From NCBI RefSeq assembly GCF_964204645.1, contig NC_134031.1:17419307-17483306 (forward strand): a stretch of DNA of 64,000 nucleotides. Reading direction: 5' to 3'. The position numbers were made by a program, and so were the translations under genes. Each line of letters opens with the position of its first letter. Within the stretch, counting starts at the first letter, position 1. The notes below the pieces were generated by a model. The model saw only the letters and a list, made by a program, of their open reading frames with translations. It was not told the DNA's origin and ran no database searches. This stretch comes from Tubulanus polymorphus. Its lineage: Eukaryota; Nemertea; Palaeonemertea; Tubulaniformes; Tubulanidae. This document shows positions 1 to 64,000 of the stretch, one piece after another.

Positions 1-3000
1 GGTTGGACAATCTGGAGCATCACTTTGTGCCAATGGCTGTGTATGGCGATAATGGCAATAATTCATTAGATAGAATATTGATATCGCGCTATTGATAGTT
101 AATCAGCTCAGTATTTAATTAAAACTGAGCTTCATATGTACTAGTAAACTATACAGATAACGGGCTGTTTGCTTGTCATTCATAATTCTGAAATGAATAG
201 ACTGATATAGATATGACAACGTTGGAATATAGATAGAGTTTCTTCTGTAAAACGGCAATCGCTATTTATAAATATGTGCGTCCATTAAGAAAACCTCTTT
301 TGAATATTTCTGTTAGACTCTTTTCTGCTCTTATAAAGGTGCTGCCTATCACCGAACACTAAACCGTCTACACGATTTCTTAACCTGAATAAGGAAACCG
401 GCTTTTGCGATGGGTATTTTACGACCGAAACGTGTTATGAAATCCCCAAGTATACATTTAGGACGCGATCAGAATGTACTTCTGGTATAAGATCGTTAAA
501 CATAGATATTTTAGCGCCCCATTGCTCAGCTGTAGTCTTGGATAATGAAAGCTACCTTATAGTAGCTACCTCTACGAATGTTTCATTAGTCGTATGGGAG
601 CCATCTTTGTTATTCACAATTGCTTAATTCCGATACACATAGACATTATATGGTAATCTAAAACACGTAAGTATAAAATTGAATTTTCTTTTTTGGTAGA
701 CGTAAGCTAAGAATTATCATTGAAATTTGGCGATTCTATATAGCTTGATATCAGAAAAAGATACTTATTCATTTTTCACGTAGAATAGAATTGATAAAAC
801 TAACAATCTTTTATCTTGTCATTGACGAAATCGATTTGATTTTTCGATCAATATATCGATACAATATTTTTCGGAATGCCCAATTGAGCTAGAGTCCTTT
901 CGGTTTGGTGAGTCTCGGTAGATTTTACATCGCTGTGTGACTCCTTTGTCATCCCTATAAGTGTCAAACCACCGGTATACATTGGGCACTTTGTGTATGT
1001 ATGACATGTATAGCAGATGGATGTAGGATCAGGCCTCATATATTCAGCCACGAAAGCCTGATAGATAAAGTCGAGTCTGGAATTAGCCGGTGAAACATAT
1101 TATCTTTATTTGGAAATTATCACTATTTTCACTGTAGAAACATGGATATATTTGCGGTAAGTAACGATGGAGTATAGATAGATTGAAGACCGGTTAGATA
1201 GATTGAAAGTTTGCCGATGAAGAAGGCCTAGCCTGCATACATGTACATAACTTAGAGGGTCGTATCGTGTTATGAACAAAATTTCCACTTGGCCATAATT
1301 CAAAATGTTTTAGGTGTCGTCATAAGTGACTTTCGTCACGTGCGATCGTCACATTATTATTACATATCTCGGTAGAAAAGTTAATAAGGTGCCGAGACCT
1401 TTAAATCTGAAATCAGAAATAGTACAGATGAACAACAGTGAGATAATAGCAAGATATTCATAATCAAGTAATTATTATTACTGTGCAATACAGTTTGGTC
1501 ACACGCTACAGTGGGTTCTAAGTACAGCGGGGGCGCGAAGACACTCCCGGGTTGTACTGGTTCGGACGTGGCACCGTCAAAACAGTGTGTCCGAATAGCA
1601 TGACAAAATAATAGCCACAAAACAGTTTGGCCTTACGGTGAGATATATGGAATGCTTGCATGTGGCAGATTATCTAGCGTATATTTGTTTATATCAGACG
1701 TCGGTTTGGTGATCGTTTCGGATTAGACATTTTTACTTCTGTTTGATCATGCAGCGGCATGATGAAATTGAGGAAGGTGAGGAATCGAATATAAATAAAT
1801 CGCTCGCTCAAAAGATTGTCATATCTTTAAAAATGAATAGATAATTTATATAGTAACATTGATAAAATTCCATTTCGAATGGAATACGGCATATCATATT
1901 TTGTGATAGAGTTACTGGAAAACTTTTTTCAAAAGTCTTAAAACTTTTTGAACTAGTATTTGCCTATAGATTTTCATGTCAAGGTATGGCAAGGTATTTC
2001 GAGTATGTTTTGTTCATTCATACGGAATTACTATAAACGGGTCAAGTTTAAAAGTGATATTCCCCGCAGGATTGGGGTTCAAAAGTCGATCGATGTATTT
2101 GACATGCTAATTCGCGTAAGATTTATCTTCCAAATTAAACAAAAGGGCTTATAATGTTTATGATCGTCCTTATCGGGTTGATTCTGAACAAACGCTGTCA
2201 ATAGAGTAGGCCTCGGCCATTTATATGCTACACATTTCATATATTTTTGGTACGAAATTCATGTACATTTATAGATATATCATAAATCCAGATTATTGAT
2301 CCGAAAGGAATTGATTTTATTAGTTGATGGCATTCTTTATCAAAAGATTCTTTTGATAAAGAATATCTTAGAGAGGTAAATCTTTTGATTACGAGTATAG
2401 ACCCTAACCAACACTCAACCCTTATTTTAAGCATACATACGACGGAATTCAATTTCAATAGTTCTATTTTCTTCGTCTACCGTAGATCAATCAAAATTTA
2501 TCCGACCTTTTTATGTGTCGAAGGCATAGATCGATATCCCTATAACATTGACTATAAAAGGCGTTTTCTGATCGATTCTAATACTAAGTATAGAACGCTA
2601 TAGCTAGATCTCTAGAGAGAGAGTCTATAACGCAAACAGTTCCATATGCGATCAACAAGCCGGCTGGAACAGCAGTACTTTACACCGGTGAGTTAACCAT
2701 GTATGTTAGTTTGATTCTGAATAGATAATTACGTATAGCTTTCTATCCTCCAAAAATTAGAAGCTTTTGATATCATCGAAATTCCTATATGTGGATGGAT
2801 CATTATGTAGTGGATTTGCTGGAGTCGATCTGACATTCCATACGTTCGTCATCCAATCAAGAAGACAATTCAGACGAACAAATTTGATGGTGTCTATCGG
2901 TTATGGTCCAGAATACGAAGGGTTTCTAACGTTTAGTCTCTGTTTAGCCGTTGTTCTCGTTAAAGATGTTCGACTACTTGTTCAGATAAAATGCTGTTTG

Positions 3001-5139
3001 ATGTAATTAGGGAAAGTAAAGAAACAACATTCGTATTTTTAGCTTGCGACATGAATAATTTCTAATTTCTAGATTCGAGCAAAAACCTTCAACTCTAATT
3101 GTAGTTTGAGTAGATGGACTCTAGCACCATCGTTAACTGTTTTATAGATTATTCAGAAGCATGTATGAGTGTTAATGATTCCTATTGGAATAATGGAAAC
3201 ACAAGGAAACAGCTCTGATGGTAAAAATATTCATCAAACACAATAAATTCAATTAATGGGTTAATAACATATCAATCGCTAAAAATTCTGAAATTATTGT
3301 TAAACGCGCGGGTAACGTTTCGATTCGAAGAAAATGCAACGTCATTTGTGTTTGAATCATGACTTCATATTTCGCAATATTGCTTGTAAAATATCGCCAC
3401 ATTTTAATCTAAGACGTTAGAAAATAGGTTTCACGTTCATCTGCGGAATGAAAACTATAATCAGGGCGTGGTTGTCACTGTATCTTGATTGAAAAATCTC
3501 TAAGTTTTTTTCTGGCTTTCCTAACAACGGTTGCCGTGGCTGGTTTCTCCAATATTTCCGATCATGCGCAGGGGTAAAGCAAATATAATATCTCAATGTA
3601 TATTAATTTCGCGTCCACGTAAAACCACAAATCCCATTAGATTCGACGTTTATTTACTCTTCTACAGGTAGCGATTTTACTAGATTCCTTTGCTAAGTTA
3701 TTGACGAGGAATTAACTTTCCAGGCGTCGGTGACCTATACGAATTAATCTTGCAACTGTTGCAACCGCTTTAATCAAAATATCAATTGAGACTCAGCATC
3801 GAATTTATTGGACCCTTAATGACGAGTCTGTCATAATTAAGTGATCTATGATTTCCACGTACCTTGTCACCATGGTTAGTACTTCCGGTATGCATTAATA
3901 ACCATGAAATTCTTGCTTCGCGAGCATCTCAGTCGTTAGAGCAATCGGCAAATTACTTTCGGACCGTTCCCTGCATTGGATCAAAATGTCGTCGGCATCG
4001 TTTGTTTTTTAAATATATTCTCGTTACAAAAAGAAATCTACATCAATGAGGCTCGGAAATTGAAAAAAAAAACGACAACAAACAGTATAATGATATTGAT
4101 ATCACGTATTTTTTCAATCATAAGGTATCATATTCATCGAACTATCGAATGGAGATCTATTCTTCAATGTATTCATTTATACTTGAGTTTTTTAAGGCTG
4201 CACATACGATAGAGTATATGTTTATTCAAACGTTGTCTGGTTAATATGAAAATCCAACATTAGTCGTAAAACCCTGGAAATTCACTATTGATTTGAATAT
4301 ACAGCGTTTATGCCATCAGCACCAGCTGTTGTTGCAGCACTGCTATTACCCGGTGTGTGACAGCTAGCATACGGGGCCGTCACGGCCTGTATTTTTAATC
4401 TATGTAGCGGTCATAGCTTTTTAGTCATCTCGATTACTGAACTAGGCGTTGTACTCAACAAACAGAACATCACTAATGTATTGCGTTAATTGATGTGGCT
4501 ATCGTCATATATGTTTAATCAAGTTGTCCGAGAACCTGATAAGTTTTTTAACATTCTTTTTGTAAATAATGGTTTTTGTCCATTGTACTAGAATTATAAA
4601 TATCGTTATGGACAGATTATACCGGGCCATATTCGTTGAGTGATCTACTAGTAATCTAACCATGTCTGCAAGTGTCAGCCAGCCAATATTGTTCTAAGGC
4701 AATATATGCGACCATCTGTCATCGGGTATGAAATGTGAACAGGTTAGATAGCAAATAAAATATATAGGCCCTACGTGTGCGCAGCAGCCTTTTTAGGATA
4801 GCAAACATCGGATTGATTATAATTATTAAGTGTTGTACAAAAGTTTATAGGGTAGAATCTTGTATTGTTGTTCGAAGTTCGCAAAACGACTATCGATAAA
4901 GTGTTTGGGAAACAAATCTCTAGATAATGTTTGCGTATTGAATCCAAATCAGAGTTTATACTTCAGAATTGTGAAAGGTTGCATATTGGAATAGATCAGA
5001 ATCAATCATCTTCAAATCTGATATTCAATAGGACTATGTAATCAATTGATATTGAGACATATCTGCCGATACACAGATATATGGATAGTTATTATCTGTG
5101 TAGTAAATTCATTTTTATTTTTTTTTCTTTTCTTTGTAG
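1..5139. other. Gene-poor 5' flank
   Basis: No convincing coding exon on either strand. Open frames are short (under about 90 codons), AT-rich, and resemble no family I recognise. The stretch probably holds the upstream region, and possibly untranslated first exon(s), of the large gene at 5148, because that exon is preceded by a pyrimidine-rich tract and a splice acceptor ending at 5139. A small perfect hairpin lies at 2332-2364. Confidence 0.6.
2332..2364. repeat. Short perfect inverted repeat (14-bp stem, 5-nt loop)
   Basis: The arm ATTCTTTATCAAAA is followed after GATTC by its exact reverse complement. It sits in AT-rich non-coding sequence. It is too short for a typical microRNA precursor and shows no transposon features, so no function is assigned. 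Confidence 0.6.
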
Positions 5140-5147
5140 GCGACGAA

Positions 5148-8100
5148 ATGCCGCGGGACGGCCACTCTTTACTGAACGACGGGGCGTTCGAACGCTTCAT
5201 CTCGTCTGCCCTAGCAACTATTCTCACGCTGATATTTTCCTGGCGAATCCTGCTCGATCTCGAACACAAGGAATCGTCGCGATTGATGATCGAAGACACC
5301 GGCGACAATGAACGGGAGAAACGGCGTCAAACAGCGCGGGAAATAGCTGATGAAAACGGCGCTGAAACCGAGCGGAAACAACGGCTAGCAATCGAACGGG
5401 GAGGCAGCTGTACACAAGGAATAGTGAGAATAATACAAACGGGGACAGCTGCCGATTCTAATGTGTGTTGTGGTGGTATACCTGTACGTCGAAAACTACT
5501 GGGCACAAACGTCGATACCGGTCTGATGGAGGATTGTGTGGAGGTTGATATAAGTGATTCATTTAGGGAAGTACCGAATCATCATTTTCGACATCATGAG
5601 CAATACCAGGGTGCGGCGGGTTTCGTAACGGATTTAGATGCACCGATGGTGGCGGAGAACGACGATCGAGATTTGTACGGCGAAATGGCTGCCATGGTAG
5701 CGAATCATCGGCTCCATAGACACTACTGTTCGTACGAAAACGACGAGTTTTACTGCAGCAGCGACGAGGAATTGGATATCTACGGGCGACGAATGTTGGA
5801 TACTATTTCAGAGGAAGATGACGATGAGCTGCCGAGCAGCGTCGATGAGAATAATGCGTGGTTGAACGACGATATCGAGGAAGCGAATTCGATGGAGTAC
5901 GACGCCGAGTGGACGACGCAAAACGACCCGGTTAATCACGGTATTCGACATCAGTACATTCATCATTCCGATACCGATCCAAATCATTTTCATCATCATC
6001 CCCACCATTTAAAACATCATCAGTATCATCATCCGCCGAGCAATAGCGATGACGACGCGAAAACGCGCGAAGAAGTCGTGGTGCATTCCGAAGCGAAACT
6101 CGAAAAGCCAGCTCCGGTCAGAAATGCGGCTGTTCGGGCTTTGGAATTATTGAAAGCCTGCGATGACCAGGCCCGAGATGATAGTTTATTAGAATGGAAG
6201 GAACGTAATTACAACATCAGCGCACCTCCGGACAGCGACGAATTCAGTTCCCCGAATTCATCGGTTAACAAGTCGGATCTGTATTTGTGGGACTCGCCAA
6301 TCAGTGCCGAATTGCCCAGATATTATGATCGATTGGAAACGCTACAAACGCATGAACCGCGTGAGCGCGAGGTGACAACCAACAGCGAACAGCTTGCAGC
6401 TAAAACAGGTTGCCATGACAACGCTGATGCGGAAAATAATCAGTACCAGGAATCTCAGAATCACAACACAATCTACACAGATATAAAAAGCTCTGCTGGC
6501 GAGAAAAGTCGATTCGAAATTTATAGCAGTGAACCTTATCGGAGACGTGTCCCATTAGCTTGCGATTATAATAACGAAACTGAAGGAAAAACCGTCACTG
6601 CAGACGATGCCATAAATAACGAAACAGTACCTGTCACGGTTAATGATAGCTACCTTGAATCGATAAGTAATGCAAACGACGCAAGGCATTCTAGTCAAAC
6701 AAAGCAATGGGTCGGTAGTATCGGCGGTACCGAATGTATAAACAACAATATTTGCGCTAACCAGGACATCAAACCAAACGAAGTTATCGCCGGTGAAAGT
6801 ATTCGTTCGAAACCTAACGACGAAATGGATTCCAATATGTATGTACAGGGGAGTAGTCGTACTTCGGATTATGACAGTGGAGAGAATTCGATCGATTCGC
6901 CTGTTTTAGAGTTAGTTCATAATGACATAGCTATCATTCAATGTGTTAACAGCGATAACGGAAATATTGCACCGGTGTACTGCGATTCGCAGTTATCGAG
7001 CGCCAAACATTCGCCGCCCAAAGGATTCATATTCGTGAAAACGACCGAAGAGGACGTGGATTACTCTGTGCATAGCACCGTCGTTTATAAAAAATACCAC
7101 GAGAGCGACGGTGACGCGCAGCAGGCCGAAATTGGTTCGTTATCGGTAAACAATAAAAGCGACGATGACGATATATTCGAGGGTGAAAATAGTGGATTTA
7201 TAATTCGTCGAGACAGCGCCGATTCCGATATTTCTAACGATTATAACCCGACAGAGAATCAACGATACGTTGACCTCGGCAATGATGAATTGTTAGCATC
7301 GGCTGCCATCGAATCTACCTCGTTATTCGCCGCCGATGTAAACAAATGCGACGGCGATCGCGATTCAGACGACGGTGGCGGTTCGTCTGCTAGTAGCACC
7401 ACGACAGCTGACACTGCCATAGAAGTACAAATAAGCGGGTTATCTAGCCCTCGTAGGTCGCCATTACGCTCGCCTAAAATAATACCCATTCATTCGCAAA
7501 CCGGTTCCCTGAAGTCTATAGATAAGGTGTCTCCATTCTCTGCTGGGAAATCTGACGTTCAAAATAATCTGTCTTCATTGGAAAAGCCGTCGACATTCAG
7601 AGGTGGTATTAAGGCTTTAAAACGTGAACCGGCCAACAGAGAAGTGTATTTAGACCGAACCGAAGGTGAAGGCGATACGTACGGTGACGGTGACGAAGAC
7701 TCGAATTCCAGCAGTAGTTCTACTGAGGAGTCGTTCGATTTAAGTGTTCAAACAAGTCCCCGTGAAAATAGATCAAGTGACAATCGAAGTATTGATTCAG
7801 GTCAGAGGAATATCATTAACGGGTCCCCTATATGTGCTACACGGACGCTTGGCATTTTAGAGGAATTGTCTGAGTCGAACAGTAGCTCGAGTGAGGATCT
7901 ATCTGCGGTATCAGACGCTGATAAAAAACAGATTCGTTTAGAATTGGAATCTAGCGGATTGATAAATCTGTTGCCTAGCCAGGATAAATCACACGGTGAA
8001 AGTTTGTTTAAAAACATCGATACACTTTATGTAAATGAGCTGAATACGGCAGATGGCAGTCGAAACGATACACCCCTGAAAAATGGAACAGATAAAAATT

Positions 8101-11100
8101 CGTTGGATAATAATCACGGAGAATATTTGAATACTGCCCCAGTTTGTTCTGACGACGACGAAATGGCAAACAGTCCAGGTTTAGAGGCTATTATGGCCAA
8201 ATATGGCATCAAACCGCGACTTCGTTCTGCCTCAGGACAAAGTGACTTTGGATTTACGAGACCTACCCGCGCTTTGAACGAGAGACCAATCAGCTCGATA
8301 CTGACACCGGAAATAAGGGACGGAGCATCGCCATCATCGTCTAACTACAGACCGGATGTTGTGACTCAGCCAGGGTATGTAGACGCGACTGCACAGACCG
8401 TGCGGTCATATCGATTACCAGCCCGTTTATTTGCCCTAAATCCCGAACGGTATTTCATCGAATACCCCGTCGAAACTACGACTTTTATCACCGAGGAGCG
8501 CATCGGTGGTAGAACTACGATTACCGAACATAAAGAACAGGGTGTTCAAGTAGAATTCGACCCGACCGGTGCGCGAGAGCGTGCCGAGAAACATGGAGAT
8601 TCTGATTCGGCTTCGGGAATAACAACCCATTATCTACATCCTGATCATCAAACGGACTTAGATGATGACACACAATCTGATCCAAACGATAATCAGGTAG
8701 AAGCCGAAGTGAAAACATTAACCGAAGCCGAACCGTCCACAAGTGACATCGACCTTGATGGGGATTCCCCGTTTCGACCAGTCGGAGCGTCATCACCATT
8801 ACCGGGATTTTCTCCACCTGCTGCTACGTCATCGCCAGTGCGATTTAAGCCAATTAATCCGGCGACTACCTTAAAAACTGATGATCAACAAATGGCGCCG
8901 TCACCAGCCGTTTCTTCCCCAACTCCATCCGATTCTACCAACGATAATCAGTCCCCGCTCAGTAACAATTCATTACACGAATCGTCGCCAAAAGGTGCAC
9001 GAGGGTTTTCGCCCGCCCGATCTGCTTCGCCTGAATGGAGGACAGAAGAGTGGACCGAAGTAAGACCGACCGCTTCGTATGATGTAACGCCAGCTTCTAT
9101 GGACAGAAGTAGATCGTCGGCTGAGATGGAATTGGAAGTCGACCGAGCATTGCGCGATGTACAGGGTCGAATTCAACAGTGGAATGAAGCCTATAAAACT
9201 AGTCGTAGCCCTTCGCCATTAGATGATGAAAGCAATGATAATCTTAAGCCCGCTGAAGAAAAATGGCGTCATTCACCTTGGAGGGAAATTAATCCTGATG
9301 TACCAGAAAATGATAAACAGTCCTTGGCCTCCAGTGGCGAAGGGTCCCCACTACCAAAAGTTGAAGAATGGACTGTAGAGCACAAAGTACCACGGGCGTC
9401 GCTGCCAGATTATCTGCTTGCACAAATTCCACAAGAAGATGCAACTGCACCGGCTCCACGTTATGAAGAATGGACTGTAGAGCACACATTACCAGTGGTC
9501 ACTACAGCAGACTCTGATCGTCCAGTATCTGTTTCCCCGATGTCGGAAGCTGTAGATGAAAATGCAGCCGCTGATAATGCTAATTCCGACCTTGCTTCAA
9601 GTAGATCGAGTACACCAAGTACTCGATATGAAGAATGGACTGTCGAACATACAGTACCTATACCCGTTAGAGGTCCTTCACCACAGGTACCAAAGCTACT
9701 TCTACATGAATTACCGGAGTCAGATAAACCAGGGGATAACCCAAAACTGTTAAATATTCCTAGCCATATCCGAGCAGAAATTACTAGTTCCCCTGTGTCA
9801 ACTCGATCAACATCTCCGATGGAAGAATCGTGGTCTGAAGAATGGACAGTTGAGCATCCCATACCAAAGTATTTGTTAGAAGAAGATGTCAACTCGTCTT
9901 ACAGTCTAGATTCAAGCATGGAAGTCACGAGATATGATCCAAATAAACCAGCACCTGTAGCTGACATGGATGACGAATTTGATGATATATCACCTAGAAC
10001 TCCACCGAAAAAGGTGTCACCGCGAAACACAACAACAATGGTACCACCTCCCATTCCAATTCGCGCATCGTTGGAGAATAAAGAAATAAAGCAGCCTCAA
10101 ATGACTGAACGACCCCTCATACCAGTTAAACCAATGGCGATAAATGTGACGCCTGGAAAAACTATGACGCCACCTATTCCTCCTCGAAAAGGTGTTTCTG
10201 GTGACAAAGATGCAAAGACGCCACCACCAATACCAGTAAGAGTGATCGATCAGAAGAAAATTCCTGAAATTCCCCCACGACTGGCTGATAAGCCACCGAC
10301 TCCTACGCGCCCAACTATTAAGCCTTTTGGAAATTTATCAAAAGAGCTCGGTGTTTCGAACTCTGTTCCAAGAGTTACTACCACAGCACGAGAGCAAGAT
10401 CAACCCAGACAGTCCCTGAAGCCTTTATCACCTGTTGAAAAGAAGATCGAACAGTTTCTACAGCAGGAAGACGAACAGGATGAGCAACAACCACCACCGC
10501 TACCACGTAAACATGGCACCTACCAATCGGTTTTACAAGAACCAGTGTCTAAAGACACGAAGAATGTTTCGCATTTATTCAGTCTTCCACCGAAACCGAC
10601 TTCTAGAAAACAGGAAGTTCTCAAAGAAAAGAGAAGCGATTTTATTTCGTCTCCTCCCGAAGTAACAGAGGAGGAGAAACAAAAGGCTTTAGGGACGAAA
10701 GACTGGGAAAAACGTCCAAAACCAATTTTGAAACGAAACAGAGGTGACAGTGACACAAGCAGAAATGAATCATCTTCAACTGATACTAGCTTCCAATCTA
10801 TAAACTACGGAACTCAATCTAAAAATGAATTGCCAAAATACAGTTTAAGTGTCTATCCGAGTGTTAAAGATCAGATCGATGGTCTTGTCTTTAAAGAAAT
10901 TGATATTGATGCGGCGTCGCCGAATACTTCTAGAGACGATGACGTCTTCTTCAAAACCAGATCTTTACCTTATCGGGCCAAAGCAAAATCCCTTAGTGAT
11001 TTATTACAGTCTGGCTCATTTAAACGACGGTCCACTTTGCCAAGTGGAAGCGGTATATGTGGAGTGAGATTAGTGAGATCGCCATCAACAAATCTGTGTC

Positions 11101-14100
11101 GAACTCCCAGCGTGTTTTTCAACGCCAGAGCAAAATCAATGACGAATCTTTTGGAGACGGATATCGACACTGGCGAATCAACAGTGACGCCTCTAGTAAC
11201 TGAAACGGACATCGATGAAGTATTCAAAGAACGACAATCAAGAGCTCGTAGCCTAGTCGACCTGCGTGGACAAGAGCCACTATCCACGAGTTTCTTCGAA
11301 GAAAGAGGACGTTCGTGGGAAAAAACACGCAGTTTGACGTATTTGCCATGTAATGCTCTTTTCAACTTCGATGATATCGATGGTCAACCTGAACGAAAGA
11401 ACTCTGAGCACGATATCAGAATATCTCGATCGTTAACCAGACTAGATTTGCCAGAATGGTACGTAAAATCGGCGAACAGTAGATCGTCGAGTCGACCGCG
11501 ATCACCAGCCAATATTTCTGTATATTCGCCAGTCAACGCTAACGTTGACATGGACTATTCTCGACACGACAGTAGTTTCAGCAGCTCCAGTAGCAACTCA
11601 CGTGGTCCGAAACCTGTTGTGATTCAAACTCGAGTATCAAGATCTCGGTCCCCAAATAATAGGGCGACAAAAGAAGCACCAGCTGTACCAGCAAAATTTG
11701 AACTGCCTAGTGAAAAATACAGGAAGAAGAACAAACCTAAAGAATTAGAGCCCATTAAGTCTAGACTTCTACCGCCTTCACTTTTGCTGCAACAAAAGCA
11801 AGCCGAAAAGAATGAAGCGAAGGAAAGTGAGGTTAAGGCAGTTCATGAGAAGAATTCTCCACCTTCCGAAGAGCCCGTGGTTGGTGGAAAGGTCAGTACC
11901 CCGTATCAAGTACGGCGGCCTCTTGTGTCTTATGAAATTCAAACGACGCGAACGGTTTCATCATATGAATCACCGAGTTATGAAATAAACCAACAGCAAC
12001 CAGTGAAACCAGTGACGCACCAAACTGAAGCTCCAAAATTATCAAACTATACAATTCGTCAAGAAGACCGATACTCGGCAAATTCGTATGAATCATCAGA
12101 ACAAAGACCAGAACATGGTTCTTCGTATTCGATGACTCCTTATAAAATTCAGACAGAACAGATAGCGCCATCGTATGAACCAACAATGTATGAATTAAAT
12201 CAACATCCGTACGAGTATCAGATTGAAGCATCAACTCCCCTGACCTATTCTACACCGCAAGTGACAACTCTGACTTATGACAAGACTGAGCTGCAACAAC
12301 CCCACAATGATGTCCATTCCGTTGCTCAATACGTTCCAGAAAATCGAGTACAGAATAATTACGATGAATTTGATAGCTCTCCTGGTTCCAGACGGCGCTT
12401 CCCTCAAAATGAGGAGCCATCACGACAGTATTATACAAGTGACATTAAAACGATCGATAGTTCACCTGGTTCACATCGACGAAATCTCGTTTCTACCAAT
12501 GTTGATCAGAATTACTATGATGAGCGTCAAAGTCCACAAACATCCGATTATCAAGACCTGGGCCAATCTCCTAAACCCAGACATCGGCAATTCGAGATAG
12601 ATCAACAGAGCGAAGGTCTGCAGATACTGACAGGATCACCTGGTGGCAGAAGGTCCTTTCAAACAGATATCGACGGAGAACCCAATCCAGCCACACATTT
12701 TCAGCATGAACCACAGCAAGAAGACGGTCCATCTTACGAGCAGCTTCAGATGTCTCCTGGGGCACGGCGATCGTATAGATTGGGCAGAACAGGTTACCAA
12801 TCTCCGATTCCAAGTCAACAAGCCTCATACGACACCCCAGCAGAAGGAACTCGTTTTAAATCTTCTACCAGCATAACCCCTCAGCCTCAAAATCGTGACA
12901 GACCGACTCCGCGTGTAAGAACAACTCCAGTTGCCCAACCGCGACGAAGTTTGACCACCCCAAATAAATCTTCAATCGAAACTGACATTGATGCTGACAT
13001 CGTTGCTCCACCATATGATACCCGCAAACCTACAGCAACGGAGACTAATATAGACGGCCCAGCTGGTTACACAGAGAGATATGACGCCGAACCCAGACGA
13101 TTTAGTCGAGGTAGAGGGGCTGAATTCAACAACAGGGCGTACCACAGACCGATTGAAACGAATGTAGACGATGACATACCAGTAAGTCTTAACAAACCTT
13201 CATATGTAGTTAAACCAGCCGTTCGTTCGTATGAAACAAACATCGATGATGTCATGACAAGTCAATATAGTCAAAGACCAACGCAGTCTTACGAAGTATC
13301 TTATAGCACGACTAGCCCGACTTTGATAAATGGAAGACGGTCTATGGAAACTATGATTGACGACGAATATGACTTTGACTCGCCCGCCAGTAGTATTCCT
13401 CCGACGCCAATTTTCTCATCAGGTCACGTTTATTCAACAAGCGATATCGACATGATCTACAGTACTTCACATAGTTCGGCTAATGGACCTACGCTATTGA
13501 CCAGAAGTTGGAGTGACGACAAAGTGAACATAGAAACCGTAGATGACGAGGAGATTATAGTGACGAAAAAATACGATTTAACTGATGTCCAAAATCCAGA
13601 TAAAATGGCTCAACAAATACACGACTTCTTTTCAATGGAATCTACCATACTAGACGATACGGACCATAATGCGAAGTCTATCGCTAACGGTCTGAACGAA
13701 AGTTCCAATAACTCAACCGATTATTGTAATGATACACCATTGGCAGAGGTTTTGGACGGTTTGTTGGCATTACCGAAGAGTCCAAGAAACGTATCGCCGA
13801 ATTCTGATTCCGATGATGACAACGGCGATGAAAACGTCAGCTATGACAACCGATCCAGACGCGGAACTCTGATCAGCATTAACGAATCAAAAGAAGAGAA
13901 AGCAATCGAATCCGACGCGTTGGAAACTGGTGAACTGAGAGATTCATTCGGTGACGAACGCACTATTGACGAAGACAGAATTACGGTGAAATGTCGAAAT
14001 TCGAAATGCGGTAAAACTGCGAAGTTGTCCGAAGCGAGAGAAACGTTTAAAACCTGTCATAATTGTTACACGTATTACTGCAGTAGAAACTGTCGAAAAT

Positions 14101-14912
14101 CCCACTGGGAAAGGCATAAAAAACGGTGTTTATATTCGCGTGTGAACTCTGCATGTAAACATGCTATCCGCTACGTACACGATCATTCGGACATTTTACA
14201 TTCAATATCCCGAACTGCAAAAACAGGATATCTATCGTTGGGTAGGGGCACTGTGTTGATTATGTTCGGCGACGCCAATAAGGCAGAACAATTTCTCAAA
14301 AATGGATTACTAACTTCCGATCAAGTGCCTAAGTACTGTTCGATCAAAGAGATAAACGATTCGGGCCTATTCGGTGATTATCGGAATACCGTGCTAGAGA
14401 CATGTAAGGAGTATAACCCGTCTGTGAAATTTGTGCTCACCGTCGCTGTACTCGTTGGTACAGACACTCCGTCTAAACCACTACCGATTATTCACGCGGG
14501 TCCCACTATTCAAAGATGCGCCAAACTTCGTCTGTCTTCTACGAAACATTTTTCGCAACGGCATTATGATACTAGACAGGATAAGCCGGATACGTTAATT
14601 CTAACGGCCGTACCGGGCTCTTCTTCCGATGGCATGGACCCGAAACATGCCCGCGAACTGTGTTTTATGAACATTCAGCGAAAACTGCGCGATCGCGGGG
14701 TCGATCTCAAAAAACTGTACCCGTTCGTGTATCGACAGTTGATCGAATACGTGGACAGCGATAAGCATTTTAGTCCGATGACGATATACCCAGTCGATGT
14801 AAAAAACGGTAAAACATTCATGTGTTTGATAATGCCCGATTCCGATCCGGACATAGAATGGATTCAAAGCCCGGATCTCATACAAGAACTCGACCTAGCT
14901 GAGGAATATTGA
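5148..14912 (+). CDS. Giant disordered scaffold with MYND zinc finger, AJM-1-like (tentative)
   Basis: One uninterrupted exon encodes about 3254 residues. The acceptor (pyrimidine tract then TAG) ends at 5139 and the first in-frame ATG after it is 5148; the frame continues upstream only into apparent intron. Residues about 14-32 form a short hydrophobic segment. Most of the protein is low-complexity and acidic or Ser-rich, with a His-rich patch near residues 270-300. Four EEWTVEH motifs lie near residues 1405-1570, PPIPxR/PPRxG proline motifs typical of SH3 ligands near 1630-1790, five basic-S-[LM]-x-x-L motifs near 1940-2110, and about a dozen [DN]-[IV]-D acidic motifs preceded by T or S up to about 2765. 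A Cys/His MYND-type finger spans about 2949-2994. The last 260 residues are a folded, conserved-looking domain. MYND plus such a C-terminal domain recalls apical junction molecule (AJM-1) family proteins, cytoplasmic epithelial-junction scaffolds; that name is from memory and unverified. The coding call is very secure; upstream exons may add N-terminal sequence. Confidence 0.85.
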   Translation: MPRDGHSLLNDGAFERFISSALATILTLIFSWRILLDLEHKESSRLMIEDTGDNEREKRRQTAREIADENGAETERKQRLAIERGGSCTQGIVRIIQTGTAADSNVCCGGIPVRRKLLGTNVDTGLMEDCVEVDISDSFREVPNHHFRHHEQYQGAAGFVTDLDAPMVAENDDRDLYGEMAAMVANHRLHRHYCSYENDEFYCSSDEELDIYGRRMLDTISEEDDDELPSSVDENNAWLNDDIEEANSMEYDAEWTTQNDPVNHGIRHQYIHHSDTDPNHFHHHPHHLKHHQYHHPPSNSDDDAKTREEVVVHSEAKLEKPAPVRNAAVRALELLKACDDQARDDSLLEWKERNYNISAPPDSDEFSSPNSSVNKSDLYLWDSPISAELPRYYDRLETLQTHEPREREVTTNSEQLAAKTGCHDNADAENNQYQESQNHNTIYTDIKSSAGEKSRFEIYSSEPYRRRVPLACDYNNETEGKTVTADDAINNETVPVTVNDSYLESISNANDARHSSQTKQWVGSIGGTECINNNICANQDIKPNEVIAGESIRSKPNDEMDSNMYVQGSSRTSDYDSGENSIDSPVLELVHNDIAIIQCVNSDNGNIAPVYCDSQLSSAKHSPPKGFIFVKTTEEDVDYSVHSTVVYKKYHESDGDAQQAEIGSLSVNNKSDDDDIFEGENSGFIIRRDSADSDISNDYNPTENQRYVDLGNDELLASAAIESTSLFAADVNKCDGDRDSDDGGGSSASSTTTADTAIEVQISGLSSPRRSPLRSPKIIPIHSQTGSLKSIDKVSPFSAGKSDVQNNLSSLEKPSTFRGGIKALKREPANREVYLDRTEGEGDTYGDGDEDSNSSSSSTEESFDLSVQTSPRENRSSDNRSIDSGQRNIINGSPICATRTLGILEELSESNSSSSEDLSAVSDADKKQIRLELESSGLINLLPSQDKSHGESLFKNIDTLYVNELNTADGSRNDTPLKNGTDKNSLDNNHGEYLNTAPVCSDDDEMANSPGLEAIMAKYGIKPRLRSASGQSDFGFTRPTRALNERPISSILTPEIRDGASPSSSNYRPDVVTQPGYVDATAQTVRSYRLPARLFALNPERYFIEYPVETTTFITEERIGGRTTITEHKEQGVQVEFDPTGARERAEKHGDSDSASGITTHYLHPDHQTDLDDDTQSDPNDNQVEAEVKTLTEAEPSTSDIDLDGDSPFRPVGASSPLPGFSPPAATSSPVRFKPINPATTLKTDDQQMAPSPAVSSPTPSDSTNDNQSPLSNNSLHESSPKGARGFSPARSASPEWRTEEWTEVRPTASYDVTPASMDRSRSSAEMELEVDRALRDVQGRIQQWNEAYKTSRSPSPLDDESNDNLKPAEEKWRHSPWREINPDVPENDKQSLASSGEGSPLPKVEEWTVEHKVPRASLPDYLLAQIPQEDATAPAPRYEEWTVEHTLPVVTTADSDRPVSVSPMSEAVDENAAADNANSDLASSRSSTPSTRYEEWTVEHTVPIPVRGPSPQVPKLLLHELPESDKPGDNPKLLNIPSHIRAEITSSPVSTRSTSPMEESWSEEWTVEHPIPKYLLEEDVNSSYSLDSSMEVTRYDPNKPAPVADMDDEFDDISPRTPPKKVSPRNTTTMVPPPIPIRASLENKEIKQPQMTERPLIPVKPMAINVTPGKTMTPPIPPRKGVSGDKDAKTPPPIPVRVIDQKKIPEIPPRLADKPPTPTRPTIKPFGNLSKELGVSNSVPRVTTTAREQDQPRQSLKPLSPVEKKIEQFLQQEDEQDEQQPPPLPRKHGTYQSVLQEPVSKDTKNVSHLFSLPPKPTSRKQEVLKEKRSDFISSPPEVTEEEKQKALGTKDWEKRPKPILKRNRGDSDTSRNESSSTDTSFQSINYGTQSKNELPKYSLSVYPSVKDQIDGLVFKEIDIDAASPNTSRDDDVFFKTRSLPYRAKAKSLSDLLQSGSFKRRSTLPSGSGICGVRLVRSPSTNLCRTPSVFFNARAKSMTNLLETDIDTGESTVTPLVTETDIDEVFKERQSRARSLVDLRGQEPLSTSFFEERGRSWEKTRSLTYLPCNALFNFDDIDGQPERKNSEHDIRISRSLTRLDLPEWYVKSANSRSSSRPRSPANISVYSPVNANVDMDYSRHDSSFSSSSSNSRGPKPVVIQTRVSRSRSPNNRATKEAPAVPAKFELPSEKYRKKNKPKELEPIKSRLLPPSLLLQQKQAEKNEAKESEVKAVHEKNSPPSEEPVVGGKVSTPYQVRRPLVSYEIQTTRTVSSYESPSYEINQQQPVKPVTHQTEAPKLSNYTIRQEDRYSANSYESSEQRPEHGSSYSMTPYKIQTEQIAPSYEPTMYELNQHPYEYQIEASTPLTYSTPQVTTLTYDKTELQQPHNDVHSVAQYVPENRVQNNYDEFDSSPGSRRRFPQNEEPSRQYYTSDIKTIDSSPGSHRRNLVSTNVDQNYYDERQSPQTSDYQDLGQSPKPRHRQFEIDQQSEGLQILTGSPGGRRSFQTDIDGEPNPATHFQHEPQQEDGPSYEQLQMSPGARRSYRLGRTGYQSPIPSQQASYDTPAEGTRFKSSTSITPQPQNRDRPTPRVRTTPVAQPRRSLTTPNKSSIETDIDADIVAPPYDTRKPTATETNIDGPAGYTERYDAEPRRFSRGRGAEFNNRAYHRPIETNVDDDIPVSLNKPSYVVKPAVRSYETNIDDVMTSQYSQRPTQSYEVSYSTTSPTLINGRRSMETMIDDEYDFDSPASSIPPTPIFSSGHVYSTSDIDMIYSTSHSSANGPTLLTRSWSDDKVNIETVDDEEIIVTKKYDLTDVQNPDKMAQQIHDFFSMESTILDDTDHNAKSIANGLNESSNNSTDYCNDTPLAEVLDGLLALPKSPRNVSPNSDSDDDNGDENVSYDNRSRRGTLISINESKEEKAIESDALETGELRDSFGDERTIDEDRITVKCRNSKCGKTAKLSEARETFKTCHNCYTYYCSRNCRKSHWERHKKRCLYSRVNSACKHAIRYVHDHSDILHSISRTAKTGYLSLGRGTVLIMFGDANKAEQFLKNGLLTSDQVPKYCSIKEINDSGLFGDYRNTVLETCKEYNPSVKFVLTVAVLVGTDTPSKPLPIIHAGPTIQRCAKLRLSSTKHFSQRHYDTRQDKPDTLILTAVPGSSSDGMDPKHARELCFMNIQRKLRDRGVDLKKLYPFVYRQLIEYVDSDKHFSPMTIYPVDVKNGKTFMCLIMPDSDPDIEWIQSPDLIQELDLAEEY

Positions 14913-17667
14913 AAGCTCAAAATGCTGATGTTACATTTAGGATTCAAAATTGGTTATAGATTTTGGATTTGCTACTTATTGGTTAACATATTTCGTTTCG
15001 ACGTGGTATATTACATGTATAATAGCCGTACATGTAAATATAGAATATTGAGCTGATTCGGAATCATACAGATATACATATCATATTTCACATAACATTA
15101 AGCAGTATTATGTATAATCTTAAAACTGCTTTATACGCATATGTATATGTGTATGTATATATATTTTTTAGCCTGAATAATGTCGATGATAGATTTTAGT
15201 TGTAAATATTTATGATTTTGCCGGGGTGAACTGCTGAGGATTACAGCTTTGATGTTTTTTAAGCTCGATGAATATGAGAACGATATGTTGTTCCGATGTG
15301 TACTGCTGCATCCAGGGGCCAAAACGAGTGTATACATCTCCTTGAATTCGCTAGAAAACAATTTTGAAAACGTTTTTCGCGACCAATTGAATTTAATCTT
15401 GTACCCATAAAACCACTCAGGTTTTGCCCCTTGATATCAGTAAAAACAAACAGTTTAATCACTCTATAGAGTGCATGTATTTTTGCTTTTAAGAAACTGT
15501 ACTTTTCATTGCATTTTGCTGAGCTGAATGATATGCATACACGAACGCGTAAAGCCTCAGAATATTTAATCTATTTTTATGAAACATCAATTTTGCAATT
15601 CCTAAAGCACTCCGCATATCATACTGTCCAGTCTCGCTACGAAGATTCTACATTCTAAATTTCACCGTGAAATAAACTGCTACGTGGAAAATGGGTTCTA
15701 TATGTTTTATAGTTACATAAATGTTGATTATGTAGTGTCTTGTTTTTATATTTTGAATGATCCTTAACGATTTTTAACTAATTCTCTTTGGGAATGAGGG
15801 ATTTTTTAATGATTATGTGATACTGAAAATTCGTCCAAATTTATCGTGGAATTCGTGATTTATTTTCATGGATCAAAAAGCTATTTCTTATATATCATAT
15901 TTATAATGCTATTCCGCCCTTATTAATAAATACTTTTGAATCAATGCCAGTTGCCAGGTATAATTCGTGATCGATAATGACTTAATATATAATGTTGAAA
16001 CATATGTTTAAAATCTCGGAGCTCAATGTCTAAAACAGATTTACGCTCGCATGTTGTTTACTTGCTGTTTCCGTTGTATGATGTTTTCAAATTTTCATTG
16101 TACGTATTCTATTCTAAAAACAAAAATTCGGGTTTTGGCTCTTCATAAAAGATCATACCGTACCGCCCTGCGTTTACCAAGATTAACGTACCGGGTATAT
16201 AGGGTTATATTTATTTTTCGTCATACCTCATGTACCGAAAGATTACATTGAAATGAAAATGTGATAAAGCATGTACATACAATGCATATCTATAACCTTC
16301 ATTGCATTAATGATAATACATACATACATACATACATACAGTGAAACATGTTTGTTAAACTTGTTCGTTCTTTTCTTGGCGAGGAATGCTCTTCGACATT
16401 CAAGGATAACCTATATATTCGATCATGCTCGCGAACCTTTCTTTTATCTCTATCGTACTTGCTTCGTTTTTATACGTGAACCGGTATACCGTACCGAGAA
16501 CGGACGAGGTACTCTGTATGTACGTTTCCTCATTTTTACAACATTGTACATACATGTACAGACTTTCATTGCAGCGCCCAATACCCAGAGATGTTCCTTT
16601 TTTTCTAAATTGAATTGAAGTTTATTTAGACACAAAACATTACAGAGGAGAATACAAATGCATAAATTAAATCAGTTTCTAATGTACAAAAACGTGTCAA
16701 GGATTCGTCCAAAGCCAAACAAGGTTTTTCAAAAGTCTTGTAGGCAAAGTTAATCAATGGTAATTCATACTAATCCACGTACTGCGGGCCATATGGAAAT
16801 CATCGATATCAAAAGATAATCGAGCGCCATCTTAAAAAATATCTGAGATTATAAGAGGTGATTTAGAAGACTGCATTTGTCATAATTTTCTTAATTGTAT
16901 AACTGTAGAATTTGTACGGAAAGGACATTTTACTAATTTCAATCCTAAAACCCTGATGAATGATTGCATATGGCAATATACTGTTCTCTTGAAATATCGT
17001 ATAACCATCTGGTGACGACGAAATAATGCTACCATAGAATGAATATACGAGCAATTATGAAATACATTTCTTACGCCTACTTAAATTCAAATAATTTCCA
17101 TACGTGCATTTTGAACAACAATGAGTCATATTATATTTGATGGGCGTATATCTAAATGATTCAGAATATTTCACTAAATATACACATGCAAGAGGCAGCT
17201 GGAACATGAGCAAAGAACTCATTGAAATGATGTTACTCGACCGTGTCGGATTACAATTCCCAAAATGGGTGCAAGCGATGAGAGTCTTCCATTATTTACA
17301 TAACATTGGTCGAAATGCGTAATGCAAAAACATGCGATAGTTCTAGAGTTATCAATATGATTGATAAACATGTCATCAAAATAAAAAGAAAATGTTGGAG
17401 TAAATTTGGACTGGTGACTGCCACCTGCTTGCATAGAGTGTGTCAAATTGATGTCTAAAAGCTCATCCTGGTTTGAATCTATTGATACGTTCATTGCGCT
17501 ATTTCATATTTAAACGGTGCTTGTTTTCAGCATCGTGTTATTCATTGTACCATTCGTTTCAATAACGTCAACTCCGCGATCGCCCCCTTTCGGAAAATAG
17601 AATTTTCTCATTAATCCTTGACAGAGAGATCTCATCGCCACCGTACGGAATCATCTATGAACAATCA
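14913..17667. other. 3' flank of the giant gene; no gene recognised
   Basis: The first part is presumably the 3' UTR of the upstream gene, with AATAAA-type candidates near 15670 and 15924. A CATA microsatellite lies at about 16318-16340. Short open frames at 16271-16618 and 17137-17322 have no recognisable motifs and are not called. The channel gene on the other strand ends at 17668, so the two genes are convergent. Confidence 0.5.
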
Positions 17668-19412
17668 TCACTTTTCAAATTCGATGACTGAAAATGATCC
17701 GTTATTTCGAGGTTTTTTACCGATTTTATTGCGTACAAAAGCGACTAGTCTCCCAAATGTTCCTTCGCCGAGTAGCGCCGCATCCAAACAGCGTAACAAA
17801 TGAAATATCTCGGTGTAGTCAGACACGATATCGTAAGCATTCGCCATAGCGGCTATAAGAAAGTTTAACAGCAATATTTCGATTATTATTATAAACGCCG
17901 TGTAGAGAATGATAATCACATGCGGAAATTCGGATTGGTATGGTTCGATTCCGTTGATATTCAGCATTATGAGAAGCGCGCTGAAGAATCCTCTGGCGGT
18001 TGTTTGGAAACCGGTCTTTTTAGCGTAGGAATCTGACTCGCTGTGAATTACTGCCTTCAGAGTTAAAACGAATGAAGTGAAAATCACCATGGCCGTCACC
18101 ATGAAACTCGCCATTTCGACTAACATGCGCTGGTAGCCGGTAACGAACACCCCGATTTTGGGTATGAATTGAAACACGCTCATTGCGCAAAATGCGCTCG
18201 AAGTCGCAGCGATGGCTAAACTGAGATAAAATGCAGACACCGTATCGTAGGTTTGTGTTATTCTTTGATCCGAAAATAACAATCCGATAATAAGGGTTAT
18301 CATAATTGAAATACTTCTTATGCTGCACGTGATCGTGTAAAAATATTGCGACACGACCGTCTTTGAAGATCTTTTCGGCATGTTTAACGGGTATAATTTT
18401 GAATTTATAACCAGATACGAAACGATGACAACCAATTCAACGGAACATAATACAATCAGTATCACCATGAGTGAGTAGATAGGTGTAGGTAGCTTTTCAC
18501 CTGGTTTAGCGGAATGTACTAGTGACACCGAGTACCAAAACAGGCAAGCAACGACTGCCTGGAAAATTGTCACCGGTGCGAAATGCATCCGATATCGTTT
18601 TATTTTACGATGGATCCATTTTCTGATAACCGGTTCTTTGTACAGTTCTTCAAAATCTGCCAATCGGTCATCGGTCACTTTGGTTAAAAACCGTAACGGT
18701 GATTTCCACGCTCGGGAATTGTCAGCACTGACGTCATACTCGTGCAGACGATAAGTGCTCTCTTGCATCGGGCCGTAATGGTCGCTTATGACGCGATAAG
18801 CGTCTTTAATTTGAAGAATCGCCTTCATCAGTTTGAACACACATAATTTGGCCGCTAGTTCTAATGGACGATAGCCGTGCACGTTTTCTTGCTTGAGCAG
18901 ACGAATCAATGTGTCGATTGGCAACGCATTTTCAAGAAAGTCAATTATACTAAGATCAGTCACCTCTGAATCAGGGTTGAGGTGTGAATGGTGACAAAGT
19001 GCGTGTAAAATATTGTCACGACCGCGCGCACTTTGAACAAGAAAATCAAATCCTTGTAAATGAAAATAAGTCAAAACGCGCAGACTGCCGCAAGTAGCTG
19101 CTAACATGATTGGGTATCTGCATGCTTCTTGGAGTTGACAGACCTCTTTGCATTTTGTCGATTTGATCTCTACATCATCAAATCTGAAGAAAATGGTCTT
19201 GAACTGTGCAACTTGTTCGTCATCCAGTGAATTAAAAATGCCATTCAGAGCTTCTTCGTCGTCGGTTATGATCGCGTCATAATAGATGCTATTTTTGTTT
19301 AAATGTAATCCCGGTTGGTGAAGTCGGTATGCTGAGTTTACAGCCCTTGAAATATCAGATCGATGTGAAATATTATTGATCTGGATCGACGTAGTGGTGT
19401 CCATTACTTTAT
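17668..19412 (-). CDS. TRP-like cation channel with ankyrin repeats (copy 1)
   Basis: A single exon encodes 578 residues from the ATG at 19404-19402 to the stop at 17668. Residues about 90-230 carry ankyrin-type helices (PIMLAATCGSLRVL, DNILHALCHH, YRPLELAAKL). Six hydrophobic segments follow, at about 283-300, 313-338, 360-382, 390-420, 428-450 and 493-520. A pore-loop-like segment with GFFSALLIMLNINGIEP precedes the last one, which ends in LLLNFLIAAMANAYD, matching the TRP S6 signature (LLNxLIAxM). This is the architecture of TRPV/TRPA-type tetrameric cation channels of the plasma membrane, shorter than usual (most exceed 700 residues). An acceptor lies just upstream at 19412/19413, in the same place as in copy 2, so a short 5' coding exon may exist, but I could not find one. 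It is a tandem duplicate of the gene at 22591-24542. Ligand and ion selectivity cannot be read from the sequence. Confidence 0.85.
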
Positions 19413-19529
19413 CTGAAATGACGTTATCTACTAATTTACACTATCAAAACATTTACTACATCAGAATGTATTGATGAATCATATCTTGGCAAGGCAGATT
19501 ATACGATTGAAATTCAAATAATAACCTCC

Positions 19530-19828
19530 TTAAAACCCTTTCCGTGCTGACTAATTAATACCCTAAGTGCAAGAGAAAATGTGAAAATTTGGGAAAATTC
19601 CACCCTAGTGTGTTGATTAACGGGGATAGCACTATAATGCGTCTACACCGCGGCACAGTGTATCGTTAGGTACTAATATTTCACTATGTTTCACGGGTGC
19701 TGTCATCTTTGTATATAGATAAAAACTAAAGACTAATTACACCAATACACCGCAGTGCGGTGTACTAGCAAAATCCATCACCGATTCATACATCGCACTG
19801 CGGTGTAGACGCACTGAAAGGGTTTTAA
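19530..19828. mobile_element. Non-autonomous TTAA-flanked inverted-repeat element (piggyBac-like)
   Basis: The left end reads TTAAAACCCTTTCCGTGC and the right end GCACTGAAAGGGTTTTAA, imperfect reverse complements bounded by TTAA. TTAA target duplication with ends rich in CCCTTT is typical of piggyBac-type MITEs. The interior (about 300 bp) is non-coding and has smaller inverted CACCGC/GCGGTG motifs near 19645-19805. A related terminus (TTAACCCCTTTCAATGCTGAC) is at 35782 in an XRN1 intron. The superfamily assignment is inference. Confidence 0.6.
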
Positions 19829-20608
19829 CAGGTTTCCTTTCACTTTGCAAACTGTTCACTTAACGCCAACATTTTTCAGAAAACAGATTTGCTCAATTTA
19901 ACTCAAATTCGATGAAAATTCCATTCGTTATAACGCCAAATTATGTATAACCCCCGTGTCTTCATTGGTCTCAACGGTTGCGTTATAAAGGACTTTTACT
20001 GACACCAGAATTCATTAATCTATCTTATATTGAAAAGGCTGAGTACACGATTCAAATAGTAACCTCCTTACCAGGCTTCTTTTCACTTTGCAATCCCGCC
20101 AGCGAAATTTCCTCAGTCATTTGCTTATCAAACGTAAATCCAAAGTTTTGATTGTAAACCGTACGCTGTGCACACACATTTGAGTTTCAGGTTTCTAGTG
20201 ACAGCTTGAGTTTGCTGGTTTTAATGATGTAAATACGTGATTTTTAAATGTAACAAAAGGATAATAAAATATATCAAAAAGGTGGTGAAATAGTTACCCC
20301 GATCATTTTAGAATTTGTAACAACTAAATCGCCTGTTTTGGTATAACAATACCCATCACTTCGATGCCAAAATCTTTCATTAGTAAATATTGAATGAGTA
20401 ATTAGTAATCTACCGTCATCGGTTGTGCATTAGTAATATTTCATTGTCAACATTAATGATAGATAGATAGATAGACTACAACAAACAATCTATTCGCAAG
20501 AGACCTGTTATGAAAATTGAACTACGTAAATCATGCGGGTGATGATTTCAGGATATATTTCATGAAAACACAAGGGAGACCGACAAACGGAAGGCAGCCC
20601 CGGTGAAC

Positions 20609-20830
20609 TTCGGTTATCGGAGTTAGTCGACTATAGTCGAACTACGAGTGAAATCGAATGTCAGTTAGACGGAACTCGAAATGGCTGACGACGGGATTGA
20701 GTACGGTGGCTGCAGTTCAGACCTATAGTCCCAAGATGGCCGAGAGTGTCGAATGCGTTACGACTGAACTACAGTGCGTTCGGACGTTATTAGTTCCGAC
20801 TAACTAGTCGACTAGCTACGAAAAAATAAA
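20609..20830. mobile_element. MITE family A, copy 1 (TAGTCGACTA ends)
   Basis: The left part contains TTCGGTTATCGGAGTTAGTC then GACTATAGTCGAACTA; the right part contains TTAGTTCCGACTAACTAGTC then GACTAGCTACG. The arms are imperfect inverted repeats and match the copy at 33498-33662 in an XRN1 intron, in the same order. No coding capacity, so a non-autonomous DNA element. The outer ends are less clear here than in the second copy. Confidence 0.6.
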
Positions 20831-21569
20831 GTTCGCCCACAATGTCACCAGCAACTGGTCATTTTGTATGCCCATCATGTGTAGCCATATGCGTGTCACG
20901 CATCGGCGCTGTCTGCTGCCTCATTTCGAAACGCACTGAACCTCAGCATACAACAACAACGTGTGGGACAGCTTGATTTTGCGGGTTATATGTTGTTTAT
21001 TTTTCGATATTTCTCGTATAAGGAAAGATAAAACGGGTAAATCATAGTATCCAAAATGTTTCCCCAATTTTAGTGAATGAATATTGAATCAATGAATAGT
21101 ATTTAGCGTCATTGGTTGCGCATTTCATATATTTCATTATCAACATCAATAATTGATAAATCATACAGCAAACGATCTATTCGCAAGAGACCTGTCTTAA
21201 TTGGTACAAAAATACACGTGTAATGATAATAAATTCAGGCTGTAATTGACACGGATTTCATTCTATAAAACATTTCATATCAATACAATATGCGAATATA
21301 TGGCAATCAGCATTGAATAAATCCCAAGGGATGAAACCAACAGTGAACATTTACTTTCACAGTTTCTCCGAGGGAGAAAGTGAACAAATTTCGATCTGTC
21401 GCGCTTAAGACGAAAATACACGGAAAACTACCAAAAAATATAAAAAATGGACAAAATGTTTATTTATTACCATTGATGTATTAAATAAGGCAGCCAACAA
21501 AATTAACCCCAATCAGCTGCTTACTGGTTAAGGCTGGTTGGAAGATATAGTTGAGTTAACCGTAACCGA

Positions 21570-21715
21570 ACCAATTGTTTACTTCGATTTAACAAAAATT
21601 CTGTAAATTCGACCGCCGATTACACAACTATCTGTACTTCAATTTCCGATTTCTGAATCAAACCCCCTGCTTCGCTCCCGGCCGGTGTGGTGGGTTTGTA
21701 AGGGAAATAAAATCA
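21570..21715. repeat. Interspersed repeat family B, copy 1
   Basis: The segment contains AAAATTCTGTAAATTCGACC, then CACAACTAT, then TTTCGCTCCCGG and GGTGTGGTG. The same blocks in the same order recur at 32440-32590 and, more diverged, at 60535-60690. No terminal inverted repeat or coding capacity was seen; a short retroposon or MITE fragment is possible. Confidence 0.55.
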
Positions 21716-22590
21716 AAACAAAAATCAAACGATATCTTATCAATTAAATAAATAGCAGGAAGAAAAGACGAAAATATGAACAAAGTATCTTCCAACCATG
21801 GACGAACGATTTTTCGCAAATGTGCGCTTGTATTTCAACGTTGCGCAAGACAATCTAAAAACTGATTAGGCCCTCTGACTGGAAAAGGACACCACAAATC
21901 AAAGTGCTGCGCTTGAAAGGTTGGATCAAAATAAAACTCTCACTATAGTGACATACGGAAGAAGTAAAAGTGCAGGTTGCACATTGAAATGCATAATTGA
22001 ATAACAATGAAATTCATCTGGGTTTTTAATGCATTTTAATTATAGTAGTTATTCAGATTCTTAGAATTAATTTCCATGAATTAATATTCATGATGCATAA
22101 TGAAATTCATAAGAATATCGACATATTTCGTTATAAATTGCGATTATATATACTGAAGCGTCTCAGGGATATCAAGAATAGCGTGTCGATGAATTACGAA
22201 TGAATAATATACATATTTTTCATTTTTAAATACTAATCAGATTCGCTTTATGGATTAAGTAAAAATGGTTTTTGGTAGTTCAACCGATACGTCGAAAATA
22301 ATTCAATTCATTCGTGATTGTGCGTGAAGTCAATGATAGATAAATCATGTTATTTCAAGAAGAGCTAAAGATTTTACCCAAAAACCAACATTTCGGTTCC
22401 TGATTAGTATCAAATCATAACTATACAGATATGTGCGTAACAGAAAAGCAGAATAACCTGTTGATGTATATACATTGAAGATAGATACACCTGCCCTATT
22501 TCATATGTAAGAACAATATTGAAACCACAGGACAATAAACTTCCTGGTCACCTTCCTTTGTGTCTAATCGACGAGAGCCCGTCACAGAAA

Positions 22591-24542
22591 TTACTTATCA
22601 ACGAGATTAGGGTTTTCGAATTCAGTTACTGTAAATGATCCGAAATTTCGAGGTTTGTGTCCGATTTTGTTACGAAAAATAACGGCCATTCTCCCGAAGG
22701 TTCGTTCGCCGAGTAACGCAGCATCCAGACAGCGTAGCGTGTGAAATATCTCGGAATAGTCAGATACGATATCGTAAGCATTTGACATGACTGCTATGAG
22801 AAAGTTTAACAGCAATATTTCGATGATTATTATAAACGCCGTGTAGAGCAAGATGATTACATGCGGAAATTTTGAATCATATGGTTCGATTCCGTTGATA
22901 TTCAGCATTATGAGAAGTGCGCTGAAGAATCCTCTGGCGGTTGTTTGGAAACCAGTTTCTTTGGCGTAGGAGTCGGTTTCGCTGTGAATTGCAGCCTTCA
23001 GAGCTAAAACGAATGAAGTGAAAATCACCATGGCCGTCACCATGAAACTCGCCATTTCGACTAACATGCGCTGGTAGCCGATAACGAACACCCCGATTTT
23101 GGGTATGAATTGAAACACGCTCATTGCGCAAAATGCGCTGGAGGTCGTCGCGATGGCTAAACTGATGTAAAACAAAGATGCCGTATCGTAGGTTTGCTTG
23201 ATTCTACCGTCCGAAATCAATAAGGCGATCATCAAAGTTATGATAATTGAAACACTTCTTATAATGCAAGTGATCGTGTAAAAATATTGCGACACGACCG
23301 TCTTCGAAGATCTTTTCGGCATATTTAACGGGTAGATCGCTGCATTGACGATCAAATACGTGATGATGATAACCAACTCACTAGTACACAATACGATCAG
23401 GACCATCATGATCGCGTACGTAGGTCTTGCTAATTTGTCTGTTTTACTGGCATTCACTAAAAATGGTACTTCAACTAGCGACACCGCGTACCAAAACAGA
23501 CAAGCAACGACTGCCTGGAAGATTATCACCGGTGCAAAGTAAGGCTGGTATCGTTTCATTTTACGATGGATCCATTTTTTGATAACCGGTTCTTTGTACA
23601 GTTCTTCGAAATTTGCCAATCGGTCATCGGTCAGTTTAGTTAAAAACCGTAACGGTGATTTCCACGCTCGTGAATTATCAGCACTGACTTCGTACTCGTG
23701 CAGACGATAAGTGCTCTCTTGCATCGGACCGTAATGGCCGCTTATTACGCGATAAGCGTCTTTAATTTGAAGAATCGCCTTCATCAGTTTGAACACACAT
23801 AATTTGGCCGCTAGTTCTAATGGACGATAGCCGTGCACGTTTTCTTGCTTGAGGAGAGGAATTAATGCATTGATTGGCAATGTATTTTCGAGAAAGTAAA
23901 GTATGCTAAGAGCAATCTCCTCTGAATCAGGGTTGAGTTGTGAATGGTGACAAAGTACGTGTAAAATATTGTCACGACCGCGCGCACTTTGAACAAGAAA
24001 ATCAAATCCTTGTAAATGAAAATAAGTCAAAACGCGAAGACTGCCGCAAGTAGCGGCTAACATGATTGGATATCTGCATGCTTCTCGAAGCTGTATGGCA
24101 TTTTTGCTTTCTGTCGAATCAACTTGTGTATCATCAAATATGAAGAAAATTGTTTTGAAATATGTCAATATCTGGTCGTCATCCAGTGAATTAAGAATGG
24201 ACTTGACAGCCTCTTCGTCGTCGGTTGTGATCGCCTCGAAATATGTGCGAGCTTTGTCTAAATTCAATCCCGGTTGGTGAAGTCGGTAAGCCGAGTTTGT
24301 AGCTTCTATAATATCAGACCGATGTGAACTTTCATCGACCTGTATTGTAGTATCTGTATCCATTTTATCTGAAAAAAACAACGTATTATATATAAACCAG
24401 TAAATATAGCGAAAACTCTGTGAGCTGAATGGTGTTTATATTTCAGCAAAAAGGTCTCACCACTTATTTGTTCACAATTCAATCGTTTCAGCGAAATATC
24501 TTCAACCGTCGGCTCAAATTCCACATCCGATGAAGTCTTCAT
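22591..24542 (-). CDS. TRP-like cation channel with ankyrin repeats (copy 2)
   Basis: Two exons join in frame to 619 residues: 24542-24461 (start ATG, donor GTGAGA) and 24368-22591 (acceptor TTTTTTCAG). The second exon holds the whole channel: ankyrin-type helices followed by six hydrophobic segments, a pore-loop-like GFFSALLIMLNINGIEP, and the S6 signature LLLNFLIAVMSNAYD. It is closely related to copy 1 along its length; the main difference is a longer S1-S2 loop (containing VNASKTDKLARP). The first exon adds an acidic 27-residue leader beginning MKTSSDVEFEP. Having the ankyrin and membrane regions in one exon is unusual for TRP genes and suggests an ancestral retrocopy that was then tandemly duplicated (inference). 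It lies divergent to XRN1, with about 850 bp between the start codons. TRP superfamily membership is firm; the subfamily (V or A type) is not resolved. Confidence 0.87.
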
Positions 24543-25389
24543 AGTTCTGAAGTTATGATAAATAATATGTGTCAGGTTCTAGAGCGATAACGGCGTCAGC
24601 TTGATTCTGAGATAATTGTGAAATCATGTAGATTTTTTATCAACAAAATGACGCTTAATGTGCATATATAACCTAAAATAAACATAAATAAATAAACATA
24701 AATAAGTAGTTGCCTTTTTGTCCCTTTTGCGTCTTTCAGTACCGTATTAGTATATTATGATCATCGATTTAGATACCTTCATTGATGATAGTTTAAACAA
24801 GAACAGCCATCTGTTCAAAAATCGAAATAAAAATGCAATATATAATTGATCATTGCACCATGTTCTAATGACGAAATAATAACCGCATTGGATCGAGGCG
24901 TTAACTGAATGGTGATAAAACAACTGAGGCATGAAATGTAACAAATACATAATGTATTAGCATTTATTTGAATATACATCGATATATACGTTACTTTGAA
25001 AATAATCTAAATACCAAATTTGAACTAAGTGCTTCCCTATTTACCAAGGAAATGTGACCATGAACGAAAACATTTCTAGTTACAAGGTGAAGTTCAGAAT
25101 GGGATTTTAATATGGTATACATGGCATTCAAGTTATCGTTGCCATCATTTATTCAATCTAAAAAAATACACCGATAGAATTGATGTTTGGATAAATATAT
25201 TTGAGTTGGATTTTATTGACTACGGTACAAATGGGATTCGAACCATTGTGCAGCGGAAGTATGACTACGGTCCATTGCAACGAACCATACATGTCACCAT
25301 CCATCGAAATAAAATGGAATAAATTCAATAAAATTCATGAAAATCTTACATATTATTTTAATTTCTGCGAGCTAAACTAGGATAAAGAG
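24543..25389. other. Divergent intergenic region between channel copy 2 and XRN1
   Basis: About 850 bp separate two divergently oriented start codons, so promoters for both genes are expected here. No TATA box can be assigned with confidence. A tRNA-like fragment lies at about 25205-25300. No other coding exon was seen. Confidence 0.5.
25205..25300 (-). repeat. Possible tRNA-derived SINE remnant
   Basis: On the minus strand, ATGGTTCGAATCCCAT matches a tRNA T-arm/B-box (GGTTCGAATCC) with the surrounding stem. Upstream sequence does not fold into a convincing D-arm and anticodon arm, so it is not called as a tRNA gene. The decamer TGACTACGGT is repeated at about 25217 and 25260. Probably a decayed tRNA-related retroposon. 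Confidence 0.35.
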
Positions 25390-28300
25390 ATGGGTGTACC
25401 GAAGTTTTATCGATGGATGAGTGAGCGTTACCCGTGTCTTAGCGAGGTCGTCAAAGAACACCAGGTATGTGCCACAACAATTACAAAGTGAAAGTATTTC
25501 AGAAAAATGACAAATAAAATCGGCCCGATCGATGTCGATAATAAAAATTTTTTTCTTTGGGGAATGTTTCCCCTGCCATTGGACCTGGAATGACCTGGAT
25601 GGATAAAACCTGATAGTGTTCACGAAATATGTTCTGCACTTGATTCTCTTTTTACAGTTACCAGAATTCGACAACCTATATCTGGATATGAACGGTATTG
25701 TTCACATATGCTCTCATCCCGAAGATGACAACCCGCATTTTCGAATCACTGAAGAGAAAATATTTGAAGATATATTTCACTATATCGAGGTAATATATGT
25801 CGTAGTAGCTGCAAAATTGATGGAAATTGAGAACTTTATTGACGTCTGGAAAATGTTGGTCCATTATGTCCCTGCCCTTTGGTTTTTGCCATATATGCCC
25901 CAAAACCTTTCTTCGGTCATCCTTATTACCGAGATGATGTATTTTACCGAGATCAACCGAGATCAACCGAGATGAAATTAAATATAACATATTTATTTAT
26001 TCCATATCGATTTTAACCATTGAAATCATATCATATCAGTAATAAATGCCTGCTGGGTTCATATTTTACATATTTTGTCGGATATTTTTGGAAAAATAAC
26101 TTTTAACTTTACCGAGATGAGATCGTCGATCAATCAAATTCAATGAAATTTTATTGCTAACCGAGTTTACGTTTTTGAAGTCAAAATTTTTTTAAATAAA
26201 AAAATATGTAAAATATGACTCAAGAAGGTATTTATTATTGATATAACATGATTTCAAGTGTTAAAATCGATAAGGAATAAATAAATATGTTATATTTAAT
26301 TTCATCTCGGTTGATCTCGGTTCATCTCGGTAAAATACATCATCTCGGTAATAAGGATGACCCCCTTTCTTTTCCTTAAGTTTAGTAGTTCAGCAGTGAT
26401 TCCATACCTCGGCCATTTTGAGCATAATCCAGGTTAGTTACTTAATCGTTGGTGGTAAGCTTTTTATAATCAGATGGGCTAATATACCAACATATATGTG
26501 GTTTATGAAAATATCCGATCGTGTAACTAAACCACAGACAGGTTACTGACTAAATCCAGGCGAGCTTGATGGAGTGGCAATCACTTTCACTCATAACTGG
26601 GCTAAATACATGTATTTTTGATAAGGGCGACATTTACGATAGCGAAATGAATGATTGTTTTCTTTCAGGTTCTGTTCCGAATGATCAAGCCGCAAAAGGT
26701 TTTCTTCATGGCTATAGATGGCGTTGCTCCACGAGCGAAAATGAACCAACAAAGAGGCCGACGTTTCAGGTAAAGCTGATGATGAATTAGCATTTGTTTT
26801 CTTAATTAATTGATATAATTTTTAGCTTATTTCTTAAATCGACTTGTTAAAATAATTTCTGCGTGGATTTTTAGATCAGCGAAGGAAGCCGACGATTTGA
26901 TCAGAAAAGCTCTTCAAAAGGGCGAAGTTCTGCCGACATCGGAGAGATTTGATTCGAATTGTATCACTCCAGGTATTTCATTCATTTTTGTACCCTATCA
27001 AGGATTGGAGCAGTTCATTTGAAATGTGATAAATCCTAAAAGGATTTTAACTCAGTTTATGAGCAAAACCGCAGTCGATGATATAACAGTATATTCTGAC
27101 AATACATTCATTTTCCTTTCTATGAAGTACTGAGAATAGTATCAGTCTACCAGTCATCCAGTGAATTTTCTCGGTTGGATTTTTTTAAATTTTGCCGATT
27201 TTGCAGAAATTTCATGTGCAAACAATGTAAATATTGATCCTCTATGTCATGTATTTTTGTATAGGTACGCCGTTCATGGTGCGATTGCAGGAACAATTGA
27301 AATACTTCGTCGTCAAAAAAGTCTCGACCGATCCATTGTGGCAGGGTCCGCGTATTTTCCTTTCCGGTCATCAGGTACGAATTATTTCAGGCGGAATTTG
27401 ATTGAGCTTTTCCGATGCCGGTGAACCTTGCGTCCCGATTCACAAAAGTTTAATGCGGTTTATCAGGGAGAGAGCGAGAAGATTGTCTGACACGAAAAAC
27501 TAATCCTAGTTTCATTTTACGCGAATGTATTTCAAAATATGAACGGTTTTCAATCGTTTGATATGTATTTTATTACAGACACCAGGCGAGGGTGAACACA
27601 AAATCATGGACTTCATCAGATACGAGAAATCTCAGCCGAATTATGATCCAAATACTCGTCACTGTCTATACGGTCTAGACGCCGATCTTGTAAGTTGTCT
27701 TCGTTTATAATGAATGGCTGAATGAATGAATTTTTTTTTCCATTTCAAAATTACATGATGTAATATAGAAATTTCTAAGGTTTCATGAAAAAATTTTTTA
27801 AAGAATTTTTTTATTTCAAATACTATTTATATCAAACGATTGTTGTATGAAAATCACCAGGAATAACCTAAAAATTCCCGTCTTTCCAGATCATGCTCGG
27901 TTTGACGAGTCACGAACCGCATTTTTCGCTGTTACGCGAAGAGGTTCGATTCGGCGGCAAAGAGAGTAAAAACAAACGATCAACTTGCCCGGAAGAGACG
28001 ACGTTTCATCTGTTGCATTTATCGCTGTTTCGCGAATATCTAGATTTTGAATTCGGTCGATTAAAGGTAAAAACTTCACAAATGTTAATTGACCAGTTTC
28101 GAACCAATTCCTTTATTTTGAATATTGCTGAAAGGGATGTTGTAATTTTAATCTTCAGAGGTCATATTCAGTTTGATGTTGTGTACGCCCTGGTTGAGTG
28201 ACCTATTTTTATCTCGATCTCAAACTAGCGCAATATTTGAAATACAGAAAATAACGCTGAGATATATATTGCAAATGCTCCATCAGGCCTTGAGAGATCT

Positions 28301-31300
28301 TGAAAATTGAATGATCAGATCAATCTTGAACTATTTAGGTACTTAAATCTCAAATATAATTAAAAAAACAATACCTCACCAAAACCTATGATAAAATCTT
28401 TTTGAACCAATTCCTTTAATTATCCGTGTAGATGGAAGTCCTTACCAAGAACTCGACGCCATAGAACCACCCTCTTCAACTAATCTATGTTATTCAAGTA
28501 CCCGACATGTGGCAAAATTACCCGACACCCTCCGTAACGCAACTAGCATCTGCGCCACATTGCGCCACACATGTCCAAAAATAGTGTTTTTTGTTTTTCA
28601 AATTGTCATCTTTTGAATATTTCGACTACCAGTAATCAATTTTGTCATAGGTTCAAAAACCTGCGATGGAAAAGTTTTGAATACGGAGAAAGGATTAAGG
28701 CGATTAAAATGGCTTTCAACTGCATGAGCAGTATTACCAGTATGAAAAAAATATATTCAAAAACACCAGATGGCTCGTATATTATACGTTTAATCTCGTG
28801 TCAACATTTGCGCTTGGTATTTTTTTTTGTAACAATGTATTCGGCATTTATTTGAAGATTAAATCACCTATTGCGAACGAACTGGTGCAAAAATTTCAAA
28901 TAAAAAATAACTGGTTAACTTTTTTCGTGGTTCTCTGGTTTCCATTATGAGAGCCTTATTTTCAAACTGTCTCTGCCTTTCTCTGCAGGTCTTTCAGCTA
29001 CTTAGCTTCGTTAATAGTGGGTCGATCTTGATGAAACTTGGGTACAATGTTAGTATGGGGATTTGGTTGTGCAGTGCAAAGAATGGGCTCACTGCGCCGC
29101 GTAGGCAGAATTAGGCACTATTGTTTTTCAGCGACATGACCTTGAAGATAACCTGGTAACTGAGGAACGGGGTCAAAATTCAAGAAGTTGTCATGACAAA
29201 AATTAGCTCTTGGCCCTAGATACAACATACCGTGTCCAAAACGCAATGGGAACAAATGCATAGGAATTTCTGAGTTGCCTCAGTGAGTGACGGCAGATTC
29301 GAGTCTGAGCCGGTTGTCGCCTATAGCTTGTTTTTTTTGCATTCGTTTTAGAATAAACTGCCATTCGAATACAATATCGAAAATATAGTCGACGATTGGG
29401 TTTTGATGGGATTCATAGTCGGCAACGATTTCATTCCGCACGCTCCCGATATGCACATCAAAAACGATGCTCTGCCGATGATCTGGCAAACGTACGCGTC
29501 CGTATTACCGACGTTAGACGGCTATTTGAACGAAGGCGGCTCTTTGAATTTGCGACGATTTGAAAAGTTCCTCACCGTTCTGAGCGATGTGAGTACCGGC
29601 TGCTTAAAAAAAATCGACAGATTGTTTTTCGTATCGTTACGAACTGCATATTTTCAGCTGTCGTTGCGTTAAATACATGAATTTTTAATGATTTCCAGTT
29701 CGATGTTGATCAGTTCAATGAGCGTTACGCCGATTTAAAATGGTTCGCCGGCAAAACCGGCAATAAAAAAGGGGTAAGTTCACCTTGCCGATGGGGATTT
29801 ATCTATTTTTTAATGAATTCCCTGTACAACGAGCTATCAAATTCCCACCAGCTGGTGGGCCTGCTAAATATGTTGCTTACATGGCTGGAAATTGGTTCAT
29901 TTTGTATCACTGCTATCATTTCAATCTTTCACATGAAAATGAAAAAAGATTGGGGAGACCAACTCTCCTAGATCAACTTAGTTTTGATTTTTGGATTCTT
30001 ATTTTAGCCATGAATTTACATTTTCCATACAATTACACATACATATATATCTATATTGTAGGCCAAGGGGAAAAAAGGGAAAACGAAATCATTCGCGGCA
30101 AACAAAGGTAGATTTGCCGCGTTAGACATCAGAGAAGAATACTCGGGTATACAGGATGAAGGTAAATATCTGTGAAAGGGGTTTCATAACAAATCAGGAA
30201 AAATCAGGGAATCTAGGATTTCGAATTCCGTGCAGGGAAAAAATCACTGCCATGTAGTGAAAAGCACATGTTTAAGCGCAGAAGTTGTCAATTTTGGAAA
30301 TCATTTATTAAGAAGTTGTTTTCAACGACAATTATTTCCCCATGGTTCTTATAGTTCACAAAAACCATGAAACTTAATTTACTGCTGGGGAAATCAGGGA
30401 ATTCTGACTCTTTTCTTGAATTTTAATTTTTGCGATCTTGTTCTTGTGTTGATGTGTGGCAAAAGAAACTAACTGAGAAGAAAAGCCTCGAACTGGGGAT
30501 ATCTTAATCGGGGGATTTTCAGTCAAGGTTCAGAGAACTATTGGGGAATTTCGGATTCTCGGATCCGTAAGAACCCCGTTTCCCGTAGTGATAACCGAAA
30601 TTGTTTTCATCATCAGACGTTTTGTACGACGACGATGACGAAGATTTCGTCGTCGATAAAATCGTTACGGTCGAAGAAGAAAAAGACGCGAAGGAAATGT
30701 TTCAGATGGAATTTCGCCAGCACAAACGTAACTATTACATGGAGAAACTCGAATATCCCGAAGTCACTCCGTAAGTGAAATGAGCAACACCTAGAATAAT
30801 ATCATTCATTTGCGCATATTTTAGACAAAGAAAAAACTACGAATTTATGCATTGATTTTACAGAGAAGTTTTGCAAGAACAAGCTCACTGCTATGTTCTC
30901 GGTATTCAGTGGATATTGAACTACTACTACAACGGCGTTGTATCTTGGGGCTGGTAAGTGGTTTTCGAGTTCAATATTTTCTCCTGATGCAAGGCAATTA
31001 CCGTGAAATTGTGAGTCGGCGTAATTCCGAATGTTGTGTGTCGGCTGCCGTGCTGAAGTGAATTATTAATGAATCATTTCCAATCTTTTTCGCCCTCTTC
31101 GAATAATTCATTTTGAAAAATAATATTTGTTTCATTTTGAATAATGATTCGAATATCGTTTCAGTAGATCTGCTGGTTGACCATTGATGAAACATTTTGT
31201 GACGATTATGTTGAAATCGTGCAATAACAATGAAAAAGAGAGTCCGAAAAAGTTTCCTTGAGCTTTATGTATTCCTGAAGATGATTTCTAGGATATAGTT

Positions 31301-34300
31301 GAAAGGTTGAAACATAATGATAGTTCAAGGAAACATTTCGGACTCTATTTCTAGCTCTGCTCTGTAGGGTTGGGTTAGCTGATATTAATCTATAAAAGAG
31401 CAGTTTAGTTCACATTTAACTTTGCACTTTTTTTTTTACTTAAAATAACCTAATTTGTGCTCAATGCCCTCTGAATTCATGTTTAACCATTGGTATCATC
31501 ATCACTATTTTCATCATAACAGTGATCATTCAAATATGATCAAGATATAGCACAAATTCTTACCTTTAAACAGTGCAGTAATGAGGTATCCGACAAGGTA
31601 ACACAACTACCAATATGAGCGTTAAACAGTATCAGCAGAGTTTCCCACTGAGATATGTCTCTTTAAGAGACATGCGTTATGCTGCATACTGATGTATGTA
31701 CTGTACACATGAGGCAGGTCGTATATAATTTAACAAGGATAACTAAAACTTTGGGTCTTAAACAGAATAGTATTAACGAGGTTCAACTTAACCATTATTT
31801 TTACTCATTTCCGGTCAGAATTTCTTAGAAATCATTTAGAATCTAAATGATTTTTCAGGTATTATCCGCACCATTACGCTCCATTTCTCAGCGACGTCAG
31901 AAATTTCAGCCAAATGAGTTTCGAGTTCGAGTACGGAAAACCGTTCTTACCATTTCAACAATTGATGGCTGTACTGCCAGCTGCCAGTAAAAACCTATTA
32001 CCCGAATGTTATCAGGTAAACGATTGATGCTAGAAATTAGATTCGTTGAAAAAGTGATATTTCATGTATTCATCATTGTTCTTTTCAGACATTGATGACC
32101 GATGAAATATCGCCAGTTATCGACTTCTATCCGGAAGCGTTCGACCAAGATTTGAACGGTAAACAACAAGCTTGGGAAGCGGTCGTTCTAATTCCGTTCA
32201 TCGACGAGGTAAGATGGATGATCGCTTTGATTTTTTTCACAAAAAGGATAAGATAAGTAAATACTTGAGACAAATTGAATTTGTGAAGATATTTGATAGA
32301 TTTTAGATAGCCCTGAACTCAAATTTCGACCCTTCCTGAAAATCTCTTAAAAAGCCCTGAGCTTGTTTGTGTGGTTCTAACTTCTCGAGTACGGTTCTAT
32401 AAAGAGCTTAGACTGAATTTCCCAATTATCAACTTAAATTTACAAAAAATTCTGTAAACTCGACCATTGATCACACAACTATATCTGCACTTTGATTTCT
32501 GATTTCAAAATAAAACCCCCTGTTTCGCTCCCGGCAGGTGTGGTGAGTTTGTAAAGGACTCCAAATCGAAATATCAAACGAAGTCTACAAATCAAATAAC
32601 AGGCCAATCCCTATTTTAAGATTAAAAAAGACCAATGTTACATATTTCTAATGACGATCTTCTTAGAATCGTTTGTTGGAAGCGATGGCGAGTGTGGAAC
32701 ATCGTTTAACGCCCGCCGAGCGTACACGCAATACGAACGGTTCTTGCATCATGTATCGTTTCACCGAACAGTCGCTTGGAACGTATAAATCGGCGAACCC
32801 TGCATTTCCTGATATACTCTTCAATCATGCGAAGTAAGTTTATAGATCCATTGCACCGTTCTAGTTAATCAGGGGCCGATCCAAGGGGAGGGTGTGCATC
32901 ACCTTAAAATGTCCCTAAAATTTTACGGGAAAATGAAAAATATTAAACTGATACCTTAAATTTAAATTCATAAGCTTCTATGTATACCCAATGAATAGAT
33001 GTTTTCCTGACAAGCTTTCTATTGGGGTATACTTGTATGATATGCCCTATTTTGAGGGTGGACCCCTTCCTTAATCAGACCCTAGATCCGCCTCTGTCAA
33101 TGCGTATGTGGAGTAACCCTGGAATTTTGTGTGGTGGATACATTCAAGTCGAGACTAGACAAGCATCATACAAACATTATGTATGGCCATTGATGAATTA
33201 TTAACATCTTCCCTGTCTCAACAAGCACACAATGGATTGATAAAAACGGTGTTGTAAACGTCAACCAGTGCAAAACCGCAATAGTGTTAATCTACTTGAT
33301 TTACTGTTAGTGTTGCTGTTACTGTTGATATCGAGACATTTTTAAATCCTGAATTGTAGAGAAAGTGAGATCGGTGCCGAGCTTTACCGACTGAAACCGA
33401 AAGAAATCAAGAAGGGACTCTGCGAAGGTGTTAGGATGGATGTCTACTATCCCGGATTTCCGACTATGAAACATATCAAACATTCTGTGAGTACTGACAG
33501 GGCCGCCTTCGGTTATCTGAATTAGTCGACTATAGTCGAACTAAACGAAACCAAATGTCTGTTAGTCGGAACTATATGCCGGAAATCGTTCGAAAATCAA
33601 GCGCATTCGGTTATTAGTTCCGACCACTAGTCGACTAGATACGAAAACCGAATTTGGCCCTGACTGACAACACCCGATCCAGTCGACAAATGGTGATGAT
33701 TGGAACCATTTTGAATTCAATTTCAGGCATACCTCGAGAAATGTAACGTGAAAGTATTTCAAATGAATAGTCGTAGCGAGAATATGATGTTGAAAATTGA
33801 AGACGGCAACAAAGATATGGTATTATTTAGTTAATCGCTGAAATACGCGAACAGGTCGCTAGTTCTTGATGTTCACGAGGGTTACCATTAAATTCTTCTT
33901 GTTTTGAATAGGATATTGATGAAGCAGCCCGCGAGCTGGTCGGCCGTTCGATGTTCGTTTCATGGCCTCACCTGATCGAAGCGAAAGTCGTGGCCATCTC
34001 GGACGGAACTATTAGGTAAGAAGTAATCGGTCTCGTTCATTTCAAGCTTAAATAAATAATTGTCGTAAAACGTTGAGAAATTTTAATTTCATTTATTTAT
34101 TTTTCATTCATTTATCCGATTCAGGTACGATATCGTGGAATGTTCCTCGAAAGGCGGTAAAACGCGCGGTCGAACGAAGTGCGTCGAGATGAATAAAACC
34201 TGTTTGTCGCAAGAGGAGAGCAAACTCTGGTACAGCGAAGTCGGTCGTATCAGAGACACGTAAGCGTTATTTACAGATCGCAATACAAGAAACGAAATCG

Positions 34301-37300
34301 TTCGGGGGGTCGCGTCGTCATCTGAAACGGAATTTCGTTTTTTTGTAGTTATTACGAAAGAAAGGGAATCGTGATCGGTCAGACGAATATCGTCGTTTAC
34401 GCGCGGCCTATGATGGGTCGTAAATACGTAAGCAGTTCGCAGGGCAGCGTCACGTTGGAGAAACAGTGGTCGACGTATGCTCTACCATTCGTCTTTCAAA
34501 CCTCGGTTAAGGTAAGGGATAGTCATTTGCGTGTTCGGGGCAGACATGTTCAGAGACGGATACAGGATTTTCGGGAAGGGAGCGCTGTTTTCTTGTTAGA
34601 AAGTTGATAAGATTGTGACATCCTTGCGCAGGGTGACCACTTACCTGCAAGTCGGGTAATTTTCTTTTCTTAAAAGAAAGTCAGGAAATTTTGTAAGAAA
34701 AAAAAAGGCTAAAATTAGGCTAAACAAAAATGATACCTTGTTTCTCCGCAGCGGCCGGGTCATTTTTGTAAAATATGATAAAATTTATAAACTGTTCATT
34801 TCTATAGCGGCCGGGTCTGTTACGGTAAAATTGATCACGATTTTAAAAAAAGTAATGTATAGGGTAGATAGGCGGCCGGCCGGGTCACCATTTAAGCTCA
34901 GCAGAGCGGAGAAACAAGGAATCAATTTTTTTAGCCTTAGGGTTAGTCAGGTAGAATTCGTTGCGATTCCTAGATCGCGCATAAAAATCAACATTTTCCA
35001 TCTATATTCTATGTATTTGACTGTTAATTGATTGTCAGAGAAAATTCAGGGAAAAAGTGGCCACCCTGATGCACATTAATTAAGGCCTGGGTGTTAAAAA
35101 CGAGAAATGAGGTCATCCAGTCAGGAAGGTCCGATGACAGTTCAAAATAAGTGCCATATGGCATCGCTGCAACAGTCTGTTAGTATACTGCTAACGTTTA
35201 CGTTCTGCACACAAAACGATATCAGAAAAATATCATCAGCAAAAAATAGGGACACCCCTTGAAACTGCCCCTGAGGTGAAATATGTCAGAGAATGTTGGT
35301 TTGAATTTGATGCTATTAAAAATGCACATCTGAAAATTCAAGCTCGCAGAAATGAGAATATTTTCCTAAGTTTTGCACTTGTATTATGAATGTTTTACAA
35401 ACCTTACACGAAGCCCGATATTTATTTAATTTATCGTTTAAAGGATATAGCCTCGCACGATCCATCGTTTGCCCAGTTTAAGACGATCGACGAGCTTTTC
35501 CCGCTGAACAGCGATGTCTTTATGTTGGGTTACCCGCACTACGGATGTATGGGTAAAGTACTCGAACACGACACAAGTAACAGTGGCCGATTACGCATTG
35601 AACTTACCGTCAAAATGGAACCGAACATGATGGACGTTATCTCGAAGCAGCAGGTATTGCCAAATAATTTACAGCCCAAAATAATATCAAAACCTAGGGA
35701 TTATGCTCGCTTTATAGTCAATAATTTATTGTATCCTTGGGTTAAATTGAAAGTTAAATCGATCTATGAAATAATCAATGATTAACCCCTTTCAATGCTG
35801 ACTTACTGATACCCAAAAGAGATCATCTTTCCCAGAGATGTCCTTATCAATTCAAGAACATTGTATTGATTGTTCTGCCACATGCTAGTGACTCATGAGG
35901 AAAACCCATTACCATGTTTATCATCAAAATTGAACAGTGCACCATAATTTCATCCGTATCAGTTGTTAATATGTTATCCCAAATCCGAGAACAAATCGAG
36001 TTTTTGTGCTCATAAGTAAAATGTACTCGGTTGATCCAACTGGAACCATGGTCCTTGATATTTAGGATATCATGAATTATTATTTATCATAATCTTATTT
36101 ATAGGCCTATGTGAAAAAAAATATAAAGTTATTAAAACCAGCCCTTGTAGACAACCTCTGGAATTTTATGATTCTCATGCATATCGAATATCTACCTGAA
36201 CCTTGGAAGATGGAGTTTTGAGCGGTCAGTAATTCGCAGTTGATATTTTCTTTCAGAAATTATCATTGTCGTATATGCCGGGATATGTGGTCGCGAAACG
36301 GTTAGGGATCAGCGGTCACTTGCTGTCTCGTATCACGGGTACCGTGTTCATCGCCAAGGGCTCGAAAGACGAACCGCGAGACGGAAAGATAAACATCGGA
36401 TTGAACCTGAAATTCAACAAACGCAATGAAGAGGTAAAAACTGATGATTTTGAGTGCAAAAGTCCAAAGAGGCTTCTTAACACATAAAGCAAAGTCTAAA
36501 ATTCCACGTTGGAATCAAAATATTTTTCAATATGTTACACGTTTTATCATCATCGATGTCTATGTATAGATGCCGTACCTATTCGAAATTATTTTTTGGT
36601 GATTCATGCTGAAGATGCCTAGCAATCTTAAGATTCGTTTTAGTTTTAGTACTGAAATTAGCAATTCACATAGATTGTACTTCCTGTGGGAGTTATGAAT
36701 TCTGAAATCTGTCGACTATTAAAACTTATGAAATCTGTTATAGTCGGCGTTTTACTATGGATGTTTTGTAGTAATGTAAATAGGTGTCATATGGTTAATG
36801 TAAACTCCTGGTAAGTTGAATATATATCATTGCAGGTACCTGGGTATACAAAGAAAACTGACGACGGCTGGCAATATTCAAATAAAGCACTGCAAGAAAT
36901 CGGTTTATACATGGAAAGGTACATACACAAGACATATTAGATTAATTGCTTAAGGTTTCAATTATTTCTGGATTTCATCTTCCCAGGGTTTCAATAAATT
37001 GCGTAAAATTCATGATTTTCACTTGTAAATATTCCGCCTTCCTCAAAGCTGCCAGGGTTGTGATACCAGGCAAACGCAATGACAGTGAGGACGTATATGT
37101 CCAAAACACTCGGGTGATGGATGTTGACATGTATTCGAAATTCAGCTAATGTTACAAGACAATCATCCGAAATTCGTCTTGTTGAACCACTTTATCGAAC
37201 AGAGATCTATGGTTCATGATCTTTTTCTGTCTCGTTTGTGGAATAATTTGCCAATACACATCCGTAACCTACCATCAGTGGAGTCCCTTAAACATGCTTT

Positions 37301-40300
37301 AAAAAAATTTTTATGCAAAGAGTTTTTAATGATTAGTAGTACCTGGTAACTGTTTAAGAAGAGGTACATATTTTGTGAAGAACTTCGAGATTGTTTTAAT
37401 GTAAATTGCTTTTGAATAATAAATTATTATTATTATTATCATTATGGATGTACATAGACGTCCAAAATCCTATGAGAACCTGAATCCTGCAAGGGTTTAA
37501 GACTGTTAAATGAATTAGAAATTTAAAACATTAAGATATTCGGTGGATTTCTATACGCAGGTTTCCAGAACTGTGGGATTACCTCGTTAGTAACACGACT
37601 GAAGGCGATGTCTATTATGAAACTGATGTATACCCGGACGATACGTCCGAGCGTATCGGCGCGTTGGCTAAATTCTTGAAAGAGTTGCCGTGTCAGTCGG
37701 CGTCGCGTATGAAAATAGGATCCGATATACTCGACGAACCCGTCATCGAACTCGTCGAAAAAGAAGTCGATAAAGTCTCGGTAAGTCGTGTTACTTTTTG
37801 AATCCGCAGCCTGGATGCACCCCTCAGACATTTGACGTTTGATACACCATTGAAAAAACATTATAGGCCTATCCATGTTCAGATGATAATATGTAGAAAT
37901 TCCCACAATGACGAAAAAAGTGATGATCCGAAAATGTTTCCTTTATCAATTACCTTATTCAACGGCGAATGAACTACTAGCTCAAGGAAACTTTTTTTGG
38001 GCTGTATATTATTTTTTCCTCATTATTGTGGGATTTTCTATGTATCGATCACCATTCTTTAGACTTGTCCTCACCGAAAAGTTTGGATTGAAAATGTTAC
38101 AAATTGCCTACAAATACCAGACATTGAGACATTTTATCACCAAATTCAATTATTCATACAACAATGGTGAATGTCTGTGGGCGGACAGCTGGCGTAACTT
38201 TCATGATTGCTGTTAGCTGAATCGAAATTAGCTTCGAATTTCTTTTGACACAATACAGATAGAAAACAAGAAACGGAAACGTTGCGTTAAAGTTCAAGTG
38301 AGGCCTCACCTGCTCTACAAGGTATTGAAAATTGATATAATCATGCAACACGAAAAAAGACGAACAACTTCATCAAACTTCATCAAAATTTATGTTTCTT
38401 CCTTTTCTAGCCAATTACGCATCAGCTGAATTTGATACCCGACACAACTGCTCACTACCTTCTGTTCGATAGAGTGATCAACTGTCGTCTGGGTTATTCG
38501 ACCCCGTTAGGTTTGAGAGGTACAGTCACTGGTATCTATTTAGGTATGTACATTCGAAGAAGATCACTGCAGCAAATTTCAAGTTAAAAACTCCAAAAGA
38601 TGATATAGCTCCAATGTGTTTAAGCCCTATCTCATGTTATCGTATTTTTGTTTTAGGTGAAAAAGAGTTGGACACGATTTATGACGTCGTGTTTGACGAG
38701 CCGTTTCAAGGCGGAATTGCGTTGCGTTGTAAAGCCGGCTGTGGCTACAAACTGCCGCCGACCGCGCTGATCAACCTGTCGCACGGCGATCGCAAAGAGG
38801 AAGCGCGCAAACGCGGCGTACCGATCGACGTCATCGTGTCGGAATGGTCGACGCAAATCACGAATAAACCTCACTCGTCGTGCCGTAGCAACAACGATCA
38901 ACAATCGCCTCACTCGTCGTGGCGTAGCAACAGCGATCAACAATCGCAGAACAACGGTCGAAATTATAGTTATAACTATAATCAACAGCAGCGGCAGCAG
39001 CAGTCCGGCGCGAACTCGATGAGATCGGCGAAGAATTCACCTCGTAGCGATAACGGCAAGAAGTACAACGCTCCAGACGGTTTTCAGGTAATCACTCATC
39101 AGTATTGTTGACTAGGATTACGGTATCAATTTCTTCATGGTCAACTTCAGCTAATTAACAATCTATAAGCCGCATTCACACTTTCGTTAGTTAGTGCGTC
39201 CCAATTTGGCCCGTACCTGAAATGGAACAATTTTGAACGGACGGAATAATGCCATGCATTCACACACGTTTGGATACAGCTGCTATCACTGGTCCTACGA
39301 GGCGCAACACTGATTAGGCAATCAAAGCTAAGATGAGTTTCTATTCACACGCAGAGTGAGGTTCTAAAATTCAGAACAAACCTCGATCGGTCTTTTTAGT
39401 TAGTCTGAGAACAGACTTTTTGCTAGAATGAGAGTTTGATCTTTTCTAAATCAGAACGGACTAAATCGGATTTAGAATGTTCTAAATAATGTAGTGTGAA
39501 CGCGGTTATGATTATTACTGCCTGCCCATAGATAATTAACTCATGCCTGCCCATAGATAATTAACTCATTTTACGGTTACTTTTATATTCATCATCCTCT
39601 ACGTTCTAATACTAAAATCTACATAAAATCTGAAGTAAGCATGGTTCGTCTAACATTTTGCACGATTCTAATATGAGGTTTTGGTTTTTAACGCATGTTC
39701 TTTTTAGAAATCCGGTGCTTATCAGTCAAATGGTGCTTATCAACACCAGAAACCAGTTAGAATAGCTCAGAGAGCTTCGGTTAGTTTTTTCTGTAGTAAA
39801 TCGACCGTGTAACTCGTCCGTCCGATGAAGTCTGTCATCATTTTGAAAATGGGGAAATTCATCGAAGCGTTTTCGTTATTTTCAGGCGCGAAGCGGAGGG
39901 GATGAATTCGCGAACATGTGGAAAGAACTGAAAAGTGGCGGCAATGGTGCCACGGGCGGCAATCCGCAACCGGAGCAGCCGCGCGTTCTCGATTCGCGGC
40001 CGAAAATGCAAGAAAAACTGAGCATTATTAAACAGCCGGCCGAGAAACCGTTAGAAAACAGTGACAAACCACAGTCATCGTCAAACATAGACGACTTCAT
40101 GGCAATGTTTCAATCGCTGTCACTGGTGGAAAATAAACAGCAGCAACCGAAACAGGTAGAAAAAATCAGAAAATAGTCCAGCAGACGCTACTAAATCAGG
40201 AAAATCACCGCAATCAGGATTGTTTTTAACCCAATTAGGCAGTTACCAGATTAGAAACCGAGTTTAGTAGTCTTAAGGTTAAAAGTTTGCTTACAAAACC

Positions 40301-43300
40301 AACGAATTACTGGTTTACATAAACAGTACCGATTTAGGAGGAGTCTTCTTAGGGGTGTAAAAGTGATGCGGATACTCCTCAGAATTAAACATTTTCTCCT
40401 TAAAAGCTCCTTATATCCGGGACGAAAGACTGATCTGTAGAGACCCTGTGTATATATATCCTCCTGTTCTAAGAGCAGTTGATTTATTGATTTACATGCG
40501 TAACTTCAGGAAGAATATCCTCAAAGCACGAACAAAAGCTACGGCCGTAAAGTGACAGTTGAAGAACTATTCAAAACAGCTGCCGAATCGACGCCACAAC
40601 TTCAGACACCGAGCGATTTTAGCGCGCCTCCGCCTTCACATGCTCACCAGGTACCCGTCAGCGGACAGAAAAATACTCAAGATCACCTACAACAGCAAAG
40701 GCAAAAACAAAAGATTGGTCAGCCACCGCAACCACAGCAACAACAGCCACATTTCCAACACTATCACCCTAGGTAAACATCGTTTGACAATTATTGAAAT
40801 ACGGTTTGTGGATAGGGTCTTTAGAACGAAGAATCTAATGATAATTCTGTAAACCGATTAATAAGTCAATGACAGTAATCTTACTCCTGTAAATCTGAAT
40901 GCTGCATAATAGTATTATGGATCTGTGGTTGTAAGTAGATTCAATGTTGTTTACTATTTCTGTACGAGAATGTAGTTCATCTCGTTTCCTATCGATGGTT
41001 CGAAACCTCGTTGGATTGAACGCATATAATCTATTCAACTTCGTTTCTGTAGTTCCCGTGTTGCATGTACCGATACCAGTATGTTATAATTATATCCAGA
41101 TTTGACTTTAAAAACTAACATCATTTCTCCTTCATCGTTATTTCCAGCGGACACAGCGCACAGCAGGATCTACACAATTGGAGTCTTTCAGTTCGGCTCC
41201 AGTTGCCAAAATACGAACTTTATCAAGATATGAAAGGGGTAAGCATTATAGATTATTTTGATTTTCAAATAAATGTTTAACTTGTATGTTGTGCTGCACG
41301 TTTAACTCTAATCTTCTGCTTTATTGGTCGATTTTCAGCCCGGTTTTGTGGCTTACGTTACTTTGGGCAATGGATTGAAATTCAAGGGTTCGTTCACGCA
41401 TACTGATGTTCAAGCAACAGAAAGTGCAGCGGCCATGGCAATGTTACATATAACAGTACGTATTTTTTCAACTTACGAACAATACTGGCTTGCGTTGAAC
41501 TTGCGGACAAGAAGCCTCAAAATGAAAGTAATCGCGAGAAGCAGGTGGGCTCTGCTGTGCGTCCTTATACGTCCGATCTGTTGTGTCGATAACTTCACTT
41601 CATTCGATATAATCCAGAAGATAGTTAATAATAACTCTTGAGTCTACAATTGATGGACTTTCTCTTTTATTAGTACAATTAACGATTCGAGTTCGACTGT
41701 TAGACCGTCGATTCAAACTATGTGAAGCTAAAGTTGCTCCGAATTCGACCGTCGAGCCTAACTCCAACTAACTCTACCCCAAACTAAGCCCTCGAGATTT
41801 AACCCTATAATCACTATATTGATTTTCCTGAGATAAGAGGTCTATCTCAAATATGTCAGGACAGGTGTACAAATTGTGAACTCATTGCCAAATGTGATGT
41901 CACCTGTACAAACAGTCTTTAAAGATCACTCAACACCTGGCAGTGTTAAACAGATATTAAGTATGAATTATATAACACAGTAGACTCCACCTAAACCCTA
42001 CACAGTTGGGACCTTCATTTTCTACCCAATTACGGGGTTACCAGTGTGAAGATTAATGAAAATGGATGGGAATTGTTGAGCCTAACCGTGGTCAAATGGC
42101 ATTACTAATTTCTTTTTTTCATACAATCAGATTTGAACAAATCCCCGATGGCTTGGGTTCCTTATCGAACTAAAATATTTCTTTAGTTCTCTGATACATA
42201 TGTGTCATATGTGATATATGTCATGTGTTTATAGGATTTGTTACTTCTGTTTCTGCCCATCCCACTTGATGATGTGTGTTAGTCAACAGCTGAAGCGTTG
42301 TGGTTTCGTTTTTATAGATTTTACCGTAAAAGATTCTATTGAAGGACTTTTTAATTCATCTACAGTTTTACACGGATTAGATTATGTCATTCGACTACTA
42401 ACATGAAATGTCAACTCTATTGGACTTGCATTTGGTATATTATATCCAAACAATAATCATAGACCACTCAACAAAAGGCAGTGTCGGACAGATGTTAATA
42501 ATGAATAATCAAACATGTCTCTCGGCAGCCCCCATAATTCAAGATACTCATTTCATAGCACTTGGGTTCATTTAGGCAAAAATATAAGATCCAAATATTT
42601 TTGAGTAACACATGTTGATAATCGTCATAATCAGAAATAGGTGCTATGAACGTCCATCTTGTGAAATATTGAGTACATTGTTTTATTCAGTGGAGACTCT
42701 CTTCTTAATTTCAGAATAACCAGCAACCGTGGATGAACCGAAATATTCCTCCAGTGTTCGGACCGCCGGGAGCGTTTGGCTCGACTAACTCGGCTTTCCG
42801 CCCTGTACATCCATGTAAGTTCGCTAACGTGTCGACTGCTACCTCGGTCAACTCATCTCGCCATTAAATGATTTCATTTTACTTTCAGTTATGGGTGCGC
42901 CGCCAAATATGGTACCTGAAGGACAATACCACTACAGTCAGAATAGACAGAATTCTGTGAGTAAATGCCAAAATCCAAATCATTTCTCCAGAAACATCAG
43001 AATTAATAAGGAAAAACCCACAGTTGATGATTAAACTATTTTCTCACAGTTTTGACTTACCGTAACTCCATCAAAGAAACCAAAATAACATAATGATATC
43101 TATATATTAATACGAAACTATGTACCAAATAGAGTCGCCGTGGAGAAGAATTGGGCCTTGAAATTTTGTGTGGTAGTCAATCATTGCATAAACTAATGCA
43201 ACGGGTATAAACGAGTGTGAAAATATTTATAGGGGGGCCAAACGGAGGCAGACAAAATTTCAGCCAATCAGTAAGCAGGAATTCTAATTATAGACTCTTA

Positions 43301-44299
43301 CTGCAACAAAACAATTCTACAGTGCTGTATCACTAAGCTGTTTCAATGGCCCAGTTAGTAGAGTACAAGACTGGCACCTGATGGGTCAGAAGTTCGAGTC
43401 CTGCGCATCACCGTACGTATTTTGTTTACCTCCGAGAGTTCCCCGGTCTCCACGGGTACTGGTCATCAAAGCTCATAGGGTCTCCACGGGCATGGACACA
43501 TAGATTTTAAATGGCCCGACTTAATTCCATTGCGAATAAATTGAACAGTTCGAAGTTCTGGGCCGAAGGATATCACCCGTGGTTTCCACGGGTACTACTC
43601 TAGTACACAGTAATACAAGTATAACTTCAGAACTGCCAGATGTATTTATGTCTTTATTTTCTAATTTCTTCAGGGAAGAACGCGTTCAAATTCCCATAGA
43701 GAATCGGAATCATCAGAAAGTACATCACCGCGGAAACCTAGTACATCCAATCCTTTTATCCCACTTCAAGTAAGAGTTTTTCATTCAGATATCTACTGTA
43801 TTAAGTTCATGTATTGTAAATTAGACTTTTTCACTGCGCAACTCGTTTGTACGATCTAAGTTGGAGAACAGATAGATCATCTAGCAAGACAAGGAATATA
43901 TGAAATTCCATAGTCAAAGTATCAGGGTTTTATAATACATGTAATGTGGTTCAACTGCTTTCAGAGTTTGTAAGATTGATAAATGATAATTTCGTCTGGC
44001 AGGTAACTAAAAATCAGAAGACACCTCAAAAGCGGAAAGATAGCGAAACCGAAGCGTCTGCTGCCCCCGTAGTTCACGAGCAACCACACCACCTGCAGGC
44101 TAAAACTGACACTACAACTACACCACGTAAAACTTCCGCGGAAACGCCCAGAAAATCTGAGGGTGCAAAATCTCAGATAGAAGCGAAATCGACAGAATCT
44201 AGTCCAGCAGACGCTGCTAAATCAGGAAAATCACCGCGAAAACCGAGGAAAAAAACGCGATCTCGCTTGGCAGCGAATTTTGGTGACGGCACAAGTTGA
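25390..44299 (+). CDS. XRN1: 5'-3' exoribonuclease 1
   Basis: Cytoplasmic processive nuclease that degrades decapped, 5'-monophosphate mRNA. Start MGVPKFYRW is the family start. Coding exons: 25390-25464, 25658-25789, 26669-26769, 26875-26972, 27265-27374, 27579-27689, 27890-28066, 29352-29588, 29699-29773, 30062-30161, 30617-30770, 30864-30953, 31859-32015, 32089-32208, 32667-32833, 33360-33486, 33727-33819, 33912-34015, 34125-34259, 34349-34511, 35444-35653, 36257-36433, 36836-36918, 37561-37780, 38259-38321, 38411-38543, 38657-39087, 39708-39779, 39886-40155, 40510-40772, 41148-41238, 41339-41455, 42715-42814, 42889-42956, 43674-43769, 44003-44299. They sum to 5217 nt (1738 aa; human about 1700) with every phase matching. 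Catalytic blocks are intact: [64 protein letters not shown]3-like regions follow, then a Gln/Ser-rich tail, a dsRBD-like strip (exon 32) and the conserved terminal motif SRLAANFG. Exon 27 contains a tandem 39-bp duplication (about 38871-38948). Introns hold several mobile elements. It converges on PIGC. Confidence 0.97.
25914..26363. mobile_element. 450-bp palindromic element with 8-bp target duplication
   Basis: Lies in XRN1 intron 2. The left arm starts CGGTCATCCTTATTACCGAG and the right arm ends in its near-exact complement, TAATAAGGATGACCC. The complementarity runs inward for about 145 bp or more, including three nearby CCGAGATNA units per arm, and the centre also has facing ATTTTACATATTTT-like segments. 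CCTTTCTT flanks both sides (25906-25913 and 26364-26371), an 8-bp target duplication as made by hAT- or P-type transposases. There is no coding capacity. In the transcript it would fold into a long hairpin. Confidence 0.85.
32440..32590. repeat. Interspersed repeat family B, copy 2
   Basis: Lies in XRN1 intron 14. It shares AAAAATTCTGTAAACTCGAC, CACACAACTAT, GTTTCGCTCCCGGCAGGTGT and GAGTTTGTAA with the copy at 21570-21715, in the same order and at the same spacing. Non-coding. Confidence 0.6.
33498..33662. mobile_element. MITE family A, copy 2
   Basis: Lies in XRN1 intron 16. The left end CAGGGCCGCCTTCGGTTATC faces the right end CGAAAACCGAATTTGGCCCT. Internal TAGTCGACTATAGTCGAACT and CACTAGTCGACTAG blocks match the copy at 20609-20830. 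ACTGA is present on both flanks and may be (part of) a target duplication. It begins only 11 nt downstream of the exon-16 donor. Confidence 0.75.
34629..35068. mobile_element. CAGGGTG-ended inverted-repeat element, copy 1
   Basis: Lies in XRN1 intron 20. It starts CAGGGTGACCACTTACCTGC and ends AAAGTGGCCACCCTG. The CAGGG ends resemble hAT-type termini, but no clear 8-bp target duplication was found. Inside, from about 34735 to 34935, a second inverted pair (CCTTGTTTCTCCGC and GCGGAGAAACAAGG) encloses three CGGCCGGGTC motifs, so this may be a nested insertion. Non-coding. Confidence 0.65.
35782..35815. repeat. One terminus of the TTAA-associated element family
   Basis: TTAACCCCTTTCAATGCTGA with the following GATACCC resembles the left terminus of the element at 19530-19828. 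No matching right end was found within a few hundred bases, so this appears to be a truncated copy, in XRN1 intron 21. Confidence 0.4.
37140..37445 (+). mobile_element. LINE 3'-end remnant
   Basis: Lies in XRN1 intron 23. Frame 37149-37349 contains [20 protein letters not shown] followed by a basic KHALKKFL stretch, typical of the extreme C-terminus of RTE/CR1/L2-like reverse transcriptase ORFs (pattern LWNxLPxxIRxxxSxxxFKxxLKxxL). A 3' tail of ATT repeats (about 37420-37440) follows, as expected for a LINE 3' end. It is heavily 5'-truncated and inactive. The clade is not resolved. Confidence 0.65.
39165..39510. mobile_element. Inverted-repeat element with CCGCATTCACAC ends
   Basis: Lies in XRN1 intron 27. 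The left end ATAAGCCGCATTCACACTTT is the imperfect complement of the right end GTAGTGTGAACGCGGTTAT. About 345 bp, no coding capacity. The interior has many GAAC/GTTC and TTAGTTAGT motifs. A target duplication could not be settled. Confidence 0.6.
39521..39568. repeat. 25-bp tandem duplication
   Basis: CCTGCCCATAGATAATTAAC followed by TCATG occurs twice back to back (second copy from 39546), just downstream of the inverted-repeat element that ends near 39510, in XRN1 intron 27. Probably slippage. Confidence 0.85.
40174..40211 (+). repeat. 38-bp intronic copy of XRN1 terminal-exon coding sequence
   Basis: The stretch beginning TAGTCCAGCAGACGCT, 18 nt inside XRN1 intron 29, matches 44200-44237 in the last coding exon at 37 of 38 positions (A for G at one site). 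The exon copy encodes [14 protein letters not shown]. In the intron, the frame running on from exon 29 stops at the TAG that begins the match. Confidence 0.85.
41921..42520. repeat. Pair of diverged direct repeats in one XRN1 intron
   Basis: Segments at about 41921-41985 and 42459-42520 share the order GA-CACTCAACA, GGCAGTGT, ACAGAT-TTAA and TATGAAT/AATGAATA. Both lie in intron 32. They are probably two copies of an unclassified repeat; no termini could be defined. Confidence 0.45.
43340..43620 (+). mobile_element. tRNA-derived SINE
   Basis: Lies in XRN1 intron 34. TGGCCCAGTTAG at 43347-43358 fits the pol III A box (TRGCNNAGYNGG), and AGTTCGAGTCC at 43391-43401 fits the B box, at the normal tRNA spacing. 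The 3' part is unrelated to tRNA and contains repeated CTCCACGGG/TTCCACGGG motifs to about 43600. The 3' end is approximate. Confidence 0.65.
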
Positions 44300-45189
44300 A
44301 CTACTTGACAACCACTCAAACTAGTAATGATGTGATGTTTGAAATGTGTGCAGCATATGATGCTGTTGTTTGTCATTTGTTGTTTCTAGCGCAGTATGGG
44401 TGAAATTGCCCTTTTGGCTTGGTTTAGACCCGACCCTGAAAAATCCTCACTGGCTACTAGTCTGATACCTTCCAGATTTGGGGTCCTGCTAAAGTACGAA
44501 ATGATGAAATATAAAACGAGATTAAGAAATATGAAGCGAAATTATGAAACTACGAAATTATGATTTTCGTTTTGTATTTCGTAATTTCGTTTCATAGTTC
44601 GTAATTTCGTAGTTTCATACTTTAGAAGTTCCCCCAGATTTGATTGTTTTAGTCATCTTGTTGTCGAACATCATTTAAATCCGATCAGAGTTAAGAAATG
44701 TCATAATTAAAGAATCGCTATTCAACAAAAGGTCGCTTTTATTTCGATAAAATGAATAAGTAGAAAAATAGAAATATTACGAAAATGAAACGTCAGTGTA
44801 AATCTGTACGTGAAAATCCTGTAAATAAAAAGCAAAAAACAAATCATAGTGCAAGTTATTTTCATGCAATGTAGAAGAGGCTTTCATTTAGAGATCTTAC
44901 CGTTATTTGGGGGATTGCCAAAAGCCCGATAGCAATAACTTGAGATGATATCATCATATCAGGATTCATTCTTTGATTACCGCCTCATCCCATGGACCGT
45001 GGATATTACTGAAATCATGATTCAATATGAGCTGTGTTATTGATATTCGCTTTAGTATACAGTAGATCTCTCCGCTCTGATACATTGAATTAAAATTTTC
45101 CTTTAGTAGCAAAAGCCTGAAATATTTTGCCAAAAAATCTCATTTAAACTATATTAAACAAGATTTGCTTTGCATAGTGGTTAAACGAC
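44300..45189. other. Convergent 3' flanks of XRN1 and PIGC
   Basis: The 890 bp between two facing stop codons. AATAAA at about 44823 on the plus strand may serve XRN1. ATAAAA on the minus strand near 44740-44755 is a weak candidate for PIGC, so transcripts may overlap. Contains the foldback repeat at 44490-44636 and no coding exon. Confidence 0.5.
44490..44636. repeat. Foldback AT-rich inverted repeat built on CGAAAT/ATTTCG
   Basis: CTAAAGTACGAAATGATGAA on the left faces ATTTCGTAGTTTCATACTTT on the right, with further ACGAAATT/AATTTCGT units between, so the stretch folds on itself. It lies about 190 bp after the XRN1 stop, where the 3' UTR is expected. Probably a small MITE. Confidence 0.6.
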
Positions 45190-47330
45190 TTACTTCTTGT
45201 AAGGCTGTAGTTTAATCAGCCAATATGGACAGATGAAAGTGATGAAAAGTACTGTTCCTAATAACAATATCGCACCCACTGGAGAAACACAGACCAGCAT
45301 CGTACAAGTGACAATCACCATAACAAAAGTCATACCTAACAACCCGTGTGGTATCTTCAGCTATGAAAATGTATATATTAATGATATGATAAAGATGGTA
45401 GTGTATATTTGAATTAGTTAAGTAGACTACAGACACCTAAGACAGTCTGAATAGAACAAGTCCCTAAACAGAGAATACATGTACCCATTACTTAAAAAGG
45501 TTCCCACAGGATTTGGAAAGTATTGGAAAATGGGAAGCTATGGAATTTTGTTTTTTTTTCTCTATGGCTATAGAAAATCAGAAATCGGTCTCAAAATAAA
45601 ATTGTTACTCTTTTCTGAATTTTTGGCTATATGTCTCAATAACTACACATTTGAAAATCTTAATGAAAACAAGTTGTTAATGGTATTGATAATTGGCACT
45701 TAATTACTTTGAATGAGCCTACATTGCCCGTTCTAGGTAGCCGATGTGTAACTTATGGAAAATGAAGTTGGGAAACCTGTAAGAACCCTGTTTTAAATCC
45801 TTCAGTATTTCTGGGCAAATCCGTAGGATTATTACCATTTCTCTGAACTGTGTTTACCTTGATTTTTCTACGCAGCTCCGGCCAAAGAGCGAAGATTTCC
45901 ACGGCGAATGTAATCGTTGAGAAAGTATGCCACGTCGTATCAAATCGCGATGCCAAACAAACCGAGGCAAAGATGGCTGCATTGAATGAAAGTGCTCCGG
46001 ACACGCTACAAGAAAATGATTGTTCATTAATTTGACTGTCGAACATTTTCCGGATTCTTTAAGATCAACATGACAGGGTGGCCACAATTATTCGACTTTA
46101 TTTTCCCCTGACATACACATTGTTATTTCCCAGACTTTGATCTGCTAAGAATCCAATCGATTAACACAGTCAAATACCTAAGACATAGAGGAAAACTGTT
46201 TGGTTTTACGCGCGATCTAACAATCTCAAGAAACCCCCTAGATAAAGTTTCCAGGTATGTGGCCGCCCTGAATGATATACCATTTAACTTACACGGCAGC
46301 GGTGGCACCATAGTCATGGAAACAGATATTAGATAGCAGCATGAATGTGGTCATGGCGTATATCGTATCCGTGCTGATTGTTTCTGTTAGAGTCATTAGA
46401 ATAGGTGATAAACCGAATCCAAAAACTACGAACATCACAGCCGATTTAACATCATCGTATCCTGAAAGAAATGAAACGCGGATGAGAAAGCGACCAGTGC
46501 ATAGACAACAGAATAGAGCAAATTTAGATATTCCTAGTACTTTTTGGCTCATGACCATATGTATCCAAACAGGAGTACACTCAAAACAGCTTAATTTTTA
46601 AAATTCAAAATTTTAACAAGATTCAATGCCAGTCTACTATCAAAGGTATACAGGCACATACTGAAACTACAGACACAAAACTAATGAATTATCAAGCCAA
46701 AAAAAGTTGAACTCAAATTTTTGGTTTGGTTGCTGTTAGTTACTTCATGCTTTCGAGCTTTAAACTTGTCCATGAAACTGGACCCGTTAACTTACGAGTT
46801 CGGTTGTCCACACGTGGTGTAGAACTCGTCATCTGATCATAGCAAATGTAACCAATCACTGATAGAAGAGATGATGCGATGAATACTGTCCGCGGATCCA
46901 ACCAATCATTGCTCATGTAGAGAAAAACGGCCACGAAAATGCATACACTGAAAAACTTGGACAAATTATAAATAAACAAACCGCCTCTCTAATAGTGAAA
47001 TTAAGCTCATGCCTTAAATTAAGATTAATGTATAACCTGCAGATTTGCTGGGTGACAACACCGGATTGTAAAACCACTGTCCAATAATCGTAGGTATGAG
47101 AATTAACTGTAATTTAAAAAAAAAAGAAAAAGTACATGTATGAAGAACCCGTCGTCATCGAGCCCGATAACGAACACAATTTTGCACGTACATATCGCGG
47201 TAATTAGCACGTCAAAACTGTCACAACTGCTCGACTTACGGTTGTTTTTCATTTGATCCAGAAAACTGTCATCCACATAATTATCAGGTACATTCTGTCG
47301 GATGTATAATACCTTCTTCCAACCACTCAT
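45190..47330 (-). CDS. PIGC: GPI-GlcNAc transferase subunit C
   Basis: ER membrane subunit of the complex that transfers GlcNAc from UDP-GlcNAc to phosphatidylinositol, the first step of GPI-anchor synthesis. Exons in transcript order: 47330-47240, 47106-47037, 46947-46796, 46461-46293, 46005-45858, 45360-45190. They join in frame to 266 residues (vertebrate proteins are nearly 300; this one ends sooner after the last membrane segment). Family signatures are clear: GWKKVLYIRQNVPDNYVDD near the N-terminus, the block containing LTETISTDTIYAM, then HDYGATAAVVSG, NAAIFASVCLASR and EIFALWPELRRKIK. Several hydrophobic membrane segments alternate with these. The start MSGWKKV was chosen because it directly precedes the conserved block; the frame extends upstream without conservation. 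It shares a 198-bp promoter gap with SSNA1 and converges with XRN1. A 197-bp mobile element sits in intron 4. Confidence 0.95.
46074..46270. mobile_element. CAGGGTG-ended inverted-repeat element, copy 2
   Basis: Starts CAGGGTGGCCACAATTATTC and ends GTGGCCGCCCTG, a short MITE of the same type as 34629-35068, in PIGC intron 4 (between exons 46461-46293 and 46005-45858). Non-coding. No secure target duplication was found. Confidence 0.65.
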
Positions 47331-47528
47331 TGTAATCAGTTCGTCGTAGATAAAGAATGAAATGATGTTTTCTAAAAAAAATCTTTTTACTTCCTGGTTC
47401 AAGTTAGCGACCGCTTCTCAAGATTGAATTGAATTGATTTTAATAATTTTCCGTTGCTATCATCGCTCACTAAATAAACATATTTTTGCGATTCTCTCTC
47501 AAAAGGGTTCAGTCACATCTACAACATA
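47331..47528. promoter_or_regulatory. Bidirectional promoter gap between PIGC and SSNA1
   Basis: Only 198 bp separate the two divergent start codons, so the core promoters and both 5' UTRs must lie here or overlap coding sequence. No TATA box or other element can be assigned with certainty. The call rests on gene arrangement only. Confidence 0.6.
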
Positions 47529-48802
47529 ATGTCTCAACAAGGAGCTGCTCTTCAAAGCTACAACAACGAATTGGTGAAATGTAAGTTTCAGCCGAAATAT
47601 TCTGCAGTGTGTCGAATTTTAAAATAAGATTTGTCGAGAGTCCTATTTTCAATTAAAATCTTTTAAAAAAGATGAAGTCTGTCCGCTATGTCATGTGTAT
47701 TTATGATTCACCCAATATTGCTGATTTTTTCACCAGGTATAGAAGATCTTTGCGCCAAACGCGATGAACTCAATCGACAGATTTTAACCGAAGAGGAGGA
47801 AAAACAGAAATTACAAAACGATATTCGAATTTTAACGGAAAAACTCGCGAAAGTCAACGAAAGTCTCAGCAAGAAATTAGCGTCGCGCAATGAATTCGAT
47901 AAGACAATCGCAGAAACAGAAGCTGCCTATATGAAGGTACAGAACATTTTTACGTCCAAACATTTTACCTCGCTTAACTCGGACAAATTGATCCAAACTG
48001 CTGGCATGCCTCAGTCCAAGTTTAGGATAGGAAATACTTTAGAAGATCAGGGTCCAGTTCCACAGTTCTGAGTTAAGATTTGACCCTGGGTTAAAACATT
48101 GAAAATGAACAGGACGCAGTTCCACAGTTGTGAGTTAGAGTTAACTCTGAGTTAAAGTTAGTTCATTTTCAATGATTTAACTCGGAGTTAAATCTTAACT
48201 CGGAACTGTGGAACTGGGCCCTGACTTTAACTCAAGAGTTAACTAACTCACAACTGTGAATGATTTTTGAAGATGATGTTATCCATATCCAAGCTGAGCA
48301 AGGCAAGGTGTTTTGAACTTAACATCGATCAATTTGCCATAATTGACCAATTATTAAATTAAATCAGACATCAATTTATTTAAATACAGGGCAGATCTTA
48401 ATTGTTTCAAATTCTCGCAATAAACTTAAATAACGTGCCCAGTTCCACAGTTGTGAGTTAATATTTGACTCTTGAGTTAAAACTGAAAATGAACTGACTT
48501 TAACTCGGGAGTTAATTAACTCACAACTGTGGAACAGGGTCCATGACTGATTGTCAAAAAACAAATAAATCAAAATATCTGTGCACCAAAACTATAATGA
48601 TTACAATTATTGATGAAAGATCATCACTGACTGGTCAAACGCCGAAGATAATGATTATTGATGACGCATTTTCTCGTTTTAGATTTTGGAAAGTTCACAG
48701 ACACTTTTGAACGTTTTGAAGCGAGAATCCCAGACATTACGCGACCAAGCTCCAGGAAGACACGGTGCCCTGCCGACTGGATCGAAAATGGAAAAGGCAT
48801 GA
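47529..48802 (+). CDS. SSNA1: Sjogren syndrome nuclear autoantigen 1 homologue (microtubule/centriole coiled coil)
   Basis: Exons 47529-47580, 47737-47936 and 48683-48802 join in frame to 123 residues; the human protein is 119. The N-terminus [18 protein letters not shown] and the segments [17 protein letters not shown] and [15 protein letters not shown] closely match the family. The protein is one long parallel coiled coil (heptads through residues about 15-105) with a basic, flexible tail. Family members form filaments on microtubules, act at centrioles and basal bodies, and are implicated in microtubule branching and axon growth. Exon 1 is tiny and sits in the gap shared with PIGC. Intron 2 contains at least two copies of a foldback repeat. 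AATAAA at about 49302 is a candidate polyadenylation signal. Confidence 0.95.
48050..48222. mobile_element. Foldback element with CCAGTTCCACAG ends, copy 1
   Basis: In SSNA1 intron 2. The left end GGGTCCAGTTCCACAG is complementary to the right end CTGTGGAACTGGGCCCT. Internal GAGTTAA/TTAACTC units also pair, so almost the whole element folds. A second internal CAGTTCCACAGTTGTGAG start at about 48118 suggests one element inserted in, or merged with, another; sequence after the right end (to about 48262) also belongs to the family. Confidence 0.75.
48438..48542. mobile_element. Foldback element with CCAGTTCCACAG ends, copy 2
   Basis: The left end CCCAGTTCCACAGTTGTGAG and the right end CTCACAACTGTGGAACAGGG are near-perfect complements, with facing GACTC/GAGTTAA units inside. 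Only about 105 bp, in the same SSNA1 intron as copy 1. A non-autonomous element. Confidence 0.8.
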
Positions 48803-50209
48803 AATTAGTGAAAACCAAAAAAGACTGTTCCAAAATCAAACACTTAAAAAGAACAAAAGATTTATACTCATTTCTCTTTACATTCATGCATGTGCTTAAT
48901 GTTTTTCCGTTTTTAAGTTTTTATTGGAGGAAAAAGGATTTGTGTGACAGTGTAATGGTGATATTTCAGGGAGATTTTATGGAATTGTGATAAAGTCAAA
49001 GTATTTTTTGCGGTAATTGCCTGTATGAGAAACGAGGAACTTGCCTCTAGAATTATTGATGTAGGCCTAAAAGGAACAAATACGTTGTAATATGCGTGTA
49101 AATCAAATTGGAAGTAATGTTAGTAAAAAATAGTTTCTGCTGGCAGAAGCGAACTTTGTGTGGAAATTACTTTCAAAACAAGGATTGTTGTATTTTCTTG
49201 GCATCAGTGTATTACACAAAATATGACTATTGATAAATGATAAAGTACTAAAAGTAAAGTACTTTAACTCTATTGACTTATCCTTTTATAAAACATGAAT
49301 AAAAATAAAGTTAGGTAAGGTGAAAAGAAACAGTTCGTTTTATTTTTGATGAGTTCAAATCAGGAATGAAATTGGAGAGGTTGGTTGGTCCTATGACAGT
49401 TTTGGTCGATCAAGTTTGCTGAGCTTTCGTTCCCTTTAAACCAAGACCGAAAAGGCAGATTCTGCGACCCATTGATTACTTGATTGTATTTTGAATTACG
49501 CGGGGTGTGACGAGTAATTGACACAGCCAATCATTGAACCCCATTTTCATTCCGTTTAGATCAACTTGGTGGCAGCACCATACGATCACCAAGCGGGATT
49601 TCTGTGAACTAATGCAGTACCTCGGGCTAGTGCGCCGGGTAGAAACACAAATTTCGAGATGCCCTAGTCTATAACCGTCAATGTCAATTTAAAATCATGG
49701 ACATTGCTCCATTTGACTTTTAGCTCATTTGACTTCCATTTTAGTACTCAATCGAGAGCGCCCGTGTAGTCGTAGAAATTGAAATGAAATTGAAGAAATC
49801 CCACGTACGGTGCTGCCACCACGGTCGTTGAATGTCAAGCCTCAACCGTCCAATTTTCGGCCCCAATTTTCAAGGTCGTTGCCGGAGTGTTTACATTTGG
49901 TGAAAATATTTTTTTTTCTTTTATATTTCTATTCAACAATGTTCTCGCCTTCAATTCCAAAAACGTAAGTCGTCGGGTGGTGCAGAAATCTATAGTACAG
50001 TGATTTACATGCATACAATTCGATGACAACACTTATATCTCCCCATTATCGTAGTTTTTAATACCTTAGAAAGTGAAAGTGAATGACTGACTAACAACAG
50101 ATACTAATAGTACTGTATACGAATTAGGTACTGTAGTTAATAATAAGAGGCATACGGTAGCCTTTTTGATTTAAAGTTTCTTATCCTCACATTTTTTCTC
50201 TTTTTCCAG
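48803..50209. other. Spacer between SSNA1 and the 2H phosphoesterase pair
   Basis: Contains the SSNA1 3' UTR (candidate signal near 49302), an inverted-repeat element at 49567-49821 and, from about 49880, the 5' flank shared with the second duplicate (52780 on). A possible untranslated first exon of the next gene ends at the GTAAGT near 49965. No coding exon supported. Confidence 0.5.
49567..49821. mobile_element. Inverted-repeat element with TGGTGGCAGCACC ends
   Basis: TGGTGGCAGCACCATACG on the left faces CGTACGGTGCTGCCACCA on the right (one mismatch in 18). About 255 bp, no coding capacity, just upstream of the duplicated 2H phosphoesterase unit. No target duplication was recognised. Confidence 0.6.
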
Positions 50210-51892
50210 GTCAAGAGTATAAATGGTTGGCTGATCTCTCAACTGTCTACAAACATTCATACGTCAGTTTTATTGCAAGTGATTGTTCTTTGTCACTCAA
50301 TGATATGGTGTTTCCAAAACCAGCTACATTACCAAAGAATTTGTTAGAATTTGTCAGAACATCAGTACAAAAACTTTTACAAACAAAGGCGAACTTTCTG
50401 TCTGAATTAGCTACAGCTAATTACGACATTAATACAATGGAATTGGCCCCACGAGTAGGAAAAGTGTTTGATATATGTTTCGAACCTCGAAATGAATTGC
50501 GCTGGATCGATTTGAGGGAAAATTTACGCAGTTCTGAAGAAGATATTTGTCATTGTGCTCTTTGTCGAGATGGCACATTTCTATCTGCAAGTTGGGTAAC
50601 TGATCTTAAGTTGTTATATTGAATTATGGGCGTGGAAATGAATATTCTCATGGCTTAAATGTTCAATTTTTCGAAGAATCTTTTCACTTGAATTTTAGTC
50701 AAGTCAGCTAAGGAAAAGAAAGCCAAGCATCCGCCCAAACTATTTTGTAGCTTTGCAAGTCACCAACCCCCGGGTAAGTAAGGGTTAAGTTCCCTATTAT
50801 CCGTGTATAATTTGTTACCGTATCAGTTTCAAAAGCGTATACTGTTACTATATGTACATTGTATTTCTGTATTCTATAGATCCACACAGCATTGTCTGAT
50901 GTACAGGCGCAGATTTTAGCGAAATGTCCTGAAATCAAAGAAGCCATGGTCGACATCAAAACTCTCCATGTTACAGTTATGGTGCTTTTTGTTGAGAAAT
51001 CCGAAGAAAGCCTTAACCGGTTAGGAAGATCATTACAGTTTAAATTTCATTTACATTTTAATCATGCTTTGCTCATTTTGAGAATTATTTTGCTTTTTGC
51101 AGGTTAAAAACAGCAATGGACAATTGTCAATCGAGAATAGACCAGGAGCTTGGAGGCCAATCTTTGGAAATTACATTCAAAGGTCTCGGTAATTTCAAAC
51201 ATAATGTGCTGTTCGCGTCTCCCGTAGAAAATGAAAACCTTCTTCGATTAACAAAAACAGCAGGTACTTACCAGAACTGGGCCTTCTCTTTAAATCAAAT
51301 ATTTCGTTGTCCTGATAAGCTTCAGTTCAACCAGTTATGAGTTTAAGCTGTATTCAATACCACAGTTAGATATTCAATTGGAAATGAACAAATTTTGATT
51401 CCAAGACACTCAAGAAACTAGATCCTGGCCTCTCAATGTTCTGTGTAATTTACACTTCGATTTTTCAGAATGTATAATCGCAGAATTCGAAGCACAGAAT
51501 ATTCATAGTACAGATGGAGATCGTAAAGATTTCAAACCACATTTAACAATTCTGAAACTGTCCAAGTCGCTGGCAAAGTTGAAAAAGAAAGGTGAGAATT
51601 TCAGAATAATTATGGATTGATTTAATTGATAACAAAATGATCCGGATTAAACTGCTTTACTGTATCTAGAAAACATTTCATCTGATTCACTTCTTCCTTC
51701 CATTAATCAATGATTATTGCGTTAATGCTACCAGGTATAAAAAGAATTGAACCCGAATTGTACGCGGAGTTTGTCGATGCTGATTTCGGTGAAGACGTTT
51801 TCAAAAGTATCCAGCTGTGTGAAATGAAGAGAGATGATGAGACCGGTTACTACAGAATCGCTTACGAAGTTACTTTGAATAAAACTAAATGA
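50210..51892 (+). CDS. AKAP7-type 2H phosphoesterase, copy 1
   Basis: Exons 50210-50595, 50699-50773, 50880-51019, 51103-51263, 51469-51591 and 51735-51892 join in frame. From the first in-frame ATG (50305) this gives 315 residues; an upstream coding exon is possible because the frame is open to the exon-2 acceptor. Residues about 98-103 onward read RKRKPSIRPNYFVALQVTNP, like the NLS and first strand of the AKAP7 central domain. LHVTVMV and PHLTILKLS supply the two HxT motifs of the 2H fold, and GIKRIEPELYAEF matches AKAP7 near its C-terminus. Mammalian AKAP7 hydrolyses 2'-5' oligoadenylate in vitro, and its domain binds nucleotides. Unlike AKAP7 gamma, this protein ends right after the 2H domain, so no PKA-anchoring helix is seen. 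The roughly 100-residue N-terminal part, with a CHCALC cluster, is unrecognised. Confidence 0.85.
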
Positions 51893-52981
51893 ATAATCCA
51901 AACTCTGATAAGTATCATCCAAGTTTCGATAACGATAGTAATTTCATTGAAATTAATTGAAACAGATGTTTATTCTTTTTGTTGAATGTAGAATTATCTA
52001 ATGTTTTCTAGATCTGCCTTTTTTATATTGCATTGTTCGAATCGCAGAAATGCTTGTTTATTGCATTGAATTCTATTTTATATACGTATATATTTGTAAA
52101 TAAAAACGCGTGCTTGGTTATAAAGGTGTTCATGTTTATTTCTATATAGCGTCATTCTCTTTACAGACTCGTAACGCTTTACATAATACAGAATAAGAAA
52201 TAAGATGATCCAGAGTCAAAACTCGTTCTTTCACGACCAGTCTTAGACCACTCTTGGACTGATTTCACGACGGTGCAACTAATTCCGGCTGCTCCAAGGA
52301 GAGTCCGGGTTAATAGGCCATAAATTGATACCTTGTTTCTCATATCGGCTGAGCTTACAAGTGGACTCAGCCGGTTGCCTATACACCCTGTACATTAATT
52401 TTTTAAATCATGATAAAAATAACGGCGCAAAAACGAAAAATCATTGAGCAACATCGAAAGTTCGTTTTTGCTAGGGTGCAAAGTCGAGGTCATGTAAAAG
52501 ATAATGCACGTGGCCCTTATCAGCCACGATATTTATCTTTTTATCGGCCAGATCAAACCGGTGGACCTGAATTTTGAATCGCAAACCGGCGACCATGCAA
52601 GTCAATATTCAAGTCTGTATACATATTTTGTATTTATCTGTGTGGTGGGAACGTTTATAGGATCTTAGAGCGACGGAAATCACTACTATGGAAACAACCA
52701 CTTCCAGGACTTGGGCGTGAACCTTCCAGCAGGTACGTAGGCCTACGTAGCTCGACCCCACGTTTTATATCGCACTTTCGTTTGGTGAACATTTTTTTCT
52801 TTTTAACCGATTCCTATTTAACAATGTATAATGCAGAATCCAAGTCGATGAAAACACTTCTAAATCTTCCATAATCGTAATTTCTAACTATACCAAAGTG
52901 ATAGAGAACGACCGCTGACCGTAAAAACCTGAGGCAATAATGATCAGTTTCATACCGCCTCAAACTGTTTCACTTTTTCCA

Positions 52982-53490
52982 GGTCATAAACATAAATGGT
53001 GGGCTGAATCCTGTTGACAAACTTCCATACATCGGCAATCATGGTAAATATTGCAAGCGATTCTTATTTTCACTTAATCTCTAGTGACCACTTGAATGTA
53101 ACCTTCAATGGATGCGTAAGTAAATGACAAATTCAACCGTTTTGAAGAGTTGTGAAGTGAATCAAAAGATGGAAATGGTGGCCGCAGTGGCGCCCACCCT
53201 GTAACCCTTACAAGAAACGAACGAGACAATTGGTCAATGCATGCTTAAAGACAAGGAATGACTGTGTACTGAATTGTATTACAAAATTCTTGGTAATGAA
53301 ATATATTCTTTCCAGTCAGGATTTACGGAAATTTGTTAAAAAAGCTCTGGCACGTACCAATTAACCACCAAGATATATTTTAAATGACAAATTACGATTT
53401 GTAATGGGAAAATACATGTAACTTTCAACATTCCGAGTTTTGGAGAAAATATTTGTCATTGTGCTTTTTGTAGAGTTCGGACGCCTTTTT
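52982..53490 (+). pseudogene. Decayed 5' coding exon of copy 2
   Basis: Counterpart of the 50210-50595 exon. The acceptor TTTTTCCAG and the first codons (KWWAE against KWLAD) are recognisable, but a TGA follows after about ten codons. Similarity returns further on (GAGAAAATATTTGTCATTGT against the copy-1 CHCALC region) after frame shifts and a stop. It cannot encode the N-terminal segment seen in copy 1. Confidence 0.7.
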
Positions 53491-53601
53491 ATTCCACCTC
53501 AGCAATTCGTTATAATGATGTTGAATCATATGTTTAAAAGCAAAAGTTTATGACCCAGATTTTCGGTTCTTCAAAGCATCTTTTTACTTAAATCATTTTA
53601 G

Positions 53602-54872
53602 TCAAGTCAACATATAAAGAGAATCCGTCCAAACTATTTTGTAGCTTTGCAAGTCACCAACCCTCAGGTAAATAAAATTCAAGTACATGTACAGTGTACC
53701 CTATAATTTTTGCTCGTATCGGTTTCGAAAGTGTATGCTGTAACGGTATATGTATCTTGATTTTCTAGATCCATTCAGCATTGTCTGATGTACAGGCACA
53801 GATTTTGGCGAAATGTCCTGAAATCGAAGAAGCCATGGTCGATATTAAGACTTTGCATGTTACAGTTATGGTGCTTCATGTGGAGAAGTGTGAAGAGAGC
53901 TTCAACAGGCGAGGAAAATCCTTACAAATATTTAGATCATAATATTTGGAGCTTGAATCATGTCGAGAATGAATTTTCCTTTTTTTCCAGGTTAAAAATG
54001 GCAATGGACAATTGTCAATCGAGAATAGACCAGGAGCTTGGAGGCCAATCTTTGGAAATTACATTCAAAGGTCTTGGTCATTTCAAACATAATGTGCTGT
54101 TCGCATCTCCCGTAGAAAATGAAAACCTTCTTCGATTAAGGAAAACAGCAGGTACGTGCGTAACCAGAACTAGGCCTTCTCTTTAAATCATGTGTTCTGC
54201 TGTCCTGATAAGCTTCAGTTCAACAGTTATTGGTCTGAACTGTATTCTATACTTACCAGAACTGGGCCTGCTCTTTAAATCAAATATTTTATTGTCCTGA
54301 TAAGCTTCAGTTCAACCAGTTTCGGGTTTAAGCTGTGTTCAATGCCAGCAGTTAGATTCAATTGGAAGTAAGCAAGATTTTTATTCCAAGACACAACCAA
54401 TCCTGGCCTCTCGTACTGTATGATTTTTTCAGAATGTGTTAATGCAGAATTCAAAGCACAAAATATTTCTAGTACAGATAGAGATGGTAAAGTTTTCAGA
54501 CCACATTTAACAATTCTTAAACTGTCCGATTTGTCGCCAAAGTTGAGAAAAAAAGGTGAGGATTTCAGAATGATTTGTTTTTGATTTCATCGATGCCATA
54601 TGAACCGGGTTTACTGGTTTTGCTGTATCTAAAAAAAAAATTTCATCTGCTTCACTTCTTCCTTCCATTGATCAATAATCATTGTGTTTATGTTACCAGG
54701 TATAAAAAGAATTGAACCCGAATTGTACGCGGAGTTTGTCGGTGTTGAATTCGGTGAAGACGTTTTCAAAAGTATCCAGCTGTGTGAAATGAAGAGAGAT
54801 GAAGAGACCGGTTACTACAGAATCGCTTACGAAGTTACTTTGAATAAAACTAATGAGAAATCTAAACGCTGA
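53602..54872 (+). CDS. AKAP7-type 2H phosphoesterase, copy 2 (N-terminus unresolved)
   Basis: Exons 53602-53667, 53769-53908, 53991-54151, 54433-54555 and 54700-54872 join in frame to 220 residues covering the entire 2H domain; both HxT motifs (LHVTVMV, PHLTILKLS) and the GIKRIEPELYAEF block are intact. Exon lengths 140, 161 and 123 are identical to copy 1, and the C-terminus is five residues longer (NEKSKR). The 5' coding exon of copy 1 is destroyed here, so translation would have to start in another exon or at an internal ATG. The intron after 53908 begins GC (AACAG then GCGAGG) where copy 1 has GT, so it would be a GC-AG intron or a splice defect. An intact catalytic domain suggests recent function, but whether a full mRNA is made is uncertain. 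Confidence 0.65.
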
Positions 54873-56361
54873 TAAATACCGTCCTCCAAGTTTTGATGAT
54901 TATTGAAAGTAATTTAATCATAATATAATTGATACAGATGTTTTTTCTCTTTGTTGAATGTAGAATTATTTAATATGAATGAAAATATATATGAAAATAA
55001 AGACGCATGGATGACTATATAGGTTTCCAGTTCTGTATTGATATACCATGATCCAGAAGTCCAAACTCATTCTTTCGAGTCCATAAGTCTAATGACAACC
55101 TTTGGACACGACTGTGCAACCGGTTCCAGCTGCTCTGTGATATGGGTACGGAGAAACCGGACAGAGCCCAACGCACGGAAACAAACCCGTTTGATCTCGG
55201 AAACTATGGCCGAAACCACGTTTCTCGTAAACGCACAAGGAAACGCTCGGTAACACGATTCTGTCTCTTGTTTTTGTGTCTCTCTACGTCGTGTCCATTG
55301 GGCTTAACAGAATTACGTAGGCCTTCTATCAAAAGCTGATGAGGAAGAATGGAAGAAGGCAAATGTTACGTCTTTGTGATTATATCATATAACGTGTGCT
55401 GGTATTTGAAAACACCAGGTGTATCCATAGGGATACCCAGTTATCGGCCCTAGCTATACTGATATACACTGTACTATGATAATATATAACCAATTGAAAA
55501 TGAATTTGGTTCAATCATGTTATCGTATGTGGTATTCCGAATTGCACGAAAGTACGTTGACGAAATTTGGACATGAATTAAAATCGGGACGTTGAGGTGC
55601 TCCACTTAATAAATTATCCTTTGTCCGGATCTTTCTTCCTGTCAGTCGAGTTTCTGCTGCTTGAGGAATTTAGGTAATAAAAAGACACTATTCTTCAACA
55701 ACGGGCACATAGTTTATTCATAAAATCAAAAAATAAATTAGTTTTCATTTTTACAACCGGTTTATTCTATCTTTAATGAAGGGTCTCTCTTGACGAAGAA
55801 CGTGGTCATCCACGACACCAATAGACTAACAATTCAACAGTACGCGCTATATGTAACCACTAATCATGCATATTCGTACGTATAAACGAACTTAATGCAC
55901 ATTAATATTCTCCAGTTTCTATCGTCCGTCAGTTTCAATATAGGCTATAACACGATAGTTCTTATGCGTCCCAGACAACATTCAGTTCGTTCGCAGAAAG
56001 AAAACCACACGGTATCCCCCACCGTCAGTTGCCGATCCCCCTGTGCAGAGCTGACCAAGAGTAGCGTATTATATCACAAATAAAAACTTATCATAACGAA
56101 AACTATGTAATGCCAGGTTCAACAACACGAAGGTAATTAATACCACCCAGACCGTGTATTGTCCTGTGGTACAATAATATAACAGCGTACACATGTACGT
56201 AGGCTAATGCCAGGGTTTGCTAATATTATTTGATTTGTCATAATAGCTGGTTTATCATTTGATTTCAAAAATGGGCAAGTTGTCGATTTTTCCGTGATGT
56301 TTTTCTTCGAAAATGTTTTTTCTCTTGTGATGAGATTCGTATTGCTTTCAGCGCGTACCCA
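54873..56361. other. Convergent spacer between copy 2 and the neuropeptide gene
   Basis: Holds the 3' UTR of copy 2 (AATAAA near 54988), the tail of the segmental duplication to about 55140, and probably the 3' UTR of the minus-strand neuropeptide gene (AATAAA on the minus strand at about 55733 and 55764). No coding exon was recognised. Confidence 0.5.
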
Positions 56362-59016
56362 TCAAGCCGCTGCGGGTTCAGAGTCTTTACCGTCGTTGGC
56401 GGTTGCACTACCGGCCGGTCCAGCATGGCGCTTTCCTTTCTGGGCAAAACTCAGAGCCGAGCCCAGGTGACGTTTCACCGTTGTATCGCTTTGTTTCTCG
56501 TCGTTTTCTGAACGTTTTCCCGATCGCCAAGCCATCAGTGAACCGAGGTTTCGCTTTTCGTCTTCATTGTCTCGTTTACTACTTCGCCACGACATCGCCG
56601 CGCCCATATGCCGCTTGCCGCTACGCCAAGCCGAAGCTGATCCTATGTGTCTTTTCTCAAAATCGCCTTCATCGTCGCGCTTACCGGTTCTCCACGCCAC
56701 GAATGAACCCATGTGTCGTTTATACTCTTCGCCCGATTCTCTTTTTCCACCTCTCCATCTCATCATCGATCCCATGTGTCGTTTAATCTCGTCTCCTAGC
56801 TCCTCATTATCTCCGACAGCGTCGAATCTAGACGCTATTTGTCCAACGTCATGGTCATACAACTCCCGCTTCCCAACAAATCTCATGGTTGCTCCGATAT
56901 GTCGTTTATCATCAATTATATCATCGAACTCTCTTTTCCCCGCGAAATTTCTTGCAGAACCTAAATTTCTTTTTCCAGCGAAATTTCTGGCTGAACCTAA
57001 ATTTCTTTTGCCGTCTTCAAATTCCCTTTTTCCAGCGAAATTTCTTGCTGAACCTAAATTTCTTTTGTCGTCTTCAAATTCCCTTTTTCCAGCGAAATTT
57101 CTTGCTGAACCTAAATTTCTTTTTTCATCACCGAATTCTCTTTTTCCAGCAAAATTTCTGGCTGAACCTAAATTTCTTTTGTCGTCTTCAAATTCCCTTT
57201 TTCCAGCGAAATTTCTTGCTGAACCTAAATTTCTTTTTTCATCACCGAATTCTCTTTTTCCAGCAAAATTTCTGGCTGAACCTAAATTTCTTTTTTCGTC
57301 TTCAAATTCTCTTTTTCCAGCGAAATTTCTGGCTGAACCTAAATTTCTTTTTTCGTCTTCAAATTCCCTTTTGCCAGCGAAATTTCTTGCTGAACCTAAA
57401 TTTCTTTTTTCGTCTTCAAATTCCCTTTTTCCAGCGAAATTTCTTGCTGAACCTAAATTTCTTTTGTCGTCTCCGAATTCCCTTTTTCCAGCGAAATTTC
57501 TCGCTGAACCTAAATTTCTTTTTTCGTCTTCGAATTCTCTTTTTCCAGCGAAATTTCTCGCTGAACCTAAATTTCTTTTTTCGTCTTCGAATTCTCTTTT
57601 TCCAGCGAAATTTCTCGCTGAACCTAAATTTCTTTTTTCGTCTTCGAATTCTCTTTTTCCAGCGAAATTTCTCGCTGAACCTAAATTTCTTTTTTCGTCT
57701 TCGAATTCTCTTTTTCCAGCGAAATTTCTTGCTGATCCTAAATTTCTTTTGCCCGCAAAATTACGTGTTGAACCGAGATGGCGCTTCTCATTTTCGATAT
57801 CTTCCGATTCCCTTTTTCCCGCAAAATTTCGAGCAGAACCGATGTTTCTTTTTTCATTTTCCGCCGAGTCTCGTTTTCCAGTAAATCTCATAGTTGCCCC
57901 CAGGTGTCGCTTATCCATTTCGTCAGCTCCGTTCCTTTTACCGGCCGCAAAGTTTCGCACGGAGCCTAGATGCCGTTTCTCTTCCGCAGAGTCTCGTTTT
58001 CCTGCAAAGTTCCTCGCCGAACCAAGATGTCGTTTTTCACCCTCGATATCGTCAGATTCTCGCTTTCCAGCAGCAAAATTACGCGCGGAACCTAAATTCC
58101 GTTTTTCATTTTCCGCAGAGTCTCGTTTCCCGCTAAATCTCATAGTTGCCCCTAGGTGTCGCTTATCCATTTCGTCAGCTTCCTCCCTTTTACCGGCCGC
58201 GAAGTTTCGCACGGATCCTAAATGCCGTTTTTCTTCGTCGATATCAAATTCTCGCTTCCCGGCAAAATTCCTTGCAGCGCCTAAATTTCTTTTTTCGGCG
58301 TCGTCATCGAATTCGCGCTTTCCGACGAATCTCATCGTTGCGCCTAAATGCCGCTTCACACTTTCCATATCTTCCCTTTTGCCGGCGAAGTTTCTCGCTG
58401 CGCCTAAGTTTCGTTTTGCCTCTTGTTCCTCTTCGTCTCTCTTACCTCTGTGGTGGAAACCCCAGTTTTTCGCTGAGCCGATGTTTCTTTTATCCTCCAG
58501 GTAATCGCGTTTTCCCCATCGGAATGCCGCTCCCAGATGTCGTTTATCTGCGGGATCGTTGAATAGATTATCGTATCTCTTGCCCCACATATAAGCAGAT
58601 GCTAAATGACGCTTGGACGTGTCGCGTTTACGTCTGCTGGGAAACCGCGCCGATCTCGACAGCCATTGCGGGTAATTCGACTGGCCCCATTCTTCCGTTT
58701 CGTAATCATCGTCGACGTCTTCGTCGCGTCTGTCGTGATCAGGCGACTGGGCATTTTCGACCAAACGACTGAAATACGGTTCGTACTTGTACGAATTCTC
58801 GCGAGACCTGTCGGAGGTTTTCCACCAAGGTCGTCCGTCGTCGGCTCTCGTACGAACCAACGAGCTCAGGAATCTACGATCGCGGTAGTTCAAGTCATCG
58901 TAGAACGGAGGCGAATAGCCGACACCCGCGCTCTCTCCTCTGAATGGATAATATCTCATCGCTGGTTTCGGAATCCAGTTGTGTCGGGCCAGTGACGCGA
59001 TGTGCCGCTTTGAAAT
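56362..59016 (-). CDS. NPLP1-like amidated neuropeptide precursor (terminal exon, 5' part missing)
   Basis: The exon encodes 884 residues in phase 0 after an acceptor (TGTATTTTCAG) at 59017; the signal-peptide exon was not found, so the CDS is partial. Product: a secreted prohormone cut at KR sites. I count about 35 peptides followed by GKR (amidation) separated by acidic spacers ending in KR. Early ones include HLASAYMW and HLGAAFRW; the middle has HLGATMRF[VST] and [NH][LI]G[SA][ASTV]RNFA(A) types; 15 consecutive copies are NLGSARNFA; late ones are Trp-rich (HMGSMMRWRG, HIGSASAWRS). HMGAAMSWRSS lacks the amidating Gly. The first segment HIASLARHNWIPKP resembles arthropod NPLP1 peptides ([HN]-[IVL]-[GA]-[ST]-x-[AM]-R), and the shared [HN][LIM][GA][SA] start links all of them, hence the family call (inference). 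The final segment is a non-amidated Ala/Gly-rich tail. Confidence 0.85.
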   Translation of the reverse strand: MSKRHIASLARHNWIPKPAMRYYPFRGESAGVGYSPPFYDDLNYRDRRFLSSLVRTRADDGRPWWKTSDRSRENSYKYEPYFSRLVENAQSPDHDRRDEDVDDDYETEEWGQSNYPQWLSRSARFPSRRKRDTSKRHLASAYMWGKRYDNLFNDPADKRHLGAAFRWGKRDYLEDKRNIGSAKNWGFHHRGKRDEEEQEAKRNLGAARNFAGKREDMESVKRHLGATMRFVGKREFDDDAEKRNLGAARNFAGKREFDIDEEKRHLGSVRNFAAGKREEADEMDKRHLGATMRFSGKRDSAENEKRNLGSARNFAAGKRESDDIEGEKRHLGSARNFAGKRDSAEEKRHLGSVRNFAAGKRNGADEMDKRHLGATMRFTGKRDSAENEKRNIGSARNFAGKRESEDIENEKRHLGSTRNFAGKRNLGSARNFAGKREFEDEKRNLGSARNFAGKREFEDEKRNLGSARNFAGKREFEDEKRNLGSARNFAGKREFEDEKRNLGSARNFAGKREFGDDKRNLGSARNFAGKREFEDEKRNLGSARNFAGKREFEDEKRNLGSARNFAGKREFEDEKRNLGSARNFAGKREFGDEKRNLGSARNFAGKREFEDDKRNLGSARNFAGKREFGDEKRNLGSARNFAGKREFEDDKRNLGSARNFAGKREFEDGKRNLGSARNFAGKRNLGSARNFAGKREFDDIIDDKRHIGATMRFVGKRELYDHDVGQIASRFDAVGDNEELGDEIKRHMGSMMRWRGGKRESGEEYKRHMGSFVAWRTGKRDDEGDFEKRHIGSASAWRSGKRHMGAAMSWRSSKRDNEDEKRNLGSLMAWRSGKRSENDEKQSDTTVKRHLGSALSFAQKGKRHAGPAGSATANDGKDSEPAAA
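56941..57750 (-). repeat. 57-bp coding minisatellite inside the neuropeptide exon
   Basis: Thirteen 57-bp units plus two 36-bp units without the spacer encode 15 identical NLGSARNFAGKR segments. The spacer is EFEDEKR or a one- or two-residue variant (EFGDD, EFGDE, EFEDD, EFEDG). Units near 57500-57720 are almost identical at the DNA level, synonymous sites included, so expansion or homogenisation is recent. The 57-bp period keeps the reverse strand open too, producing a long meaningless antisense frame. Confidence 0.95.
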
Positions 59017-62000
59017 CTGAAAATACACAGAAACATTGTTTTAAGTAAATACAATAATCTATCATCTATTTCACTTATCTCGTCAAAATCTGAATAACGT
59101 TGACTTTGAATAGTTGTAATGTGTCTTGAGATATTTGTCCATTGCATATTCATCCTCGCATCAACGTTCTTGATGTTTACATAGAAAAATATTTTCCCCA
59201 TCGCGTTCACAGAATCGAGGCATTTTTGATATGGCATTCACATTATATATTAAATTCTTTCGCACATCGTATTATATTAATCAGTTACTGGTCGAATGTT
59301 TATAACACGTCGCTAAGTGATATCTATGTAGTATCTTCAACGAATTCGTGATAACGGGTGGAAATTCCTAAATATTACTTGGCGAGCATGAATTATGCAT
59401 GTTGACAAAAGAACTCATTTGAATTGTTAATCCTCTAACTAAAACATCAGACAAAACTGGGTGACGGCCAATTTTTCTTCAAATCTCAGCTTCGACACGC
59501 AGTCCATCAGTAAACGCTGTCGTTGGTAAATGTAAGAATAACGACCAGATTGTTTTCACAACCTTTTCATGTCGGCTCGTTTTCCTTTTTACGTTCGCGT
59601 GTGTTGTACCTGATAATTTGCCAATACGACTGCTCGGACGCGGAGTTTTCGACAATGTTTACCCGGAGATCTCATTTCGCGCGGACAGAACACATTCGGT
59701 AAATAAGACATCAAGCGACTTTGTCTACAAGTCTTAAGCCAACGCATCGGGTTTCAATATCATTAAAACTCCCCCGTGGCTGAGTAAGACGTATGGAATG
59801 ATGTTTTCTAGACTGCGTTCGTCTTATGGTTCCGATCCTTAGCTAAACTTACCAAAATTCAATCGTTCTACGTAGGCCTTACTTTGAAATTTTGCCGAAT
59901 TCCTTTTTTTTTGGGTATTTTTCAATACACCCTTAGGACTTCTGCTGTTGTCCTTAACGGAATATCACCCGACAACAGCTAACTAGGAGATGCATGATGG
60001 CATATAAATGAAGTAACATCTCTCACCGGCCTGGGGTTAAGTACAATGGGCAGGATTGTCGCGAAGGAACATGTACGAATCTTTCCCTAATTACTTATTT
60101 AGTGATATTGCGTGGGTCTGTTTCGTTTTTATTTTCTTCCATCGGAATCAATAATAGACGTAATAACGGAAAGGTTCGCCGAAAGGAGGCAATGTGTGCT
60201 TGCATCCACTTCCTGTCATATTAGCCGTCATTCAGGTAGAAATTACGAGGGATTTTTAGTCGCTGACATTTATACTGTTAAGAATTATGAACGCAAGTCA
60301 AGCCGGAACTTCCACTTGAATAAAGGGCGTTCGCACTCCCTCCGCCTTGCTCGTGATACCTATGGTAAACCACTAAAATCCATTTCTTAAAAAGTCAATT
60401 TCTTAGAAAGCCTTCCATTTGATTCTCGACTAAGGTATCACGTCAACCTGGTCCCAACGCTTCGAGTAGGACAAGGTTACTGCCCTCCGTCAGCTGATGG
60501 TTCACGCGAACCAGAAACGAAATTTCCAATTCTTTACTTCGATTTAAACAAAAGTTTATGTAAATTCAACCGACCATTCAATTTAACATTTTCTAATTCG
60601 AATTTCAAGATTAAACGATGGACTCGATGGAGAGTTTTAGAGTCCATGATTAAACCCACTGTCTCGTTCCCGGCAGGTAGGAAGGGACACGATAGATAAA
60701 CAGACAGATTAAGAAAAGCAAGATTAATTCGAAGCAGACAACTTATCATCGTTTACGTATACACTTCACTCCCTGTTTCTTTCACGGTCGTGAAGGCGAC
60801 CAAGAGGATAAAACAACATTGCATATCCTTGTAGATTTTGTAATAGTGATTAGGCTATTTATGGACCTCACTGCGCCGAAAATAACCACAACACGCTCGA
60901 TACGGTATTACTATTATCGAACTGATCAAGCGAATATACGTCTTTATTATATAAGACGGATTACTATTGTGAGGACAAAAAAAACAATGTAAGACCTACT
61001 GAAGCACCAAATCATTAATATCCATCATTTCTACGTCACCGCGTTAAAGTCGAATGCGAATGAACAGATTCTGAACATGACCTAACTAGATTGGTATCCA
61101 CATTTCTTCGTAAACGAATAAGCTATAATCAAAAATACACGATTTCTTAATTCGCAGTGTAGCCAATTAACTGGATTGACGTGATCCTATTATTCGTAGA
61201 TTCTTATTCAACCTAAAGAAAAATTTGTATTCTGACTATCTATATACGTATGTATGGTAAATATATTGACCATAATTTCCACGTTTTCAATGTAAGGACA
61301 TTTCAACTGGACAACTCTGTTCGAATTTTACTTTATTGTTCGTACGTTCAGAAATGTGGACATTCTAACGAAAACACGACACCCCGGGCGTACGTAGCTA
61401 CAAACGTATCATTCCTCATAAATGTCGAAGGAACTAATGGTTCTTTTTATTCGCTAAGAAACAGCGGTATCATGAAGGGGTACTTCGCCGAAAATATATA
61501 TGTATTTATCAACTACAACGTCTTGTTTCAAGCGCTGTGGACGACGTACGACTATACATTTTCATTAACGTCGATGTCTTGTATGACGAAGAATAAGATT
61601 CCCGTAGGAGACGAACTTATCAAATGTCCATCTAGACACTTCACTATGTAACGAATGGCCCCACTCTGTGCGCGGCTTTGTAACCCGAAGCAGCTCTCGT
61701 GATAACTGACAACGGAGATAGCATATTAACCGATATTGACGGGCTTTGATTTGTCGCCCACAGGTCGGACGCCGTGATCTCGATATTTGTCAGCCCATCG
61801 GGCAGAAAGGCATAATTAATATCAGATGTTTTTCATCTTTGTTTCGGCCCCGCCGTTGGGAATAGGATATAGTTAATGTCTATAGAAGCCTGCGCAGTTT
61901 ATACTGTCCTTTGAGGGAAAGGGCAAATGAAAAGCAGTATTTACTTGAAACTAATAAGAAATCATGTTATACGTACCGTTTTTCCTCGTATGTCAGTAAT

Positions 62001-62887
62001 GCAGACGATTAGAATCGCCATTATCAATAGAGCTAGCGTAGTCCCCATGCTACGTATTTTAAGAAGGCGGTTCTATAGAGAAATGTTTAGTTTAAAATGC
62101 CACTTCTTACACACGTTCGGCAACAGGCGACTCACATTGTCTGCCAGAACCTGGAAAATAAGACAACGATACAATTCTTCAGTAATTATTGAAAGATGTC
62201 ATTGCACATTTTGGATACAAAAATGAATAGGGGTTGTTATCTCTAAGAATCACGTAACGCGTATGAGGGAGTTCGGGCAAAAAGTTTGTTTCAGATTGTT
62301 AGAGGGGAAATGGGTGTCTCGAAACCTCTGTTACATTTTGCTAAGTAATATCGCAAGGGTCTGATTTGTTAGATATTGTTACAAGGGAAAGGTAGTTAAA
62401 AACTTCCCCAAAAAATGTGTTACGTAAAACAGCCCTATATTATCCCTGGGTTTATTTACCCAATGACCAATATGTCGATAATATTTATAGAATACTTCTT
62501 GAATTTCAAGTTTTGAAAACACCTAAAAAGTCAACGTGGATTAAGCCTCGAGCTTTCGAACGATAGTGTCAAATTCAGATGCAGTCAAATAATTGGTGTA
62601 ATTTTTAGTTTCCGAATTATAACGGTCCAATCATCGGGTATGTTTACCAACATCGAAAAAACTAATCGGTGAAAATGTTTCGAAATCTTGTAGGTCTGCG
62701 TCACAGAGTAATCATCTTATAGATGAATGAAGCCGTAGAGGTCCACACGCGATTTGGATGCTCACTGATGTCAGACTAGCTAATCTGATCTGTCTGAATA
62801 GTTCACGGGAGCGCATCAACTTCTGCACATTCCTAGAGCTAAGTTCTATAGTGTGGTTGAAAAAATTGTCGTTCCACAGTTGCCATG
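59017..62887. other. Upstream region of the neuropeptide gene; no exon resolved
   Basis: The 5' exons of the neuropeptide precursor, including the signal peptide, should lie here or beyond the window. I found no minus-strand ATG followed by a hydrophobic leader and a phase-0 donor that I could defend. Short plus-strand frames (such as 61250-61651, 133 codons) have no recognisable features. Contains repeat family B copy 3. Confidence 0.45.
60535..60690. repeat. Interspersed repeat family B, copy 3 (diverged)
   Basis: TTACTTCGATTTAAACAAAA, GTAAATTCAACCG, GTCTCGTTCCCGGCAGGT and surrounding sequence line up with the copies at 21570 and 32440. It carries an insertion of about 35 bp containing facing GGACTC/GAGTCC motifs before the CCCGGCAGG block. 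Confidence 0.5.
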
Positions 62888-63084
62888 TTACCACGGTTGT
62901 TTACTGATTACTGGTTTCGAGTTGCAGGTAGGAGAAGAGACCAGCGGCGATTCGCCGCCGGTTCCTGTCAAATCGAGCAGTTCCGACTGAAAGGGCGGCT
63001 CATAATTTGTTAGACGCTTCGGCCGTATTCCCTTGAATAACTCGCAGGCACAGGCTGACATCGGATTCTTACGAACTGACATGG
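62888..63084 (-). CDS. Putative terminal coding exon, unknown product
   Basis: The frame after a possible acceptor (TATTATTAG, 63085) reads CC-ATG then about 64 codons to a TAA at 62888, beginning MSVRKNPMSACACELFKGIR. Codon use is noticeably more GC-rich and gene-like than the AT-rich surroundings, and it has a CxC motif, KR/RPKR basic sites and an acidic-Pro stretch. I do not recognise the family. It could be the last exon of a minus-strand gene that continues beyond 64000, a small independent gene, or chance. Confidence 0.3.
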
Positions 63085-64000
63085 CTAATAATATCAAATA
63101 AGTTTGTATAAGCCTGATTTACTGCGTCTTTCGCGAGCGCTCAGTCATTTTAATACTGTAAATTTCCACCGTTTGGCGGTTACGTCGGCGCCAACGGTGA
63201 CAACAGCAATTAACGTATATTTCTAATTAAATTTCTAAGACCTGATGTGATCCTGTCGCCAAATAACACGTAGCGCATCTATCATCCGTAGCTTCACCGA
63301 CGTAAAACGCGATACCGCGCAGTCCAAGGCCGCGACGTGCCCCGAAAACAAAGAACTGTACGCTGTTACGTTTCACAGAACCGTCCAAGACCTCCCTGAT
63401 CAAACCAATTAACGTCCCTCTGATGTTCAGTCACATTTTCTCTAATTAAAACGCTTGTAATGACAACTCATCATCATGCAGTGTTTAATTGTAAAGGAGA
63501 ACCTCTCCCGGAGGCCAGACTTGCTGCAAGTCGAGATTGAAGTGAAAATCCTTATGATGTTGATTCTTTTAAAAAAAACCGTTGTGCAATACGGGTGAAG
63601 GTGGCCATAGAAAAAAAACCCAACCTTAATTCTGAGTAAAACTATGATAGTATATTGTTATAGATCAAGCTATATGATGGCTATATGACACTTGTTCATT
63701 TTTAAATCACGTTGTAGTAGTGTAAAACCCTTCACGTTTTCAGCAGAAGTTGTGGTTGTAGTCGAATGGTGACGTTTATCCGTTTTAAAAGTGACAATTC
63801 GGCACGGCGATAGCTGACGACAAGTCCGTCGGTTTAAAAACTAACACGCATTATCAATAATTCACGATGAAACTATTACGCAGCGATGTGTCGCTGTCAC
63901 TTTGTCAATAAATTGCCGCGAGTTTTTGTCGGAGCCAATACGATCACCTCTACTGATAAAAGTTTTACCAGCACTCTTTGCTGTGTTAACTTTGTGTAGG
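63085..64000. other. Window end; no gene recognised
   Basis: No open frame of note on either strand. It is slightly more GC-rich around 63120-63400. It may be intron or upstream sequence of whatever gene the 62888-63084 frame belongs to. Confidence 0.4.

Follow-up and report, generated by a model that had tools for sequence, protein, structure and literature searches.

Insect NPLP1 is a multi-peptide precursor whose products start with [NH][IV][GA][STA][LV]AR and end in DxxLPx-amide. Those of ants include HIASVARDHGLPN, NIGSLARQSTLPSN, NVGTLARDFALPT and NVAALARDSSLPY, the table entries with footnote b being taken as amidated (PMC10194420). The decapod HIGSLYRamides, known from crab and crayfish, share the motif H-I/L-GSL-L/Y-Ramide (PMC8449533; PMC5141488) and derive from long multi-copy precursors, that of the crab holding 18 units within a partial 758-aa frame (PMC8449533). 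Veenstra regards HIGSLYRamides as another name for NPLP peptides (PMC4888303). DxxLPx and SL[LY]R ends differ between insects and decapods, and the C-terminus is not strictly family-defining. The nearest lophotrochozoan candidate, by name, is HIGA, which had no known orthologue beyond Platynereis in 2013 (PMC3890597) and was later reported from nemerteans (PMC8557429); HIGA is not linked to NPLP1 in the texts compared.

The window analysed here, a stretch of 64,000 nucleotides, contains a gene that almost certainly encodes a multi-copy amidated neuropeptide precursor, whichever family it belongs to. We consider it somewhat probable, from sequence comparison, that this is a spiralian precursor gene of the NPLP1/HIGSLYRamide type that was enlarged by tandem duplication. 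The parts of the gene are listed below by window position.

61977–62048, minus strand: coding part of exon 1, candidate signal peptide MGTTLALLIMAILIVCITDIRGKT with a phase-0 donor GTACGT at 61976 (prediction)
59017–61976, minus strand: phase-0 intron of 2960 bp, GTACGT...TATTTTCAG (predicted from splice sites only)
56362–59016, minus strand: exon 2, holding all peptides of the precursor (open frame and translation)
58975–59004, minus strand: NPLP1-like N-terminal unit HIASLARHNW, not amidated (translation; motif unique in the window)
58513–58608, minus strand: the Trp-amides HLASAYMW-amide and HLGAAFRW-amide (peptide list)
58444–58485, minus strand: NIGSAKNWGFHHR-amide (peptide list)
56872–58410, minus strand: central block of 23 RNFA/RNFAA-amides and four MRF[V/S/T]-amides with acidic spacers such as EFEDE (peptide list)
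56964–57750, minus strand: NLGSARNFA-GKR-EFEDE-KR array, a 57-bp tandem repeat of 13.8 copies with 93% matches (tandem-repeat analysis)
56518–56778, minus strand: HMGSMMRWRG-, HMGSFVAWRT-, HIGSASAWRS- and NLGSLMAWRS-amides and the unamidated HMGAAMSWRSS (peptide list)
56434–56469, minus strand: HLGSALSFAQK-amide, the final unit ahead of a non-peptide tail (peptide list)

The minus-strand open frame from 59040 to 56362 runs for 892 codons without a stop, and its probability of ~1e-26 at the local base composition rules out a chance frame as the source of the precursor. The peptide-bearing exon within it (59016–56362) is intact, comprising 884 codons followed by TGA at 56364–56362, and the boundary between the acceptor CAG and the first codon ATT at 59017/59016, preceded by the intron end TATTTTCAG, was graded good. 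These limits coincide with those of the first-pass annotation (56362–59016). Two plus-strand frames of 677 and 350 aa over the peptide exon were rejected as repeat by-products without motif support; the former (677 codons, 56471–58504) lies antisense to the peptide repeats and arises from repeated codons. The gene occupies a single locus of the genome (268 Mb, 77 contigs), where the remaining matches show low identity, almost all of them crossing stop codons. A genome-wide search for paralogues found none, and a Pfam search of the precursor found no domain.

The first-pass annotation had proposed a search for the signal-peptide exon and had named the lack of a signal peptide as grounds for abandoning the precursor. 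Scanning 25 kb of the minus strand upstream of the peptide exon for an ATG, a hydrophobic stretch and a phase-0 donor returned one candidate exon only (62048–61977, MGTTLALLIMAILIVCITDIRGKT, donor GTACGT), located 2.96 kb upstream of exon 2 and with a hydrophobicity of 3.6, so that this objection falls away. Control strands totalling ~160 kb yielded seven weak candidates, none of which reached a hydrophobicity of at least 3.0 with a phase-0 donor. The predicted signal peptide has a hydrophobic core, and its phase-0 donor matches the CAG acceptor at 59017. Joining the two exons gives a predicted precursor of ~908 residues that reads ...CITDIRGKTISKRHIASLARHNW..., with the signal peptide followed by a KR site and then directly by the first peptide. 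The sole Cys of the precursor sits in the signal peptide.

Downstream of the signal peptide, 36 units start with [HN][LIM][GA][SA] directly after KR and 35 of them close in G-KR, the amidation signature, HMGAAMSWRSS-KR being the one unit without the amidation Gly. HIASLARHNW, the leading N-terminal unit, is the 37th and is not amidated. The exon accordingly contains 37 instances of the pattern KR-[HN][LIM][GA][SA], and the six frames across the remaining window contain none. The 74 matches in other loci equal twice 37 and are read as loci L001 and L002, each containing this same gene. The 35 predicted amidated peptides comprise 19 different sequences and divide, by number of units, into RNFA/RNFAA amides (23, including 15 identical copies of NLGSARNFA), MRF[VST] amides (four), W amides (two), W-R-[GTS] amides (four), and one each ending in NWGFHHR and SFAQK. 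They are separated by acidic spacers, EFEDE and variants; EFED-G-KR at ~57010–57024 formally fits an amide and was excluded as a variant of this spacer. The earlier description of an amidated multi-peptide precursor with a common start and differing C-termini thus agrees with the 35 G-KR units in an intact frame. Its count of about 35 amidated peptides also stands, while its three-way division does not separate out the MRF[VST] peptides.

Variation among the repeats was compared at the codon level. Among the 24 nine-residue units, pS was 0.58 and pN 0.13, so that codon variation is mostly silent, and Gly3, Phe8 and the amidation Gly are invariant. Position 9 varies between A, V, S and T, and the four-residue start is kept in every unit. 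Such mostly silent variation is the pattern expected from selection on the peptide, and copying may contribute. The spacers show the same degree of conservation as the peptides they separate (pS 0.55, pN 0.08), and part of the low pN may therefore stem from recent copying of units rather than from selection, or the pattern may partly reflect a demand for acidic spacers. The 57-bp array is the most recent expansion; the units on either side predate it and differ more among themselves. The copy number found here is high but has precedent, since cnidarians and molluscs have precursors with ~30 copies of one amidated peptide. To call it extreme, as was done at first, is fair; it is not unprecedented, given the 18 units in the partial crab precursor. 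The unusual trait is the combination, in one precursor, of a fixed peptide start with several C-terminal types.

The link to NPLP1 drawn earlier from HIASLARHNW held up in comparison with the published peptides. HIASLAR fits the start of the NPLP1 peptides of ants, and the H-I/L-GSL of the HIGSLYRamides is matched by the start [HN][IL]G[SA]. A search of the window for dibasic sites followed by [NHY][VIL][GA][STA][LV][AL/Y]R gave a single match, HIASLAR, the other 36 units keeping the first four positions only. The family assignment is likely, but homology to NPLP1 is based on an N-terminal motif of 4–7 residues. In comparison with insect NPLP1, the copies number ~35, most units have no Leu ahead of Ala-Arg (NLGS-ARNFA), and the ends are RNFA, MRF[VST], W and WR[GTS] rather than DxxLPx. 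Nor do the C-termini correspond to the SL[LY]R-amide of the decapods, and the host is a spiralian, not a crustacean. Published NPLP1/HIGSLYR peptides used as queries against the genome gave no match and overlooked even the peptide gene itself, indicating that such short peptides give little search power.

The possibility that the gene is the orthologue of HIGA comes close to an even chance, and it overlaps the NPLP1 reading without excluding it. HIGA is an amidated, multi-copy precursor of Platynereis (PMC3890597) that was later found in nemerteans too (PMC8557429), and its name suggests an H-I-G-A start, as in HIGATMRFV-amide of this precursor, although the two are likened by name alone. Membership of the lophotrochozoan F[V/L/I]amide/fulicin/LRNFVamide group, or of HFAamide, would place the gene by its C-termini (MRFV- and RNFA-amide) and treat the NPLP1-like N-termini as convergent. 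Receptor binding of amidated peptides is usually set by the C-terminus, LRNFV-amide is known from oysters, two peptides here end in RFV-amide like the members of that group, and RNFA resembles RNFV. An FV-amide end is carried by only 2 of the 35 peptides, however, when FV-, FL- or FI-amide would be expected on most; the majority of units have A, S or T instead of V, and this ninth position varies while the four-residue start stays constant throughout. To our knowledge, the [HN][LIM][GA][SA] start is not a feature of the FVamide/LRNFVamide group. No peptide ends in HFA-amide, the ends being NFA (HFAamide was compared by name only), and we regard this placement as unlikely. The W(X6-8)W-amide pattern of myoinhibitory peptides/allatostatin B was likewise sought, and no peptide has two Trp so spaced. 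Least probable is a secreted multi-copy peptide of non-neural use (for example in epithelial or reproductive secretion, or defence) made by the same enzymes. Dibasic-cleaved, amidated precursors do occur outside neurons, but the combination seen here of short amidated peptides, acidic spacers and an NPLP1-like motif is what neuropeptide precursors typically show. This reading is also disfavoured by the lack of strong positive charge on the peptides and by the restriction of Cys to a single residue in the signal peptide.

The spiralian nature of the host follows from its Hox cluster, whose genes on contig C6 are arranged as Post2, Lox2, Lox4, Antp, Lox5, Scr, Dfd, Hox3, pb, lab (assigned by inspection of homeodomain and flanking motifs). 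The cluster is compact (C6:5318228–5634756), with ten genes in a single orientation, and Post1 was not seen in it; on contig C5, ~20 kb separates Xlox from Cdx, which are oppositely oriented. The arrangement differs from that of Capitella, in which Xlox and Cdx are 33 kb apart and Post2 and Lox2 are separated by 11.4 kb between genes, compared with ~31 kb between the homeoboxes here. The genome also encodes an RGWamide precursor (C2:11865407–11865546, locus L068; MQKLVVALVFLGLVVLELVLPAIADGQAQSDDMDKRGWGKRGWGKR...) with units KRGWGKRGWGKR in direct succession. This form has been described in brachiopods and nemerteans; annelids too have RGWamides, whereas molluscs carry APGWamide (PMC8557429). 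The precursor therefore argues against a mollusc, and the host is probably an annelid, a nemertean or a brachiopod; a COX1 search for the taxon gave no match.

Several other genes share the window with the peptide gene. An open frame of 3296 residues (5022–14912, plus strand) is mostly low-complexity and has a MYND zinc finger close to its C-terminus. Two tandem, intron-poor channel-like genes on the minus strand (17668–19440 and 22591–24435) are strongly similar in sequence and probably stem from a TRP-like gene that was recently duplicated; only the second gave a Pfam match, a weak one to Ion_trans. They are followed by exons of the XRN1 5'-3' exoribonuclease (XRN_N, D2/D3 and SH3-like; 25607–39111, plus strand) and by an exon for an AKAP7 2'5' RNA ligase-like domain (53761–54186), which is convergent with the peptide gene.

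We propose that the signal peptide directs the 908-residue precursor to the secretory pathway, where prohormone convertases would cut at KR, a carboxypeptidase would then remove the basic residues, and a peptidylglycine amidating enzyme would convert the exposed Gly to a C-terminal amide. Exons for a proprotein convertase P-domain (PF01483) and for PHM (PF03712) are present in the genome, indicating that the processing enzymes exist. PHM-type copper monooxygenase exons occur as at least four tandem copies at C3:23389407–23429139. Processing would release ~35 short peptides of 19 sequences, with NLGSARNFA-amide dominant. Their [HN][LIM][GA][SA] start probably goes back to an NPLP1-like ancestor. 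The C-termini have diverged into the RNFA, MRF[VST], W and WR[GTS] types, and this divergence suggests that the peptides probably serve as modulators acting on one receptor or a few related ones; the first-pass annotation had likewise considered that more than one receptor may be involved.

A broader and more tentative proposal, to which we give somewhat less than even odds, is that NPLP1/HIGSLYRamide is a protostome-wide family and that a spiralian branch, represented by this gene and perhaps by HIGA, kept the N-terminal half of the peptide and replaced the C-terminal half, giving from a single precursor several amide types that may address different receptors. It would constitute an unrecognised spiralian peptide system that chiefly yields RNFA-amide; RNFA-amide, including the forms RNFamide, SARNFA and RNFAGKR, was not found in the literature searched. 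The gene records the growth of a precursor through tandem duplication, with the N-terminal half of the peptides kept and the C-terminal half diverging. If the link to NPLP1 is true, this family, usually seen as an arthropod one, would already have existed in the protostome ancestor, and a comparison of orphan receptors between spiralians and arthropods could be used to look for its receptor.
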